Shown here: in pieces, positions 1-64,000 of the stretch
How positions within the stretch are numbered: position 1 is the first letter of the stretch
Layout of the letters: each line of letters opens with the position of its first letter
Source: Procambarus clarkii
Taxonomy: Eukaryota; Arthropoda; Malacostraca; Decapoda; Cambaridae
Assembly: GCF_040958095.1 (NCBI RefSeq)
Contig: NC_091193.1
Location: 25,689,832 to 25,753,831 of the forward strand
DNA length: 64,000 bases
Reading direction: 5' to 3'
The notes under the pieces: model-generated
Seen by the model: only the letters and a program-made list of their open reading frames with translations
Databases searched by the model: none
Told to the model about the DNA's origin: nothing
Made by a program: the position numbers and the translations under genes

Positions 1-195
1 TATCCAATAATCACCTGGCCCATAGCTTAAAATGTTGTCACAAGGAACACTTGACCGCCATACTCAGGCCGGGGCAGGTCAAGGGCCACACAACACCCCT
101 GTGTAGTGGTGACGGCAGGTCGACCCTCTCCGGACGGCAGCCTGGGGTTTTAATTTTTTTTTAATTTTAATTTTGCCCCGAGGGGCGAGTTTATA

Positions 196-1258
196 TGGCA
201 GCGTCACTCATCCTGTGAGTGGACACACCGCCATAGTGACAGTATTGGGCAGCGTCACTCATCCTGTGAGTGGACACACCACCATAGTGACAGTATTGGG
301 CAGCTTCACTCATCCTGTGAGTGGACACACCGCCATAGTGACAGTATTGGGCAGCGCCACTCATCCTGTGAGTGGACACACCGCCATAGTGACAGTATTG
401 GGCAGCGTCACTCATCTTGTGAGTGGACACACCACCATAGTGACAGTATTGGGCAGCGTCACTCATCCTGTGAGTGGACACACCGCCATAGTGACAGTAT
501 TGGGCAGCGTCACTCATCCTGTGAGTGGACACACCGCCATAGTGACAGTATTGGGCAGCGCCACTCATCCTGTGAGTGGACACACCGCCATAGTGACAGT
601 ATTGGGCAGCGTCACTCATCCTGTGAGTGGACACACCGCCATAGTGACAGTATTGGGCAGCGTCACTCATCTTGTGAGTGGACACACCGCCATAGTGACA
701 GTATTGGGCAGCGTCACTCATCCTGTGAGTGGACACACCGCCATAGTGACAGTATTGGGCAGCGTCACTCATCCTGTGAGTGGACACACCACCATAGTGA
801 CAGTATTGGGCAGCGTCACTCATCTTGTGAGTGGACACACCGCCATAGTGACAGTATTGGGCAGCGCCACTCATCCTGTGAGTGAACACACCACCAGAGT
901 GACAGTATTGGGCAGCGCCACTCATCCTGTGAGTGGACACACCGCCATAGTGACAGTATTGGGCAGCGCCACTCATCCTGTGAGTGGACACACCGCCATA
1001 GTGACAGTATTGGGCAGCGTCACTCATCCTGTGAGTGGACACACCGCCATAGTGACAGTATTGGGCAGCGCCACTCATCCTGTGAGTGAACACACCACCA
1101 GAGTGACAGTATTGGGCAGCGCCACTCATCCTGTGAGTGGACACACCGCCATAGTGACAGTATTGGCCAGCTCCACTCATCCTGTGAGTGGACACACCGC
1201 CATAGTGACAGTATTGGGCAGCGTCACTCATCCTGTGAGTGGACACACCGCCATAGCA
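196..1258. repeat. 51-bp minisatellite, array 1
   Basis: About 21 tandem copies of a 51-bp unit containing CACTCATCCTGTGAGTGGAC and the segment ATAGTGACAGTATTGGGCAGC. Because 51 is a multiple of 3, both strands stay open and give long artefactual repeat proteins. The same unit recurs in opposite orientation at 44834-45206 and 58730-59165, where it flanks the giant palindrome. The core CACTCATCCTGTGAGTG is itself an imperfect palindrome. No coding function is inferred. Confidence 0.95.
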
Positions 1259-2464
1259 GCATGTACAACACTCCCCAATAGGAAGAAAACCCGGAAGGAT
1301 GTTCATCCAGTCACTTGTACCCAGACACAGCTGGGACTTGCTTAACTGTCTCTAGTGAGCAGCACGAGGCTGATAGTGAGAGAGGAGAGGGCGTGAGGCA
1401 GCGCAAGATGTGAGAGTGGGGCAGGGGGAGGCCGCACACCATCTGGGGCGGAAGTGGGGATGCCCTAAGGTGAGAGGCAAGGGGGAAGAGGGTGGTGGTG
1501 AGGGAGACGGGGTGGGCGGGACGGGTGGGGAGGGAGAAGGGGCCGGGCACATGGCCACCACCCGCCCAACCTCCTACACAACCACATAATGAGGAAAAAG
1601 GCAGTTAAAGGCCATGTGATGTAGCTTCTGAGACGCTAGAGTGGACACCCAGGCTGGCGGACCACATGGCAACATACAACGAACAAGGGGACACAGGTGG
1701 ACACCCAGGCTGGCGGACCACATGGCAACATACAACGAACAAGGGGACACAGGTGGAAACTTAGTACCCAGATGAGCCACACAGACGTGGTGGAGGCTGA
1801 CTCCATACACAGTCTCATATATAGATATGCAACCCATCCTCCGAATTGACAGTACGTTTTAATACTAAGTGCATTTTAATAAGTGCATTTCCGGACTGCT
1901 ATACATAGTACATAATTGCACTTATGGGGCTGGTACATTTACCCATCCGCCTCCCCCGATTTAAATCTCCTCGTTTTCTGTGAGGACACTTAAAATTTTA
2001 AGATGAAATTTTAAAGCTCAGTTGCTATAAACAAGTTTTTTTATTATTATTATTATTTTCTACCACAGTTTTTATATATTAGGATTTTCTTTTTCACTTT
2101 TATTAAACAATAGAGATTTTATAAAAATAAAATATCCTGTGTTACTTTACAATTTAATGAAATATTTTAGTTTTGTTTTATTTTTTTATTTAACTGTAAT
2201 ATCAATATAGCTATAGGTTAAGTAGTAGTTATAATTAAATTAAGAAGCAATAAAATTCTTATCTTCACAAACTAAGACGGTTAAGCTAGGTCGATGTTTT
2301 CTATTCAGCTTTTTAGGTAAACTCAAATATTCACAATATATTTGACAGTACGATTTAATACTTAGTGTAAATAAGTACAATTCTTAACTGTTATACATAG
2401 TACATAATTGCACTTATGGGGCTCTGTGCATTTACCTCCCCATTTTTGGAGGACTGGCTGAGAT
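1259..2464. other. Non-coding spacer with short duplications
   Basis: No credible gene. It holds a 56-bp direct duplication (two copies, 1641-1752, containing GGCTGGCGGACCACATGG) and a purine-rich stretch at 1370-1560. Two divergent copies of a ~100-bp dispersed repeat lie at about 1850-1955 and 2340-2450, both containing CATAGTACATAATTGCACTT and ending in a C-rich tail. The remainder (1985-2330) is AT-rich without recognisable structure. Confidence 0.7.
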
Positions 2465-2572
2465 ATGATAGAGTCCAGTAGGCTCAGGAACCTGTACACC
2501 ACTTGATTGACAGTTGAGAGGCGGGACCACAGAGCCAGAGCTCAACCCCCGCATGCACAACTAGGTGAGTAC
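2465..2572 (+). repeat. Short dispersed repeat, SINE-like
   Basis: The segment GAGAGGCGGGACCACAGAGC followed by a CTCAACCCCCGCA motif and ending AACTAGGTGAGTAC matches a short interspersed family that I recall as abundant in decapod genomes. It directly abuts the 18-bp minisatellite, whose first unit begins within its tail. Family membership is from memory and was not searched. Confidence 0.5.
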
Positions 2573-3940
2573 AGGCACTGGCAACATTGTAGTCACTGGC
2601 AACATGGTAGTCACTGGCAACATTGTAGTCACTGGCAACATTGTAGTCACTGGCAACACTGTAGTCACTGGCAACATGGTAGTCACTGGCAACATTGTAG
2701 TCACTGGCAACATTGTAGTCACTGGCAACATGGTAGTCACTGGTAACATTGTAGTCACTGGCAACATTGTAGTCACTGGCAACATTGTAGTCACTGGCAA
2801 CACTGTAGTCACTGGCAACACTGTAGTCACTGGCAACACTGTAGTCACTGGCAACACTGTAGTCACTGGCAACACTGTAGTCACTGGTAACATTGTAGTC
2901 ACTGGTAACATTGTAGTCACTGGCAACACTGTAGTCACTGGCAACATGGTAGTCACTGGTAACATGGTAGTCACTGGTAACATTGTAGTCACTGGTAACA
3001 TTGTAGTCACTGGCAACATTGTAGTCACTGGCAACATTGTAGTCACTGGTAACATGGTAGTCACTGGCAACATGGTAGTCACTGGTAACATGGTAGTCAC
3101 TGGTAACATTGTAGTCACTGGCAACATTGTAGTCACTGGCAACATTGTAGTCACTGGTAACATGGTAGTCACTGGCAACATTGTAGTCACTGGCAACATT
3201 GTAGTCACTGGTAACATGGTAGTCACTGGCAACATGGTAGTCACTGGCAACATGGTAGTCACTGGCAACATGGTAGTCACTGGCAACATGGTAGTCACTG
3301 GTAACATGGTAGTCACTGGTAACATGGTAGTCACTGGTAACATGGTAGTCACTGGCAACATGGTAGTCACTGGCAACACTGTAGTCACTGGCAACATGGT
3401 AGTCACTGGCAACACTGTAGTCACTGGCAACATGGTAGTCACTGGCAACATGGTAGTCACTGGTAACATGGTAGTCACTGGTAACATGGTAGTCACTGGT
3501 AACATGGTAGTCACTGGTAACATGGTAGTCACTGGTAACATTGTAGTCACTGGTAACATTGTAGTCACTGGCAACATTGTAGTCACTGGCAACATTGTAG
3601 TCACTGGCAACATTGTAGTCACTGGCAACACTGTAGTCACTGGCAACATGGTAGTCACTGGCAACATGGTAGTCACTGGCAACACTGTAGTCACTGGCAA
3701 CACTGTAGTCACTGGCAACATGGTAGTCACTGGCAACACTGTAGTCACTGGTAACATGGTAGTCACTGGTAACATGGTAGTCACTGGTAACATGGTAGTC
3801 ACTGGTAACATGGTAGTCACTGGTAACATTGTAGTCACTGGTAACATTGTAGTCACTGGTAACATTGTAGTCACTGGTAACATTGTAGTCACTGGCAACA
3901 TTGTAGTCACTGGCAACATTGTACTCACTGGCAACATTGT
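2573..3940. repeat. 18-bp minisatellite
   Basis: About 76 tandem copies of an 18-bp unit of the form GTAGTCACTGGYAACAYK. Variation is limited to a few sites (C/T after CTGG, and the ATG/ATT/CTG triplet). The unit is a multiple of 3, so it produces long hexapeptide-repeat frames on both strands that are not credible genes. The array ends exactly where a LINE reverse-transcriptase fragment begins. Confidence 0.95.
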
Positions 3941-5790
3941 ATCATCATATACAGATGACGCCAGTATTGTCATGCGAGTAGACAACATAGAGGACACGAC
4001 AAACCTCCAATCGAATGTAAATCTGGTCTTTCAATGGGCCACAGATAATAATATGCAACCCATTCTCGACTCAAGTCCATTACATTCAGCGGTCGACCCC
4101 ACAGACGCATTCATATATTTTAACATGCTGTTCATTCTGAACGGGAATTTTCTCAAGTATAAATTAATATTATAATATATTAGCATATTGTGCATATATA
4201 GGCATAGGTTAGGTTAGGTTAGGTGTTTAGGTTCTGTTGGCGATTATTTGTATTTGTAGTACGTGGGTGAAGCATTTACAGCGTTGTGGTTCGAACAAAA
4301 TTCGTCAGTGAAGCACTTGTTCCGGATATGTTCGAATGTCAGCAGTTGTGAGTCGTGTGTAAACCGCTTTTCATTCATAAACCAGCCCGTCCTCCAAACA
4401 AAGATCCAAAAGTGATTCCATGCACCCGCCAAACCCCCTGTTTATGAATGAAAAGCGGTTTACACACGACTCACAACTGCTGACGTTCGAACATATCCGG
4501 AACAAGTGCTTCACTGACGAATTTTATTCGAATCACAACGCTGTAAATGCTTCACCCACGTACTACAAATACAAATAATCGCCAACAGAACCTAAACACC
4601 TAACCTAACCTAACCTATGCCTATATATGCACAATATGCTAATATATTATAATATTAATTTATACTTGAGAAAATTCCCGTTCAGAATGAACAGCATGTT
4701 AAAATATATGAATGCGTCTGTGGGGTCGACCGCTGAATGTAATGGACTTGAGTCGAGAATGGGTTGCATAAACAGGGGGTTTGGCGGGTGCATGGAATCA
4801 CTTTTGGATCTTTGTTTGGAGGACGGGCTGTAATATGATGTTTAATGAAAATATGTTCCAGCTCCTGCGCTTTGAAAAAAATATATAATTTTAAAACGGA
4901 AACCATATATAGAACGGCTTCAAATCACACTGATGAACGAAGAAGCAATGTGAATGATCTTGGAGTAAGCATGTCGGAAGACCTCACCTTTACTGAACAC
5001 CATAAAGTTGCCGTCACGACTGCAAGTTACCCACAGGTTGGATAACAAGGACCTTCCACACAAGGTAAGCCATGCCACTGATGACACTTATCAAGACACT
5101 GGAGCTCTAGCTGTAGGGTGGAATATTGTTGCACTCTAACAACCCCATTCAGAGCCGGAGAATTTGCTGACCAGGAGGGCGTGCAAAGATTCTTTACCGC
5201 TAGAAGCCATAGAATACGGGCTCACCATAGTCCATGCTACTTGGAACTTCTTGTTCTAGGTAGCGAATCTTTAACAACAACAACCACGCTAGAAGCCACT
5301 CTATAGATCATCTTAATAATTGGTACCGATGAAAAGTTCTAAATCTATATTATCTAGAGCGCTGACGTGAGAGATACATAATAATCTACACGTGGACAAT
5401 ATTAGAGGGGCTGGTCCCAAACCTCCACACAGAAATAACATCACATGAGACCAGAAGGCATGGCAGGATGTGCAGAATACCCCCGTTGAAGAGCAGAGGT
5501 GCAACAGGTACTCTGAGAGAGAACTCTATCAACATCAAAGGTCCGAGACTGTTCAACACGCTTCCGCTACACATAAGGGGCATAACTGGCCGACCTCTCA
5601 CAGTGTTCAAGAGAGAACTGGATAAGCACCTCCAAAGGATACCTGATCAACCAGGCTGTGACTCATACGTCAGGCTGCGAGCAGCTGCGTCCAACAACCT
5701 GGTTGATCAGTCCAGCAACTAGGAGGCCTGGTTGTGGACCGGGCCGCGGGACTGTTGATCCTCGGAAGCTACACAAGGTAGATCGAAGCT
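3941..5790 (+). pseudogene. Decayed LINE (non-LTR retrotransposon) 3' part, interrupted by a foldback element
   Basis: Remnants of a LINE ORF2. At 3946-4055 lies the palm-domain box YTDDAS, followed by RVDNIEDTTNLQ. After the 775-bp insertion at 4056-4830 the frame resumes with a FNENMFQ-like stretch, then NDLGVSMSEDLTF (about 4945-5010), EYCCTLTTPF (about 5118), and a C-terminal tail at 5468-5722 with GPRLFNTLP, FKRELDKHL and IPDQPG. The GGACCGGGCCGCGGG stretch just after the stop resembles decapod LINE 3' UTRs. Several frame changes and missing segments show it is dead. The retained order and the tail support a CR1/Jockey-like element; the clade is a guess. Confidence 0.8.
4056..4830. mobile_element. 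775-bp foldback element inserted in the LINE
   Basis: The insertion is bounded by the duplicated heptamer TAATATG (4049-4055 and 4831-4837) and splits the LINE reading frame. Its structure is arm A (4056-4380), spacer S (4381-4439), inverted arm A' (4440-4769), then an inverted copy of the spacer S' (4770-4830). A and A' are about 98% identical by eye. Each arm contains a short TTAGG-type run (GGTTAGGTTAGGTTAGG near 4206). It has no ORF worth calling. The 7-bp duplication suggests DNA-transposon-type insertion. A diverged relative of the arm is visible at 39075-39300. Confidence 0.85.
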
Positions 5791-5959
5791 CCAGGAGCCG
5801 CGTAAACTAAGCCACGCTCCAGGAACAGTGTAAACTAAGCCACGCTCCAGGGGCAGCGTAAACTAAGCCACGCTCCAGGAACAGTGTAAACTAAGCCACG
5901 CTCCAGGGGCAGCGTAAACTAAGCCACGCTCCAGGAACAGTTTAAACTAAGCCACGCTC
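5791..5959. repeat. 28-bp minisatellite, left of the Polinton
   Basis: About six copies of a 28-bp unit of the form GCCACGCTCCAGGGGCAGCG plus TAAACTAA, with variants such as GGAACAGTG. The array is broken at 5959 by the Polinton and resumes at 21965 in the same orientation, so both pieces were once one array. Confidence 0.93.
5954..5959. other. Polinton target site duplication, left copy (ACGCTC)
   Basis: ACGCTC immediately precedes the first base of the element. The identical hexamer follows its last base at 21965-21970. Six-base duplications are the hallmark of Polinton integration. Because the target is a tandem repeat containing ACGCTC, part of the match could be inherited from the repeat, but the position is exact on both sides. 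Confidence 0.9.
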
Positions 5960-7021
5960 AGTAGTGAATAAGGAGACAGATTGAGGTAAAAAAATTTCAG
6001 ACACGGTTGGGCACTTCCATGCCGACTTGACCCTGTTGGGCCAGAACGTCCATTCCTCTTATTTGGGTGGTTAGGTTAGGGCACAGTCAGCGCGCTCCTG
6101 GCTGGCTGGCGGTGGTGGGGTGGTGGTCCCCCCTGGGGTCCCGGGGGGACCACCACCAATGGTGTACCTGAGGAACTGGTGCCCTATCCTAACCTGTTTT
6201 TTTGCACGATTTGTCTCGAGCTTTTAAGATGAGTCTAGGGCCTCAAGGAGGGGGTCTCTACTTATGAGAGGTACCGAGGATGAATGTACAATAGTTGGAA
6301 ACCAAAAAAATGCACTGGTGAAAGGCATATAAACGTTTTTTGGAGTATTTAATGGCGCTAGTATATGTGTGCGTGTGCGTGTTTTTTTTTATGTAAATAC
6401 AATATATCTGGGTTTTTTAATTCCTGCTGAGAAGTGTATCTGAAATAAAGGGTTTTGTCTTTACATTTGGTAAGGTTTCAATAATCAGGTAAAAAATAAA
6501 AATGAGAAAGACTCGAGTTATATTTTTTCATTTACTCCAGATTATTGTCCCCATTTTCTCTATATTCCGTTTCACAGAAAACATCTTCACGGGCGGTCGA
6601 GTCCCGTTTTCGTCTATGGGGAAACTCAGATAATTGACAGAAAAAAATATATGCAAGTTCCATTTTTATTTCCAAACACTGGATAGTTTAATTATTAAGA
6701 TCGGGAGTTTGCTTATTATTCAGATCTGGGAAACAACAACGTATTATTATTTCATGTTTTTTTTTTTTTCATCCAAACATATAGAAACAAGTATTTATGT
6801 TTTAATTTTAGAGGAAAGAACATTATCAAATATTTGTTTTGTTTTTGTTTTTTCATAGGAAAGAGCAAACATCAGAAAAGACATAATTCATTCATTCATT
6901 CAGTATTATAGATATTCCCCCCACCGGTAAATTAAAGACATTATTTATTTTCATCGTTAGTTCTTTTTTATTGAACAAATAAAAAACCTACAATACACAT
7001 AACTACAATATATATATATAT

Positions 7022-7022
<1 letters not shown>
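5960..7022 (+). repeat. Polinton left terminal inverted repeat
   Basis: About 1,063 bp beginning AGTAGTGAATAAGG and matching the reverse complement of 20898-21964. It is AT-rich with no gene. The inner edge falls in an (AT)n run next to a (CA)n microsatellite. It contains an imperfect palindrome around 6113-6155 (GGTGGTCCCCCC / GGGGGGACCACCACC). It presumably carries the origin and integrase-binding ends; that role is inferred from the family. Confidence 0.95.

Positions 7023-7111
<89 letters not shown>
7023..7111. repeat. (CA)n microsatellite
   Basis: About 43 uninterrupted CA dinucleotides immediately inside the left TIR. The right side of the element has no equivalent, so this expansion is specific to the left inner edge. 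Confidence 0.98.
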
Positions 7112-7405
7112 CTGCATTAATGTTAAGCTAATTTTTTTTTTCGGGCAACACCCAAGGTTGGTTTTAATGGTCAATGGAGGCAGTCGCAGGTGGCAAATTG
7201 CTTTTTAATGCGCACGTGCCCCAAACTGGCGATCTCCCAGGGACCTTTCAAAGATAATTACCAGTACAGGTAGTTGCCAGTGACGAGCTGCCCTCTGGGG
7301 TCAATTTTAAGTAGTTATCCTCGGGGGAGGGGGAGTGGTTGTGCTCCACATCAGAACCCCAGGTATCCACAGTCTCACACTGCCTCGCCACCAACACACG
7401 GCCAG

Positions 7406-7488
7406 ATGGTTCGCAACCTAATCAAATGCGTCCAATGCGGACAAATTTGCCACAACATTGGTAAGCCACAACATTGGTAATTTGCCAC

Positions 7489-7534
<46 letters not shown>

Positions 7535-7862
7535 TTATTTATTTATTTATTATTTACTTATTTATTATTTTTTTTCACACATAGCCATTCACCATGCCAC
7601 AAGCCCAGGCTGTGCATTACCCACCAACGAACTCTGGAGCAGTGATTCGGACCCATCGCCAAACCCGCGAGTTTGGTCTCCCGACTTATTCAGCGATTGT
7701 GATGACCCAGAATCGTCGCCCTCGCCACATACTCCACAATGCTCAGGCATGCCCCCCGATTTCGACCCTCGACCGTCAAGAACACGCCGCTATAAACGTG
7801 AGTTATTACTATTATTTATTTATTTATTTATTTATTCACATTATCAACGCCGTTATTGAAAA

Positions 7863-7956
<94 letters not shown>

Positions 7957-8265
7957 CGCCTCTTAAAAGAAAAGAAAAAAAAAAAACATTTTTTTTTGTC
8001 TCCCACCAGGGCAACCATATCGACTGCTAATACAACGACAGCGGCAACAGCAGCAGCAGCAGCAGGATGCCCAGCCAACATCACCCAGCTCACCAATCAA
8101 CACACGAGTCAGGTCTCCCGACATGTTCAGCCCCACGCCAGATTTTGAACAGGATTTCTCACCTAAAACACCCCCATACTTGGCGGACGATGACGATTCC
8201 GACCCCGAACCGCCACCACCAAGAACCCGCCGCTACAAACGTAAGTTATTTTTTTTTTTTTTTTA

Positions 8266-8328
<63 letters not shown>

Positions 8329-11300
8329 GCGAGTGCTAGAGAGAGAGAGAGAGAGAATCATATAGACACCTCTTAAAAGGCTATTCCTTCCAGGGCTGCC
8401 ATATCGCACTCTAATTCAACAACAACAACAATGCGAGGAACAACAACAACACGCACACGCCTCGCCCAGCTCCTCGGTCCATATGCGCGTCAGATCCCCC
8501 GATTTGTTCGAAAGTTATAGCAGCGACCAGTCAACATCATCGCTTCGGCGTGGGGGGCAGCATAGGGAACGTGAGTATTTCACATTTTTTTTTTTTGTTT
8601 TTGTTTTTTGGTGTTGTTATGTGATCTCGATCGCACCACTCGCTCAAAAAAAAAAAAAAAAAAAAAAAAAAACAGACGAGGGCATGCCAATATTAATGCT
8701 AATTTTTTTTTTTTTTTTAAGACATCTCAATCAACAATCAACACACTCACACACAGTTATTAATACCTCTTTTTTTTTTTTGCAGACGCTGACAGTGACT
8801 CATCATCATCATCAAACCCAGCAGCCTCATCACCAGAGTCGGTCGACTCACCACCACCACCACCACCTTCCCCGTCCCCTCCCCCTCCTCGGGATATTGA
8901 AATTGTGAACATCATTCGCAATTTCAATGGGGCTTACACACGATATTCATTTAGCGTGCCAGAGCACGTGCGGGGTGATCCAGGGGCTTATTTACGAACA
9001 TATCGCGCATTTTTCATTAATTTCGTCAGTGGATTGTTTACTTTAGAACATCCACATATACGCGTCTTCCCTGATTTCACATTTGGGGTGCGGAGGCTCA
9101 ACGTAGAGCCCGACGATGATTTTGATCCAGTAATGCACATGCGCGGGGAAATGCGTGCCATAACTCAAGAGGAAGTAGAACAGCTTGTTAATTTGTGGGT
9201 CGAAGAGATCGACAATAAACTAGAGGAGTTGCTAGGGGAACAGGAAGGGTCGAGTGTCGGGATAGAGTCGATTTTGGGGTTTTACATAAATGTGGCCCTT
9301 ATCGAACACCCAATTCGACTGGGTTCATTCGTAGATTACCCGGCCAAGTTACGGGGCAAAGGCCACGTATTCAACCCCCGAGGGGAAGCCAATATTTGCC
9401 TTATGCAGTGCATCGCCGTGCACAAATGTTTGGCCCGCGGGCTCCTTTATAACGACATCAAAACTCGGGCCAAATCTGGGCGATGGTGTCGCCGACAAGT
9501 AAGATGGAGTAATAATATAGGCACCCCAGTATCTTTTGACGACATCGCCAAAGTCGAAGATTTAAACAGGTCTTCTATATTTATTTATGTTCTGGTAAAA
9601 GGAGATAATGGTCGTCATTACATTAGTTTGGCTAGAAAAGGCCGTGGGAATTTTAAGGATGTCATATCTTTACTTATGCTGGAAGGCCAACATTTGGTCC
9701 TCATCAAGAACTTTACCAAATATGTGCGTAATATGAGGTCTCATTCGGAAAACATCCCAGCTGATTATGAATTTTGTCACAGCTGCCTCATCGCCCTCCC
9801 ACCCCATCAAATGCTCGAGCATGAATCAACTTGCGAGGTCAAACAAACGTTGCATTTTCCTCCCCCTGAAAAGAAAATAGAGTTTAAACATTTCGGGCGA
9901 GCGTACGGGCCAAGCCACACTTGTTACTATGATTTCGAGTGTGCCCTGCAAAAGGATAGGCCACAGGGCATAATCGAAGCACGTCACAGGGCCATTGCAT
10001 ATGCGTACATAATCATAGACCGTCGCTATAATATCGTAGAAAAAGATTTCTACCTCGGGCCTAATTCTGCAACCCATTTTGTTAATAAACTATCCTCCTC
10101 GTGGGCCAGAATAACGCGAGAACAGCCATATTACCATCTGCACATGTCCAATGAGCAAATGGAAAGTTACAAGAGTCAGACCATGTGCGAGATATGCGAC
10201 GAACCTTTCGGGCCCAAAATCGTCAAAAATAGACACCACGACCATTCACTGAGCGAACATAATTACTTAGCCGCCCTATGCTCTCGCTGCAATCTCCAGT
10301 GCAAAGATGGCTACAAATACTTGCACGCATTTTCACATAATGCGGCGTATGATTTAGGGGTTTTGTTAAACGAGTTAGGAAACGTGCCCAAACGCAACGT
10401 AGACATTATGTCCAAAGACGGGTGTAAATTTATGAAAGTTGACATTGACTTTCTTAGATTTATGGACAGCTTAGCCTTGCTCAATGGGTCGTTGGCCAAA
10501 TTAGCCAAGGAACACATCGACAGTGGCAAACCTACGACGTTCACTCTCGCCATGTTAGATAAGGTCCCTGCTGAGGCCCATAATTTATTGTTAACTGGCA
10601 AACAGTCCTTTTGTTATGATTACGTGTCAAATTGGGATGTATTAAATGAACCGCGGCTCCCCCCCAGAGATGCATTTTTCAATACCTTGACGCAGGAAGA
10701 GCTCCCTGAAAAAGAATACAAACAAGCGTTGGAGGTATTTAAATTAGCCAAGTGCCGCAATATTGGCGAATATCTCGTCTTGTATTTAAAAGTTGATACT
10801 GGCATTTTAGCAGACATTTTCACGGTGTGGCGACGCACTATGTTAGATCTTTATAGATTAGATATTGCATATTACCTCTCTTTATCTAGTTTCGCGTGGG
10901 ACGCCTTCCTGTTCAAAAGTAAGGTGGTGCTAGATCCAATATCAGACCCTAGAATGTATGACCTCATTCGAAGGAATTTAAGAGGAGGCTTCACCTCAGT
11001 TGTAAAGCAATTGTCTACCGCCGAGAACCATTACACCGGGGCGGGGTCTAGCGAGGATGGAACCCACATCCTCTATCTAGACTTCAATTCACTCTATGCT
11101 ACGTGCATGAGTGAAAAGCTCCCCACTGGCGGTTTCCGTTGCCTAACTGACGCCGAACGCGATGAAATGCTATTGCAGGGTTTGAGAAATATTGACTGCG
11201 ATCAAGAGCGCGGTTATTGGATTTTGTGCGACACTAAACAAGTTTCCCCCGACGTAGCTAGATACACTGACGACCTGCCATTAATTTTAGCACACGCCGA

Positions 11301-12525
11301 CATCGTGACGGAACAACTGTCAGAATACAGTAAGTCGATCCTAGTTGCAGAAAATCGCAAGCTGCCGCGCAATAATCGAAAACTCATTGCCACCCACGAA
11401 GCACAACGCGACTATTTAATTAGTCTAGATTTCCTTCAGCTTTTAATGCGACTAGGGGTGGAAGTTTCGCGCGTGCACACTATCTTTGAATTTGAGCAGA
11501 GGGCACACCTCAAGTCCTTCGTAGATAGTAATATTCGCGAGCGCACAAACTCGACCTGTGCAATTAAGTCTAAGGCATTTAAACTTGTAAATAACGCTAT
11601 ATATGGCAAATCTTTAACGAATTTGGAGCGTTATGCCAATAAATACTATTTAACCACAACTCGCAAACAGTTCCTCAAACACGCTCGCAGCCCGTTTTTC
11701 AAACGAGCGACTTTGCTGAGTGAGGACCGTGTCCTTTGCACAACCCGCAAAGATTCGCTCACTATTGATACGCCCACATATCTAGGCTTTCAAATTCTTC
11801 AAATAGCTAAAAGGCGGCTATATTCCTTTTGGTACGACACGGTCAAAGCAAAATATGGTGACAAGGCAAAACTGCTCTACACCGACACTGACTCGTACAT
11901 TATTCAGCTTACTTGCAGAGATGCTTTTGAAGAGCTTAATAAGGCCCCGCTCATACGCCACATTGATTTTAGCAATTTCCCCGAAGATCATTCTCTATAT
12001 TCAATCGCGCGAAAAGGCAAACTGGGTCTTTTAAAGTCCGAAGTAGGGTCTAAAATTATAACCCAGCTCGTTGCCCTTAAGCCCAAAATGTACTCGCTAG
12101 TGACGCTGGATAAACAGCACATTTGCAGATGCAAGGGGATCACACGACGCCAGCAAGCTGGGCTAGAACACTCATCTTTCATAGACGCCCTTGAAACAAA
12201 CACAAGTCGGAGGTTTGTGACTAGGACTATTAGAAATGTTGGCGGGCAAATGTGCACATGCGTTACTGTCAAGAGAGGCTTATCCGCGTTTGATGATAAG
12301 CGATACGTAATAAGCCCCACTGTTTCACTCGCTTATGGTCACCCCGATATTCCACACGATCCAGAGGATGAGGAGGCAGTCATTAGTGACTTAGAGATGG
12401 ATGTGGACGCGCAGGAAAATGTGGAACAAAATATACGCCCTGCAGGACGGCGTCATTACCCAATTTTCAATATGTGGGCCAAGAGAGATTCATTGGCCCA
12501 AAACCTATTCCCAAACTTGCTGTGA
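7406..12525 (+). CDS. POLB: Protein-primed family-B DNA polymerase, five exons
   Basis: Replicates the element by protein priming. Proposed exons are 7406-7460, 7585-7797, 8010-8240, 8394-8570 and 8786-12525. All introns are GT-AG and phase 1, giving 1,471 codons plus stop. The first ATG is at 7406. The GTG at 8905 that opens a long unspliced frame is not needed, because the frame stays open upstream to the acceptor at 8785. Exon 1 has a small C-x2-C-x3-CH motif. Exons 2-4 are low-complexity, Ser/Pro/Gln-rich, and each carries an RV-x-SPD-[LM]-F module. In exon 5 a zinc-finger-like C-x2-C...H...C lies near 9775-9834 and Exo I DFE near 9931. A Cys/His insert (CEIC...HHDH...CSRC) spans about 10186-10305, followed by Exo II HNAAYD near 10335 and Exo III YLKVD near 10784. 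Polymerase motifs follow: A LDFNSLY near 11077, B NNAIYG near 11590, C YTDTDS near 11878. All catalytic residues are present. The polymerase assignment is certain; the 5' exons are a splice-site-based model without transcript support. Confidence 0.93.
7461..8785 (+). other. Four POLB introns built of microsatellites
   Basis: Introns at 7461-7584, 7798-8009, 8241-8393 and 8571-8785, with donors GTAAG, GTGAG, GTAAG and GTGAG and acceptors ending CACATAG, CCACCAG, TTCCAG and TTGCAG. Their bodies are mostly (AT)n, (TTTA)n, (GA)n, (ATT)n and A/T homopolymers. All interrupt the codon after its first base, so exons 2-4 can be added or skipped without changing the frame. Confidence 0.8.
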
Positions 12526-12544
12526 AATATGCTCGCTCCTCTGC

Positions 12545-12580
<36 letters not shown>

Positions 12581-12817
12581 GTTTGCATTCTCACATTAGT
12601 GCGTGTTATTGTTTTTATTGTTGTTATTATTTTATAATGTTATAAGGGATGTTATTATTATTATTAATATTAATATTAATATTATTATTATGCCTATAGA
12701 TTTAAGCTTGTAAATATGTATATATTATGTTTTTGTTTCAATAAACAAACAAAAAAAAGTACGTATTTTTAATGTTTTCTTTGTCACGCCCTAAGCTTGT
12801 ATATCTATCTATCTATC

Positions 12818-12865
<48 letters not shown>

Positions 12866-12917
12866 GTTTATGTTTCTATAAAAGAAAGAAATGCATGTTT
12901 TTTTTTTTTTATATCCC

Positions 12918-12981
<64 letters not shown>

Positions 12982-13026
12982 CATTCCACAGTGTGCATAT
13001 TAAACAGTAGAGACTCAGCCCCCAAC
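12526..13026 (+). other. AT-rich intergenic region between POLB and the structural block
   Basis: No gene. It contains a poly-A run (about 12549-12578), short ATT repeats, a polyadenylation signal AATAAA at 12740-12745, and two long (AT)n tracts (about 12822-12860 and 12920-12980). TTCCACAG at 12983-12990 resembles a splice acceptor just before the ATPase frame and could receive an untranslated leader. The region is the obvious place for a second transcription unit to start, but no clear TATA-plus-initiator stands out from the AT repeats. Confidence 0.6.
12740..12745 (+). terminator. Polyadenylation signal AATAAA after POLB
   Basis: A canonical AATAAA hexamer 215 bp downstream of the POLB stop, in a T-rich context followed by A-rich sequence. 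It is consistent with 3'-end formation of the polymerase transcript and with the downstream genes being a separate unit. Confidence 0.6.
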
Positions 13027-13677
13027 ATGGAAAGACCTGATGAGATAATATCTCAAGCCCATGTTAACATCTTCAGGGAACCATGTCGGATGATAATAGC
13101 GGGTTATTCAAATGCAGGGAAATCATTTTTATGCAACAAACTCGTGCACAAGTACCATGAAACATTCGCTCGAATAATTATATGTGGTGGGGGATATCCC
13201 GAGTTGATGAACAATCCACGAATTAATAGAAAAATTGTTGCTCATTCCAGCATTATTGATCCTTTGGATGAGCAAATGGGTAATTCCCCAATGCTGATAA
13301 TAATCGACGATCTCTTTACTGAAAGCGCAAATTCAAAAATTGTTTCTGATATTTTCACCAGGGGACGTCATCATAACATCTCTGCCATATTGATCACGCA
13401 AAATATATTTTTCCCTGGAAAATATTCTAGGAACATAAGCCTAAACGCCTCGCATTTCTTATTAGTCAAATCAAGAGATCTTTCTCAAATTGAGACTTTG
13501 GGACGTCAAATATTTGGGAAACAGGATTCAAAGAAATTTCTAGAAATATATAAAAAGGTCATAGCCAAACCCTATGGTTATTTATTTGTAGATCTGGGGT
13601 CAAGCACACCCGCCAGCATAACTTTGCGCGGGAATATTGTCGAAGAGGAACCATTTGAAATAGTTTATCAATGGTGA
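13027..13677 (+). CDS. ATP: FtsK/HerA-type (A32-like) DNA packaging ATPase
   Basis: A 216-aa P-loop ATPase expected to pump the linear genome into capsids. Walker A is GYSNAGKS (residues 26-33), Walker B is MLIIIDDL (89-96), and ITQN at 123-126 fits the downstream sensor motif of the A32 family. The length matches Polinton ATPases. I chose ATG 13027; the frame is open 12 codons further up to a GTG, but no ATG lies there. The end overlaps the integrase start (ATGGTGA, 13671-13677), so the two are probably made from one transcript. No defects seen. Confidence 0.95.
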
Positions 13678-14786
13678 GCAAGAAACAGCAAATACTCGAT
13701 CGAGTTTATAATGATCCTACTTCCACTGGGGGATTTGGAGGCGTGCAGAGATTATATAAAGCAGCTAAATTACTTAATTCTGACATAACACTGGCCGATG
13801 TGAAAGATTACTTAAAATCCTCAGACGCATATACGCTGCATTATTTACAACCTAAAAAATTCGCGCGTCGACGAGTTTTGAGTCCTAAACCACGGGTTTA
13901 TGTGTCTGTTGATCTAGCAGAAATGGGGAAGTTGGCAGGGATGAATAATGGCATCAAATATCTGCTCGTTTGTGTGGACATATACTCCAGGTTTGCTCAA
14001 GTAGTGCCACTAACTAGTAAAGACGCGAACATTGTGTGTAGGGCACTAAAATCTATACTAGAGACACCTCACTCGCGCGGGGTGCGGAAAATTAATTCAG
14101 ATCGAGGGGGCGAATTTTACAACGCGCGTGTGAAAAAGATGTTGGCCTCTAAGAAAATTGTGCTGTATAGTGTATTTTCTCAGGAAACAAAAGCATCCAT
14201 AGCCGAAAGATTCATACGCACTTTGAAAACTAAGCTTTACAAGTATATGACTTCGCACAACACATTGAAATATATAGGGGTGCTGCCTGACGTTGTAAAA
14301 ACATATAATGTCTCGCCACACCGAGGGTTGGGGGGCAGAACCCCCAGAGAGGCGCATGCTTTAACAAAACCAAGAGAGATTGTTAATCTATTTAACTTAA
14401 TGTATAAAAACCCAGGCAAAACATCGCGGGGCATCATTCCACAGCTGAAGGTTGGCGAAACAGTACGCATTACTTTATCTGATCGCGTTTCGAAATTTAA
14501 AAAAGGTTTCAAACAGCAGAATACGCGAGAAATCTTCACAATCGCGCGAGTGGACAATAGCCAGAGGGTCCCTTTATACTATTTGAAAGATTTGAACGGT
14601 GGCAATATTGACGGAGGGTTTTATAGACAGGAACTAACCCTCACCCATTTGCCCGCCGCCTTCAATATTGAAAAGGTTTTGAGCAAGAGAGAAGTCGACG
14701 GTCAGTTGCAATATAAAGTCAGATACGAGGGTTATGATCAATCATTCGACCAATGGGTCGACGCCGATGACGTACTGAAACTATGA
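13671..14786 (+). CDS. INT: Retroviral-type DDE integrase with C-terminal chromodomain
   Basis: A 371-aa enzyme that inserts the excised or replicated element and generates the 6-bp duplication. The N-terminal ~60 residues fit the helical zinc-binding region position but lack an obvious HHCC set. The catalytic core has D81 (VDLAEM), D144 (NSDRGGEF) and E179 (SIAERFIRTLK) as the likely triad, with normal spacing for the superfamily. A basic stretch near 270-280 precedes a chromodomain at about 328-371 (IEKVLSKR, VRYEGY, WVDADD) that ends the protein. Chromodomains bind methylated histone tails and could steer insertion to heterochromatin, in line with the minisatellite target here. It overlaps the ATPase stop and the next ATG (ATGA at 14783). 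Confidence 0.96.
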   Translation: MVSKKQQILDRVYNDPTSTGGFGGVQRLYKAAKLLNSDITLADVKDYLKSSDAYTLHYLQPKKFARRRVLSPKPRVYVSVDLAEMGKLAGMNNGIKYLLVCVDIYSRFAQVVPLTSKDANIVCRALKSILETPHSRGVRKINSDRGGEFYNARVKKMLASKKIVLYSVFSQETKASIAERFIRTLKTKLYKYMTSHNTLKYIGVLPDVVKTYNVSPHRGLGGRTPREAHALTKPREIVNLFNLMYKNPGKTSRGIIPQLKVGETVRITLSDRVSKFKKGFKQQNTREIFTIARVDNSQRVPLYYLKDLNGGNIDGGFYRQELTLTHLPAAFNIEKVLSKREVDGQLQYKVRYEGYDQSFDQWVDADDVLKL

Positions 14787-15118
14787 AGGAGCCTTTAGTT
14801 CAGAAATACTGGGATCTGATAAGACTATTAGCCGGTCTTAAGTACTCCAGCAGAAAGAAATTAATTGAAAAATTCAAAAAGCCACACATAAATTGCCTAT
14901 CGGAAATATTTAAAAATCTTTTAAGAAATAAATTGCCCGTGCCTAGCGAGGTTTTAAAAAAACTGAAAAAATATAGTTCATTAATTCGTGTTGTAGCTTG
15001 CAAGAAACCTTCCACGGCAATTAAAAAAAAAATATTAACTAGCAAACGGGGTGGTAATATCCTATCTATTCTCCTTCCCATTGCCGTTAATCTGTTGTCG
15101 CGATTATTTACCAAATGA
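14783..15118 (+). CDS. Small basic Polinton protein with RGG and hydrophobic tail
   Basis: A 111-aa, lysine-rich protein that starts in a 4-bp ATGA overlap with the integrase stop. The central part is helical and basic (KKLKKY, KKKIL). An RGG at about 90-92 is followed by a hydrophobic C-terminus (SILLPIAVNLL). Small proteins with this KK...GG-hydrophobic layout recur next to capsid genes in Polintons and adintoviruses, as I recall. A minor-virion or membrane-active role (adenovirus pVI/pX-like) is plausible but unproven. The stop overlaps the next ATG. Confidence 0.8.
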   Translation: MKEPLVQKYWDLIRLLAGLKYSSRKKLIEKFKKPHINCLSEIFKNLLRNKLPVPSEVLKKLKKYSSLIRVVACKKPSTAIKKKILTSKRGGNILSILLPIAVNLLSRLFTK

Positions 15119-15654
15119 GAGAGTATTATTTAGTCCCGCGGAAAATAATGGACGAGCGAGTGCCGGCCACTTTGCCGACAGTGCCAGAGATATCGATGCC
15201 AACGCCCCCGCAACAGACAACTGAGAACGCCCAGCCCGAAAGATCTAATCCTACTGTAGCACATCTGATAAATCTGAGATTAAAAGCGATACATCACGAA
15301 TATGCAAGGGCACTTTTAAAATATTTCGACGAGAGCGGGCTTGTTAAATGGGACGTTAATGGCAATATAATGAGTCCTGTGACTGGCTTGCATATAATTA
15401 ATGATATTATATATGGGATGACGGTCCACAATGCTTTATTTGCCCCTACTAAACTACCTCTTGCAAAATTATTTTTTAATGTGGCTTCAATTCCTATGGA
15501 TCTATTTAGAAACACTGCGGCTCGCAGACAGGTTAACGATGAGGGAATTAACAGGAGACGGGGCGTGGCTGTTTCGACCTCTGACCTCCCTCCTAAGCGG
15601 ATCAAGGTCGGTGGTCGCGGGGATCGGGTCGCCCCCTCGTGGTTGGCTTATTAA
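15115..15654 (+). CDS. Conserved small Polinton protein, unknown function
   Basis: A 179-aa protein starting in an ATGA overlap with the previous gene. It has a disordered Pro/Thr/Gln N-terminus (residues 15-45), then a conserved-looking domain with helical AHLINLRLKAIHHEY, VKWDVNGNI, and INDIIYG. The C-terminus is basic (RRRG, PPKRIKVGGRGD). The pattern W-D-x-x-G-x-I followed by a helix is shared with a widespread Polinton/adintovirus small protein that I recall, whose role is not established. KKRIK/GGRG suggests nucleic-acid binding or nuclear import; this is inference. Confidence 0.78.
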   Translation: MREYYLVPRKIMDERVPATLPTVPEISMPTPPQQTTENAQPERSNPTVAHLINLRLKAIHHEYARALLKYFDESGLVKWDVNGNIMSPVTGLHIINDIIYGMTVHNALFAPTKLPLAKLFFNVASIPMDLFRNTAARRQVNDEGINRRRGVAVSTSDLPPKRIKVGGRGDRVAPSWLAY

Positions 15655-15718
15655 AAACAAATTACGGCGATTTGAGCATTTATTCATTGCCCACCTGTGA
15701 CCCGGTACTGATGCCAGA

Positions 15719-16639
15719 ATGGACACTCACATTATATACGCGACCAACGTTGCCAATGCAGATTTGTATCCTGATAACATTCCCAGCTCTTTTTCAAATC
15801 GCTTGTATAAGGAATTAAATTTGAATCCCAAGCGCGCCTATGAAATGTGTTTACAGAAATTATTGCTCCCCACATCTCATTACGTGATTATGAAAGACGA
15901 TCTAGAGAGTTATGTGAGGGTTGGTTTAATATGCACCAATGTACAAATGACGGGCTTTAAACACACCTATTCGAAGTTTTTACTGAAAAACAACATTTTG
16001 GCAGGAAGCATAAAGGAAATTAATAATGCAATTAACAATGAAATAGCCAATATATTGTCAAGCAAGGAATTGAGTTTTATAGATAAAGCTTATAAAAAGC
16101 TGTATCCAAAATATGGAACAACGTATATAAAATACGATTCAAGCCATAATCGCAATAAATTTAGTGCCGTATACAGCGACGCCATAATGTCGCAGTTCCA
16201 AAGACCAGGTGAAGAGATATATAATATGGTTTGCCGAATTTCGCTATCGTTCGGGCGTGCGATCGGGAAGGTAATAGGCACCGAGACAGGTGAGGATTAT
16301 GTCATATATTTAATCAGGGGTATAAAATATGAGACAGGCAAGGAAACTGATTTATGTGTCTACCCACCACAGCCGAGAGGAATGATGGATAATTTGTGTA
16401 TTTATTGCGACAAAATTATGCCTACGAGTTATGGTGATCAGTTAGTCAATATACTGGACGTTGTCTCTCTAAATGGGAGTGACGGTGGTAATAAGAAGTT
16501 ATATAAACCTCTGAACACTTCAATTGTCGACAGTGTGAGCATTACAATGACCGATCAAGAAGGCAATCCTGTTTATTTCGATGCGCGAGGCTGCACGATT
16601 GCAGTTTTGCATATAAGGCCGACTTTGGGGGTTATATAA
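15719..16639 (+). CDS. mCP: Minor capsid protein, penton-like
   Basis: A 306-aa protein that would form the fivefold vertices of the capsid. It opens with an N-terminal strand-rich start (HIIYATNVANADLYPDN, S-x-F-x-x-RL) and closes with the conserved block YCDKIMPTSYGDQLVNILDVV followed by VSITMTDQEGNPVYFD. This is the usual layout of Polinton single-jelly-roll minor capsid proteins. Length is normal. The ATG at 15719 follows a 64-bp gap, the longest within the ATPase-to-protease block. It sits two genes upstream of the major capsid gene, as expected for co-expressed structural proteins. Confidence 0.88.
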   Translation: MDTHIIYATNVANADLYPDNIPSSFSNRLYKELNLNPKRAYEMCLQKLLLPTSHYVIMKDDLESYVRVGLICTNVQMTGFKHTYSKFLLKNNILAGSIKEINNAINNEIANILSSKELSFIDKAYKKLYPKYGTTYIKYDSSHNRNKFSAVYSDAIMSQFQRPGEEIYNMVCRISLSFGRAIGKVIGTETGEDYVIYLIRGIKYETGKETDLCVYPPQPRGMMDNLCIYCDKIMPTSYGDQLVNILDVVSLNGSDGGNKKLYKPLNTSIVDSVSITMTDQEGNPVYFDARGCTIAVLHIRPTLGVI

Positions 16640-16687
16640 TTGAGCGTTGAAGCCTATAATCTTCATTACCTCGCATCTAGTTGCAAA

Positions 16688-17143
16688 ATGCGCGTCGATT
16701 TTACCCCGCCGTCGGTGGAGGAGTTATTAATACTCCTAACGCCCCCCGTTTCCGGGAGAGGGGGCGGTTTAGGGGACGTCCGCATTTTTAACAGTACTAG
16801 GCGTCATGTGCGAGGGGGTGGGATTTTTAGTTTCATAACTGGACTGGCGAAGCGAGCGGCACCATTCTTGATGAGAACCTTGGCCCCTGCTGCATTGAGT
16901 ATGGGCCAGGATGTCGTGCAAGACATAAACAGTGGCGAACGCACATTGAAACAGTCGCTCAAACACAGAGGCCTAGAAACATTAAAACATGTTGGGAAGC
17001 AAATTGCGGGTGGGCGGGTCGTTAAGAAAAAAAAAAAAAAAAGGAACAGAAGGATTAAGACAAAAAAAAACAAAAAACAAAGCAAAACAAGAAATTTGTT
17101 CAGGAAAATCGACGGAGGGAAATATAATGACGTGTTTGCTTAA
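16688..17143 (+). CDS. Basic GG-motif minor virion protein
   Basis: A 151-aa protein. I take ATG 16688 because the longer open frame back to 16640 has only a TTG. It has two Gly-rich sites (SGRGGG about residues 22-27 and RGGG about 39-42), then an amphipathic helix (IFSFITGLAKRAAPFL), a DVVQDINSGERTLKQSLKHRG segment and a very basic tail (KKKKKKRNRR, KTKKNKKQSK). This matches a common Polinton capsid-associated protein. By analogy with adenovirus pVI/pX it may be cut at GG sites by the protease and bind DNA or membranes. The A-run at about 17026-17042 could cause frameshift errors. Positioned directly before the major capsid gene. Confidence 0.8.
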   Translation: MRVDFTPPSVEELLILLTPPVSGRGGGLGDVRIFNSTRRHVRGGGIFSFITGLAKRAAPFLMRTLAPAALSMGQDVVQDINSGERTLKQSLKHRGLETLKHVGKQIAGGRVVKKKKKKRNRRIKTKKNKKQSKTRNLFRKIDGGKYNDVFA

Positions 17144-17182
17144 AAATTGAATCACTCTCGAAACAACTATTGACAAGATAGC

Positions 17183-18502
17183 ATGGCGGGGCTACAAGTA
17201 CCACTGGGGAATTATGCCGCTGCGATAACTGACGCCTTTCCCAAGCCGTTCTCCGCTAGGATGGTAGAGGCCACTATAGCCTCGCGTCAAACTATTGATG
17301 TTTTGCCAGTAAATACTGGGGGCAATAAATTTAGAGATGCGTATCTTGAATTTAACATTAAAGGCGTGAATGGCCACTTTCTAGATATGTCGTCATTGGC
17401 TTTGGAACTATCGCTAGCAGTAACGGGCGAAGATGGAGCTAGTGCGATAGGGGATACAGAAAATGTAACAATTAGTAATGGTCTATCACAGACTTTATTC
17501 AAATCTATAGTAGTGTATTTCAATGAGACTGTGGTCGAAACTAACTCTCTATTCTCATACTGGAGTTATATAAAGCTGCTGACTACTATTTCGGGGTGCG
17601 AAGCTGAGAGATATCGGAAACTAGCGCATTTCTTTAAAGGTAATGACCCCAGCAGATTTTCCAACGACTATTTTGCTGCAATGACTGAGGAAAGGGAGCA
17701 GCAAATGACTGAGATGAAAACTATGGGTGTGCACACATGCTTTAAATTATTGGCGGATGTTACTACAATTAGCGAATACGTTCTGGATAATGTGGATGTG
17801 CGCATTCGCCTAGAACTAAACCCGGATAAATGGATTATTCATAGCGAAAGGGATAATGCAAACTTTAAATACCATATTAAGATGGCGAGGTTGTGGATAG
17901 ATCGCATAATGCCATACCCGGCCGGCTTAACGGCCATTAATAAGGCATTGATACAAAATAACACCCCGATAACATATACGTTTAACAAAACCCTATTAAA
18001 GACTCATATACTGGGCACAGGACAGCGGACAATTACAATGGATCAGCCCTGGGGAACTGTAGTTCCTGAGCGTTTATACATGATTATCGTAGATATGGAG
18101 GCAATGTCAGGAGGCTATACCCAGAACCCATTATATTTTGAGAATTGTCAGCTCACGAGTGTATTTATAACTCTGAATAGCACTACTTTATTTAATATTG
18201 CTTGCGCTTTTCCACACAACTGCGCAAAATTATATTATACGACGCTACAAGCTTTAGGTTTCGATAATGCCCATACGCTATCCTATGATGCATTTGTTAA
18301 CGGTGGCACTATACTGGCTTTCAATTTACAGCCCGAAACTATAAAGGACGCAATGCCCCTGGAAGTGTCTGGTAACCTGAGAATTAGTCTAGAATTTAAA
18401 ATGCCTGTGGTGGGAAATAAAGTCATTTTGCTTTATGGCGGCACCACTGGCATCCTGAAAATTAATGCGGAACGTAGAATAGTTTGTGATACGAGAGCGT
18501 AA
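17183..18502 (+). CDS. MCP: Double jelly-roll major capsid protein
   Basis: A 439-aa protein that would assemble as trimers into the icosahedral shell. It is recognised by size, position (just before the protease) and the family N-terminus (aromatic and Ile/Val-rich strands leading to GGNKFRDAYLEF). Also present are the FKSIVVYFN strand, the long middle helix region (SGCEAERYRKLAHFF, MTEEREQQMTEM), and C-terminal strands ending in LRISLEF and IVCDTRA. The ATG at 17183 follows a 39-bp gap. There are no interruptions. The fold is inferred from family resemblance rather than any single catalytic motif; structure prediction would settle it. Confidence 0.9.
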   Translation: MAGLQVPLGNYAAAITDAFPKPFSARMVEATIASRQTIDVLPVNTGGNKFRDAYLEFNIKGVNGHFLDMSSLALELSLAVTGEDGASAIGDTENVTISNGLSQTLFKSIVVYFNETVVETNSLFSYWSYIKLLTTISGCEAERYRKLAHFFKGNDPSRFSNDYFAAMTEEREQQMTEMKTMGVHTCFKLLADVTTISEYVLDNVDVRIRLELNPDKWIIHSERDNANFKYHIKMARLWIDRIMPYPAGLTAINKALIQNNTPITYTFNKTLLKTHILGTGQRTITMDQPWGTVVPERLYMIIVDMEAMSGGYTQNPLYFENCQLTSVFITLNSTTLFNIACAFPHNCAKLYYTTLQALGFDNAHTLSYDAFVNGGTILAFNLQPETIKDAMPLEVSGNLRISLEFKMPVVGNKVILLYGGTTGILKINAERRIVCDTRA

Positions 18503-18508
18503 AAAGCT

Positions 18509-19087
18509 ATGAATTGTCTTGAAATTAACGAAGCGCTGAATGGGGTGTTGGGTCGGGAGGTGCAATATCTGGGATGTTATCTCGCCAATGATGCAAGAAA
18601 AATTTTGAAAAAGATCTATAACCATCCTGTGGTATTTATAATTAATACACTAGATGCAGAATCTGCAGATACAATGGGTCATTGGGTTACATTTTGTATA
18701 GCCAAAGCAATGACTAAGACAGAAATTGTCATTCTTGATAGTTTTGGAAACCCGAGAATTGAAACGTATTCGAAATATTTTAAGGTTATATTGAATAGCT
18801 TTGAAAAATATGATTTGCACATATTCAATGACAGAATACAGCAGTTGGAAACTTATTTCTGCGGGAACTATGCCTTATACTTCACCTACTATTTATCCCA
18901 TCTAGGGGTGGGAAAAGCGCTTCGGAAATTTGCGCAGGATTTTAAATATGAACAACACAGCAAAAATGATGCTTTGGTTGTGAAATTTACGTATGATAAC
19001 CTGAATATGCCACTCTGTCAAACAACATTTTGCCTGGGAGATGATTCCCAGGATGCGTGCTATAACCTGTGTGAGCAGGTGACCTAG
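18509..19087 (+). CDS. PRO: Adenain-like (C5/ULP1-fold) cysteine protease
   Basis: A 192-aa maturation protease expected to cleave virion precursors. Likely catalytic residues are H58 (GHWVTF), D77 (LDSFG), Q111/Q112 and C118 (QQLETYFCGNYAL), the order typical of adenovirus and Polinton proteases. It starts 6 bp after the major capsid stop, so it probably shares that transcript. Length is normal and no key residue is missing. It ends the compact block of eight genes that begins at 13027. Confidence 0.95.
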   Translation: MNCLEINEALNGVLGREVQYLGCYLANDARKILKKIYNHPVVFIINTLDAESADTMGHWVTFCIAKAMTKTEIVILDSFGNPRIETYSKYFKVILNSFEKYDLHIFNDRIQQLETYFCGNYALYFTYYLSHLGVGKALRKFAQDFKYEQHSKNDALVVKFTYDNLNMPLCQTTFCLGDDSQDACYNLCEQVT

Positions 19088-19099
19088 CTTGCCTGAGGG

Positions 19100-19245
19100 G
19101 ATGGGGTGTGGCGGGGGGTGAGGGAGGGGGTAGAGGTTTTAGGGGTATATATAAGCCCATTGAGGCCCATTGACTTAACTTGTCCACCGACGAACGCCCT
19201 TGGTTCTGGTCATCATTAGAAGCCCACAAGCGAAGTTTTTTGAAA
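19100..19245 (+). promoter_or_regulatory. TATA promoter of the right-end accessory unit
   Basis: A G-rich stretch (about 19095-19135, runs of GGGGG and GGGAGGGGG) is followed by TATATATAAG at 19145-19154, about 95 bp before the ATG at 19246. This is the clearest core promoter in the element. It separates the structural block from the spliced accessory gene. Confidence 0.65.
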
Positions 19246-19364
19246 ATGGAATTTGCCCGTGGTGAGTTTTTTTTATTATTATTATTATTATTATTTTATT
19301 TTTTTTTTTTTATTATTTTTATTTTTATTTATTTTTTTTTTAACATAACTCTGATATAGGTGAG

Positions 19365-19460
<96 letters not shown>

Positions 19461-19495
19461 ATGTTTCTTGTTTGTGAATATAAAATTTTATTAAT

Positions 19496-19530
<35 letters not shown>

Positions 19531-19909
19531 AGAATTGTTAAACGGTTGCTCAAAAATTGAGGTAACTGGTGGGATCAATTTCAACTTTGGGACTGCTCTC
19601 ATCCTGCCAGCTGGGGTGACGCCCCATGATGTAGCGGATATATTGAAGAGTAGTGGTGGTGCCAATGTTCTGCCGATGTGTCAAGCCCCCAAAACTTCAT
19701 CAACTTCGCCTACGACCTCGCCTGAGACTACGGAGATGCCAGGGCCAGTGCCAGATGTCGTTGTGGCCACTATGCACCCCAAGCCGACGGTGCCCATGCC
19801 CCCGCCTGAGACGCGGCCGGTGCCAGAGCCCCGCCCCGCGGCCCGCCTTGTTGTTGACTCTATGGATTCACGGGTGCCGACCCAGGCGGGCCAGGACCAT
19901 TCCCAATAA
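19246..19909 (+). CDS. Two-exon accessory protein, unknown function
   Basis: Not recognised. Proposed exons are 19246-19261 (a five-codon start) and 19533-19909, joined by a GT-AG phase-1 intron (19262-19532) made largely of (ATT)n, (GT)n and a T-run ending TTGCAG. The ~130-aa product has an ordered start (KIEVTGGINFNFG, GVTPHDVADILKSSGG) and then a Pro/Thr/Glu-rich disordered tail. A TATA box lies ~95 bp upstream. Its splice architecture resembles that of the POLB 5' exons, with a very short first exon and a repeat-filled intron. The stop at 19907 lies inside a region open in another frame, so further splicing is possible. Confidence 0.65.
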
Positions 19910-19962
19910 CGGCAACAACAACAACAAAAGAGCCCATAGCTAAGAAGGCGAAGAGTGGAGAG

Positions 19963-20538
19963 ATGGCTCTGAAAACGAAGGCAACAACAACAACAACAAC
20001 AGAGCCCATAGCTAAGAAGGCGAAGAGTGGAGAGATGGCTCTGAAAACGAAGGCAACAACAACAACAACAACAACAGAGCCCATAGCTAAGAAGGCGAAG
20101 AGTGGAGAGATGGCTCTGAAAACGAAGGCAACAACAACAACAACAACAGAGTCCAAAGCTAAGAAGGCGGCGAAGAGTGGAGAGATGGCTCTAAAAACGA
20201 AAGCTTCGACAGCGCCTTTGATGAAGGACATTGCAAAGCCAACAAGTCGCCCTGTACAAGATTGTCAAATAACCTGGGAACAGCCTGCACAGGGGCCCGC
20301 ACCGGGGCCTTGTCGGGCTAGGCTATCTACGCGAGGCCAACGCAAGAGGACGACGACGACGACACCATATGATAAGAAGTCGAGCAACCGCGAGGCTTCC
20401 CCCCAACCATCCACCTCGGGATATGTGCCTCCAACAAGACGCCCTAACCCGCCTCCCCCAGCGACCGCCAGCGGGAGGCCGTTACCCACATTAGCGAGAG
20501 TGAAGACGAGGAAGCCCGACAGACCCCCCAGAAATTAG
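19963..20538 (+). CDS. Lys/Thr-rich internally repeated protein, unknown function
   Basis: A 191-aa frame, open upstream to 19810 without another ATG. Three to four tandem copies of a ~23-26-residue module (poly-Thr, then EPIAKKAKSGEMALKTKA) are encoded by a 69-78-bp DNA repeat. A Pro/Arg-rich disordered tail with TRGQRKR and TPYDKK follows. KKAK motifs suggest nuclear localisation or DNA binding, reminiscent of a core or terminal protein; that is speculation. It could be a downstream exon of the 19246 gene rather than a separate gene. Copy-number change in the ACA tracts would be expected. Confidence 0.5.
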   Translation: MALKTKATTTTTTEPIAKKAKSGEMALKTKATTTTTTTEPIAKKAKSGEMALKTKATTTTTTESKAKKAAKSGEMALKTKASTAPLMKDIAKPTSRPVQDCQITWEQPAQGPAPGPCRARLSTRGQRKRTTTTTPYDKKSSNREASPQPSTSGYVPPTRRPNPPPPATASGRPLPTLARVKTRKPDRPPRN

Positions 20539-20657
20539 CGACGGTGTGCCGCGTAACCCCTATGGCACCTAAGACACAAGAGCTGAACACGGGGGACATA
20601 TTGTCTTCGCAGACCTTAAACGCCGCGGTCGAACGTTTAGTGAAAATCAATCGTTAG
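20463..20657 (+). CDS. Possible acidic exon or small ORF
   Basis: A third frame opens after a stop near 20451 and runs to TAG at 20655. An acceptor-like CCTCCCCCAG lies just inside it (about 20453-20462). The acidic run SESEDEE is followed by a coding-like stretch containing its only ATG at 20562 (MAPKTQELNTGDILSSQ). I read it either as a 3' exon of the accessory gene or as a 31-codon ORF from 20562. It is three bases from the next ATG. Confidence 0.35.
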   Translation, partial: DRQREAVTHISESEDEEARQTPQKLATVCRVTPMAPKTQELNTGDILSSQTLNAAVERLVKINR

Positions 20658-20659
20658 CC

Positions 20660-20875
20660 ATGGAAGAGTTGGGCCTGGCTACGATTGACATGTTTACTTC
20701 ACAGTTCGAGCCGGTGGAGGGATTCGATGAAGAGGTCTCGGACCTCTTCGAGTGTGGCCAGAGAAAATTCTATGAGCCAGACTATGTAGAGCCCACTCCG
20801 ACCATGGACTTGTTCACGCCGACCATGCACGAAGCAGCTTTATTGTCCTCGGGCGTCATGCGAAAACTTAATTAA
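20660..20875 (+). CDS. Small acidic protein, unknown function
   Basis: A 71-aa protein with many Glu/Asp and Phe (EPVEGFDEEVSDLFE, EPDYVEPTPTMDLF). Not recognised. It is the last gene before the right TIR, and AATAAA follows at 20956. The acidic-aromatic pattern resembles an activation-type or interaction segment; this is inference only. It starts three bases after the preceding stop. Confidence 0.5.
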   Translation: MEELGLATIDMFTSQFEPVEGFDEEVSDLFECGQRKFYEPDYVEPTPTMDLFTPTMHEAALLSSGVMRKLN

Positions 20876-20897
20876 ATGAATGTATTGCAGTGTCATG

Positions 20898-21964
20898 TAT
20901 ATATATATATATATATATATTGTAGTTATGTGTATTGTAGGTTTTTTATTTGTTCAATAAAAAAGAACTAACGATGAAAATAAATAATGTCTTTAATTTA
21001 CCGGTGGGGGGAATATCTATAATACTGAATGAATGAATGAATTATGTCTTTTCTGATGTTTGCTCTTTCCTATGAAAAAACAAAAACAAACAAATATTTG
21101 ATAATGTTCTTTCCTCTAAAATTAAAACATAATACTTGTTTCTATATGTTTGGATGAAAAAAAAAAAAACATGAAATAATAATACGTTGTTGTTTCCCAG
21201 ATCTGAATAATAAGCAAACTCCCGATCTTAATAATTAAACTATCCAGTGTTTGGAAATAAAAATGGAACTTGCATATATTTTTTTCTGTCAATTATCTGA
21301 GTTTCCCCATAGACGAAAACGGGACTCGACCGCCCGTGAAGATGTTTTCTGTGAAACGAATATAGAGAAAATGGGGACAATAATCTGGAGTAAATGAAAA
21401 ATATAACTCGAGTCTTTCTCATTTTATTTTTTACCTGATTATTGAAACCTTACCAAATGTAAAGACAAAACCCTTTATTTCAGATACACTTCTCAGCAGG
21501 AATTAAAAAACCCAGATATATTGTATTTACATAAAAAAAAAACACGCACACGCACACATATACTAGCGCCATTAAATACTCCAAAAAACGTTTATATGCC
21601 TTTCACCAGTGCATTTTTTTGGTTTCCAACTATTGTACATTCATCCTCGGTACCTCTCATAAGTAGAGACCCCCTCCTTGAGGCCCTAGACTCATCTTAA
21701 AAGCTCGAGACAATCGTGCAAAAAAACAGGTTAGGATAGGGCACCAGTTCCTCAGGTACACCATTGGTGGTGGTCCCCCCGGGACCCCAGGGGGGACCAC
21801 CACCCCACCCACCGCCAGCCAGCCAGGAGCGCGCTGACTGTGCCCTAACCTAACCACCCAAATAAGAGGAATGGACGTTCTGGCCCAACAGGGTCAAGTC
21901 GGCATGGAAGTGCCCAACCGTGTCTGAAATTTTTTTACCTCAATCTGTCTCCTTATTCACTACT
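20898..21964 (-). repeat. Polinton right terminal inverted repeat
   Basis: The reverse complement of 5960-7022, ending CCTTATTCACTACT. It differs from the left copy by a few single-base indels and homopolymer lengths, so the two ends have had little time to diverge or have been homogenised during replication. Confidence 0.95.
20956..20961 (+). terminator. Polyadenylation signal AATAAA in the right TIR
   Basis: AATAAA about 80 bp after the last ORF, inside the inner end of the right TIR. The inverted copy (TTTATT near 6966) lies in the left TIR, where it faces outward and could stop leftward read-through. Confidence 0.6.
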
Positions 21965-21970
21965 ACGCTC
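21965..21970. other. Polinton target site duplication, right copy (ACGCTC)
   Basis: ACGCTC directly after the terminal CACTACT; identical to 5954-5959. Confidence 0.9.
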
Positions 21971-22600
21971 CAGGGGCAGCGTAAACTAAGCCACGCTCCA
22001 GGGGCAGCGTAAACTAAGCCACGCTCCAGGAGCAGCGTAAACTAAGCCACGCTCCAGGGGCAGCGTAAACTAAGCCACGCTCCAGGGGCAGCATAAACTA
22101 AGCCACGCTCCAGGGGCAGCGTAAACTAAGCCACGCTCGAGGGGCAGCGTAAACTATGCCACTCTCCAGTAACAGTGTAAACTAAGCCACGCTCCAGGGG
22201 CAGCGTAAACTAAGCCACGCTCCAGGGGCAGCGTAAACTAAGCCACGCTCCAGGGGCAGCGTAAACTAAGCCACGCTCCAGGGGCAGCGTAAACTATGCC
22301 ACTCTCCAGGAACAGCGTAAACTAAGCCACGCTCCAGGGGCAGCGTAAACTAAGCCACGCTCCAGGGGCAGCGTAAACTAAGCCACGCTCGAGGGGCAGC
22401 GTAAACTAAGCCACGCTCGAGGGGCAGCGTAAACTAAGCCACGCTCGAGGGGCAGCGTAAACTAAGCCACGCTCGAGGGGCAGCGTAAACTAAGCCACGC
22501 TCGAGGGGCAGCGTAAACTAAGCCACGCTCGAGGGGCAGCGTAAACCAAGCCAAGCTCGAGGGGCAGCGTAAACCAAGCCAAGCTCGAGGGGCAGCGTAT
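21965..22600. repeat. 28-bp minisatellite, right of the Polinton
   Basis: About 22 copies of the same 28-bp unit seen at 5791-5959, in the same orientation. Variants are ordered in blocks (CTCCAGG copies first, CTCGAGG copies later), indicating local amplification of variants. The last copies degrade into AAACCAAGCCAAG forms. Confidence 0.95.
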
Positions 22601-22639
22601 GGCTACAAGGTTCATGGCTGCCATCACTGCAAGGTTTAG

Positions 22640-22850
22640 CACCAGGAACTTGAGGCAACCCGCCCTCTGACGTAACTTTACCTACGGCCATAAACTGATG
22701 TATGAGAAAATGATAACGACTCGCGAAATTGACATAATGTCTCGTTTTCTGTCCACGGGTCCTCTGGTGGGTTTGGTTAGGGCACTTAATACGACAGCTT
22801 CTTGTCACTGGGAAGGCTGGCGAGAACAGGCCGCTTAATGGTCATTGAAG
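22640..22850. repeat. Dispersed repeat copy (GCGAAATTGACATA family)
   Basis: Contains TCGCGAAATTGACATAATGT, then TCGTTTTCTG, GGGTCCTCTGGTGGG and TACGACAG. A related copy lies at 42840-42970. Both are neighbours of extreme pyrimidine or purine tracts. The family is unidentified. Confidence 0.6.
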
Positions 22851-22961
22851 AATGAAAACATCACTAAACCGTCACCTGAATCACAGAGTGCTGAGCTCGT
22901 TTGTCATCCGTCTCTCTCTAACTGTTGCAGGATCATGTAATCTTGTTGTCATTGCCTGCCC

Positions 22962-23227
22962 CGTATATCTCCCCCTCTCCCTCCCCCTCTCCCTCTCCCC
23001 CTCTCCTCCTCCCCCTCCCCCTCTCCCCCTCCCATCCCCCTCCCCCTCCCCCTCTCCCCTCCCCCTCTCCCCCTCTCCCCCTCCCCCTCTCCCTCTCCCT
23101 CTCCCCCTCCCCCTCTCCCCCTACCCCTCTCCCCCTCTCCCCCTCTCCCCCTCCCCCTCTCCCCCTCCCCCTCTCCCCCTCCCCCTCAACCTCTCCCCCT
23201 CTCCCTCTCCCTCACCCCCCCCCCCCG
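22962..23227. repeat. Pure C/T low-complexity tract
   Basis: About 265 bp composed almost only of CCCCT/CCCTCT words, with a strong strand bias that can adopt triplex or i-motif/G-quadruplex structure. Proline/serine/leucine frames here are artefacts. Confidence 0.95.
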
Positions 23228-23229
23228 GT

Positions 23230-24154
23230 CTCCGTGTACCGGGCAGCCCAGGAGTGTAACTAGTCAGGATGAGTTTGCATAATTTTGAATTTCCATTTTA
23301 ATAATTCTGTCATAGAGGCTTCCAGTAGCCAGGGGCCTGCATGGGGAAAAACTAACTTTTCCTGTTCACTGGTTCGACTCCCGCCTGAGGTTGATGGAGC
23401 CGCTGGCACCTGAAAGCTGCCTGCCACCTCCCTCCCTCCCTCACTCGGGTCCACAAAAACAAAGTAGCAGGTGGAGTGTGACGAAGATAAGGCGGAGCAG
23501 AACACAATGGAAGCTCGGCCACTCGCCGCCCTGGCGCTGGTAGGCGTCTGACGTCCGCCAGACTTCCCTCTTAATGGTACCATTGGTCACCTCCTGCAGT
23601 CCTTGTATGGGGGGGGGGCATGTAATAATGGCAGCTCTACCAGGCTCTGTAAACTTCCCCGCGCTGCTGTTATCACATATACAATTGTTTTATTTTTCAA
23701 TGTATTTTAAGAACCATTCGTTAAGTGGAAGATATATTATATTTTTATTTACTCAAGATGTGAGCAATATAGACTCGTCAAGTTATGACAAGATGTTGAC
23801 GATATACTAAAGATAATGTCCTTCATATTTGTATATGTTGAAGGTATGCTGGAGATGCGTTCATTACGTGTTGAGGATACGTGGTGCTGCCTCTCACGAA
23901 GCAGCTATATCCCCAGCAGGTTATATGTGACGACCAGCGTGCAGCGTGCCCCCAGCAACGGGCACCCAGTACCCAGCTACCAATACCTCGCCACCATTGT
24001 GAATATCACCACCATCAAGGATAATGCTGCCAGGATTGTATTAATATACCTGTCAGTATCTCCCCCCCCCCTGGCACTGGTATCAACCTCGACATATGAG
24101 GGACCCGCTTGTACACAGCGTTGGTCCCGTCTAGTGCAGGAGGAACAATGTCAT
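23230..24154. other. Spacer without recognised features
   Basis: Unique-looking sequence with no convincing ORF, a short (CCTC) run near 23430-23445 and a G10 run near 23610. No RNA gene or transposon terminus seen. Confidence 0.5.
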
Positions 24155-24339
24155 GCAACATGCTTGAAAGGATCATCTTAAACCGACTGTTGCACAAAAT
24201 AAGGAGGCTGGGGGAGGGGGTCAATGGATCTGTTAAAAGGACAGAGCACAGCAAACTGTATAGTTAATTACTTAGCTAATGATACACCTAAGTACTCTGT
24301 GTATTTGTTGACATTAGAGAACCATTCGACAAAGCACAA
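24155..24339 (+). pseudogene. Plus-strand LINE reverse-transcriptase fragment, left half
   Basis: Encodes the RT segment MLERIILNRLLHKI and, after stops, a VFVDIREPFDKAQ-like stretch reaching the palm-domain F-D-x-A motif. It stops at 24339, where the minus-strand LINE begins, and the same frame continues at 30564 after the insertion. Frame errors show decay. Confidence 0.7.
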
Positions 24340-24417
24340 GTAAGTAATTATCAAAAGAAGGCACCAAACCGGGAAGGCTATGTAGCACCATCAAATGCGC
24401 AGAATAATCAGAGGGCG

Positions 24418-27400
24418 CTAAATATCACCAAGGATGCCAATATGAGAACAAAAACGCATAAGGCGAACGATATCAAAAGTATCCAAGTCACCAAGAATTC
24501 TATTGAGGGACAGGTGACCGCGAGGGGCGGTCGGAAAGCAAGACACATGCTCGTCCTGGAAGTCAGGATATTCAAGAAGGACATGCACGACTGTAAGAGG
24601 GACAATGCAACTAGGACAATAAGGAGCAGGGCGGCGCTCCATCAAGTGACCATGGGTTAAGCGAGCATGGCCAATATGCAACCTCGCCAGAGCTGTTTCC
24701 CATCGCCGGTTATTGTGGTAGGAGGACGGCCACGAGGAAACACAACATTTAAGAATACATAGTTTGTTACCAGTAACAGACGACCAAGAAGCCTGCCAAC
24801 GGGTAAGAATGGAGGAATGGATAACCGGGTAAAAGTCGGAATATGGAATACCTTTACGAGAGATGGGACAAGAGCGGACAGCTTCCTTGGCGGCAGCATC
24901 CGCACGCTCATTTAAAGACACACCAATATGGCTGGGAACCCAACAAAACTCAACCGACTTAAATTTACTGTGGACAAGAAACAGCCAACGCTGGATCTCG
25001 ACAACCACTGGATGAACCGGATTAAAGGACCCGAGAGCCATGAGGGCACTACGAGAGTCAACAATAACTACAAAGGAAGACTGACAACGAGAAAGCAGGA
25101 GACGAAGAGCATAGAGAATAGCATAAAGCTCCGCTGTAAAGATGCTAGTCTCCGGAGGAAAGCGACACATATAAGTGCAATCAGGAAAAACAACAGAGTA
25201 GCCAACACCGTCCGCAGACTTAGACCCATCAGTGAAGACAGAAACGGAGCGGGAGTGAGAAGAAAAGTGCTCAAGGAAAAGGCGTTTTAGAACCGTAGGA
25301 GAGGTAAAAGCTTTAGTGATGCAGGTCAAGGATGTACAAAAGTGCGGAAGGGGGACTCTCCACGGGGGTAAAGAAGGAACAACACGAGGAGAAACATTAG
25401 AAACACGAACGGAAAGAGAATCCTGTAAGCGAGATAACCGGACAGAAAGAGGGAGGTGGTGAAGAGGAACAGGAACCGCAGGAGGGGTAAAAGTTAAAGC
25501 ACGACAGAGGCGAGAGGAAGGATGTTGTAAGGATCGCGCAAGATTGCGAAGACAGTAGCGATCACGGCGGTCCTGGAGAGACAGGAAGCCAGTGTCAACA
25601 TACAAGCTAAGGACGGGAGTCGAACGACAGGCACCAGAAATGAGGCGCCACCCAGTATGGTGCAAAGCATCAAGACGGCGAAGAGTAGAAGGAGAAGCAG
25701 ATGAGTAAGCAGGGCAACCATAATCGAGATTAGACAGGACGGGAGAGGAATGTAAAGCAAGGAGAGTGCGCCTATCTGCCCCCCAATAAGTATGGGACAA
25801 TACCCGAAGGAGGGCAAGGGCCTTAGAGCACTCAACACGGAGGTAAGAGATATGGGGAGACCAAGACAAACGAGTGTCAAGGAATAACCCCAAAAGCTTC
25901 GCTGAATCTTTGTACTCAAGGGGATGACCATAAAGCGACAAAGAGGGACGAAGAACGACCCGTTTCCTAGTAAAATACATGGCACAAGTCTTAGAAGTAC
26001 AGAACTTAAAGCCATGATCGATGGCCCAAGACGACACGGCATCAATCGCAAATTGAAGCCGGCGCTGAAAGAGAGGCGAATCATCACCCTAACAGCAAAG
26101 GGTAAGATCATCAACATAGAGAGCGGAGAAGACACCTGAAGGAAGAGAGGAAAGAAGACCATTGAGGGCAACCAGAAAAATAGTAGTGCTCAGAACACTA
26201 CCCTGGGGCACACCTTCATACTGCTGAAAAGAGGGAGGAACGACGAGAGAGGAAGCTGCGGAGAAAGAGAGGGAGATGACCACGAAGGCCAAAAGAATGA
26301 AGCTGGAACAGAATATAATATCGCCAAGTGGTGTCGTAAGCCTCTTCCAGGTCAAAAAGGACGGCAACAACAGAGGTCCTCGCAGCAAAAGCAGTACGAA
26401 TATAGACCTCCAAGTTCACCAGGACATCTGTCGTGCTGCGGCACTTGCGGAAACCAAATTGAGAAGGGGAGAGGAGGTGATGTTGTTCCAGGAACCACAT
26501 CAGACGAACGTTAACCATACGTTCAAAGAGTTTGCAGACACAACTTGTGAGAGCAATAGGGCGAAAGTCCTTAGGGGAAGTACCCAGAGACCCCGGTTTG
26601 CGAACAGGGAGGACAACGGCATCGAGCCAGTCCTCAGGGACTGACGACGACTCCCAGATCCGATTATACAGACTCGGTAAATACCGAGACGTGCTCGGAG
26701 GGAGATGGCAAAGCATCTCATAATGAATACCATCGGAGCCCGCCGCCGTAGAACCGCAGAGGGCCAGGGCAGAACGAAGTTCAGAGAGAGAGAAGGGATC
26801 GTTATAGGAAAGTCGAAGACGAGTGCAGAAATTTAAAGGACGAGACTCAAGGACAGGTTTACGATGAAGGAAAGATTGGGGAAGATGAAGACCAGAGCTA
26901 ACAGAAGAAAAGTGAGAACCTAGTTCGGTAGCGACCTGCAACGGGTCCACCACAAGAGTACCACGGAGGTGAAGGACCGGGGAAACATCGGGAAAGAACT
27001 TACCCGCTATCTTGCGGATACGCTTCCAGATCTGTGACAGGGGGAGTTTTGGACGTAATTGTGGAGACATAAGAAGTCCAACATTCACGTTTAGCCATAC
27101 GGATGGCCCTACAGGCCACCGCACTCGCTTTCCATAAGAAAAGAAAAGAATCAGTCGTCTGCCGACGGCGGTGCCTCTTCCAGGCTGCACGCTTACAGCG
27201 GACAGCCCGAGCACAGTCCGCATTCCACCAAGGAACGCACTTCCGTGGACCCCGAGAGGAAGAGCGAGGAATAGAGCAGAGGGCAGCGTCGAAGACAGTG
27301 TCATGAAAAAGGAGGAGAGCGCGAGGGAGAGGCAGAAGGAAGAGGTCAGAGAGAGCAGCACTGAGGGTAAATAGGTTCCAGTCCGCCTTAGCAAACTGCC

Positions 27401-28119
27401 ACCTAGGAAAAGAGAGGGAAGGGCGAAACGAGAAAAAGGAAACAAGGATGGGGAAATGATCACTGCCATGGAGGTCATCAAGAATCTGCCACGTGAAATC
27501 TAAGTAAAGAGAAGAAGAGCAGAGAGAAAGATCAAGACAGGAAAGGGTGCGAGTCTGAGAGTCCAAATGAGTGGGCCCACCAGAATTCAGAAGAGACAGG
27601 GAAGAAGAGAGGAGAAACGGCTCAAGAAGGCGACCCCGGGTATTCGTCAGAACATCACCCCAAAGAGAATGACGACAATTGAAGTCACCCAGCAGGAGCA
27701 CAGGCTCGGCAAGGAGTCTAAGAGGTGTTTCAAATCAGGAAGAGAAAGCGGGACACTCGGGGGGGAGATAAATGGAACAAACTGTGTACCATTTCCCCAC
27801 AAAGATACGAGCAGCAGAACAATGGAGAGGCAAAGGAAAAAGTAAAGGAACAAAGGGAACATCAGCACGGATCAAGAGAGCAGAAGAATTAGGAGCCCCA
27901 GCAACAGCTGGGGGGGGGGGGGAAGAGAAAGGAATAGCCACGAAAATGACCAGAACGAGCACCAAGCATCGGCTCCTGGAGACAGACACAAAGGGGCGAA
28001 AACCGCGAAATCAGAAGTTGGAGTTCGAGGAAATTGGCATAATAACCTCGAACGTTCCATTGAAGAATAGACATCGACGAGAAGGGAAAGGACAACAACA
28101 GAGAACAAGGAAGAAACAA
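24418..28119 (-). pseudogene. LINE ORF2 (endonuclease, reverse transcriptase, RNase H), broken
   Basis: An AP-type endonuclease starts at 28119 (SILQWNVRG, then LQE), has GDFNCRH near 27690 and GSDHFPI near 27460. RT follows, with FRPIALTS near 26540, FGFRKCRSTTD near 26460 and the YVDD box near 26110. RNase H at about 25242-24880 has FTDGSKS, ETSIFTAELYAI, VDSRSAL and WVPSHIGVSLNERAD. A C/H-rich tail follows. Frame changes near 27911 (a G12 run on the plus strand), 27480, 26230 and 26090 inactivate it. Catalytic residues are otherwise preserved, so decay is recent. Confidence 0.88.
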
Positions 28120-28369
28120 AGGCGAAAGAGCAACACAGCACGTTAAAGAATATCAGGGTCAGCAAAGTCAGGGTTAGGGGGCATGGGTAAACTGAGCAAA
28201 GACGGAGGAAGGAAGCGGGAGAACAGACCAGAGGTGGGTGGGCGGGGTCCAGAGGAGGAGGAAGAGGAGACAACGGAGAGGAGCAGTCAAGGACAGCAGC
28301 AGGAAGAGGGGGAGTAGAAAGAGGGGAGCGCACCCCAGCAAGAGCAGCAACCGAAAGGGAAGCAGGGGC

Positions 28370-30081
28370 CAAAGAAACCTCCATAGCAGGAACAGGGGGC
28401 GCAAGCACAGAAATGGGAGGGAAAGAACCAACAGAGCCAGAAGTAGGAGCTGAGGAAGAAAGCGAAGCCTTCTTACCCGCCGGGGAGGAGGAAGGAGAGG
28501 AGCCAGGCTTACGCTTCTGACTTAGAGACCGGTGTCCCAGCAACTACGTACCGGGCAACAGATTACAGGGTCTCAACAGGAGAAGCTGAACGAGAGCACA
28601 CGACGGCCGTTAGGAGAGCGATGGACAACCGCCTGGACCGACAGGCGGCGGGGAGAGCCAATAGATGGAGGAAGAGGATGGGAAGGAGGATCGGAGGGAG
28701 ACGAGGAAGAAGACACAGGAGACACGACAGACCGGGTAGAAGGAAGGGGAACCCCAGACAGAGGACCAGGAGGGTGGACCCTTCGGGACAGAACTCAAAG
28801 GAACAGAGGAGGGGGCAGTGGGCATATCAGGGTCCAAGGCCCGGAAACGGTTGTGAGTCTGAGGAAGGAGGGAAGGACGAGGAGAGGAAGAGCGCAACAC
28901 GCGAGCATAAGAGACCTTAGCATAAGGCGGGAGCTGGCGAACCTGGCGCCTCGCCTCAGGAAAAGATAAACGCTCCCGGTGCTTCAAGTTGAGGACGGTC
29001 GCTTCAAGCTTGTAATGGATACAGGCACAGGAGAAGGTAAGATGGGCCTCACCGCAGTTGAGGCAGCGAGCTTGGGGAGAAGTGCACTCCGACTTAGAGT
29101 GACCTTCACCCCCACACAAAGGACAGAGAGAGACAGTCCCAGAGCAGCGGAGGGCACCATGCCCAAACCTCCAGCACTTGTTACAAAGCCGAGGAGAAGG
29201 AATATACTCCTGGACAGAGCACCTAGCACCATCAAGAATGACAGAGGATGGAAGGGTCCTACCATCAAAGGTGATCTTCACAACACGAAGGGTTGACGGC
29301 GACGACCACGAGGGGGACAAGTAAACGAGTCAACCTGGAGGACAGAGTGGCCTTGGGCATCAAGGATATGCCGAATATCATCGTGGCAATCCTGCAGATT
29401 CCGAACACCGGTTGCAACATGGGGCGGGAGGAGAATAGTGCCAACACTGGCATTCATCTGAACGTTCTTGGAGACCTGAACAGGGATCTCGCCAAGGCAA
29501 GATAAGGCAGCCAAATGGGAAGCTGCATCCTGAGAAGGAGCAGCAACGACACGTGTAACGAGACGAGTGGGGTTGAAGGTAACAGACGCATCCACGGAAT
29601 CAACAAGATGCCGATGGAGGGAGAAATCCTCAGGAGGCGCAGAATCAAGAGGGAGGAGATCAAAGTATTTGGCCCATGAAGCGGGACCAAACAAGGCCTG
29701 ATACACGGCAGTACGGGAAGGAGTCGAGCGAGTGCGGCCGGGGCGCGGACGGTGTTGAGAACCCCCAGAGAGAGAGAGGTCAAAAGGCGCAGTAGTCACA
29801 ACGAGAGACTTAGCCGCACCAGGGGACGAAGTGGTCACCACTGGAGGCTCGACCCAACCACAGAGGAGGGAGGGGAGCTGAGGGAAGAAGTCAGGACGGT
29901 CAAAGGAGGAGCAAGGTCGGGGCCCAACGCAGCAGGAGCTACAGAGCCCGGTCTTCCAATACAGGCCGACTCGGGGACTTGGTCGCCCACCCCACAAGCC
30001 TGAGAGGGTACAACGGAAACATTTATCGACAGAGACGAAGAGAAAGAAATTCATCCACGAATGTGCCCCCACACCCACCAT
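28370..30081 (-). pseudogene. LINE ORF1 (gag-like, three CCHC zinc knuckles), broken
   Basis: An RNA-binding protein of the retrotransposon. The N-terminal part is at 30081-29278. A frame change near 29300 leads to the CCHC region at about 29190-29050 (C-NKC-WRFGHGALRC, CPLCGGEGHSKSEC, CLNCGEAHLTFSC). A Ser/Pro-rich basic tail follows in a further frame, with KRKPGSSPSSSPAGKK near 28510. At least two frame changes break the gene. Domain order is normal for ORF1 of this group. Confidence 0.8.
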
Positions 30082-30563
30082 GGAGCCACAATTAGAGGCA
30101 GGACACCCAACAGGAAGCTATCGCTGATCATGCCGGGGCCCCCTACGGGTGCGTCGTGAGTATACGCCCCACAAACGCCACCTTAAGAACTGTCAGTCCG
30201 TCGAGATCGGGTTCAGCGACGAAAGGGGGATTGACAATAAAAGGTTCCCCTCGCTCGAGACGTCGGGTACAACAGTTCTACGGGTGCAAGAGTATGCCTC
30301 CTCAAGCACCCGGGCGTCAAAATAGAAGTCCAAAGAAAGATCCAAAACAAGCAGAAGGTCGGCAGGAAACGACAAGCAGATAGGAGAAGAGGGGGGAGAA
30401 AAACGAAACAAAAGGAAAAGGTGCTCAGCACAATTGGAGAGGACGGCAGCAGGAGCACAAGGCTAGAAAAGGACAGAGGACTATTCCAAGGAGCATCACA
30501 CTCCGGCAGCCGCCCACTAAGCCCCCCTCACGGCATCAACGAGTTGAGCGGAGAGGGGGGGGG

Positions 30564-30712
30564 GACAAAGCACAAAATATTGTGTTCCTGGACGAGCTTG
30601 CATGCATGGGTGTCAAGCGGAGACTCATGAAATTGATTGAGAGCTATCGCACAGGGAGGAAAGCTAAGGTCTGCTTCAATGGAACAGTCTCGAAAACAAT
30701 GAATATGGACAC
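30564..30712 (+). pseudogene. Plus-strand LINE reverse-transcriptase fragment, right half
   Basis: Continues the fragment of 24155-24339 across the insertion. Beginning with the duplicated GACAAAGCACAA, it encodes VFLDELACMGVKRRLMKLIE and CFNGTVSK, the RT region that follows the F-D-x-A motif. This order fits one ancestral LINE cut in two by the minus-strand element. Confidence 0.75.
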
Positions 30713-30943
30713 AGAAATGAACAAATCCACTAGGGCTCATCCCGGCCCATGTGGCTTTGTTCATTTGATGCATCACGCTGCTGTGATCTCTGTGTGTATT
30801 GAAGTGAGGGCGAAGGGGTAGAACAGCTTGTTGGCAGAGCCCGAGTGCTCGGGGTAATTGTGTAAAACCCTGGTTTGTTTCTCGGAGAGGCTGCAAAATC
30901 CGTGTGAGGTCAGTGGAACTCCCGGTTACAATTCTTTCACCAT
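30713..30943. other. Spacer with SINE scraps
   Basis: Contains a GAACAAATCCACTAGGGCTC segment resembling the reverse complement of the 3' part of the SINEs just downstream. No gene. Confidence 0.4.
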
Positions 30944-31205
30944 GTCCTGGCCTAGTCGACTAAGGCCGCGTCTGGGATCATCCCGGGCGTAAGTTCGAAC
31001 CATCATCATGGCTCTTATGGATTTACTGAGCAGTAAGTTCAGTAGAACTTCGGTTTCAACTCTTTTTAACCCTGTCGTAGCTCAGTCGATTAAGGCAGTG
31101 TCTGGGATGCTCCCGGACGCAGGTTCGAATCCTCGTCACGGCCCTTGTGGATTTGTTCTGAAAGCCTATTTCCCATGCACATGGGTATCCAAGCCTGATG
31201 CGATG
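30944..31205 (+). mobile_element. Two tandem tRNA-derived SINE copies
   Basis: Two related heads, at about 30947-31015 and 31072-31160. The second has an A-box-like TAGCTCAGTCGATTAAGGC and a B-box GGTTCGAATCC, followed by CACGGCCCTTGTGGATTTGTTC. The first has CTAGTCGACTAAGGC and a degraded B-box AGTTCGAACC. This is the Pol III promoter layout of tRNA-derived SINEs; the tRNA fold itself is degenerate. Confidence 0.8.
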
Positions 31206-31750
31206 TAAGTGTACTTCTGTTGTCCTACTGCTCCCTTTCATGAAACTAAGCAGTTCGTAATTGGTTGAATTCTTGTACCAACCCGCAGATCCTGATGTTG
31301 CAACTGCTGTGTTGTTGTCGAGAGTAAGTGATGATCCCGGGCTGGTGGGAGCATTTACTAACACCAAATGCCCCGGTCCACCTAGCAATAAGTATAGCTA
31401 GAGGTGTACCTTAGCTACATATACCCATTTTTAATTGATTTATCTTTATTTTAATTGGTTTTATCTTTAAATTAAGTCTGGGTGAAACATAAAAGAAAAA
31501 TATGCTGCACAAATGATGCTAGGTAAGGGTAAGGGGTAAAAACTTCAGTAACGTTTGTCATTGAAAACAGGTTTATAATTATGACTATAAGGACTATTAT
31601 AGCCTGTTAAAAAAGAGAGGGTGAAGAGCAGGGGATAGTGGGAGAGATGAAGGGGGATGGGGACTAAAGAGGGTCAAGGCGCAGATGGAAGAAGAAGGGT
31701 GGAATGTGAGGGTGGCAGGATAGACTGGGCACCAGTCTAACCCCCCACCC
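31206..31750. other. Spacer without recognised features
   Basis: No credible ORF or RNA. Purine-rich between 31610 and 31710, followed by a C-run (31741-31753). Confidence 0.5.
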
Positions 31751-31765
31751 CCCAAATATGTGTGC

Positions 31766-31769
<4 letters not shown>

Positions 31770-31828
<59 letters not shown>

Positions 31829-32211
31829 GTACCTAGTAGCCAGAACTCACTTCTCAGCCTACTATTCAAGGCCCGATTTGCCTAATAAGCCAAGTTTTCC
31901 TGAATTAATATATTTTCTCTAATTTTTTTCTTATGAAATGATAAAGCAACCCTTTTCTCTATGTATGAGGTCAATTTTTTTTTATTGGAGTTAAAATGAA
32001 CGTAGATATATGACCGAACCTAACCAACCCTACCTAACCTAACCTAACCTATATTTATAGGTAAGGTTAGGTTAGGTAGCCAAAAAAAGCTAGGTTAGGT
32101 TAGGTTAGGTAGGTTAGGTAGACGAAAAAACATTAATTCATGAAAACTTGGCTTATTAGGCAAATCGGGCCTTGAATAGTAGGCTGAGAAGTGCGTTCTG
32201 GCTATTAGGTA

Positions 32212-32305
<94 letters not shown>
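31770..32305. mobile_element. Foldback/MITE-like repeat between two (AT)n tracts
   Basis: Imperfect inverted arms at about 31826-31912 and 32122-32213 share CTCAGCCTACTATTCAAGGC and GATTTGCCTAATAAGCC. Between them lie TTAGG-type runs on both strands (32030-32120). (AT)n tracts flank it at 31771-31825 and 32214-32305. The arrangement matches a repeat family I recall as very common in crayfish, where it lives inside AT dinucleotide tracts. Confidence 0.75.
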
Positions 32306-32308
<3 letters not shown>

Positions 32309-32560
32309 AAAAATGACCGAAAAGGTAAGAATAATAATTCTAACACGAATTTTTTCAATATTTCTTATTGTTTCTTTTCACTGTCGATGGTAATTGAAAA
32401 ATCAATTCTCCAAAATTCATTTTTATTTCTAGTCTGATGCGATGCTTGAACGCGTTTCGTAATAACTTATTATATTTTCAAAGACTTTAGTTTACACACA
32501 CACAACTGTAACCTGAAAACACTAAACAGAGTTTTACTTATACTAACACTAAACAGCTTA
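32306..32560. repeat. Dispersed repeat with CGCGTTTCGTAATAACTTATTA
   Basis: Adjoins the (AT)n tract and contains the core GAACGCGTTTCGTAATAACT, followed by TTTCAAAGACTTTAGTTTACAC. I recall this core as a high-copy decapod repeat; not searched. No coding potential. Confidence 0.5.
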
Positions 32561-33586
32561 TCCGTCTTACTTATACTCGCATTTGGGTGAGATGATATGG
32601 TGCAACAGTTTTGGATGAGGTGAACAAACTTGTGACAAATACAAGACTGAACACGAAACTATAGGTATTAATTGGATATGAGAGCATAAGAATGGAAGTA
32701 AGTGTAGAGGGCCTATTGGCCCATACTTCCTCTTGATGCTTCTATATTGGTTCGGAGTCTTGAAGTGGGTAGAATATAGAATATAGGTCCCCCCCCCCTC
32801 CCCCACCTCCAGAGGACAGCGTCGGGAGGGGGGCCGCCACGCGTGGTCTTACACACAACAACACAGAGTAACCTCACTCTCTGGTCGACATGTCCAGCTC
32901 TCAAATACTTTCCACTAGCGTCGACAAAGGAACCAGTGAGTCGCCGATCAACCAGTGATCCTGCTAATCTTGGGAGGTATTGTTCCCGGAAACATTGAAT
33001 TGCATTATGTACATTGATGGCCATTAATTGTATGTACACATTTTACTTGTTATGATGCCTGAACAACACCCGGAATGTGTTGTATTGAATATTCTAATTC
33101 AATATAATCTTTCCCTGCTGTATGCTGAGTATTATAGTAGCAGTTCACTACTTTGAAGTTACTTGGCAGGTGCAGCCCAAGGGAAGATAAAATTACGAGT
33201 CGTCCTTGCGCAACAGGAAACTTTCACGATCACCAATAGGGCTTAACCACCGAGTCTTGCATAAGTGACTGAGGAATGTCCAGGGCCTATTACTAGGCTA
33301 TATACTACTTAACAGATAAGCAGTATATAGTATTATACTAATCAATTTTAGCTGTAGACTAACATTATAACCTATTATGTTCATCAGGTATTTGATTAAT
33401 AGGCTACGAACATATACCCTCAAATTATGTGAACAGGAAAACACATGGCAGGATAATCACAGAATATACTGTCCAATTTAAATTAATAATAAAATAACGT
33501 AAAATTAAGAATCTAATAATTTAATTAATAAATAAATTAACAAGTATAATTCTGCTGGGAAAATTCCCTACTCCTAGGGGGGGGGG
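32561..33586. other. Spacer with one short dispersed repeat
   Basis: At about 32675-32760 lies the segment AGAGGGCCTATTGGCCCATA, shared in form with TCAGAGGTCCTATTGGCCCA at about 47020 in the giant palindrome. The rest is AT-rich and non-coding. A homopolymer G run begins at 33579. Confidence 0.55.
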
Positions 33587-33722
33587 GGGGGGGTGTGAGG
33601 GTGGTAGGTAGCCCTGGGGGTGTGAGGGTGGTAGGTAGCCCTGGGGGTGTGAGGGAGGTAGGTAGCCCTGGGGGTGTGAGGGTGGTAGGTAGCCCTGGGG
33701 GTGTGAGGGAGGTAGGTAGGAG
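33587..33722. repeat. 27-bp minisatellite
   Basis: Five copies of GGTGTGAGGGTGGTAGGTAG plus CCCTGGG, preceded by an 18-base G run. The GGTGGT/GGAGGT variants alternate. Confidence 0.95.
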
Positions 33723-34095
33723 GTACCTGGAGCTTTGCAATTACTTTATTCACTCTCGTGTTCAAGATATCCTCATAATGCACCCAAAATTTGCCTTATA
33801 CATATACAGTATACAAAATACTAAACATAAGGTCCTGTACGACTAACCATCCTGCGAGATGGGGACTTCTAGTACCAATGTTACCTAATTCACTCGTGCT
33901 CAAGATATCCTCATCATGCACTTCAGAGTCTGCCAGTGCAGACTACTGATCACGTGCCTCCGTATGACTAACCATCCTGTGTGATGGGGACTTTAGCATC
34001 ACGTAGATAGCGTTATGACACTGTACTCCCCTTCACATAGTCTAGGGCAGCTGCACAAATGCACATGTACCTAAAGTATTAATAAAAAAACAAAA
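33723..34095 (+). repeat. Two partial copies of a retroelement-tail repeat
   Basis: Two tandem partial copies share CAAGATATCCTCATAATGCA and GACTAACCATCCTG, and the second ends in a TTAATAAAAAAAC tail. A third copy lies at 38015-38262 (TATCCTCAAAATGCACCCAG, tail TTAATAATAATAAAAAGG). This looks like the 3' end of an unidentified LINE or SINE. Confidence 0.6.
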
Positions 34096-34431
34096 GCGAG
34101 GAAGTACTACGAGGATATCTATAACAATAAAGACCTTGGGTCGAGGGCGACCTCTCAGCGTTTCCAAGCTCTTAAACTGATTACCAAATATAAACTAAAC
34201 CATTTACGATTGATGAAAGATGTAGAGGTTTCGAGGTTTCCACATTACCAGCGACGTCCGACACCTGTCCCATAGCAATTCCGCTTAATATATATAATTC
34301 TCTTGTGCCTGAGCCGCGGACGACAGTGTCCAGGCCTGGCCCGGTAGCGTGACAGGTTCCCGGTAGCAGCACTGAGATGACGGAGGTAACATCTGTGATT
34401 AGGATAGCATTGCCACCAGGGATTGTGTGGT
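34096..34431. other. Spacer without recognised features
   Basis: No gene, repeat or RNA recognised between the retroelement tail and the 21-bp array. Confidence 0.4.
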
Positions 34432-35066
34432 GGTCGCTAGGACGCCAGCACTGGTCGCTAGGACGCCAGCACTGGTCGCTAGGACGCCAGCACTGGTCGC
34501 TAGGACGCCAGCACTGGTCGCTACGACGCCAGCACTGGTCGCTACGACGCCAGCGCTGGTCGCTAGGACGCCAGCACTGGTCGCTAGGACGCCAGCACTG
34601 GTCGCTAGGACGCCAGCACTGGTCGCTAGGACGCCAGCGCTGGTCGCTAGGACGCCAGCACTGGTCGCTACGACGCCAGCGCTGGTCGCTAGGACGCCAG
34701 CACTGGTCGCTAGGACGCCAGCACTGGTCGCTAGGACGCCAGCACTGGTCGCTAGGACGCCAGCACTGGTCGCTAGGACGCCAGCACTGGTCGCTACGAC
34801 GCCAGCGCTGGTCGCTAGGACGCCAGCACTGGTCGCTAGGACGCCAGCACTGGTCGCTAGGACGCCAGCACTGGTCGCTAGGACGCCAGCACTGGTCGCT
34901 AGGACGCCAGCACTGGTCGCTAGGACGCCAGCGCTGGTCGCTAGGACGCCAGCGCTGGTCGCTAGGACGCCAGCGCTGGTCGCTACGACGCCAGCGCTGG
35001 TCGCTAGGACGCCAGCGCTGGTCGCTACGACGCCAGCGCTGGTCGCTAGGACGCCAGCGCTGGTCG
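34432..35066. repeat. 21-bp minisatellite
   Basis: About 30 copies of GGTCGCTAGGACGCCAGCAC plus T, with two biallelic sites (TAGG/TACG and CACT/CGCT). A multiple of 3, so frames stay open by chance. Confidence 0.96.
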
Positions 35067-35205
35067 TGGAAACAAAAGCCAGTTCTTAAATGAAAGGCGT
35101 GCGGCAGAAAATTAGATCTTAGGCTGTGTGGACTGAAGCAACGTTGTGAGACATGTAACCTGGTGACGCGCGGTGACGTGACTCACACCAGGCTGTCTCT
35201 GGTGA

Positions 35206-36268
35206 CGGGAGGTACACCAACACACACAGTGTGTGACGACGGTACACCAACACAGTGTGTGACGACGGTACACCAACACAGTGTGTGACGACGGTACACC
35301 AACACAGTGTGTGACGACGGTACACCAACACAGTGTGTGACGACGGTACACCAACACAGTGTGTGACGACGGTACACCAACACAGTGTGTGACGACGGTA
35401 CACCAACACAGTGTGACGACGGTACACCAACACAGTGTGTGACGACGGTACACCAACACAGTGTGTGACGACGGTACACCAACACACAGTGTGTGACGAC
35501 GGTACACCAACACAGTGTGGCGACGGTACACCAACACAGTGTGGCGACGGTACACCAACACACAGTGTGTGACGACGGTACACCAACACACAGTGTGTGA
35601 CGACGGTACACCAACACACAGTGTGTGACGACGGTACACCAACACACAGTGTGTGACGACGGTACACCAACACAGTGTGTGACGACGGTACACCAACACA
35701 GTGTGTGACGACGGTACACCAACACAGTGTGTGACGACGGTACACCAACACAGTGTGTGACGACGGTACACCAACACAGTGTGTGACGACGGTACACCAA
35801 CACAGTGTGTGACGACGGTACACCAACACAGTGTGTGACGACGGTACACCAACACAGTGTGTGACGACGGTACACCAACACAGTGTGTGACGACGGTACA
35901 CCAACACAGTGTGACGACGGTACACCAACACAGTGTGTGACGACGGTACACCAACACACAGTGTGTGACGACGGTACACCAACACACAGTGTGTGACGAC
36001 GGTACACCAACACACAGTGTGTGACGACGGTACACCAACACACAGTGTGTGACGACGGTACACCAACACACAGTGTGTGACGACGGTACACCAACAGTGT
36101 GTGACGACGGTACACCAACAGTGTGTGACGACGGTACACCAACACAGTGTGTGACGACGGTACACCAACACAGTGTGTGACGACGGTACACCAACACAGT
36201 GTGACGACGGTACACCAACACACAGTGTGTGACGACGGTACACCAACACACACAGTGTGACGGTACAC
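35206..36268. repeat. ~26-bp minisatellite
   Basis: About 42 copies of GTGTGACGACGGTACACCAA plus a CACA stretch of variable length (units 22-30 bp). Length variation lies in the CA/GT dinucleotide part, so the array mixes minisatellite and microsatellite mutation. Confidence 0.95.
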
Positions 36269-36464
36269 TAACAAAGATCTATGTTAATAAGTAATTTGGA
36301 ACTTGTCTACCAGCCAGCCAGCCAGTTAACCTTTCTAAGAGAGCCAATCACGGCCACACCCAGCCTGGAGGCTCCCACTTCTCTCCTTAACCAATCACGC
36401 GGCTTCATGCAACCCCAATCTGTCTTAAGTCGCCTCGATTGTACCACACCTCTCTATAATTAAC

Positions 36465-36800
36465 CTGTGGAGGCAGCTGTGGGCGGTGGTGGTGGTTGTG
36501 GAGGCAGCTGTGGGCGGTGGTGGTGGAGGCAGCTGTGGGTGGTGGTGGTGGAGGCAGCTGTGGGTGGTGGTGGTGGAGGCAGCTGTGGGTGGTGGTGGTG
36601 GTGGAGGCAGCTGTGGGTGGTGGTGGTGGTGGAGGCAGCTGTGGGTGGTGGTGGTGGAGGCAGCTGTGGGCGGTGGTGGTGGAGGCAGCTGTGGGCGGTG
36701 GTGGTGGAGGCAGCTGTGGGTGGTGGAGGCAGCTGTGGGCGGTGGTGGTGGAGGCAGCTGTGGGCGGTGGTGGTGGAGGCAGCTGTGGGCGGTGGTTGTT
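36465..36800. repeat. ~24-bp GGT-rich minisatellite
   Basis: About 14 copies of GGAGGCAGCTGTGGGYGGTG plus variable GGT triplets. Strong purine/pyrimidine asymmetry. Confidence 0.93.
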
Positions 36801-37093
36801 GTGGGTACTTACTGTACTGTGGGTGGTGCTGGTACTTACATAACCCTAAGTGAGGGAATTTTGTTTTGATACTGGGCGTACGGCTCAACCACGTGAGGGT
36901 TAAGGCTTACTAACCTTCAAGGTAGTATTGTATTCTGTACGTCATTCAGCCTTCAACGTTGTCTAGGAATTAATTAAATTCACAGTGTATATACGCCTTG
37001 AAGCGCCTAGCTCTTCATGCAGGTCGTTAACACGATTTGAATAGCGTGAAATTTGAAGTGGTTCTGAATAAGTAGATGTGTTCTAAACAAGAC

Positions 37094-37945
37094 AAGTAAG
37101 TAATTGTCAAAAGAAGGCACCAAACCGGGATGGCTATGTAGCCTTCCCGGTTTGGCCGACACGGCATCAATCGCAAGTTGAAGCCGGCGTTGAAGGAGAG
37201 GCGAATCATCACCCTGACAGCAAAGGGTAAGATCATTGACAGAGAACAGAGAAGACGCCTGAAGGAAGAGAGGAAAGAAGACCATTGAGGGCAACCAGAA
37301 AAAGAGTAGTGCTCAGAACACTACCCTGGGGCACACCTTAGTATTGCTGAAAAGAGGCAGAGGGAGCGGTACCAAGCCTCACCACAGTGGAACGACGAGA
37401 GAGGAAGCTGCGGAGAAAGAGAGGGAGATGACCAAGAAGGCCAAAAGAATGAAGTTGAGATAGGATATGATATCGCCAAGTGGTGTTGTAAGCCTTTTCC
37501 AGGTCAAGAAGGACGGCAACAATGGAGGTCTTCGCAGCAAAAGCAGTACGAATATAGACCTCCAAGTTCACCAGGACATCTGTCGTGCTGCGGCACTTGC
37601 GGAAACCAAATTGAGAAGGGGAGAGGAGGTGATGGTGTTCCAGGAACCACATCAGACGAACGTTAACCATACGTTCAAAGAGTTTGTAGACACAAGTTGT
37701 GAGGGCAATAGGGCGAAAGTCCTTAGGGGATGTTCCCAGAGACCCCGGTTTGCGAACAGTCTCTGTATTTACCGAGTCTGTTAAATCGGATCTGGGAGTC
37801 TTCGTCGGACCCTGAGGACTGGCTCGATGCCATTGTCCTCCCTGTTCGAGGGAGACCCTGGTTTGCGAACAGGGAGGACAACGGCATCGAGTCAGTCCTC
37901 AGGGTCTGACGACGACTCCCAGATCCGATTTAACAGACTCACATT
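37094..37945 (-). pseudogene. Second, 5'-truncated copy of the minus-strand LINE
   Basis: Matches the 3' end (GTAAGTAATTGTCAAAAGAA) and the RT region of the LINE at 24340-30563, joined by an internal deletion. The RT part at 37670-37338 has MVNVRLMWFLEHHHLL, FGFRKCRSTTD and LLDLEKAYNTTW. It ends in a hairpin (37765-37940), where ~80 bp of the RT-upstream region is present twice in inverted orientation. Non-functional. Confidence 0.85.
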
Positions 37946-38014
37946 TAACAGGAGACATGATTCGGTGCATGTGGCACCGAATGCCCAGTTATTAGACCTT
38001 TCAGACCAGTTGGC

Positions 38015-38262
38015 ATGAGGTACCTGGAGCTTTGCAATTACATTATTCTCTCTCGTATTCTTGCGGATATCCTCAAAATGCACCCAGAGTCTGCCAGTGC
38101 AAACTGCCTATCACATGCCTCTGTATGACTAACCATCCTGTGTGATGGGGATTTTTTTAGCATCACCTAGTTAGCTTTTTTGACCCACTGTACCCCACTT
38201 CATATAGACTAGGGTAGCTGCACTAATGCAGATGTACCTCATGTATTAATAATAATAAAAAG
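38015..38262 (+). repeat. Retroelement-tail repeat, third copy
   Basis: Related to 33723-34095: shares GGTACCTGGAGCTTTGCAAT, GACTAACCATCCTGTGTGAT and the AATAATAATAAAA end. It directly follows the truncated LINE. Confidence 0.6.
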
Positions 38263-38799
38263 GCTGCCAGGACGGCAACATACACAAGACCTGGAGGCAG
38301 GGGCGAGCGTCCTGGTTACTGGCGGGACCCTCACATCTGGCCGGTCCTCAAGGCAAGAGAACTCAGGTCCTGCACAACCACCACACCGGAAAGAATGATC
38401 ATGAACTCACTCTAATGGATAATTGGGCCTTTTGATGCCATCATAATGGGACTCAAGGGTGGGGGCAGGACCGGCTAACTGCTCGCCTAACGTCTGCTGA
38501 CAATGAAAGGTCGTCTTTTGACGACCTCATTGTCTATTTTAATTTACAAAATCTTAAAATGATTAAACCCACATGTTATCTTGCACTCATCTGTTGAAAC
38601 AGGGATTGAGGGCAACTTAGTTGGGTCCATAATTACCTAGTGGAAAGTTTAAGAGCAAGACCAGGAACATTTACCCCAGTACAAGACTGAACAGAGAGGA
38701 GCGGCTGAGAGTGGCCGACACAGTCTTAATGGAGAGCCCCCCCGGACAGCAGTCCTGAGGCAGCAACCACATTTCTTGCTCTCCAGTTATGGAGTTGAC
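38263..38799. other. Spacer without recognised features
   Basis: No gene or repeat that I can support. A short inverted GACGACCTCATTGTC / GACAATGAAAGGTCGTC pair lies near 38500-38535. Confidence 0.4.
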
Positions 38800-39072
38800 C
38801 TCCTCCACCCAGCACGTGGAGGTCATGTCCCACAACCTCTCCTCCACCCAGCACGTGGAGATCATGTCCCACAACCTCTCCTCCACCCAGCACGTGGAGA
38901 TCATGTCCCACAACCTCTCCTCCACCCAGCACGTGGAGATCATGTCCCACAACCTCTCCTCCACCCAGCACGTGGAGATCATGTCCCACAACCTCTCCTC
39001 CACCCAGCACGTGGAGGTCATGTCCCACAACCTCTCCTCCACCCAGCACGTGGAGATCATGTCCCACAAGAG
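38800..39072. repeat. 39-bp minisatellite
   Basis: Seven copies of TCCTCCACCCAGCACGTGGA followed by GATCATGTCCCACAACCTC. Copies are nearly identical, differing only at GAT/GGT. Confidence 0.95.
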
Positions 39073-39394
39073 CACCTCAACACATTACACACGACTTACA
39101 ACTAATGAGGATCAAAATTTTCTTGTACATTGTTCTTGTTCTCTTCCTGTGTTCGAGTCGCACCTCTGTAAATGCTTCACTTTCGTACAGCGAACATAAA
39201 CAAATGTCAACAGAACCTGTTGACATTAAACCTATGCCAGACACGCATAACATTTTAATTCGTAATAATAATACTATTTTTTACATGAGAAAATAGTGAT
39301 TTTATACACAGCTCCAATTGGCGAGTGTGTCAGTGTCGTCTGGGCCCAGCTTGGACACGCACAGCCTCAGGGAAAGCTGCATATCAGAGCTGTG
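39073..39394 (+). repeat. Diverged foldback-element relative
   Basis: TTACACACGACTTACAACT, then CTGTAAATGCTTCACTTTCG, CAACAGAACCTGTTGACATT and ATGAGAAAATAG follow the same order as arm A' of the 4056-4830 element. This is an older, single-armed relative. Confidence 0.55.
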
Positions 39395-40695
39395 GCCTCG
39401 GGTGTACCACAACACAACTCTGGCCTCGGGTGTACCACAACACAACTCTGGCCTCGGGTGTACCACAACACAACTCTGGCCTCGGGAGTTCCACAACACA
39501 ACTCTGGCCTCGGGTGTAGCACAACACAACTCTGGCCTCGGGAGTAGCACAACACAACTCTGGCCTCGGGTGTAGCACAACACAACTCTGGCCTCGGGTG
39601 TACCACAACACAACTCTGGCCTCGGGTGTAGCACAACACAACTCTGGCCTCGGGAGTTCCACAACACAACACAACTCTGGCCTCGGGTGTACCACAACAC
39701 AACTCTGGCCTCGGGTGTAGCACAACACAACTCTGGCCTCGGGTGTACCACAACACAACTCTGGCCTCGGGTGTACCACAACACAACTCTGGCCTCGGGT
39801 GTACCACAACACAACTCTGGCCTCGGGTGTACCACAACACAACTCTGGCCTCGGGTGTACCACAACACAACTCTGGCCTCGGGAGTTCCACAACACAACA
39901 CAACTCTGGCCTCGGGTGTACCACAACACAACTCTGGCCTCGGGTGTACCACAACACAACTCTGGCCTCGGGAGTTCCACAACACAACACAACTCTGGCC
40001 TCGGGTGTACCACAACACAACTCTGGCCTCGGGTGTACCACAACACAACTCTGGCCTCGGGAGTACCACAACACAACTCTGGCCTCGGGTGTACCACAAC
40101 ACAACTCTGGCCTCGGGTGTACCACAACACAACTCTGGCCTCGGGAGTACCACAACACAACTCTGGCCTCGGGTGTACCACAACACAACTCTGGCCTCGG
40201 GAGTTCCACAACACAACACAACTCTGGCCTCGGGAGTTCCACAACACAACACAACTCTGGCCTCGGGTGTACCACAACACAACTCTGGCCTCGGGTGTAC
40301 CACAACACAACTCTGGCCTCGGGAGTACCACAACACAACTCTGGCCTCGGGTGTACCACAACACAACTCTGGCCTCGGGTGTACCACAACACAACTCTGG
40401 CCTCGGGTGTAGCACAACACAACTCTGGCCTCGGGTGTACCACAACACAACTCTGGCCTCGGGAGTACCACAACACAACTCTGGCCTCGGGTGTACCACA
40501 ACACAACTCTGGCCTCGGGTGTACCACAACACAACTCTGGCCTCGGGTGTACCACAACACAACTCTGGCCTCGGGTGTACCACAACACAACTCTGGCCTC
40601 GGGAGTACCACAACACAACTCTGGCCTCGGGTGTACCACAACACAACTCTGGCCTCGGGTGTACCACAACACAACTCTGGCCTCGGGTGTACCAC
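39395..40695. repeat. 28-bp minisatellite (CTCTGGCCTCGGGTGTACCA)
   Basis: About 46 copies of a 28-bp unit (CTCTGGCCTCGGGTGTACCA plus CAACACAA). Variants GTAGC, GAGTT and GAGTA are interspersed, and some units carry an extra ACACA. All long frames here are repeat artefacts. Confidence 0.96.
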
Positions 40696-41054
40696 AGCCC
40701 CAGCGAGGGTGACACAGACTGGTGACCTTTCATCTGTGACCCCCGAGGGTGTGAGGCAGTGTTCCCGGCCTCACACACCCCACATCACCTCCACCAAACA
40801 TGGAGAACGAAGGATACAGTGTAATGAAGAACTATGTTAAATTATTAAACATCTTTGTCGAAAATGTTCCTTCCAATTATATGACTGACACCCCAGCGAG
40901 TGTGGTAGGGGTGGTGGAGGGGGTGAGTGTTGTAGTAGGAGTATGGGGGGTGAAAGTGTGTGTTGTAAAGGGGGGGGGGGGGGTGTTTTAAGCGTTACAC
41001 AATTCACAAACTAAGAATTTGTGTGAAGGATTTTTGTGTTATTTAGTTTATTTC

Positions 41055-41312
41055 CATCCGCAGGCGTGGCTTAGCATTTATGGGGCCTGACGGGTGAGTG
41101 AACAGACCCCGTGGTTCATAGTCCTAAGGGTTCGGGTTCGATCCCCGGCGGAGGTGGAAAACAATGGGCAGAGTTTCTTTCATCCTGATGATCCTGCTCA
41201 TCTATCAGCAAATAGGTGTCTGAGAGTCAGACAGCTGCTACGGGGCTGCTTTCTGTGTGTGTGAAAATTAGGATTAAGGACTTGCCTGAAACGCTATGGG
41301 TCCTGTAGTGGA
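41055..41312 (+). mobile_element. tRNA-derived SINE
   Basis: A GGCGTGGCTTAGCATTTATGG head, B-box GGTTCGATCCCC, then the body GGGCAGAGTTTCTTTCATCC, CAGCTGCTACGGGGCTGC and the 3' part GAAAATTAGGATTAAGGACT. I recall this body as one of the commonest SINEs in decapods. The copy is nearly complete. Confidence 0.8.
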
Positions 41313-41424
41313 TGTATAAGTGTCACAACTCTTATATATATAATTAAACAAATAAATATAAATAAATAAATAAATATAATTATACAATGGCAGTGATCAT
41401 CATATATTGTGGTGTGTGTAAGAC

Positions 41425-42483
41425 AGAGGTTGGTGGAGGTGTGGGGAGGTACACTGAGCACCGTTGGTGGAGGTGTGGGGAGGTACACTGAGCACCGTTG
41501 GTGGAGGTGTGGGGAGGTACACTGAGCACCGTTGGTGGAGGTGCGGGGAGGTACACTGAGCACCGTTGGTGGAGGTGCGGGGAGGTACACTGAGCACCGT
41601 TGGTGGAGGTGTGGGGAGGTACACTGAGCACCGTTGGTGGAGGTGTGGGGAGGTACACTGAGCACCGTTGGTGGAGGTGTGGGGAGGTACACTGAGCACC
41701 GTTGGTGGAGGTGCGGGGAGGTACACTGAGCACCGTTGGTGGAGGTGTGGGGAGGTACACTGAGCTCCGTTGGTGGAGGTGTGGGGAGGTACACTGAGCA
41801 CCGTTGGTGGAGGTGTGGGGAGGTACACTGAGCACCGTTGGTGGTGGTGTGGGGAGGTACAGTGAGCACCGTTGGTGGTGGTGTGGGGAGGTACAGTGAG
41901 CACCGTTGGTGGAGGTGTGGGGAGGTACACTGAGCACCGTTGGTGGAGGTGCGGGGAGGTACACTGAGCACCGTTGGTGGAGGTGTGGGGAGGTACACTG
42001 AGCACCGTTGGTGGAGGTGTGGGGAGGTACACTGAGCACCGTTGGTGGAGGTGTGGGGAGGTACACTGAGCACCGTTGGTGGAGGTGTGGGGAGGTACAC
42101 TGAGCACCGTTGGTGGAGGTGCGGGGAGGTACACTGAGCACCGTTGGTGGAGGTGTGGGGAGGTACACTGAGCACCGTTGGTGGAGGTGTGGGGAGGTAC
42201 ACTGAGCACCGTTGGTGGTGGTGTGGGGAGGTACACTGAGCACCGTTGGTGGAGGTGTGGGGAGGTACACTGAGCACCGTTGGTGGTGGTGTGGGGAGGT
42301 ACAGTGAGCACCGTTGGTGGTCGTGTGGGGAGGTACAGTGAGCACCGTTGGTGGTGGTGTGGGGAGGTACAGTGAGCACCGTTGGTGGAGGTGTGGGGAG
42401 GTACAGTGAGCACCGTTGGTGGAGGTGTGGGGAGGTACACTGAGCACCGTTGGTGGAGGTGTGGGGAGGTAGAGTGAGCACCG
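41425..42483. repeat. 34-bp minisatellite
   Basis: About 31 copies of GTTGGTGGAGGTGTGGGGAG followed by GTACACTGAGCACC. Variants GGTGG/GGAGG, GTG/GCG and ACACTG/ACAGTG cluster in blocks. Confidence 0.96.
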
Positions 42484-42546
42484 TGGTGTGGGGCTCTCAG
42501 CACCAGGAGGCGGCCTCGGTGCTTCTGCAAGCTGGAGGAAGGTGTG

Positions 42547-42800
42547 TTAGGGGGGGGGGGGGGAGGGGGGGAGGGGAGGGGGGGATGGGAGGGGGGGGGA
42601 GGGGAGGGGGGGGAGGGAGCTCTATCTGATGAAACAAACAACCTTTAAATTAGTGAGGATGACGAGCAGACTTCCCTGGCATGCCCAACAGTCTCCACCC
42701 TCCCCCCCCTCCCCACCCTCCCCCCTCCCCCCCCTCCCCCCCCTCCCCCCCCCCCTCCGCCCCCCTCCCCCCCCCCCTCCCCCGCTCCTTGCCCCCTCCA
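42547..42800. repeat. Opposed poly-G and poly-C low-complexity tracts
   Basis: Almost pure G/A at 42547-42618 and almost pure C/T at 42698-42790, separated by ~80 bp. The tracts are roughly complementary and could fold back or form quadruplexes. Confidence 0.9.
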
Positions 42801-42839
42801 CCTCAACCCGTCCTCCTAATAGAACGTCGCATTTTGACG

Positions 42840-42972
42840 TATGTTCTACCTAAGGCCGAAAGTCATCGTGCTATTGGTTCGCGAAATTGACATACTGTCC
42901 CGTTTTCTGTTTTGGGTCCTCTGGTAGGTTAGGATAAGGTCACTTTAGTACGACAGTTTATGGACGTTGAGA
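42840..42972. repeat. Dispersed repeat copy (GCGAAATTGACATA family)
   Basis: Related to 22640-22850: shares TTCGCGAAATTGACATA, CGTTTTCTGT, GGGTCCTCTGGTAGG and TACGACAGTTTA. Confidence 0.65.
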
Positions 42973-43139
42973 AATCAGGAGGACGGACTGCTCCATCTGT
43001 CTCACACATCACATCTCTCACAGCCCTCCGTCTCTCTGTCTCTTAAATCAACCATCTCTCCCAGATACACTGAGATATCAACCATCACCCCCAGATACAC
43101 TGAGATATCAACCATCTCCCCCAGATACACTGAGATATC

Positions 43140-44413
43140 AACTCCAACACCACCCCTCCTCCAACACCACCCCTCCTCCAACACCACCCCTCCTCCAACA
43201 CCACCCCCTCCTCCAACACCACCCCTCCTCCAACACCACCCCTCCTCCAACACCACCCCTCCTCCAACACCACCCCTCCTCCAACACCACCCCTCCTCCA
43301 ACACCACCCCTCCTCCAACACCACCCCTCCTCCAACACCACCCCTCCTCCAACACCACCCCTCCTCCAACACCACCCCTCCTCCAACACCACCCCTCCTC
43401 CAACACCACCCCTCCTCCAACACCACCCCTCCTCCAACACCACCCCTCCTCCAACACCACCCCTCCTCCAACACCACCCCTCCTCCAACACCACCCCTCC
43501 TCCAACACCACCCCTCCTCCAACACCACCCCTCCTCCAACACCACCCCTCCTCCAACACCACCCCTCCTCCAACACCACCCCTCCTCCAACACCACCCCT
43601 CCTCCAACACCACCCCTCCTCCAACACCACCCCTCCTCCAACACCACCCCTCCTCCAACACCACCCCTCCTCCAACACCACCCCTCCTCCAACACCACCC
43701 CTCCTCCAACACCACCCCTCCTCCAACACCACCCCTCCTCCAACACCACCCCTCCTCCAACACCACCCGTCCTCCAACACCACCCCTCCTCCAACACCAC
43801 CCGTCCTCCAACACCACCCCTCCTCCAACACCACCCGTCCTCCAACACCACCCGTCCTCCAACACCACCCCTCCTCCAACACCACCCGTCCTCCAACACC
43901 ACCCGTCCTCCAACACCACCCCTCCTCCAACACCACCCCTCCTCCAACACCACCCCTCTTCCAACACCACCCGTCCTCCAACACCACCCCTCCTCCAACA
44001 CCACCCCTCCTCCAACACCACCCCTCCTCCAACACCACCCCTCCTCCAACACCACCCCTCCTCCAACACCACCCCTCCTCCAACACCACCCCTCCTCCAA
44101 CACCACCCCTCCTCCAACACCACCCCTCCTCCAACACCACCCCTCCTCCAACACCACCCCTCCTCCAACACCACCCCTCCTCCAACACCACCCCTCCTCC
44201 AACACCACCCCTCCTCCAACACCACCCGTCCTCCAACACCACCCGTCCTCCAACACCACCCGTCCTCCAACACCACCCGTCCTCCAACACCACCCGTCCT
44301 CCAACACCACCCCTCCTCCAACACCACCCCTCCTCCAACACCACCCCTCCTCCAACACCACCCCTCCTCCAACACCACCCCTCCTCCAACACCACCCCTC
44401 CTCCAACACCACC
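43140..44413. repeat. 17-bp C-rich minisatellite
   Basis: About 74 copies of ACCACCCCTCCTCCAAC, with a C-to-G variant (CCCGTCC) concentrated in two blocks (43765-43975 and 44225-44305). The 17-bp unit cycles through all three frames, giving long artefact ORFs. Confidence 0.97.
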
Positions 44414-44833
44414 ACTGGAACAAGCAATATACGTGGGGTTTAAAACTGAATGTTTGGTGCATCAGACACGTGGGTAGCAGCTCCCTGCAGGCGCCCCCTT
44501 GCGTCAGTGAGGTAACATGGACTAAGGAAGGGCCTTCCCTCAGTAAGGTAACTATGGGTGGGAGAGTGAGCATCAATTCTTTCATCATTCAGTCATCCTG
44601 TGACGTGTGACAGCTTCACCTGCGGCAGGTGTGACCAGCCACGCCTCTCACCACACAATATGCCAATAAGTCTCATCAATGTTCTTAAAACCTTCATTAA
44701 GACTCGTCGTCCAGTTCCCAGAAGTTAGTTTACCCCGTCATTCTTCACTGAAGCAGACGACGGCCAGGACGTGATCCATTATGTCCCCCGCGTTCCTTCA
44801 CAGGGCGCTCCCCTGGCCCTTGTAGATACTCTC
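44414..44833. other. Spacer without recognised features
   Basis: Unique-looking, non-coding; links the 17-bp array to the 51-bp array. Confidence 0.4.
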
Positions 44834-45206
44834 ACTATGGCGGTGTGTCCACTCACAGGATGAGTGGCGCTGCCCAATACTGTCACTATGGCGGTGTGTC
44901 CACTCACAGGATGAGTGGCGCTGCCCAATACTGTCACTATGGCGGTGTGTCCACTCACAGGATGAGTGGCGCTGCCCAATACTGTCACTATGGCGGTGTG
45001 TCCACTCACAGGATGAGTGACGCTGCCCAATACTGTCACTATGGCGGTGTGTCCACTCACAGGATGAGTGGCGCTGCCCAATACTGTCACTATGGCGGTG
45101 TGTCCACTCACAGGATGAGTGGCGCTGCCCAATACTGTCACTATGGCGGTGTGTCCACTCACAGGATGAGTGGCGCTGCCCAATACTGTCACTATGGCGG
45201 TGTGTC
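44834..45206. repeat. 51-bp minisatellite, array 2 (left of palindrome)
   Basis: About 7.3 copies of the 51-bp unit, reverse complement relative to 196-1258. It is interrupted at 45206 by the palindromic element and continues in the same orientation at 58730. Confidence 0.96.
45201..45206. other. Palindrome target site duplication, left copy (TGTGTC)
   Basis: TGTGTC immediately before AGTAGTG. The same hexamer follows the element at 58730-58735. In the uninterrupted 51-bp unit this hexamer occurs once (GGCGGTGTGTCCACTC), so the second copy is a real duplication. Confidence 0.93.
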
Positions 45207-45222
45207 AGTAGTGGGAAATGGG

Positions 45223-45570
45223 GCGTAGACCGGCAATTTTGTTTTTTTCGACTGCCGGTCTACGCACCAGGTGCGTAGACCGGCAATTTTGTTTTTTTCG
45301 ACTGCCGGTCTACGCACCAGGTGCGTAGACCGGCAATTTTGTTTTTTTCGACTGCCGGTCTACGCACCAGGTGCGTAGACCGGCAATTTTGTTTTTTTTT
45401 CGACTGCCGGTCTACGCACCAGGTGCGTAGACCGGCAATTTTGTTTTTTCCGACTGCCGGTCTTCTCACCATGGGCGTAGACCGGCTATTTTGTTTTTTC
45501 CTATGCCGGTCTACGCACCCTGGGTTTTACGAACTTTTTTTCCACAGCCGGTCTACGCACCCTGGGTTTT
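45223..45570. repeat. Subterminal 50-bp hairpin array, left
   Basis: Units start at 45223, 45273, 45323 and 45373, then less regularly at about 45425 and 45475, with a last half near 45550. Each contains GCGTAGACCGGCA, a T-rich loop (GTTTTTTTCGAC) and TGCCGGTCTACGC, so each can fold into a 13-bp stem. Regularity decays inward. Mirrored at 58366-58713. Possible integrase, terminal-protein or replication binding sites. Confidence 0.92.
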
Positions 45571-45660
45571 CTCTATTCCACTTGCCTGGGGATTAAAAAG
45601 CCGGCCCCTGGCACACCCAAATTTCGTTACCCCAGTGACCCATGCAGAGGCATCGGTCAA

Positions 45661-46765
45661 TGACGTCATCAGCTAGCCAGTCTTCATCTTCCCTGAATAA
45701 GTCCATTTTCTGTTATAGTGTATTTATTCCCATTTTCAATATTTATAGTAAAGGGGGATTAAAAGGCCGCCTTCTGTCAAGCCTAATGTACAATGACGTC
45801 ATCCATTATAAGCTCGTTTTTCTCAATAAGGCATTTCCATTTTTCTAGGATCATTTCAAAGTTAAGATTTCAAATTAACACGAGAAATGAGTTCAGCTCT
45901 GTCACCAAAGGAGTATTTGCCCAGGTCTTTTTCCTAAATCTAAAACTTATTCCAATTTATACCCATTGTTTCGTATTATATCTCGTGTTTATAGCCTATT
46001 AATATCCCCCTTTATCATGTCCATTCTTTAGCACCTCTATCATGTCACCCCTATTTGTTCTTCGTCTATCTAGAGAATGTAATTTAAGCTTTGTCCATCT
46101 TTCTTCAAGGATCGTTTATTGAGCATAGGGCAAATAAAATTGAAAACCCACTATCATCCATTGGTATGAAAACAGTCCCCTGCCAGGCGTAGTGACTTCA
46201 ATGCGATTTCAGTACTAATCCAATATTACTGTATAAACTAACAGTACCCTGCCAGGCATGGAGACTTCAATGCCATTTCAGTACTAATCCAACATTGCTG
46301 TATAAACTAACAGTCCCCTGCCAGGCATGGTGACTTCAATGAAAAGCAAGCCTCTCATGTTTTTGAAATAAAGCCTTCGTTTCTGACGTCATCATCCCTA
46401 ATGTGGCGCGAGGCGCGCTAAATGCGGATCCCAGGAGGTTCACACATAAGTGTGAACTCTTAATCAGGCTTAATACCTCACCTATACTCTATGCTTCATC
46501 AGAGTTGATATTCAGCTACAATAGCTCGTATTTTCGCTCATTACTTATATTTTCTGTTATTCATAAACCCGATCAAACCTTCCTAACCTAACCTAACCTA
46601 ACATATTATTTATAACAAACAAATACATTCTACAGAACAGTTATTGTTGTTGTTTAGTGACATCGTGAAAAGCGACCTCAGGTATAGGGACAATGTATTG
46701 ATGGTCATTAGCATATAGGTGTGAAGGTATTACAGTACCTTACTGGTCAACTATGTATGACGTCA
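45661..46765. promoter_or_regulatory. Cluster of four TGACGTCA (CRE) octamers, left arm
   Basis: Perfect TGACGTCA palindromes at 45661-45668, 45794-45801, 46384-46391 and 46758-46765. The right arm carries the same four at 58268-58275, 58135-58142, 57545-57552 and 57171-57178. TGACGTCA is the consensus for CREB/ATF bZIP proteins; function here is inferred. Confidence 0.6.
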
Positions 46766-47549
46766 CCAGACAACCAATGCGACCTTTGGCGTCCTACTGG
46801 CATGAGTATTTGATGTTATTATTCAAAAATGACTAGACTATCCATCCCCACCTAACCTAATCAGAGGTATAAGAATATACATTTTAGTCATCCACAACTG
46901 TAATCATTATTCAGTGATAAGTTCAAAAGTATAACAGAAGCCCAAATATCATACTGCAATTTAAGCAGAATCGTACATCTGGCAGCATAGCAGGTGAGCT
47001 GAACATAAGAATAAAGGTAACTTCAGAGGTCCTATTGGCCCATACGAGGCAGCTCCTATATATTTCCACCCAATCTCATTCATGTCCACCCTATGCTTAA
47101 AACAACCAAGGGATCCCACTTAAAGTATTAGTTTACAATAATAGTTTTAATAAATAGCTCTTATTCTAGTTTTATATACAACAGCAATTATAAAACCCTA
47201 TAGCTAGATATTCTACTCTAATCCACAAGTAGTTACCACACATCTGGCAGTACAGCGGATTAGTGGCTGTGTTCATAGGCTAGTCAACTGTCCTCACATC
47301 CATCAAATAGATATCCAAATATCGCACCTCAATTCATCCATCTAGCAACTCAGCTGGATGTTAGCCACTATATTCATAGGCTAATCATTTCTACACCTCA
47401 AAAAATCCTAGTCTTGCTGCGCAAATCAGCTAACTTGTTTCTAAACCAACACTCGCAAATACAATCATGCATACCTACACATACTTCAAAACCTATGCAT
47501 TCATAGAGAATAGCCTAGTTTTTTGCCGCCATTTCCCCATTAATCAGAT

Positions 47550-48640
47550 GTAATTTATGCCATACACACAGAAAATACAGCATTTACACACCAAATATGC
47601 CATTTATGCACAAAATATATTATTTACACTCAAAATATACCATCACATAAAAAAATATGAGATTTTCATACAAAATATGTCAGTTGCAAACAAAAATATA
47701 CCATTTACACAATATTGCATGTACACTCAGAGTATGACATTTACACAAAGTACGGTATTTTGCACAAATATATCAAAATGCTTATGCATTTAGACAATAA
47801 AAAATGCACTTTAACTAAAATTACACAATTTCACAAACGTAATTTTCACAAAATACCCACACATTGTCTCATAAACCAAAATACACTTACACCATAAAGA
47901 TCTATTTTATCAAATTACAGAGCTTACACAAAATACACAATTTTCACACACAAATACAGTTTCACCAGTTACACTTCAACATATTAAAAACACAACTTGC
48001 ATAAATGCACTATTATCACAAAAATTATTACACAGTTTGTGTAATTATTTTACATCTTTGCACAATTAATACAAGAAAACTTGCTATATAATTACTCAGC
48101 TTGCACAATGACAATCAATACCCAAAGGTATAAATAAACAATTCGTCCATATGCAATTACACAACATGCGCAATTAATACACAACTTATACAATATTACA
48201 CATCTTTATTACACACAACTTGCACAAATGCATATCTAGCACAAATACGTGCAATACATAACTACCCCAAATATGAAAATACACAACTAGCATAAATACA
48301 CGATTTACACAAATACAATTGCGACATTTACACAACTTGCTCAAAAATATAATCAATACACAACTTACCAAAATATGAACAATACATAACTAGCACATAT
48401 TCATTAAATCCACAACTATGCAATTTCCGCAAATACACATACAAAAACATATACAATTAATACATACAACTTGCACAAAACAATACACAATTTATAGAAA
48501 TATAATCAATACATAATTTCAATAATCATACAACATATGCAAAATACATAATCTGCACAATTAATACACAAGTATATTAATTGTGCTATATATGTACAAA
48601 CACAACCAACTGGGTCAAATAATACACAATTTGCATGATA
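47550..48640. repeat. AC-rich degenerate low-complexity region, left arm
   Basis: Dense short words such as TACACAA, TTGCACAAA, AATACACAA and CAATTAATACA repeated without strict period. Mirrored as TGTGTAA/TTGTGCA words at 55010-56390. No ORF. Confidence 0.75.
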
Positions 48641-49239
48641 TTTTTCTGGGTATATTTAGGACATTAATTATAATATGCTGAGTTTAACCAACTCCCCAAA
48701 AGTCAGAATTTCACATATAAAAATGTTTCTTATAACTTCCAATGAGCTCAATATATAACACATTCTTTTCCATTAAGATATCAACATTATTAGTGCTAAA
48801 CTATTCATCTAACATATGTCCACTGTTTTTATGTCTTATTAATACCTTCCTTGTTACATTCTCTCCAATCAGACCACCATATTTATGTATTTATTCAAAC
48901 CATCTAACAGACTTATTTGTTCTAGCCTTAGTTATGTTAGGGCAGGTGGGGTTAGGTTCGAGTCAGTATTTTCTATGATAATTTTAGACAAATTTGCTAT
49001 ATCTTATCAAAATGCATCTTGTTAAAACTTAAATTCATCTAAATCTATCAAAAATATACTTATACTACGCAAATTTGACTAAATTCAACCTAGCTAAACT
49101 TACTAAATATGAGCATCCCATATCCTCACATACAAGCCTATGTCGCCTCTGTCCATACATTTTATGAGTCTGCCATATAGCTCGAACCCCAAATAGGAAA
49201 ATTTTCACTATTTCTTAAACATACTAGTTCATTACCCTA

Positions 49240-50920
49240 AGATATTATATATGTCCTTCCCTACACGACCTCACCTAACCTGACCTGGCATAGTCAAACC
49301 TAGATTTAGTTCAAGTTGGTGAAATTTAAGCTATGCCACTTTAATTCGACATAATTTATGGCAATTTCCACCAAATATACCCAAATGTTGCGTAGCATAG
49401 CACTGCCAAAGCCCATTTCCTCCTATTCCATACTATCCTACACAACCTCCCCTAACCTGACCTAGCATATCCAAACCTGGATTTGGTTAAAGTTGGCGAA
49501 ATTTATGCTATGCCGCCTAAATATGGTCTAATTTAAGGCAATTTCCACCAAATATACCCAAATGTTGTGTATCATAGCATCACCAAAGCCCATTTTTACC
49601 TACATTTTCTCCTATTCCATCCTACCCTACACAACCTCACCTAACCTATCCTAGCATATCCAAACCTGGATTTGGTTAAAGTCTGCGAAATTTAAGCTAT
49701 CCCACATAAATACAACCTAATTTAAGGAAATTCCCACCAAATATCCCCAAATGTTTCGTATCACAGCACTGCCAAAGCCCATTTTTACCTACATTTTCTC
49801 CTATTCCATCCTACCCTATGCAACCTTACCTAACCTATCCTACCATATCCAAACCTAGATTTGGTTAGAGTTGGCGAAATTTAAGCTATCCCACCTAAAT
49901 TCTATCTAATTTAAGGCAATTCCCACCAAATATATCCAATGTTCTGTATCACAGCACTGCCAAAGCCCATTTTTACCTACATTTTCTCCTATACCATCCT
50001 ACCCTACGCAACCTCACCTAACCTATCCTAGCATATCCAAACCTAGATTTGGTTAAAGTAGGCGAAATTTAAGTTATCCCATATAAATTTGACCTAATTT
50101 AAGACAATTTCCACCAAATATACCCAAAAATGTTTTGGAACATAGCACGGCCAAAGCTCATTTAGCTGAGTTTTCACCTATTCCAACCTGCCCTAGACAA
50201 CCCTACCCATCCTCTCCTGGCATATCCAAAGTCAGATTTGATTATAGTTGGCGAAATTTATGCCTTTCCAACCTAAATTTTACCTAATTTAAGCCAATTT
50301 CCACCGAATATACCCAAATGTTTTGTATCTAGCATAGTCAAAGTTTATTTTAGCTGAGTTTTCGCCTATTCCAACCTGCCCTAGACATCCCTACCCGGCC
50401 TCTCCTGGCATATCCAAAGTCAGATTTGATTATAGTTGGCAAAATTTATGCCTTTCCCACCTAAATTTTACCTAATTTATGCCAATTTCCACCGAATATA
50501 CCCAAATGTTTTGTATCTTAGCATGGTCAAAGTTCATTTCACCCAAGTTTTTCACCTATTCCATCTTACCTTACACAGCCTTACCTAACCTGACCTAGCA
50601 TATCCCAAGCTAGATTTGATTAGAGTTCGTGAAATTTATGCTTACTCACCTAAATTCAACCTAATTTAAGAAAATTTCTACCAATATACCCAAAATGATT
50701 TGTTACATAGCTCAGCCAAAGACCATTTTACCCGAGTTTTCACATATTCCAACCTACCCTACATAGCCTTACCTATCCCTGACCTAGCAGATTTGATTAA
50801 AGTTGGGGAAATGTAAGCTATCGCCATCAAATTGGAGACAATTTCCACCAAATATGCCTAAATGTTGTGTATCATAGCACAGCCAAAAACCCATTTTACC
50901 CACATTTTCATCCATTCCAT
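49240..50920. repeat. ~175-bp degenerate satellite in the left arm
   Basis: About nine to ten diverged tandem units, each with CACCTAACCT(A/G), CATATCCAAACCTGGATTTG-like, GGCGAAATTTAAGCTAT-like and CCACCAAATATACCCAAATG-like blocks. Divergence increases toward the loop. Mirrored at about 52750-54420. Confidence 0.85.
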
Positions 50921-51798
50921 CTGAACCTGGACCTAGCCTTTTATACTACATATACTCAGAGAAGTGATGTTTTTTGGATATGAACCTAAATGCCCGTGCC
51001 TAACCTGCAAGTCTTGGAGCTTTGTTGAATATTTTATCTATTTTTCTTCAAAAACTGAAGTTTTGGATATGAACCTATCCGCACTGTGCCTAACCTGCTA
51101 GATTCTTTGTTGAACATTGTAACCATATTCATAGAAAAGTGATGTTTTGGATATGGACCTAACAGACCCTCTCCTTTAAAACTTGGAACTGTGTTCAATA
51201 TTGTAGATATAGTGTTGGGTATGTGTTTTGTTTTTACACATCAACCCAACCGTCCTGGACCTAACCTCCCTTCATCTAACTTCAAATTTATCGTAAATAT
51301 GGAAGGACGTGTTGTTTGTGCATCAACCCAATCGTCCTTGACCTAACCTCCATTTATCAAACTTCAAATTTATCATAAATATGGGAGGACCGTGTTATTT
51401 GTGCATCAACCCACCCATCCTGGGCCTAACCTCCCTTTATCTAACTTCAAATTTATTGTATTTATGGGAAGAAGGTGTTGTTTATGCATCAACCCAACCG
51501 CCCTGGACCTAACCTCTGATACACGAATCTTGGTTCAACATTGCATCATACTCGTAGCATATTTTTTTCACATAATTCAACCATCCTCAACCTAGCCTCT
51601 ATTACCTGGGGGAGGGAGGTTAATGGAAAATATGATAATAATGGGAATTTTCTCTACATCAGTTCAACTTAACCATCCTTAACCTAACCTTAGTTAGAAA
51701 GGGACATAACTCACCAAAACTATTTAATTACCATTTACCTTATTTTCCTTATCCTAACCCATAACCAGAGGGTTTAGACCCCCCTTTACCTCGAAATT

Positions 51799-51870
51799 AG
51801 AGTACAGGGTTAAATTAGGGAATGTTAGGTTTATGTGTGAAAATATATTCCTACCTTAAATATATAGTAT
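51799..51870. other. Palindrome loop (72 bp)
   Basis: The only non-mirrored part of the element: AT-rich, from AGAGTACAGGGTTAAATTAG to TATATAGTAT. The arms join it directly (ACCTCGAAATT on the left, AATTTCGAGGT on the right). Confidence 0.9.
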
Positions 51871-54800
51871 AATTTCGAGGTAAAGGGGGGTCTAAACCCT
51901 CTGGTTATGGGTTAGGATAAGGAAAATAAGGTAAATGGTAATTAAATAGTTTTGGTGAGTTATGTCCCTTTCTAACTAAGGTTAGGTTAAGGATGGTTAA
52001 GTTGAACTGATGTAGAGAAAATTCCCATTATTATCATATTTTCCATTAACCTCCCTCCCCCAGGTAATAGAGGCTAGGTTGAGGATGGTTGAATTATGTG
52101 AAAAAAATATGCTACGAGTATGATGCAATGTTGAACCAAGATTCGTGTATCAGAGGTTAGGTCCAGGGCGGTTGGGTTGATGCATAAACAACACCTTCTT
52201 CCCATAAATACAATAAATTTGAAGTTAGATAAAGGGAGGTTAGGCCCAGGATGGGTGGGTTGATGCACAAATAACACGGTCCTCCCATATTTATGATAAA
52301 TTTGAAGTTTGATAAATGGAGGTTAGGTCAAGGACGATTGGGTTGATGCACAAACAACACGTCATTCCATATTTACGATAAATTTGAAGTTAGATGAAGG
52401 GAGGTTAGGTCCAGGACGGTTGGGTTGATGTGTAAAAACAAAACACATACCCAACACTATATCTACAATATTGAACACAGTTCCAAGTTTTAAAGGAGAG
52501 GGTCTGTTAGGTCCATATCCAAAACATCACTTTTCTATGAATATGGTTACAATGTTCAACAAAGAATCTAGCAGGTTAGGCACAGTGCGGATAGGTTCAT
52601 ATCCAAAACTTCAGTTTTTGAAGAAAAATAGATAAAATATTCAACAAAGCTCCAAGACTCTTGCAGGTTAGGCACGGGCATTTAGGTTCATATCCAAAAA
52701 ACATCACTTCTCTGAGTATATGTAGTATAAAAGGCTAGGTCCAGGTTCAGATGGAATGGATGAAAATGTGGGTAAAATGGGTTTTTGGCTGTGCTATGAT
52801 ACACAACATTTAGGCATATTTGGTGGAAATTGTCTCCAATTTGATGGCGATAGCTTACATTTCCCCAACTTTAATCAAATCTGCTAGGTCAGGGATAGGT
52901 AAGGCTATGTAGGGTAGGTTGGAATATGTGAAAACTCGGGTAAAATGGTCTTTGGCTGAGCTATGTAACAAATCATTTTGGGTATATTGGTAGAAATTTT
53001 CTTAAATTAGGTTGAATTTAGGTGAGTAAGCATAAATTTCACGAACTCTAATCAAATCTAGCTTGGGATATGCTAGGTCAGGTTAGGTAAGGCTGTGTAA
53101 GGTAAGATGGAATAGGTGAAAAACTTGGGTGAAATGAACTTTGACCATGCTAAGATACAAAACATTTGGGTATATTCGGTGGAAATTGGCATAAATTAGG
53201 TAAAATTTAGGTGGGAAAGGCATAAATTTTGCCAACTATAATCAAATCTGACTTTGGATATGCCAGGAGAGGCCGGGTAGGGATGTCTAGGGCAGGTTGG
53301 AATAGGCGAAAACTCAGCTAAAATAAACTTTGACTATGCTAGATACAAAACATTTGGGTATATTCGGTGGAAATTGGCTTAAATTAGGTAAAATTTAGGT
53401 TGGAAAGGCATAAATTTCGCCAACTATAATCAAATCTGACTTTGGATATGCCAGGAGAGGATGGGTAGGGTTGTCTAGGGCAGGTTGGAATAGGTGAAAA
53501 CTCAGCTAAATGAGCTTTGGCCGTGCTATGTTCCAAAACATTTTTGGGTATATTTGGTGGAAATTGTCTTAAATTAGGTCAAATTTATATGGGATAACTT
53601 AAATTTCGCCTACTTTAACCAAATCTAGGTTTGGATATGCTAGGATAGGTTAGGTGAGGTTGCGTAGGGTAGGATGGTATAGGAGAAAATGTAGGTAAAA
53701 ATGGGCTTTGGCAGTGCTGTGATACAGAACATTGGATATATTTGGTGGGAATTGCCTTAAATTAGATAGAATTTAGGTGGGATAGCTTAAATTTCGCCAA
53801 CTCTAACCAAATCTAGGTTTGGATATGGTAGGATAGGTTAGGTAAGGTTGCATAGGGTAGGATGGAATAGGAGAAAATGTAGGTAAAAATGGGCTTTGGC
53901 AGTGCTGTGATACGAAACATTTGGGGATATTTGGTGGGAATTTCCTTAAATTAGGTTGTATTTATGTGGGATAGCTTAAATTTCGCAGACTTTAACCAAA
54001 TCCAGGTTTGGATATGCTAGGATAGGTTAGGTGAGGTTGTGTAGGGTAGGATGGAATAGGAGAAAATGTAGGTAAAAATGGGCTTTGGTGATGCTATGAT
54101 ACACAACATTTGGGTATATTTGGTGGAAATTGCCTTAAATTAGACCATATTTAGGCGGCATAGCATAAATTTCGCCAACTTTAACCAAATCCAGGTTTGG
54201 ATATGCTAGGTCAGGTTAGGGGAGGTTGTGTAGGATAGTATGGAATAGGAGGAAATGGGCTTTGGCAGTGCTATGCTACGCAACATTTGGGTATATTTGG
54301 TGGAAATTGCCATAAATTATGTCGAATTAAAGTGGCATAGCTTAAATTTCACCAACTTGAACTAAATCTAGGTTTGATTATGCCAGGTCAGGTTAGGTGA
54401 GGTCGTGTAGGGAAGGTCATATATAATATCTTAGGGTAATGAACTAGTATGTTTAAGAAATAGTGAAAATTTTTCTATTTGGGGTTCGAGCTATATGGCA
54501 GACTCATAAAATGTATGGACAGAGGCGACATAGGCTTGTATGTGAGGATATGGGATGCTCATATTTAGTAAGTTTAGCTAGGTTGAATTTAGTCAAATTT
54601 GCGTAGTATAAGTATATTTTTGATAGATTTAGATGAATTTAAGTTTTAACAAGATGCATTTTGATAAGATATAGCAAATTTGTCTAAAATTATCATAGAA
54701 AATACTGACTCGAACCTAACCCCACCTGCCCTAACATAACTAAGGCTAGAACAAATAAGTCTGTTAGATGGTTTAAATAAATACATAAATATGGTGGTCT

Positions 54801-55581
54801 GATTGGAGAGAATGTAACAAGGAAGGTATTAATAAGACATAAAAATAGTGGACATATGTTACATGAATAGTTTAGCACTAATAATGTTGATATCTTAATG
54901 GAAAAAGAATGTGTTATATATTGAGCTTATTGGAAGTTATATGAACCATTTTTATATGTGAAATTCTGACTTTTGGGGAGTTGGTTAAACTTAGCATATT
55001 ATAATTAATGTCCTAAATATACCCAGAAAAATATCATGCAAATTGTGTATTGTTTGACCCAGTTGGTTGTGTTTGTACATATATAGCATAATTAATATAC
55101 TTGTGTATTAATTGTGCAGATTATGTATTTTGCATAAGTTGTATGATTATTGAAATTATGTATTGATTATATTTCTATAAATTGTGTATTGTTTTGTGCA
55201 AGTTGTATGTATTAATTGTATATGTTTTTGTATGTGTATTTGCGGAAATTGCATAGTTGTGTATTTAATGAATATGTGCTAGTTATGTATTGTTCATATT
55301 TTGGTAAGTTGTGTATTGATTATATTTTTGAGCAAGTTGTGTAAATGCCGCAATTGTATTTGTGTAAATCGTGTATTTATGCTAGTTGTGTATTTTCATA
55401 TTTGGGGTAGTTATGTATTGTACGTATTTGTGCTAGATATGCATTTGTGCAAGTTGTGTGTAATAATTATGAAAGATGTGTAATATTGTATAAGTTGTGT
55501 ATTAATTGTGCATGTTGTGTAATTGCATATGGACGAATTGTTTATTTATACCTTTGGGTATTGATTGTCATTGTGCAAGCT

Positions 55582-56098
55582 GAGTAATTATATAGCAAGT
55601 TTTCTTGTATTAATTGTGCAAAGATGTAAAATAATTACACAAACTGTGTAATAATTTTTGTGATAATAGTGCATTTATGCAAGTTGTGTTTAATTTGTTG
55701 AAGTGGAACTGGTGCAACTGTATTTGTGTGTGAAAATTGTGTATTTTGTGTAAGCTCTGTAATTTGATAAAATAGATCTTCATGGTGTAAGTGTATTTTG
55801 GTTTATGAGACAATGTGTGGGTATTTTGTGAAAATTACGGAGTAATTATATAGCAAGTTTTCTTGTATTAATTGTGCAAAGATGTAAAATAATTACACAA
55901 ACTGTGTAATAATTTTTGTGATAATAGTGCATTTATGCAAGTTGTGTTTTTAATATGTTGAAGTGGAACTGGTGCAACTGTATTTGTGTGTGAAAATTGT
56001 GTATTTTGTGTAAGCTCTGTAATTTGATAAAATAGATCTTCATGGTGTAAGTGTATTTTGGTTTATGAGACAATGTGTGGGTATTTTGTGAAAATTAC
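55582..56098. repeat. 258-bp tandem duplication unique to the right arm
   Basis: GAGTAATTATATAGCAAGTT begins at 55582 and again at 55840, and both copies end in GTGAAAATTACG. The matching part of the left arm (about 47840-48110) is single. The copies differ slightly (GTGTTTAATTTGTTG against GTGTTTTTAATATGTTG), so the duplication is not brand new. Confidence 0.9.
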
Positions 56099-58365
56099 GT
56101 TTGTGAAATTGTGTAATTTTAGTGAAAGAGCATTTTTGATTGTCTAAATGCATAAGCATTTTGATATATTTGTGCAAAATACCGTACTTTGTGTAAATGT
56201 CATACTCTGAGTGTACATGCAATATTGTGTAAATGGTATATTTTTGTTTGCAACTGACATATTTTGTATGAAAATCTCATATTTTTTATGTGATGGTATA
56301 TTTAGAGTGTAAATAATATATTTTGTGCATAAATGGCATATTTGGTGTGTAAATGCTGTATTTTCTGTGTGTATGGCATAAATTACATCTGATTAATGGG
56401 GAAATGGCGGCAAAAAACTAGGCTATTCTCTATGAATGCATAGGTTTTGAAGTATGTGTAGGTATGCATGATTGTATTTGCGAGTGTTGGTTTAGAAACA
56501 AGTTAGCTAATTTGCGTAGCAAGACTAGGATTTTTTGAGGTGTAGAAATGATTAGCCTATGAATATAGTGGCTAACATCCAGCTGAGTTGCTAGATGGAT
56601 GAATTGAGGTGCGATATTTGGATATCTATTTGATGGATGTGAGGACAGTTGACTAGCCTATGAACACAGCCACTAATCCGCTGTACTGCCAGATGTGTGG
56701 TAACTACTTGTGGATTAGAGTAGAATATCTAGCTATAGGGTTTTATAATTGCTGTTGTATATAAAACTAGAATAAGAGCTATTTATTAAAACTATTATTG
56801 TAAACTAATACTTTAAGTGGGATCCCTTGGTTGTTTTAAGCATAGGGTGGACATGAATGAGATTGGGTGGAAATATATAGGAGCTGCCTCGTATGGGCCA
56901 ATAGGACCTCTGAAGTTACCTTTATTCTTATGTTCAGCTCACCTGCTATGCTGCCAGATGTACGATTCTGCTTAAATTGCAGTATGATATTTGGGCTTCT
57001 GTTATACTTTTGAACTTATCACTGAATAATGATTACAGTTGTGGATGACTAAAATGTATATTCTTATACCTCTGATTAGGTTAGGTGGGGATGGATAGTC
57101 TAGTCATTTTTGAATAATAACATCAAATACTCATGCCAGTAGGACGCCAAAGGTCGCATTGGTTGTCTGGTGACGTCATACATAGTTGACCAGTAAGGTA
57201 CTGTAATACCTTCACACCTATATGCTAATGACCATCAATACATTGTCCCTATACCTGAGGTCGCTTTTCACGATGTCACTAAACAACAACAATAACTGTT
57301 CTGTAGAATGTATTTGTTTGTTATAAATAATATGTTAGGTTAGGTTAGGTTAGGAAGGTTTGATCGGGTTTATGAATAACAGAAAATATAAGTAATGAGC
57401 GAAAATACGAGCTATTGTAGCTGAATATCAACTCTGATGAAGCATAGAGTATAGGTGAGGTATTAAGCCTGATTAAGAGTTCACACTTATGTGTGAACCT
57501 CCTGGGATCCGCATTTAGCGCGCCTCGCGCCACATTAGGGATGATGACGTCAGAAACGAAGGCTTTATTTCAAAAACATGAGAGGCTTGCTTTTCATTGA
57601 AGTCACCATGCCTGGCAGGGGACTGTTAGTTTATACAGCAATGTTGGATTAGTACTGAAATGGCATTGAAGTCTCCATGCCTGGCAGGGTACTGTTAGTT
57701 TATACAGTAATATTGGATTAGTACTGAAATCGCATTGAAGTCACTACGCCTGGCAGGGGACTGTTTTCATACCAATGGATGATAGTGGGTTTTCAATTTT
57801 ATTTGCCCTATGCTCAATAAACGATCCTTGAAGAAAGATGGACAAAGCTTAAATTACATTCTCTAGATAGACGAAGAACAAATAGGGGTGACATGATAGA
57901 GGTGCTAAAGAATGGACATGATAAAGGGGGATATTAATAGGCTATAAACACGAGATATAATACGAAACAATGGGTATAAATTGGAATAAGTTTTAGATTT
58001 AGGAAAAAGACCTGGGCAAATACTCCTTTGGTGACAGAGCTGAACTCATTTCTCGTGTTAATTTGAAATCTTAACTTTGAAATGATCCTAGAAAAATGGA
58101 AATGCCTTATTGAGAAAAACGAGCTTATAATGGATGACGTCATTGTACATTAGGCTTGACAGAAGGCGGCCTTTTAATCCCCCTTTACTATAAATATTGA
58201 AAATGGGAATAAATACACTATAACAGAAAATGGACTTATTCAGGGAAGATGAAGACTGGCTAGCTGATGACGTCATTGACCGATGCCTCTGCATGGGTCA
58301 CTGGGGTAACGAAATTTGGGTGTGCCAGGGGCCGGCTTTTTAATCCCCAGGCAAGTGGAATAGAG

Positions 58366-58713
58366 AAAACCCAGGGTGCGTAGACCGGCTGTGGAAAAAA
58401 AGTTCGTAAAACCCAGGGTGCGTAGACCGGCATAGGAAAAAACAAAATAGCCGGTCTACGCCCATGGTGAGAAGACCGGCAGTCGGAAAAAACAAAATTG
58501 CCGGTCTACGCACCTGGTGCGTAGACCGGCAGTCGAAAAAAAAACAAAATTGCCGGTCTACGCCCCTGGTGCGTAGACCGGCAGTCGAAAAAAACAAAAT
58601 TGCCGGTCTACGCACCTGGTGCGTAGACCGGCAGTCGAAAAAAACAAAATTGCCGGTCTACGCACCTGGTGCGTAGACCGGCAGTCGAAAAAAACAAAAT
58701 TGCCGGTCTACGC
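58366..58713. repeat. Subterminal 50-bp hairpin array, right
   Basis: Inverted counterpart of 45223-45570. Outer units are regular and inner ones decayed. One unit has CGCCCCTGG where the left arm has CGCACCAGG. Confidence 0.92.
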
Positions 58714-58729
58714 CCCATTTCCCACTACT

Positions 58730-58735
58730 TGTGTC
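58730..58735. other. Palindrome target site duplication, right copy (TGTGTC)
   Basis: TGTGTC directly after CACTACT; identical to 45201-45206. Confidence 0.93.
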
Positions 58736-59165
58736 CACTCACAGGATGAGTGGCGCTGCCCAATACTGTCACTATGGCGGTGTGGCCACTCACAGGATGA
58801 GTGACGCTGCCCAATACTGTCACTATGGCGGTGTGTCCACTCACAGGATGAGTGGCGCTGCCCAATACTGTCACTATGGCGGTGTGTCCACTCACAAGAT
58901 GAGTGGCGCTGCCCAATACTGTCACTATGGCGGTGTGTCCACTCACAGGATGAGTGACGCTGCCCAATACTGTCACTATGGCGGTGTGGCCACTCACAGG
59001 ATGAGTGACGCTGCCCAATACTGTCACTATGGCGGTGTGTCCACTCACAGGATGAGTGACGCTGCCCAATACTGTCACTATGGCGGTGTGGCCACTCACA
59101 GGATGAGTGACGCTGCCCAATACTGTCACTATGGCGGTGTGTCCACTCACAGGATGAGTGACGCT
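58730..59165. repeat. 51-bp minisatellite, array 3 (right of palindrome)
   Basis: About 8.5 copies in the same orientation as 44834-45206, with a TGTGTC/TGTGGC variant not seen in array 2. It is the continuation of the array that received the palindrome. Confidence 0.96.
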
Positions 59166-59640
59166 ACCCTCAGAGGGACGCTAGTCGCTAACACAATGTC
59201 TGTTTCAAAAGCCGCAGCTCCCATGATGTGTGGAAAGATATAGCGACCTTGAAGGTAAACCGATAATATGGAGTCGGGAGGCGGATACCAGGAGCTGCAG
59301 CTCCTGGTAAGTCACCACTCACTCTCCTCCACCTATAAACTATACCAGCCTCACAACATCGTTAACAACCTGTCTAGATAAACCCTAATATGCACATAAC
59401 AGCCAATTAGGACGACGATAATACGTAGTCATCAGGCAACGCTGAACCGCGTAGTTTGTCACTGAACTTTGACCTCTCGCTCTTGACCTTTGACCCCCCT
59501 CCCCCGTCCCGCTGACCCCCCCCCCACCTCTGACACCACTATGGAGGGAAATTTGACTTGAGCGAGTACATGCACCCAGCAGGAGGCACTAACGTGGGAG
59601 AGACTGTACTCGCCAAACACTTATGGTTAAAATTTTCATA
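59166..59640. other. Spacer without recognised features
   Basis: Non-coding. It contains a perfect 14-bp palindrome GGAGCTGCAGCTCC near 59292 and a C-run near 59515-59525. Confidence 0.4.
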
Positions 59641-59741
59641 TTGTTCCCCTGTGACCATGGTGTTATTGTTCCCCTGTGACCATGGTGTTATTGTTCCCCT
59701 GTGACCACGGTGTTATTGTTCCCCTGTGACCATGGTGTTAT
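59641..59741. repeat. 25-bp short tandem repeat
   Basis: Four copies of TTGTTCCCCTGTGACCATGG plus TGTTA, leading directly into the 33-bp array. Confidence 0.9.
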
Positions 59742-61214
59742 TGCTGTGCTTGCTCCACTACTGTCCTCCCAGGGTACTGTGCTTGCTCCACTACTGTCCT
59801 CCCAGGGTACTGTGCTTGCTCCACTACTGTCCTCCCAGGGTACTGTGCTTGCTCCACTACTGTCCTCCCAGGGTACTGTGCTTGCTCCACTACTGTCCTC
59901 CCAGGGTACTGTGCTTGCTCCACTACTGTCCTCCCAGGGTACTGTGCTTGCTCCACTACACTTCCCCCAGGGTACTGTGCTTGCTCCACTACACTTCCCC
60001 CAGGGTACTGTGCTTGCTCCACTACACTTCCCCCAGGGTACTGTGCTTGCTCCACTACACTTCCCCCAGGGTACTGTGCTTGCTCCACTACACTTCCCCC
60101 AGGGTACTGTGCTTGCTCCACTACACTTCCCCCAGGGTACTGTGCTTGCTCCACTACACTTCCCCCAGGGTACTGTGCTTGCTCCACTACACTTCCCCCA
60201 GGGTACTGTGCTTGCTCCACTACACTTCCCCCAGGGTACTGTGCTTGCTCCACTACACTTCCCCCAGGGTACTGTGCTTGCTCCACTACACTTCCCCCAG
60301 GGTACTGTGCTTGCTCCACTACACTTCCCCCAGGGTACTGTGCTTGCTCCACTACACTTCCCCCAGGGTACTGTGCTTGCTCCACTACACTTCCCCCAGG
60401 GTACTGTGCTTGCTCCACTACTCTCCTCCCAGGGTACTGTGCTTGCTCCACTACACTTCCCCCAGGGTACTGTGCTTGCTCCACTACACTTCCCCCAGGG
60501 TACTGTGCTTGCTCCACTACACTTCCCCCAGGGTACTGTGCTTGCTCCACTACACTTCCCCCAGGGTACTGTGCTTGCTCCACTACTCTCCTCCCAGGGT
60601 ACTGTGCTTGCTCCACTACACTTCCCCCAGGGTACTGTGCTTGCTCCACTACACTTCCCCCAGGGTACTGTGCTTGCTCCACTACACTTCCCCCAGGGTA
60701 CTGTGCTTGCTCCACTACACTTCCCCCAGGGTACTGTGCTTGCTCCACTACTCTCCTCCCAGGGTACTGTGCTTGCTCCACTACACTTCCCCCAGGGTAC
60801 TGTGCTTGCTCCACTACACTTCCCCCAGGGTACTGTGCTTGCTCCACTACACTTCCCCCAGGGTACTGTGCTTGCTCCACTACACTTCCCCCAGGGTACT
60901 GTGCTTGCTCCACTACACTTCCCCCAGGGTACTGTGCTTGCTCCACTACACTTCCCCCAGGGTACTGTGCTTGCTCCACTACACTTCCCCCAGGGTACTG
61001 TGCTTGCTCCACTACACTTCCCCCAGGGTACTGTGCTTGCTCCACTACACTTCCCCCAGGGTACTGTGCTTGCTCCACTACACTTCCCCCAGGGTACTGT
61101 GCTTGCTCCACTACACTTCCCCAGGGTACTGTGCTTGCTCCACTACACTTCCCCCAGGGTACTGTGCTTGCTCCACTACACTTCCCCCAGGGTACTGTGC
61201 TTGCTCCACTACAC
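59742..61214. repeat. 33-bp minisatellite
   Basis: About 44 copies of GTGCTTGCTCCACTACACTT followed by CCCCCAGGGTACT. The first six and a few later copies have CTGTCCTCC or CTCTCCTCC instead of CACTTCCCCC. A multiple of 3, giving ~500-codon artefact frames on both strands. Confidence 0.97.
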
Positions 61215-61380
61215 CCTCTCATCCTAACACCGGACATAGAGAAGAACCCAAGCTACAGCACTTTGTCATCCCTGGTAGATGCCACTAAGATTTTCATGAG
61301 AGTAGACAACATAGAGGACACCACAAACCTCCAATCTGATGTAAATTTCAATGTGCCACAGAAAATAAAATGTTTAATGA
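61215..61380 (+). pseudogene. LINE reverse-transcriptase scrap
   Basis: Encodes MRVDNIEDTTNLQSD, nearly the same peptide as in the LINE remnant at 3960-4020. Here too it starts immediately after a minisatellite. A short (AAT)n tract follows to about 61450. Confidence 0.7.
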
Positions 61381-61382
61381 AG

Positions 61383-61413
<31 letters not shown>

Positions 61414-61694
61414 AAATGATATTAATAATAAAATAATAATAATAATTATAGTCATAATAATAATAGTTTGTTCACAAGAAGGTACAATTGGTTGGTGAGA
61501 TCACATAACCTTGGTATCTTTACATTAACGCAAAGCCCCAAACACGCACAGCGTCCCGGGCAGGTCAGGTCCAGCTCCCGCGCGGGAGAAAAACACGAAA
61601 ATAGAGTAACGGAAAACATGTACAAAATGCAGTCAAATCATGTTATAGAACGAAAAAATAATGTAAAAGATCTGGAAATCTTGTTGTTCTTCAA

Positions 61695-63537
61695 GACGAA
61701 CAAAAGATTGAAGAAGGTCTTGGTTAAAGAACAATGGGTTTGGAGAAGGTCTTGGTTAAAGAACAATGGGTTTGGAGAAGGTCTTGGTCAAAGAACAGGG
61801 GTTTGGAGAAGGTCTTGGTCAAAGAACAGGGGTTTGAAGGAGGTCTTGGTCAAAGAACAGGGGTTTGGAGAAGGTCTTGGTCAAAGAACAGGGGTTTGGA
61901 GAAGGTCTTGGTCAAAGAACAGGGGTTTGTAGAAGGTCTTGGTCAAAGAACAGGGGTTTGGAGAAGGTCTTGGTCAAAGAACAGGGGTTTGGAGAAGGTC
62001 TTGGTCAAAGAACAGGGGTTTGAAGGAGGTCTTGGTCAAAGAACAGGGGTTTGGAGAAGGTCTTGGTCAAAGAACAGGGGTTTGGAGAAGGTCTTGGTCA
62101 AAGAACAGGGGTTTGTAGAAGGTCTTGGTCAAAGAACAGGGGTTTGGAGAAGGTCTTGGTCAAAGAACAGGGGTTTGGAGAAGGTCTTGGTCAAAGAACA
62201 GGGGTTTGTAGAAGGTCTTGGTCAAAGAACAGGGGTTTGTAGAAGGTCTTGGTCAAAGAACAGGGGTTTGGAGAAGGTCTTGGTTAAAGAACAATGGGTT
62301 TGGAGAAGGTCTTGGTCAAAGAACAGGGGTTTGGAGAAGGTCTTGGTCAAAGAACAGGGGTTTGGAGAAGGTCTTGGTCAAAGAACAGGGGTTTGTAGAA
62401 GGTCTTGGTCAAAGAACAGGGGTTTATAGAAGGTCTTGGTCAAAGAACAGGGGTTTGAAGGAGGTCTTAGTCAAAGAACAGGGGTTTGGAGAAGGTCTTG
62501 GTCAAAGAACAGGGGTTTGGAGAAGGTCTTGGTCAAAGAACAGGGGTTTGTAGAAGGTCTTGGTCAAAGAACAGGGGTTTGGAGAAGGTCTTGGTCAAAG
62601 AACAGGGGTTTGAAGGAGGTCTTAGTCAAAGAACAGGGGTTTGGAGAAGGTCTTGGTCAAAGAACAGGGGTTTGGAAAAGGTCTTGGTCAAAGAACTGGG
62701 GTTTGGAGAAGGTCTTGGTCAAAGAACAGGGGTTTGGAAAAGGTCTTGGTCAAAGAACAGGGGTTTGGAGAAGGCCTTGGTCAAAGAACAGGGGTTTGGA
62801 GAAGGTCTTGGTCAAAGAACAGGGTTTTGTAGAAGGTCTTGGTCAAAGAACAGGGGTTTGGAGAAGGTCTTGGTCAAAGAACAGGGGTTTGAAGGAGGTC
62901 TTAGTCAAAGAACAGGGGTTTGGAGAAGGTCTTGGTCAAAGAACAGGGGTTTGGAGAAGGTCTTGGTCAAAGAACAGGGGTTTGGAGAAGGTCTTGGTCA
63001 AAGAACAGGGGTTTGTAGAAGGTCTTGGTCAAAGAACAGGGGTTTGGAGAAGGTCTTGGTCAAAGAACAGGGGTTTGGAGGTCTTGGTCAAAGAACAGGG
63101 GTTTGAAGGAGGTCTTAGTCAAAGAACAGGGGTTTGGAGAAGGTCTTGGTCAAAGAACAGGGGTTTGGAAAAGGTCTTGGTCAAAGAACAGGGGTTTGGA
63201 GAAGGTCTTGGTCAAAGAACAGGGGTTTGGAAAAGGTCTTGGTCAAAGAACAGGGGTTTGGAGAAGGCCTTGGTCAAAGAACAGGGGTTTGGAGAAGGTC
63301 TTGGTCAAAGAACAGGGGTTTGTAGAAGGTCTTGGTCAAAGAACAGGGGTTTGGAGAAGGTCTTGGTCAAAGAACAGGGGTTTGGAGGTGGTCTTGGTCA
63401 AAGAACAGGGGTTTGGAGGAGGTCTTGGTCAAAGAACAGGGGTTTGGAGAAGGTCTTGGTCAAAGAACAGGGGTTTGAAGGAGGTCTTAGTCAAAGAACA
63501 GGGGTTTGGAGAAGGTCTTGGTCAAAGAACAAAGCTC
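61695..63537. repeat. 31-bp minisatellite
   Basis: About 59 copies of GAACAGGGGTTTGGAGAAGG followed by TCTTGGTCAAA. Variants include TTGTAG, TTGAAGGAGG and GGAAAAGG. Higher-order blocks are visible: the variant order in about 62450-62900 largely recurs in 62900-63500. Confidence 0.97.
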
Positions 63538-63559
63538 TTACAGGTGTGCCACAAGAAGA

Positions 63560-63685
63560 GTGCCTAAATTATGGAGGCTTGAACTTAGAGACTTCAATGC
63601 CTCTATAATTATAGAGGCTTCAATGCCTCTATAATTATAGAGGCTTGAGCTAAGAGGCTTCAATACCTCTATAATTCAGAGATTG
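63560..63685. repeat. Short palindromic repeats (CCTCTATAATTATAGAGG)
   Basis: Two to three copies of a ~34-bp unit containing the perfect palindrome CCTCTATAATTATAGAGG, joined by CTTCAATG. Confidence 0.85.
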
Positions 63686-63714
63686 TGTTCCCTCAGGTTG
63701 AAGTAAAGGGAACA

Positions 63715-63895
63715 CTCAGGAGAAAGCGCCAAGCCATTATGACTATATAGCACTGGGAAGGGATCAGGATAATGATTTGGGATGGGACGGGGGGGAAGGA
63801 ATGGTGCCCGGCCACTTGGATGGTCGGGGATTGAACGCCGACCTGCATGAAGCGAGACCGTCGCTTGAGTGAGGGAACTCGATCTCACATCACAA
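63715..63895 (-). mobile_element. tRNA-derived SINE, minus strand
   Basis: On the minus strand a B-box-like GTTCAATCCCCGACC lies downstream of CGGTCTCGCTTCATGC. The body (AAGCCATTATGACTATATAG on the plus strand) matches a repeat I recall from crayfish. The 3' end is not defined. Confidence 0.6.
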
Positions 63896-64000
63896 TTCCA
63901 GAACAGAGAAGTGCCGAGGGGTTATGATCACTATATACAAAATATTGAAAGAATAGACATGATGTACACGGACAGCCAACGCTGGGAATGAGAAGAGGTA

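Follow-up and report, generated by a model that had tools for sequence, protein, structure and literature searches.

Judged by its sequence, the long palindrome at 45207..58729 of the Procambarus clarkii DNA analysed here (a stretch of 64,000 nucleotides, hereafter the window) is a non-autonomous Maverick/Polinton that consists almost entirely of terminal repeat. Self-comparison and global arm alignment define an element of 13523 bp, with a left arm on the forward strand (45207..51798), a right arm on the reverse strand (51871..58729) and, between these arms of 6.6–6.9 kb, a central loop of approximately 72 bp (51799..51870) that lacks self-complementarity. An earlier note, made from the letters alone, had described a near-perfect palindrome with a 72-bp loop, and the alignment returned both arms and loop as claimed. 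In the self-comparison of the window, 45207–48097 finds its inverted match at 55840–58729 with 99.6 % identity, and 47838–55839 pairs with its own reverse complement at 98.75 %. Most of the extra length of the right arm comes from two stretches of 258 and 7 bp, of which the first is a unit of a tandem duplication of about 260 bp (55582..56099, reverse strand) that is represented by two copies in the right arm and one in the left. Tandem repeats of 189/377 bp are found in both arms (49254..50775, forward; 52882..54416, reverse).

The element sits within a 51-bp minisatellite, of which the left part occupies 44826..45206 and the right part 58730..59169, and is bounded by a perfect 6-bp target site duplication, TGTGTC (45201..45206 and 58730..58735). 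The flanking arrays run in the same (direct) orientation, and once the insert and one TGTGTC are removed the 51-bp register returns at 129 of 131 positions. Direct duplication and restored register together indicate a discrete inserted unit and not a chromosome foldback, as the earlier note had held from the orientation of the flanking repeats, and they likewise rule out a chromosomal inverted duplication or inversion, with copy C35 the sole departure. This copy shows no direct duplication and its flanks are inverted, the symmetry continuing into the host minisatellite. Direct 6-bp duplications are present in 12 of the 13 palindromes read at both ends, the window copy included, as well as in all four coding Mavericks read. 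Within one batch of nine palindromes, five gave no tip pair in the stretches examined, and sequence for n9 (C9) and n13 (C13) was taken from one side only. A target was scored as minisatellite if an array stood on either side (one side only for C21, C29 and n13, the last having been examined for minisatellite on a single side), and n29 (C29:38.6 Mb), where 261 bp are duplicated on one flank, was scored as non-minisatellite. The symmetry that C35 shares with its host sequence would suit an origin of the palindromes in foldback reads, as artefacts of assembly or library, an explanation we regard as scarcely credible. Foldback reads should render host flanks palindromic as well; instead the 12 copies carry direct duplications, the target register is restored in the window, and nearly all copies read at both ends lie on contigs of tens of megabases (C1276 is on one of 44 kb).

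With regard to the distribution of this structure, a 34-mer from the loop occurs 494 times genome-wide at ≤3 mismatches, the reversed control giving 0. When the best 40 centres were scored, window included, 32 possessed a second arm of at least 560 bp and three a second arm of 250–480 bp, with the remaining five having less than 100 bp or none. Total sizes range from 10.8 to 15.5 kb in the 13 palindromes measured. All copies compared come from a single P. clarkii assembly (GCF_040958095.1), and it is within this same genome that other copies sharing these tips and having 6-bp duplications were found, the earlier note having called for a search of decapod assemblies. There are several hundred copies of the gene-less element, probably moved by the enzymes of the virus-like Mavericks.

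The absence of any recognisable gene, also remarked upon in the earlier note, holds under frame, Rfam and tblastn searches, none of which gave anything gene-like. The longest stop-to-stop frame wholly within the arm encodes 105 aa and is located in the terminal hairpin repeats; away from these the longest is 82 aa. No Rfam family was detected in the arm at gathering score. When seven palindromes, taken as 14 halves, were compared by tblastn with Maverick proteins, none gave a hit at E 0.01, the matches to the window arm being E 0.10 or worse. The palindrome therefore lacks PolB, integrase, ATPase, protease and capsid genes of its own, genes being carried by partner Mavericks, and on this ground it is classed as a non-autonomous derivative and not as an autonomous member. 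The inner arm (47003..51798, forward strand) is the gene-less core shared by the palindrome family. At low stringency it showed no match past arm position 1800 to the interiors of three Mavericks, and a source for these inner 4.8 kb was not found, the best 40 genome matches being close family members.

Assignment to the Mavericks comes from the ends and the outer arm. The palindrome begins with AGTAGT (45207..45212, forward) and finishes with ACTACT (58724..58729, reverse), which, together with the 6-bp duplication, agrees with the vertebrate Maverick motif (AGT)2//(ACT)2 given in PMC8097293. One-base departures from this motif occur in C21, at one end of C72 and at one end of C11. Beyond the tips, the outer arm is also found in the Mavericks C11, C16 and C211 of the same genome at 88–95 % identity, the part homologous to the coding-Maverick terminal inverted repeat being arm 1–1677 (45207..46883, forward); alignable blocks start only at arm 267–416, since nearer the tip the sequence is either different or repetitive. 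In C16, PolB and an integrase with chromodomain are encoded in open frames. Each of the six ends of these three Mavericks has a palindrome end within 1.2–2.3 % over arm 430–760, with palindrome C80 an outlier whose nearest relative over the same interval lies at 7.5 %. The class of its own that the earlier note had proposed is consequently not borne out, as end motif, duplication length and outer arm are those of Maverick/Polinton, with kin in the same genome. What survives of that proposal is a giant non-autonomous palindromic element, now placed as a branch of a known superfamily. One might instead suppose that the palindrome belongs to a foldback-type group or a new superfamily of DNA transposons, unrelated to Mavericks and like them only at its tips, and the inner 4.8 kb, which matches neither the three Maverick interiors nor Maverick proteins, would be in keeping with this. 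The supposition is nonetheless highly improbable given that homology spans kilobases per end, well beyond the tips, and that hairpin classes are common to palindromes and Mavericks.

Other known kinds of element share some of these features. Foldback transposons such as FB and Galileo have very long inverted repeats and are often non-autonomous; they belong to other superfamilies, with a different duplication length and shorter arms. Membership amongst them is unlikely given the Maverick ends. MITEs are also non-autonomous, gene-less and bearers of the ends of an autonomous partner, but are far shorter and do not possess arms that are near-perfect across kilobases. At 13523 bp for the window copy, and 10.8 kb at the least amongst those measured, this classification was rejected.

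A coding Maverick is present in the same window (5960..21964, forward, 16005 bp), approximately 23 kb from the palindrome and with identical AGTAGTG tips. It is flanked by the duplication ACGCTC (5954–5959 and 21965–21970) inside a 28-bp minisatellite. Its left terminal inverted repeat (5960..7022, forward) is 99.2 % identical to the right (20906..21964, reverse), with 0 mismatches and 8 gaps over 1065 columns. On the forward strand it encodes a 1253 aa DNA polymerase B (PF03175; 8764..12525), an A32-like packaging ATPase (PF04665; 12982..13677) and an integrase core (rve) with chromodomain (13659..14786), followed by a candidate major capsid protein with a jelly-roll fold predicted by a modest-confidence model (17174..18502) and a candidate Ulp1-like protease, weak and under the Pfam cut-off (18503..19087). 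This Maverick was considered as the direct helper of the palindrome and rejected: a search of the remaining window with the palindrome gave no match to its terminal repeats, and it is without a subterminal hairpin. It therefore belongs to another lineage.

The manner in which the palindrome is joined to Maverick sequence bears upon its origin. In all three of C11, C16 and C211, the polymerase-side end matches the arm as far as 1781–1796, the opposite end only to 1677. The 104–119 bp past the terminal repeat thus match the polymerase-side end alone (46884..47002, forward; in the right arm 56934..57052, reverse, placed by arm symmetry), and both ends of the palindrome therefore derive from one Maverick end. 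There is a parallel for this in SYREC, the symmetric recombinant of adenovirus type 12, itself a protein-primed system. SYREC is a giant palindrome with one viral end at both termini and a non-viral inner part. The likeness, on this definition of SYREC, is that both palindrome termini come from one end, the polymerase-side; the difference is that SYREC is a laboratory product within virions, whereas the crayfish palindromes form a genomic family of hundreds.

The tips themselves display a subterminal hairpin at each end (45219..45269, forward; 58667..58717, reverse), the left one having a 17-bp stem with one mismatch and a T-rich loop. About six tandem copies of the 50-bp hairpin unit occupy 45223..45519 (forward), and tandem hairpin units are also found at the right end (58417..58716, reverse). 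Stem sequence varies between tip classes with pairing kept, although the hairpin was chosen as the best stem per tip, so that pairing is partly by construction, and in the comparison the rows for C29_R and M211_R are one or two bases out of register. The copies at C29:38.6 Mb and C13 have inner arms 99.56 % alike over 5.2 kb and unrelated tips, with each copy bearing one tip class at both ends. The C13 class recurs on elements at C54:358–373 kb and C50:28.96–28.97 Mb, both of which hold PolB, ATPase and integrase sequence.

Arms of the same copy were nearest relatives in 31 of 33 segment tests (48 pairs were possible, arms holding less than 80 % of a segment being omitted). In the two exceptions, C72 (arm 1700–2250) and C35 (arm 3300–4200), the segment is nearer to another copy than to its sister arm. 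Between the two arms of C1276 there are 3 differences in 7136 sites, and between those of C29:38.6 Mb 2 in 6568. For the window, global alignment yields 28 substitutions outside the loop, 26 of which are confined to 1.9 kb (47419–49293); in another alignment, with 29 differences counted, this clustering has p < 0.0005. The chief rival to replication as the source of such similarity is gene conversion after insertion, which would homogenise the arms of a non-autonomous Maverick in the manner of long chromosomal palindromes. Conversion would account for the clustered window differences with near-identical tracts on either side, and clustering is seen in five of eight copies tested, tandem repeats accounting for part of it in those other than the window. 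Patchy conversion of this kind fits the window pattern as well as incomplete copying before insertion does. We nevertheless judge conversion rather unlikely. The other three copies show few differences (0.04–0.37 %) and no significant clustering (C1276, p 0.84; C52, p 0.18; C80, p 0.07), and one tip class per copy, with differing classes on near-identical cores at separate loci, demands a step that spreads with transposition. The short terminal repeats of the window Maverick are also alike, a point against conversion, though conversion could yield that too. Off-centre copies in which the old centre is lost (C1276, C52 and C21) were considered as fresh snapback events and dropped: a simple deletion across the centre explains them equally well, and they therefore give no support to snapback. 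No priming microhomology was seen in C1276.

The best explanation, and in our estimation rather more probably right than wrong, is that the palindrome is a non-autonomous Maverick amplified by helper-driven foldback replication. A Maverick end would have been joined to approximately 4.8 kb of other DNA, after which a replicating strand would fold back and copy itself, the product being a dimer joined head to head and functional at either end. Helper Mavericks would provide protein-primed polymerase and integrase in trans, the shared ends suggesting that their proteins act in this way and the PolB of the partners suggesting protein-primed replication. A displaced palindrome strand could form a single long hairpin carrying a complete origin, and hence would require no partner strand, with repair or renewed foldback copying within the hairpin equalising the arms at every cycle. 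Were one arm to recombine with another Maverick lineage, the same copying step would move the new tip to the opposite end, and integrase would insert the palindrome, often into minisatellites. A further reading, possible and put forward tentatively, is of a self-complementary Maverick satellite whose single strands would fold up as complete replicons. This may outcopy its helpers and may ride in the capsids of these, and would switch helper by acquiring a new tip on one arm that is then copied to the other, with terminal hairpins that would be read by shape and not sequence. It is also conceivable that the palindrome serves chiefly as a hairpin-RNA source of small RNAs against Mavericks, for host defence or interference, as RNA transcribed from an inverted repeat of 6.6 kb would form a duplex whose outer part has homology with the Maverick terminal repeat. 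This seems improbable, the many and very similar copies being indicative of a successful parasite.

In relation to Maverick/Polinton elements (polintoviruses, adintoviruses), the palindrome is alike in its 6-bp duplications, (AGT)2//(ACT)2 ends, homologous terminal repeats and similar total length, and differs in being gene-less and in having a terminal repeat of 6.6 kb that constitutes the entire element; vertebrate Mavericks have terminal repeats of 46–1447 bp (PMC8097293). Defective genomes in snapback configuration are described for adeno-associated virus (PMC8235507), these being of a small parvovirus genome and not an inherited transposon. In the library searched, no paper names a non-autonomous Maverick or Polinton by phrase, none brings palindromes together with Mavericks and long terminal inverted repeats, and no title listed treats the subject.

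Long perfect palindromes are usually considered unstable, and for this reason a mobile and persistent family of some 500 near-perfect palindromes, each 11–15 kb long, is unexpected. Its existence suggests that Mavericks have molecular parasites of their own, and its copies may naturally record how foldback replication proceeds where priming is by protein. Divergence between the arms may act as an insertion clock, as it does for LTRs, and the terminal hairpins offer a natural set for testing what replication and integration proteins recognise.

The near-perfect palindrome described in the earlier note (45207-58729; arms 45207-51798 and 51871-58729, loop 51799-51870) was confirmed by self-comparison of the window and by arm alignment. 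In the self-comparison, 45207-48097 pairs with 55840-58729 at 99.6 % identity, and 47838-55839 pairs with its own complement at 98.75 %. Leaving the loop aside, 28 substitutions separate the two arms. Indels are few, the largest being a single unit of a tandem duplication (260 bp) on the right-arm side. The TGTGTC duplication of 6 bp likewise adjoins both ends in direct orientation within a 51-bp minisatellite, the register of which is regained at 129 of 131 positions once the insert and one TGTGTC are removed. The family of this minisatellite (44826-45206) recurs inverted at the start of the window (197-1256), which has numerous minisatellite arrays overall, their periods commonly lying between 17 and 51 bp.

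A second large insertion, absent from the earlier note, occupies 5960-21964 and is a Maverick/Polinton. Its terminal repeats (~1.06 kb each, 99.2 % identity) have AGTAGTG tips, as in the palindrome, and its 6-bp target duplication, ACGCTC, lies inside a 28-bp minisatellite. Genes for DNA polymerase B (PolB), an A32-like ATPase and an integrase with chromodomain are present, together with a weakly matching Ulp1-like protease gene. A 442-aa frame gave a model of modest confidence (mean pLDDT 66.7) that matches the jelly-roll capsid proteins of iridovirus, PBCV-1, Sputnik and mavirus, and this capsid candidate shows 100 % identity to a Procambarus clarkii protein at 93 % coverage. Elsewhere in the window, the minus strand at 24418-30117 has frames for reverse transcriptase, endonuclease and RNase H domains, in all likelihood a non-LTR retrotransposon, and a further reverse transcriptase frame lies at 37338-37898.

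The palindrome itself is best explained as a non-autonomous Maverick of another lineage. According to PMC8097293, vertebrate Mavericks generate 6-bp duplications and most commonly end in (AGT)2//(ACT)2, and the palindrome shows both traits. Three Mavericks elsewhere in this genome (C11, C16 and C211) have terminal repeats of 1.3-1.7 kb with genes inside; C16 has open frames for PolB (1292 aa) and an integrase with chromodomain (369 aa), the latter sharing 98 % identity with a Procambarus clarkii protein at 89 % coverage. Together with the capsid match, this makes that crayfish very probably the host. The target of C16, on another contig, belongs to the same 51-bp minisatellite family as that of the window palindrome. 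Only the outer part of the palindrome arm matches these elements. At the Maverick end away from the polymerase gene, the match ceases in all three at arm position 1677 (bp from the outer end), which is the end of the terminal repeat; at the polymerase-side end it extends to 1781 in one element and to 1796 in two. Since the polymerase-side end alone matches past 1677, both palindrome ends derive from one Maverick end, unless this piece passed from palindromes to Mavericks. The interiors of the three Mavericks contain no counterpart of the inner 4.8 kb of the arm. Near the joint of Maverick-like and other arm sequence, 47001-47045 matches 32682-32726 at 82 % and is perhaps an interspersed repeat.

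In keeping with the transposed element proposed earlier, further copies with 6-bp duplications were found elsewhere in the same genome. Across the 4.03 Gb searched, the arm tip (45207-46000) gave at least 56 matches (best 40 candidates scored), with many opposite pairs 10-20 kb apart. Ten such pairs were examined, namely the three Mavericks and seven largely palindromic elements (C1276, C52, C80, C35, C21, C29 and C72). C29 carries an insertion within one arm; its right arm is broken by ~2.5 kb (L022:2548-4574) with weak reverse transcriptase and GIY-YIG matches, below Pfam cut-offs, which is perhaps Penelope-like. The centre (51000-51870) shows 97-100 % identity at all of the best 40 places, window included, where a second inverted arm spans at least 560 bp in 32, 250-480 bp in three, and is under 100 bp or lacking in five. 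The arm piece 47400-48300 shows 98-100 % identity at all of its best 40 places. A 34-mer from the loop, present once per element, was counted 241 times in forward and 253 times in reverse orientation when as many as three mismatches were allowed (reversed control, 0). The number of centres is thus roughly 500, given that some palindromes lack the loop and arms were checked at part of the loops. C1276, C52 and C21 are without the old centre and loop, having single-sided loops of 265, 1518 and 1092 bases, respectively, for which deletion across the centre accounts as well as a new foldback would.

Perfect 6-bp duplications flank 12 of the 13 palindromes with both ends read: TGTGTC (window), GAGAGG (C1276), CACGTG (C52), CACACA (C80), CAGGTG (C29), GACAGC (C38), CCCAAA (C63), TACCCA (C54), CACTAG (C50) and, read by eye, ACTATT (C21), CACGCT (C72) and TTCCTT (C29:38.6 Mb). 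The sole exception, C35, lacks a direct duplication and has the same 14-bp minisatellite on both sides, one flank being inverted relative to the other. All four coding Mavericks read also have 6-bp duplications (CAGGTC, TGAGTG and GTCTTC for C11, C16 and C211, besides ACGCTC in the window). A tandem array adjoins eight of the first 12 insertions, compared with 13.6 % of bases in a small control of twenty random 1-kb stretches (binomial P 3 × 10−5, one-sided arrays scored as positive), and 12 of 19 after adding seven palindromes. Maverick-type insertions therefore seem to prefer tandem arrays or minisatellites.

A terminal hairpin, with a T-rich loop on a stem of 12-18 bp, starts at base 12-18 from the end in 34 tips from 18 elements, both palindromes and the three Mavericks; it is absent from the Maverick of the window. 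As the best stem was taken per tip, chance stems served as control: 300 shuffles of the window tip scored 8 at best, and the lowest observed score was 10. The inner stem arms comprise 13 different sequences. Watson-Crick pairing holds at 160 of 165 inner pairs in the 15 distinct rows compared, and exchanging 3′ arms at random between rows lowers this to 66 on average and 119 at most. Each pair position shows at least three Watson-Crick types; these statistics are descriptive, the rows being related and two slightly out of register. Stem sequence differs between tip classes, of which A is shared by six palindromes and Maverick C11, and B by the palindromes C29 and C72 and Mavericks C16 and C211. 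The class of palindrome C13 is also found at C54:358-373 kb (97-98 %) and C50:28.96-28.97 Mb (86-89 %), and in both elements the middle matches PolB, ATPase and integrase, in some cases across more than one frame. Tip class is equal at both ends in 13 of 13 palindromes with both ends read, and C29:38.6 Mb and C13 each carry one tip at both ends, but not the same one, although 5.2 kb of inner arm is 99.56 % alike between the two; tip change therefore reaches both ends. The C16 and C50 Mavericks differ in tip class despite 92-95 % likeness in integrase and in 171 residues of PolB, so that stem sequence seems, from these comparisons, to turn over faster than Maverick proteins.

Sister arms are mutually nearest in 31 of 33 tests (six arm segments, eight copies), the distance to the nearest other copy being 1.1-8.0 %. 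The exceptions are C72 at arm 1700-2250 (sister arm 1.27 %, other copy 1.09 %) and C35 at 3300-4200 (1.56 and 1.22 %). C29:38.6 Mb and C13 form a closer pair, 0.44 % apart over the inner arm, and sister-arm comparison of the former gives 2 differences in 6568 sites; for C1276 it gives 3 in 7136. Conversion between arms after insertion is the chief rival to renewal of both arms during replication. Arm differences are clustered in five of the eight copies tested: in the window copy (p < 0.0005), in C21, chiefly within its outermost 500 bp, and in C35, C29 and C72, where they lie partly in tandem repeats that are possibly aligned out of register; no clustering was found in C1276, C52 and C80.

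The Maverick ends, the one-end match, sister-arm likeness and matched tip classes form the observed basis of a replicative model. Here, snapback synthesis would take place on a strand displaced during protein-primed replication, a helper would supply polymerase and integrase, and both arms would be renewed through a hairpin intermediate. Among known systems, SYREC of adenovirus 12 comes closest. Another parallel is provided by AAV snapback genomes (PMC8235507). A literature search with thin cover of subscription journals, partly judged by title, found no paper on non-autonomous, derived or palindromic Mavericks/Polintons; two decapod and crayfish repeat papers touch on Mavericks briefly in the portions available. 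The patchy window copy may hold the trace of both processes, replication-time renewal and later conversion.
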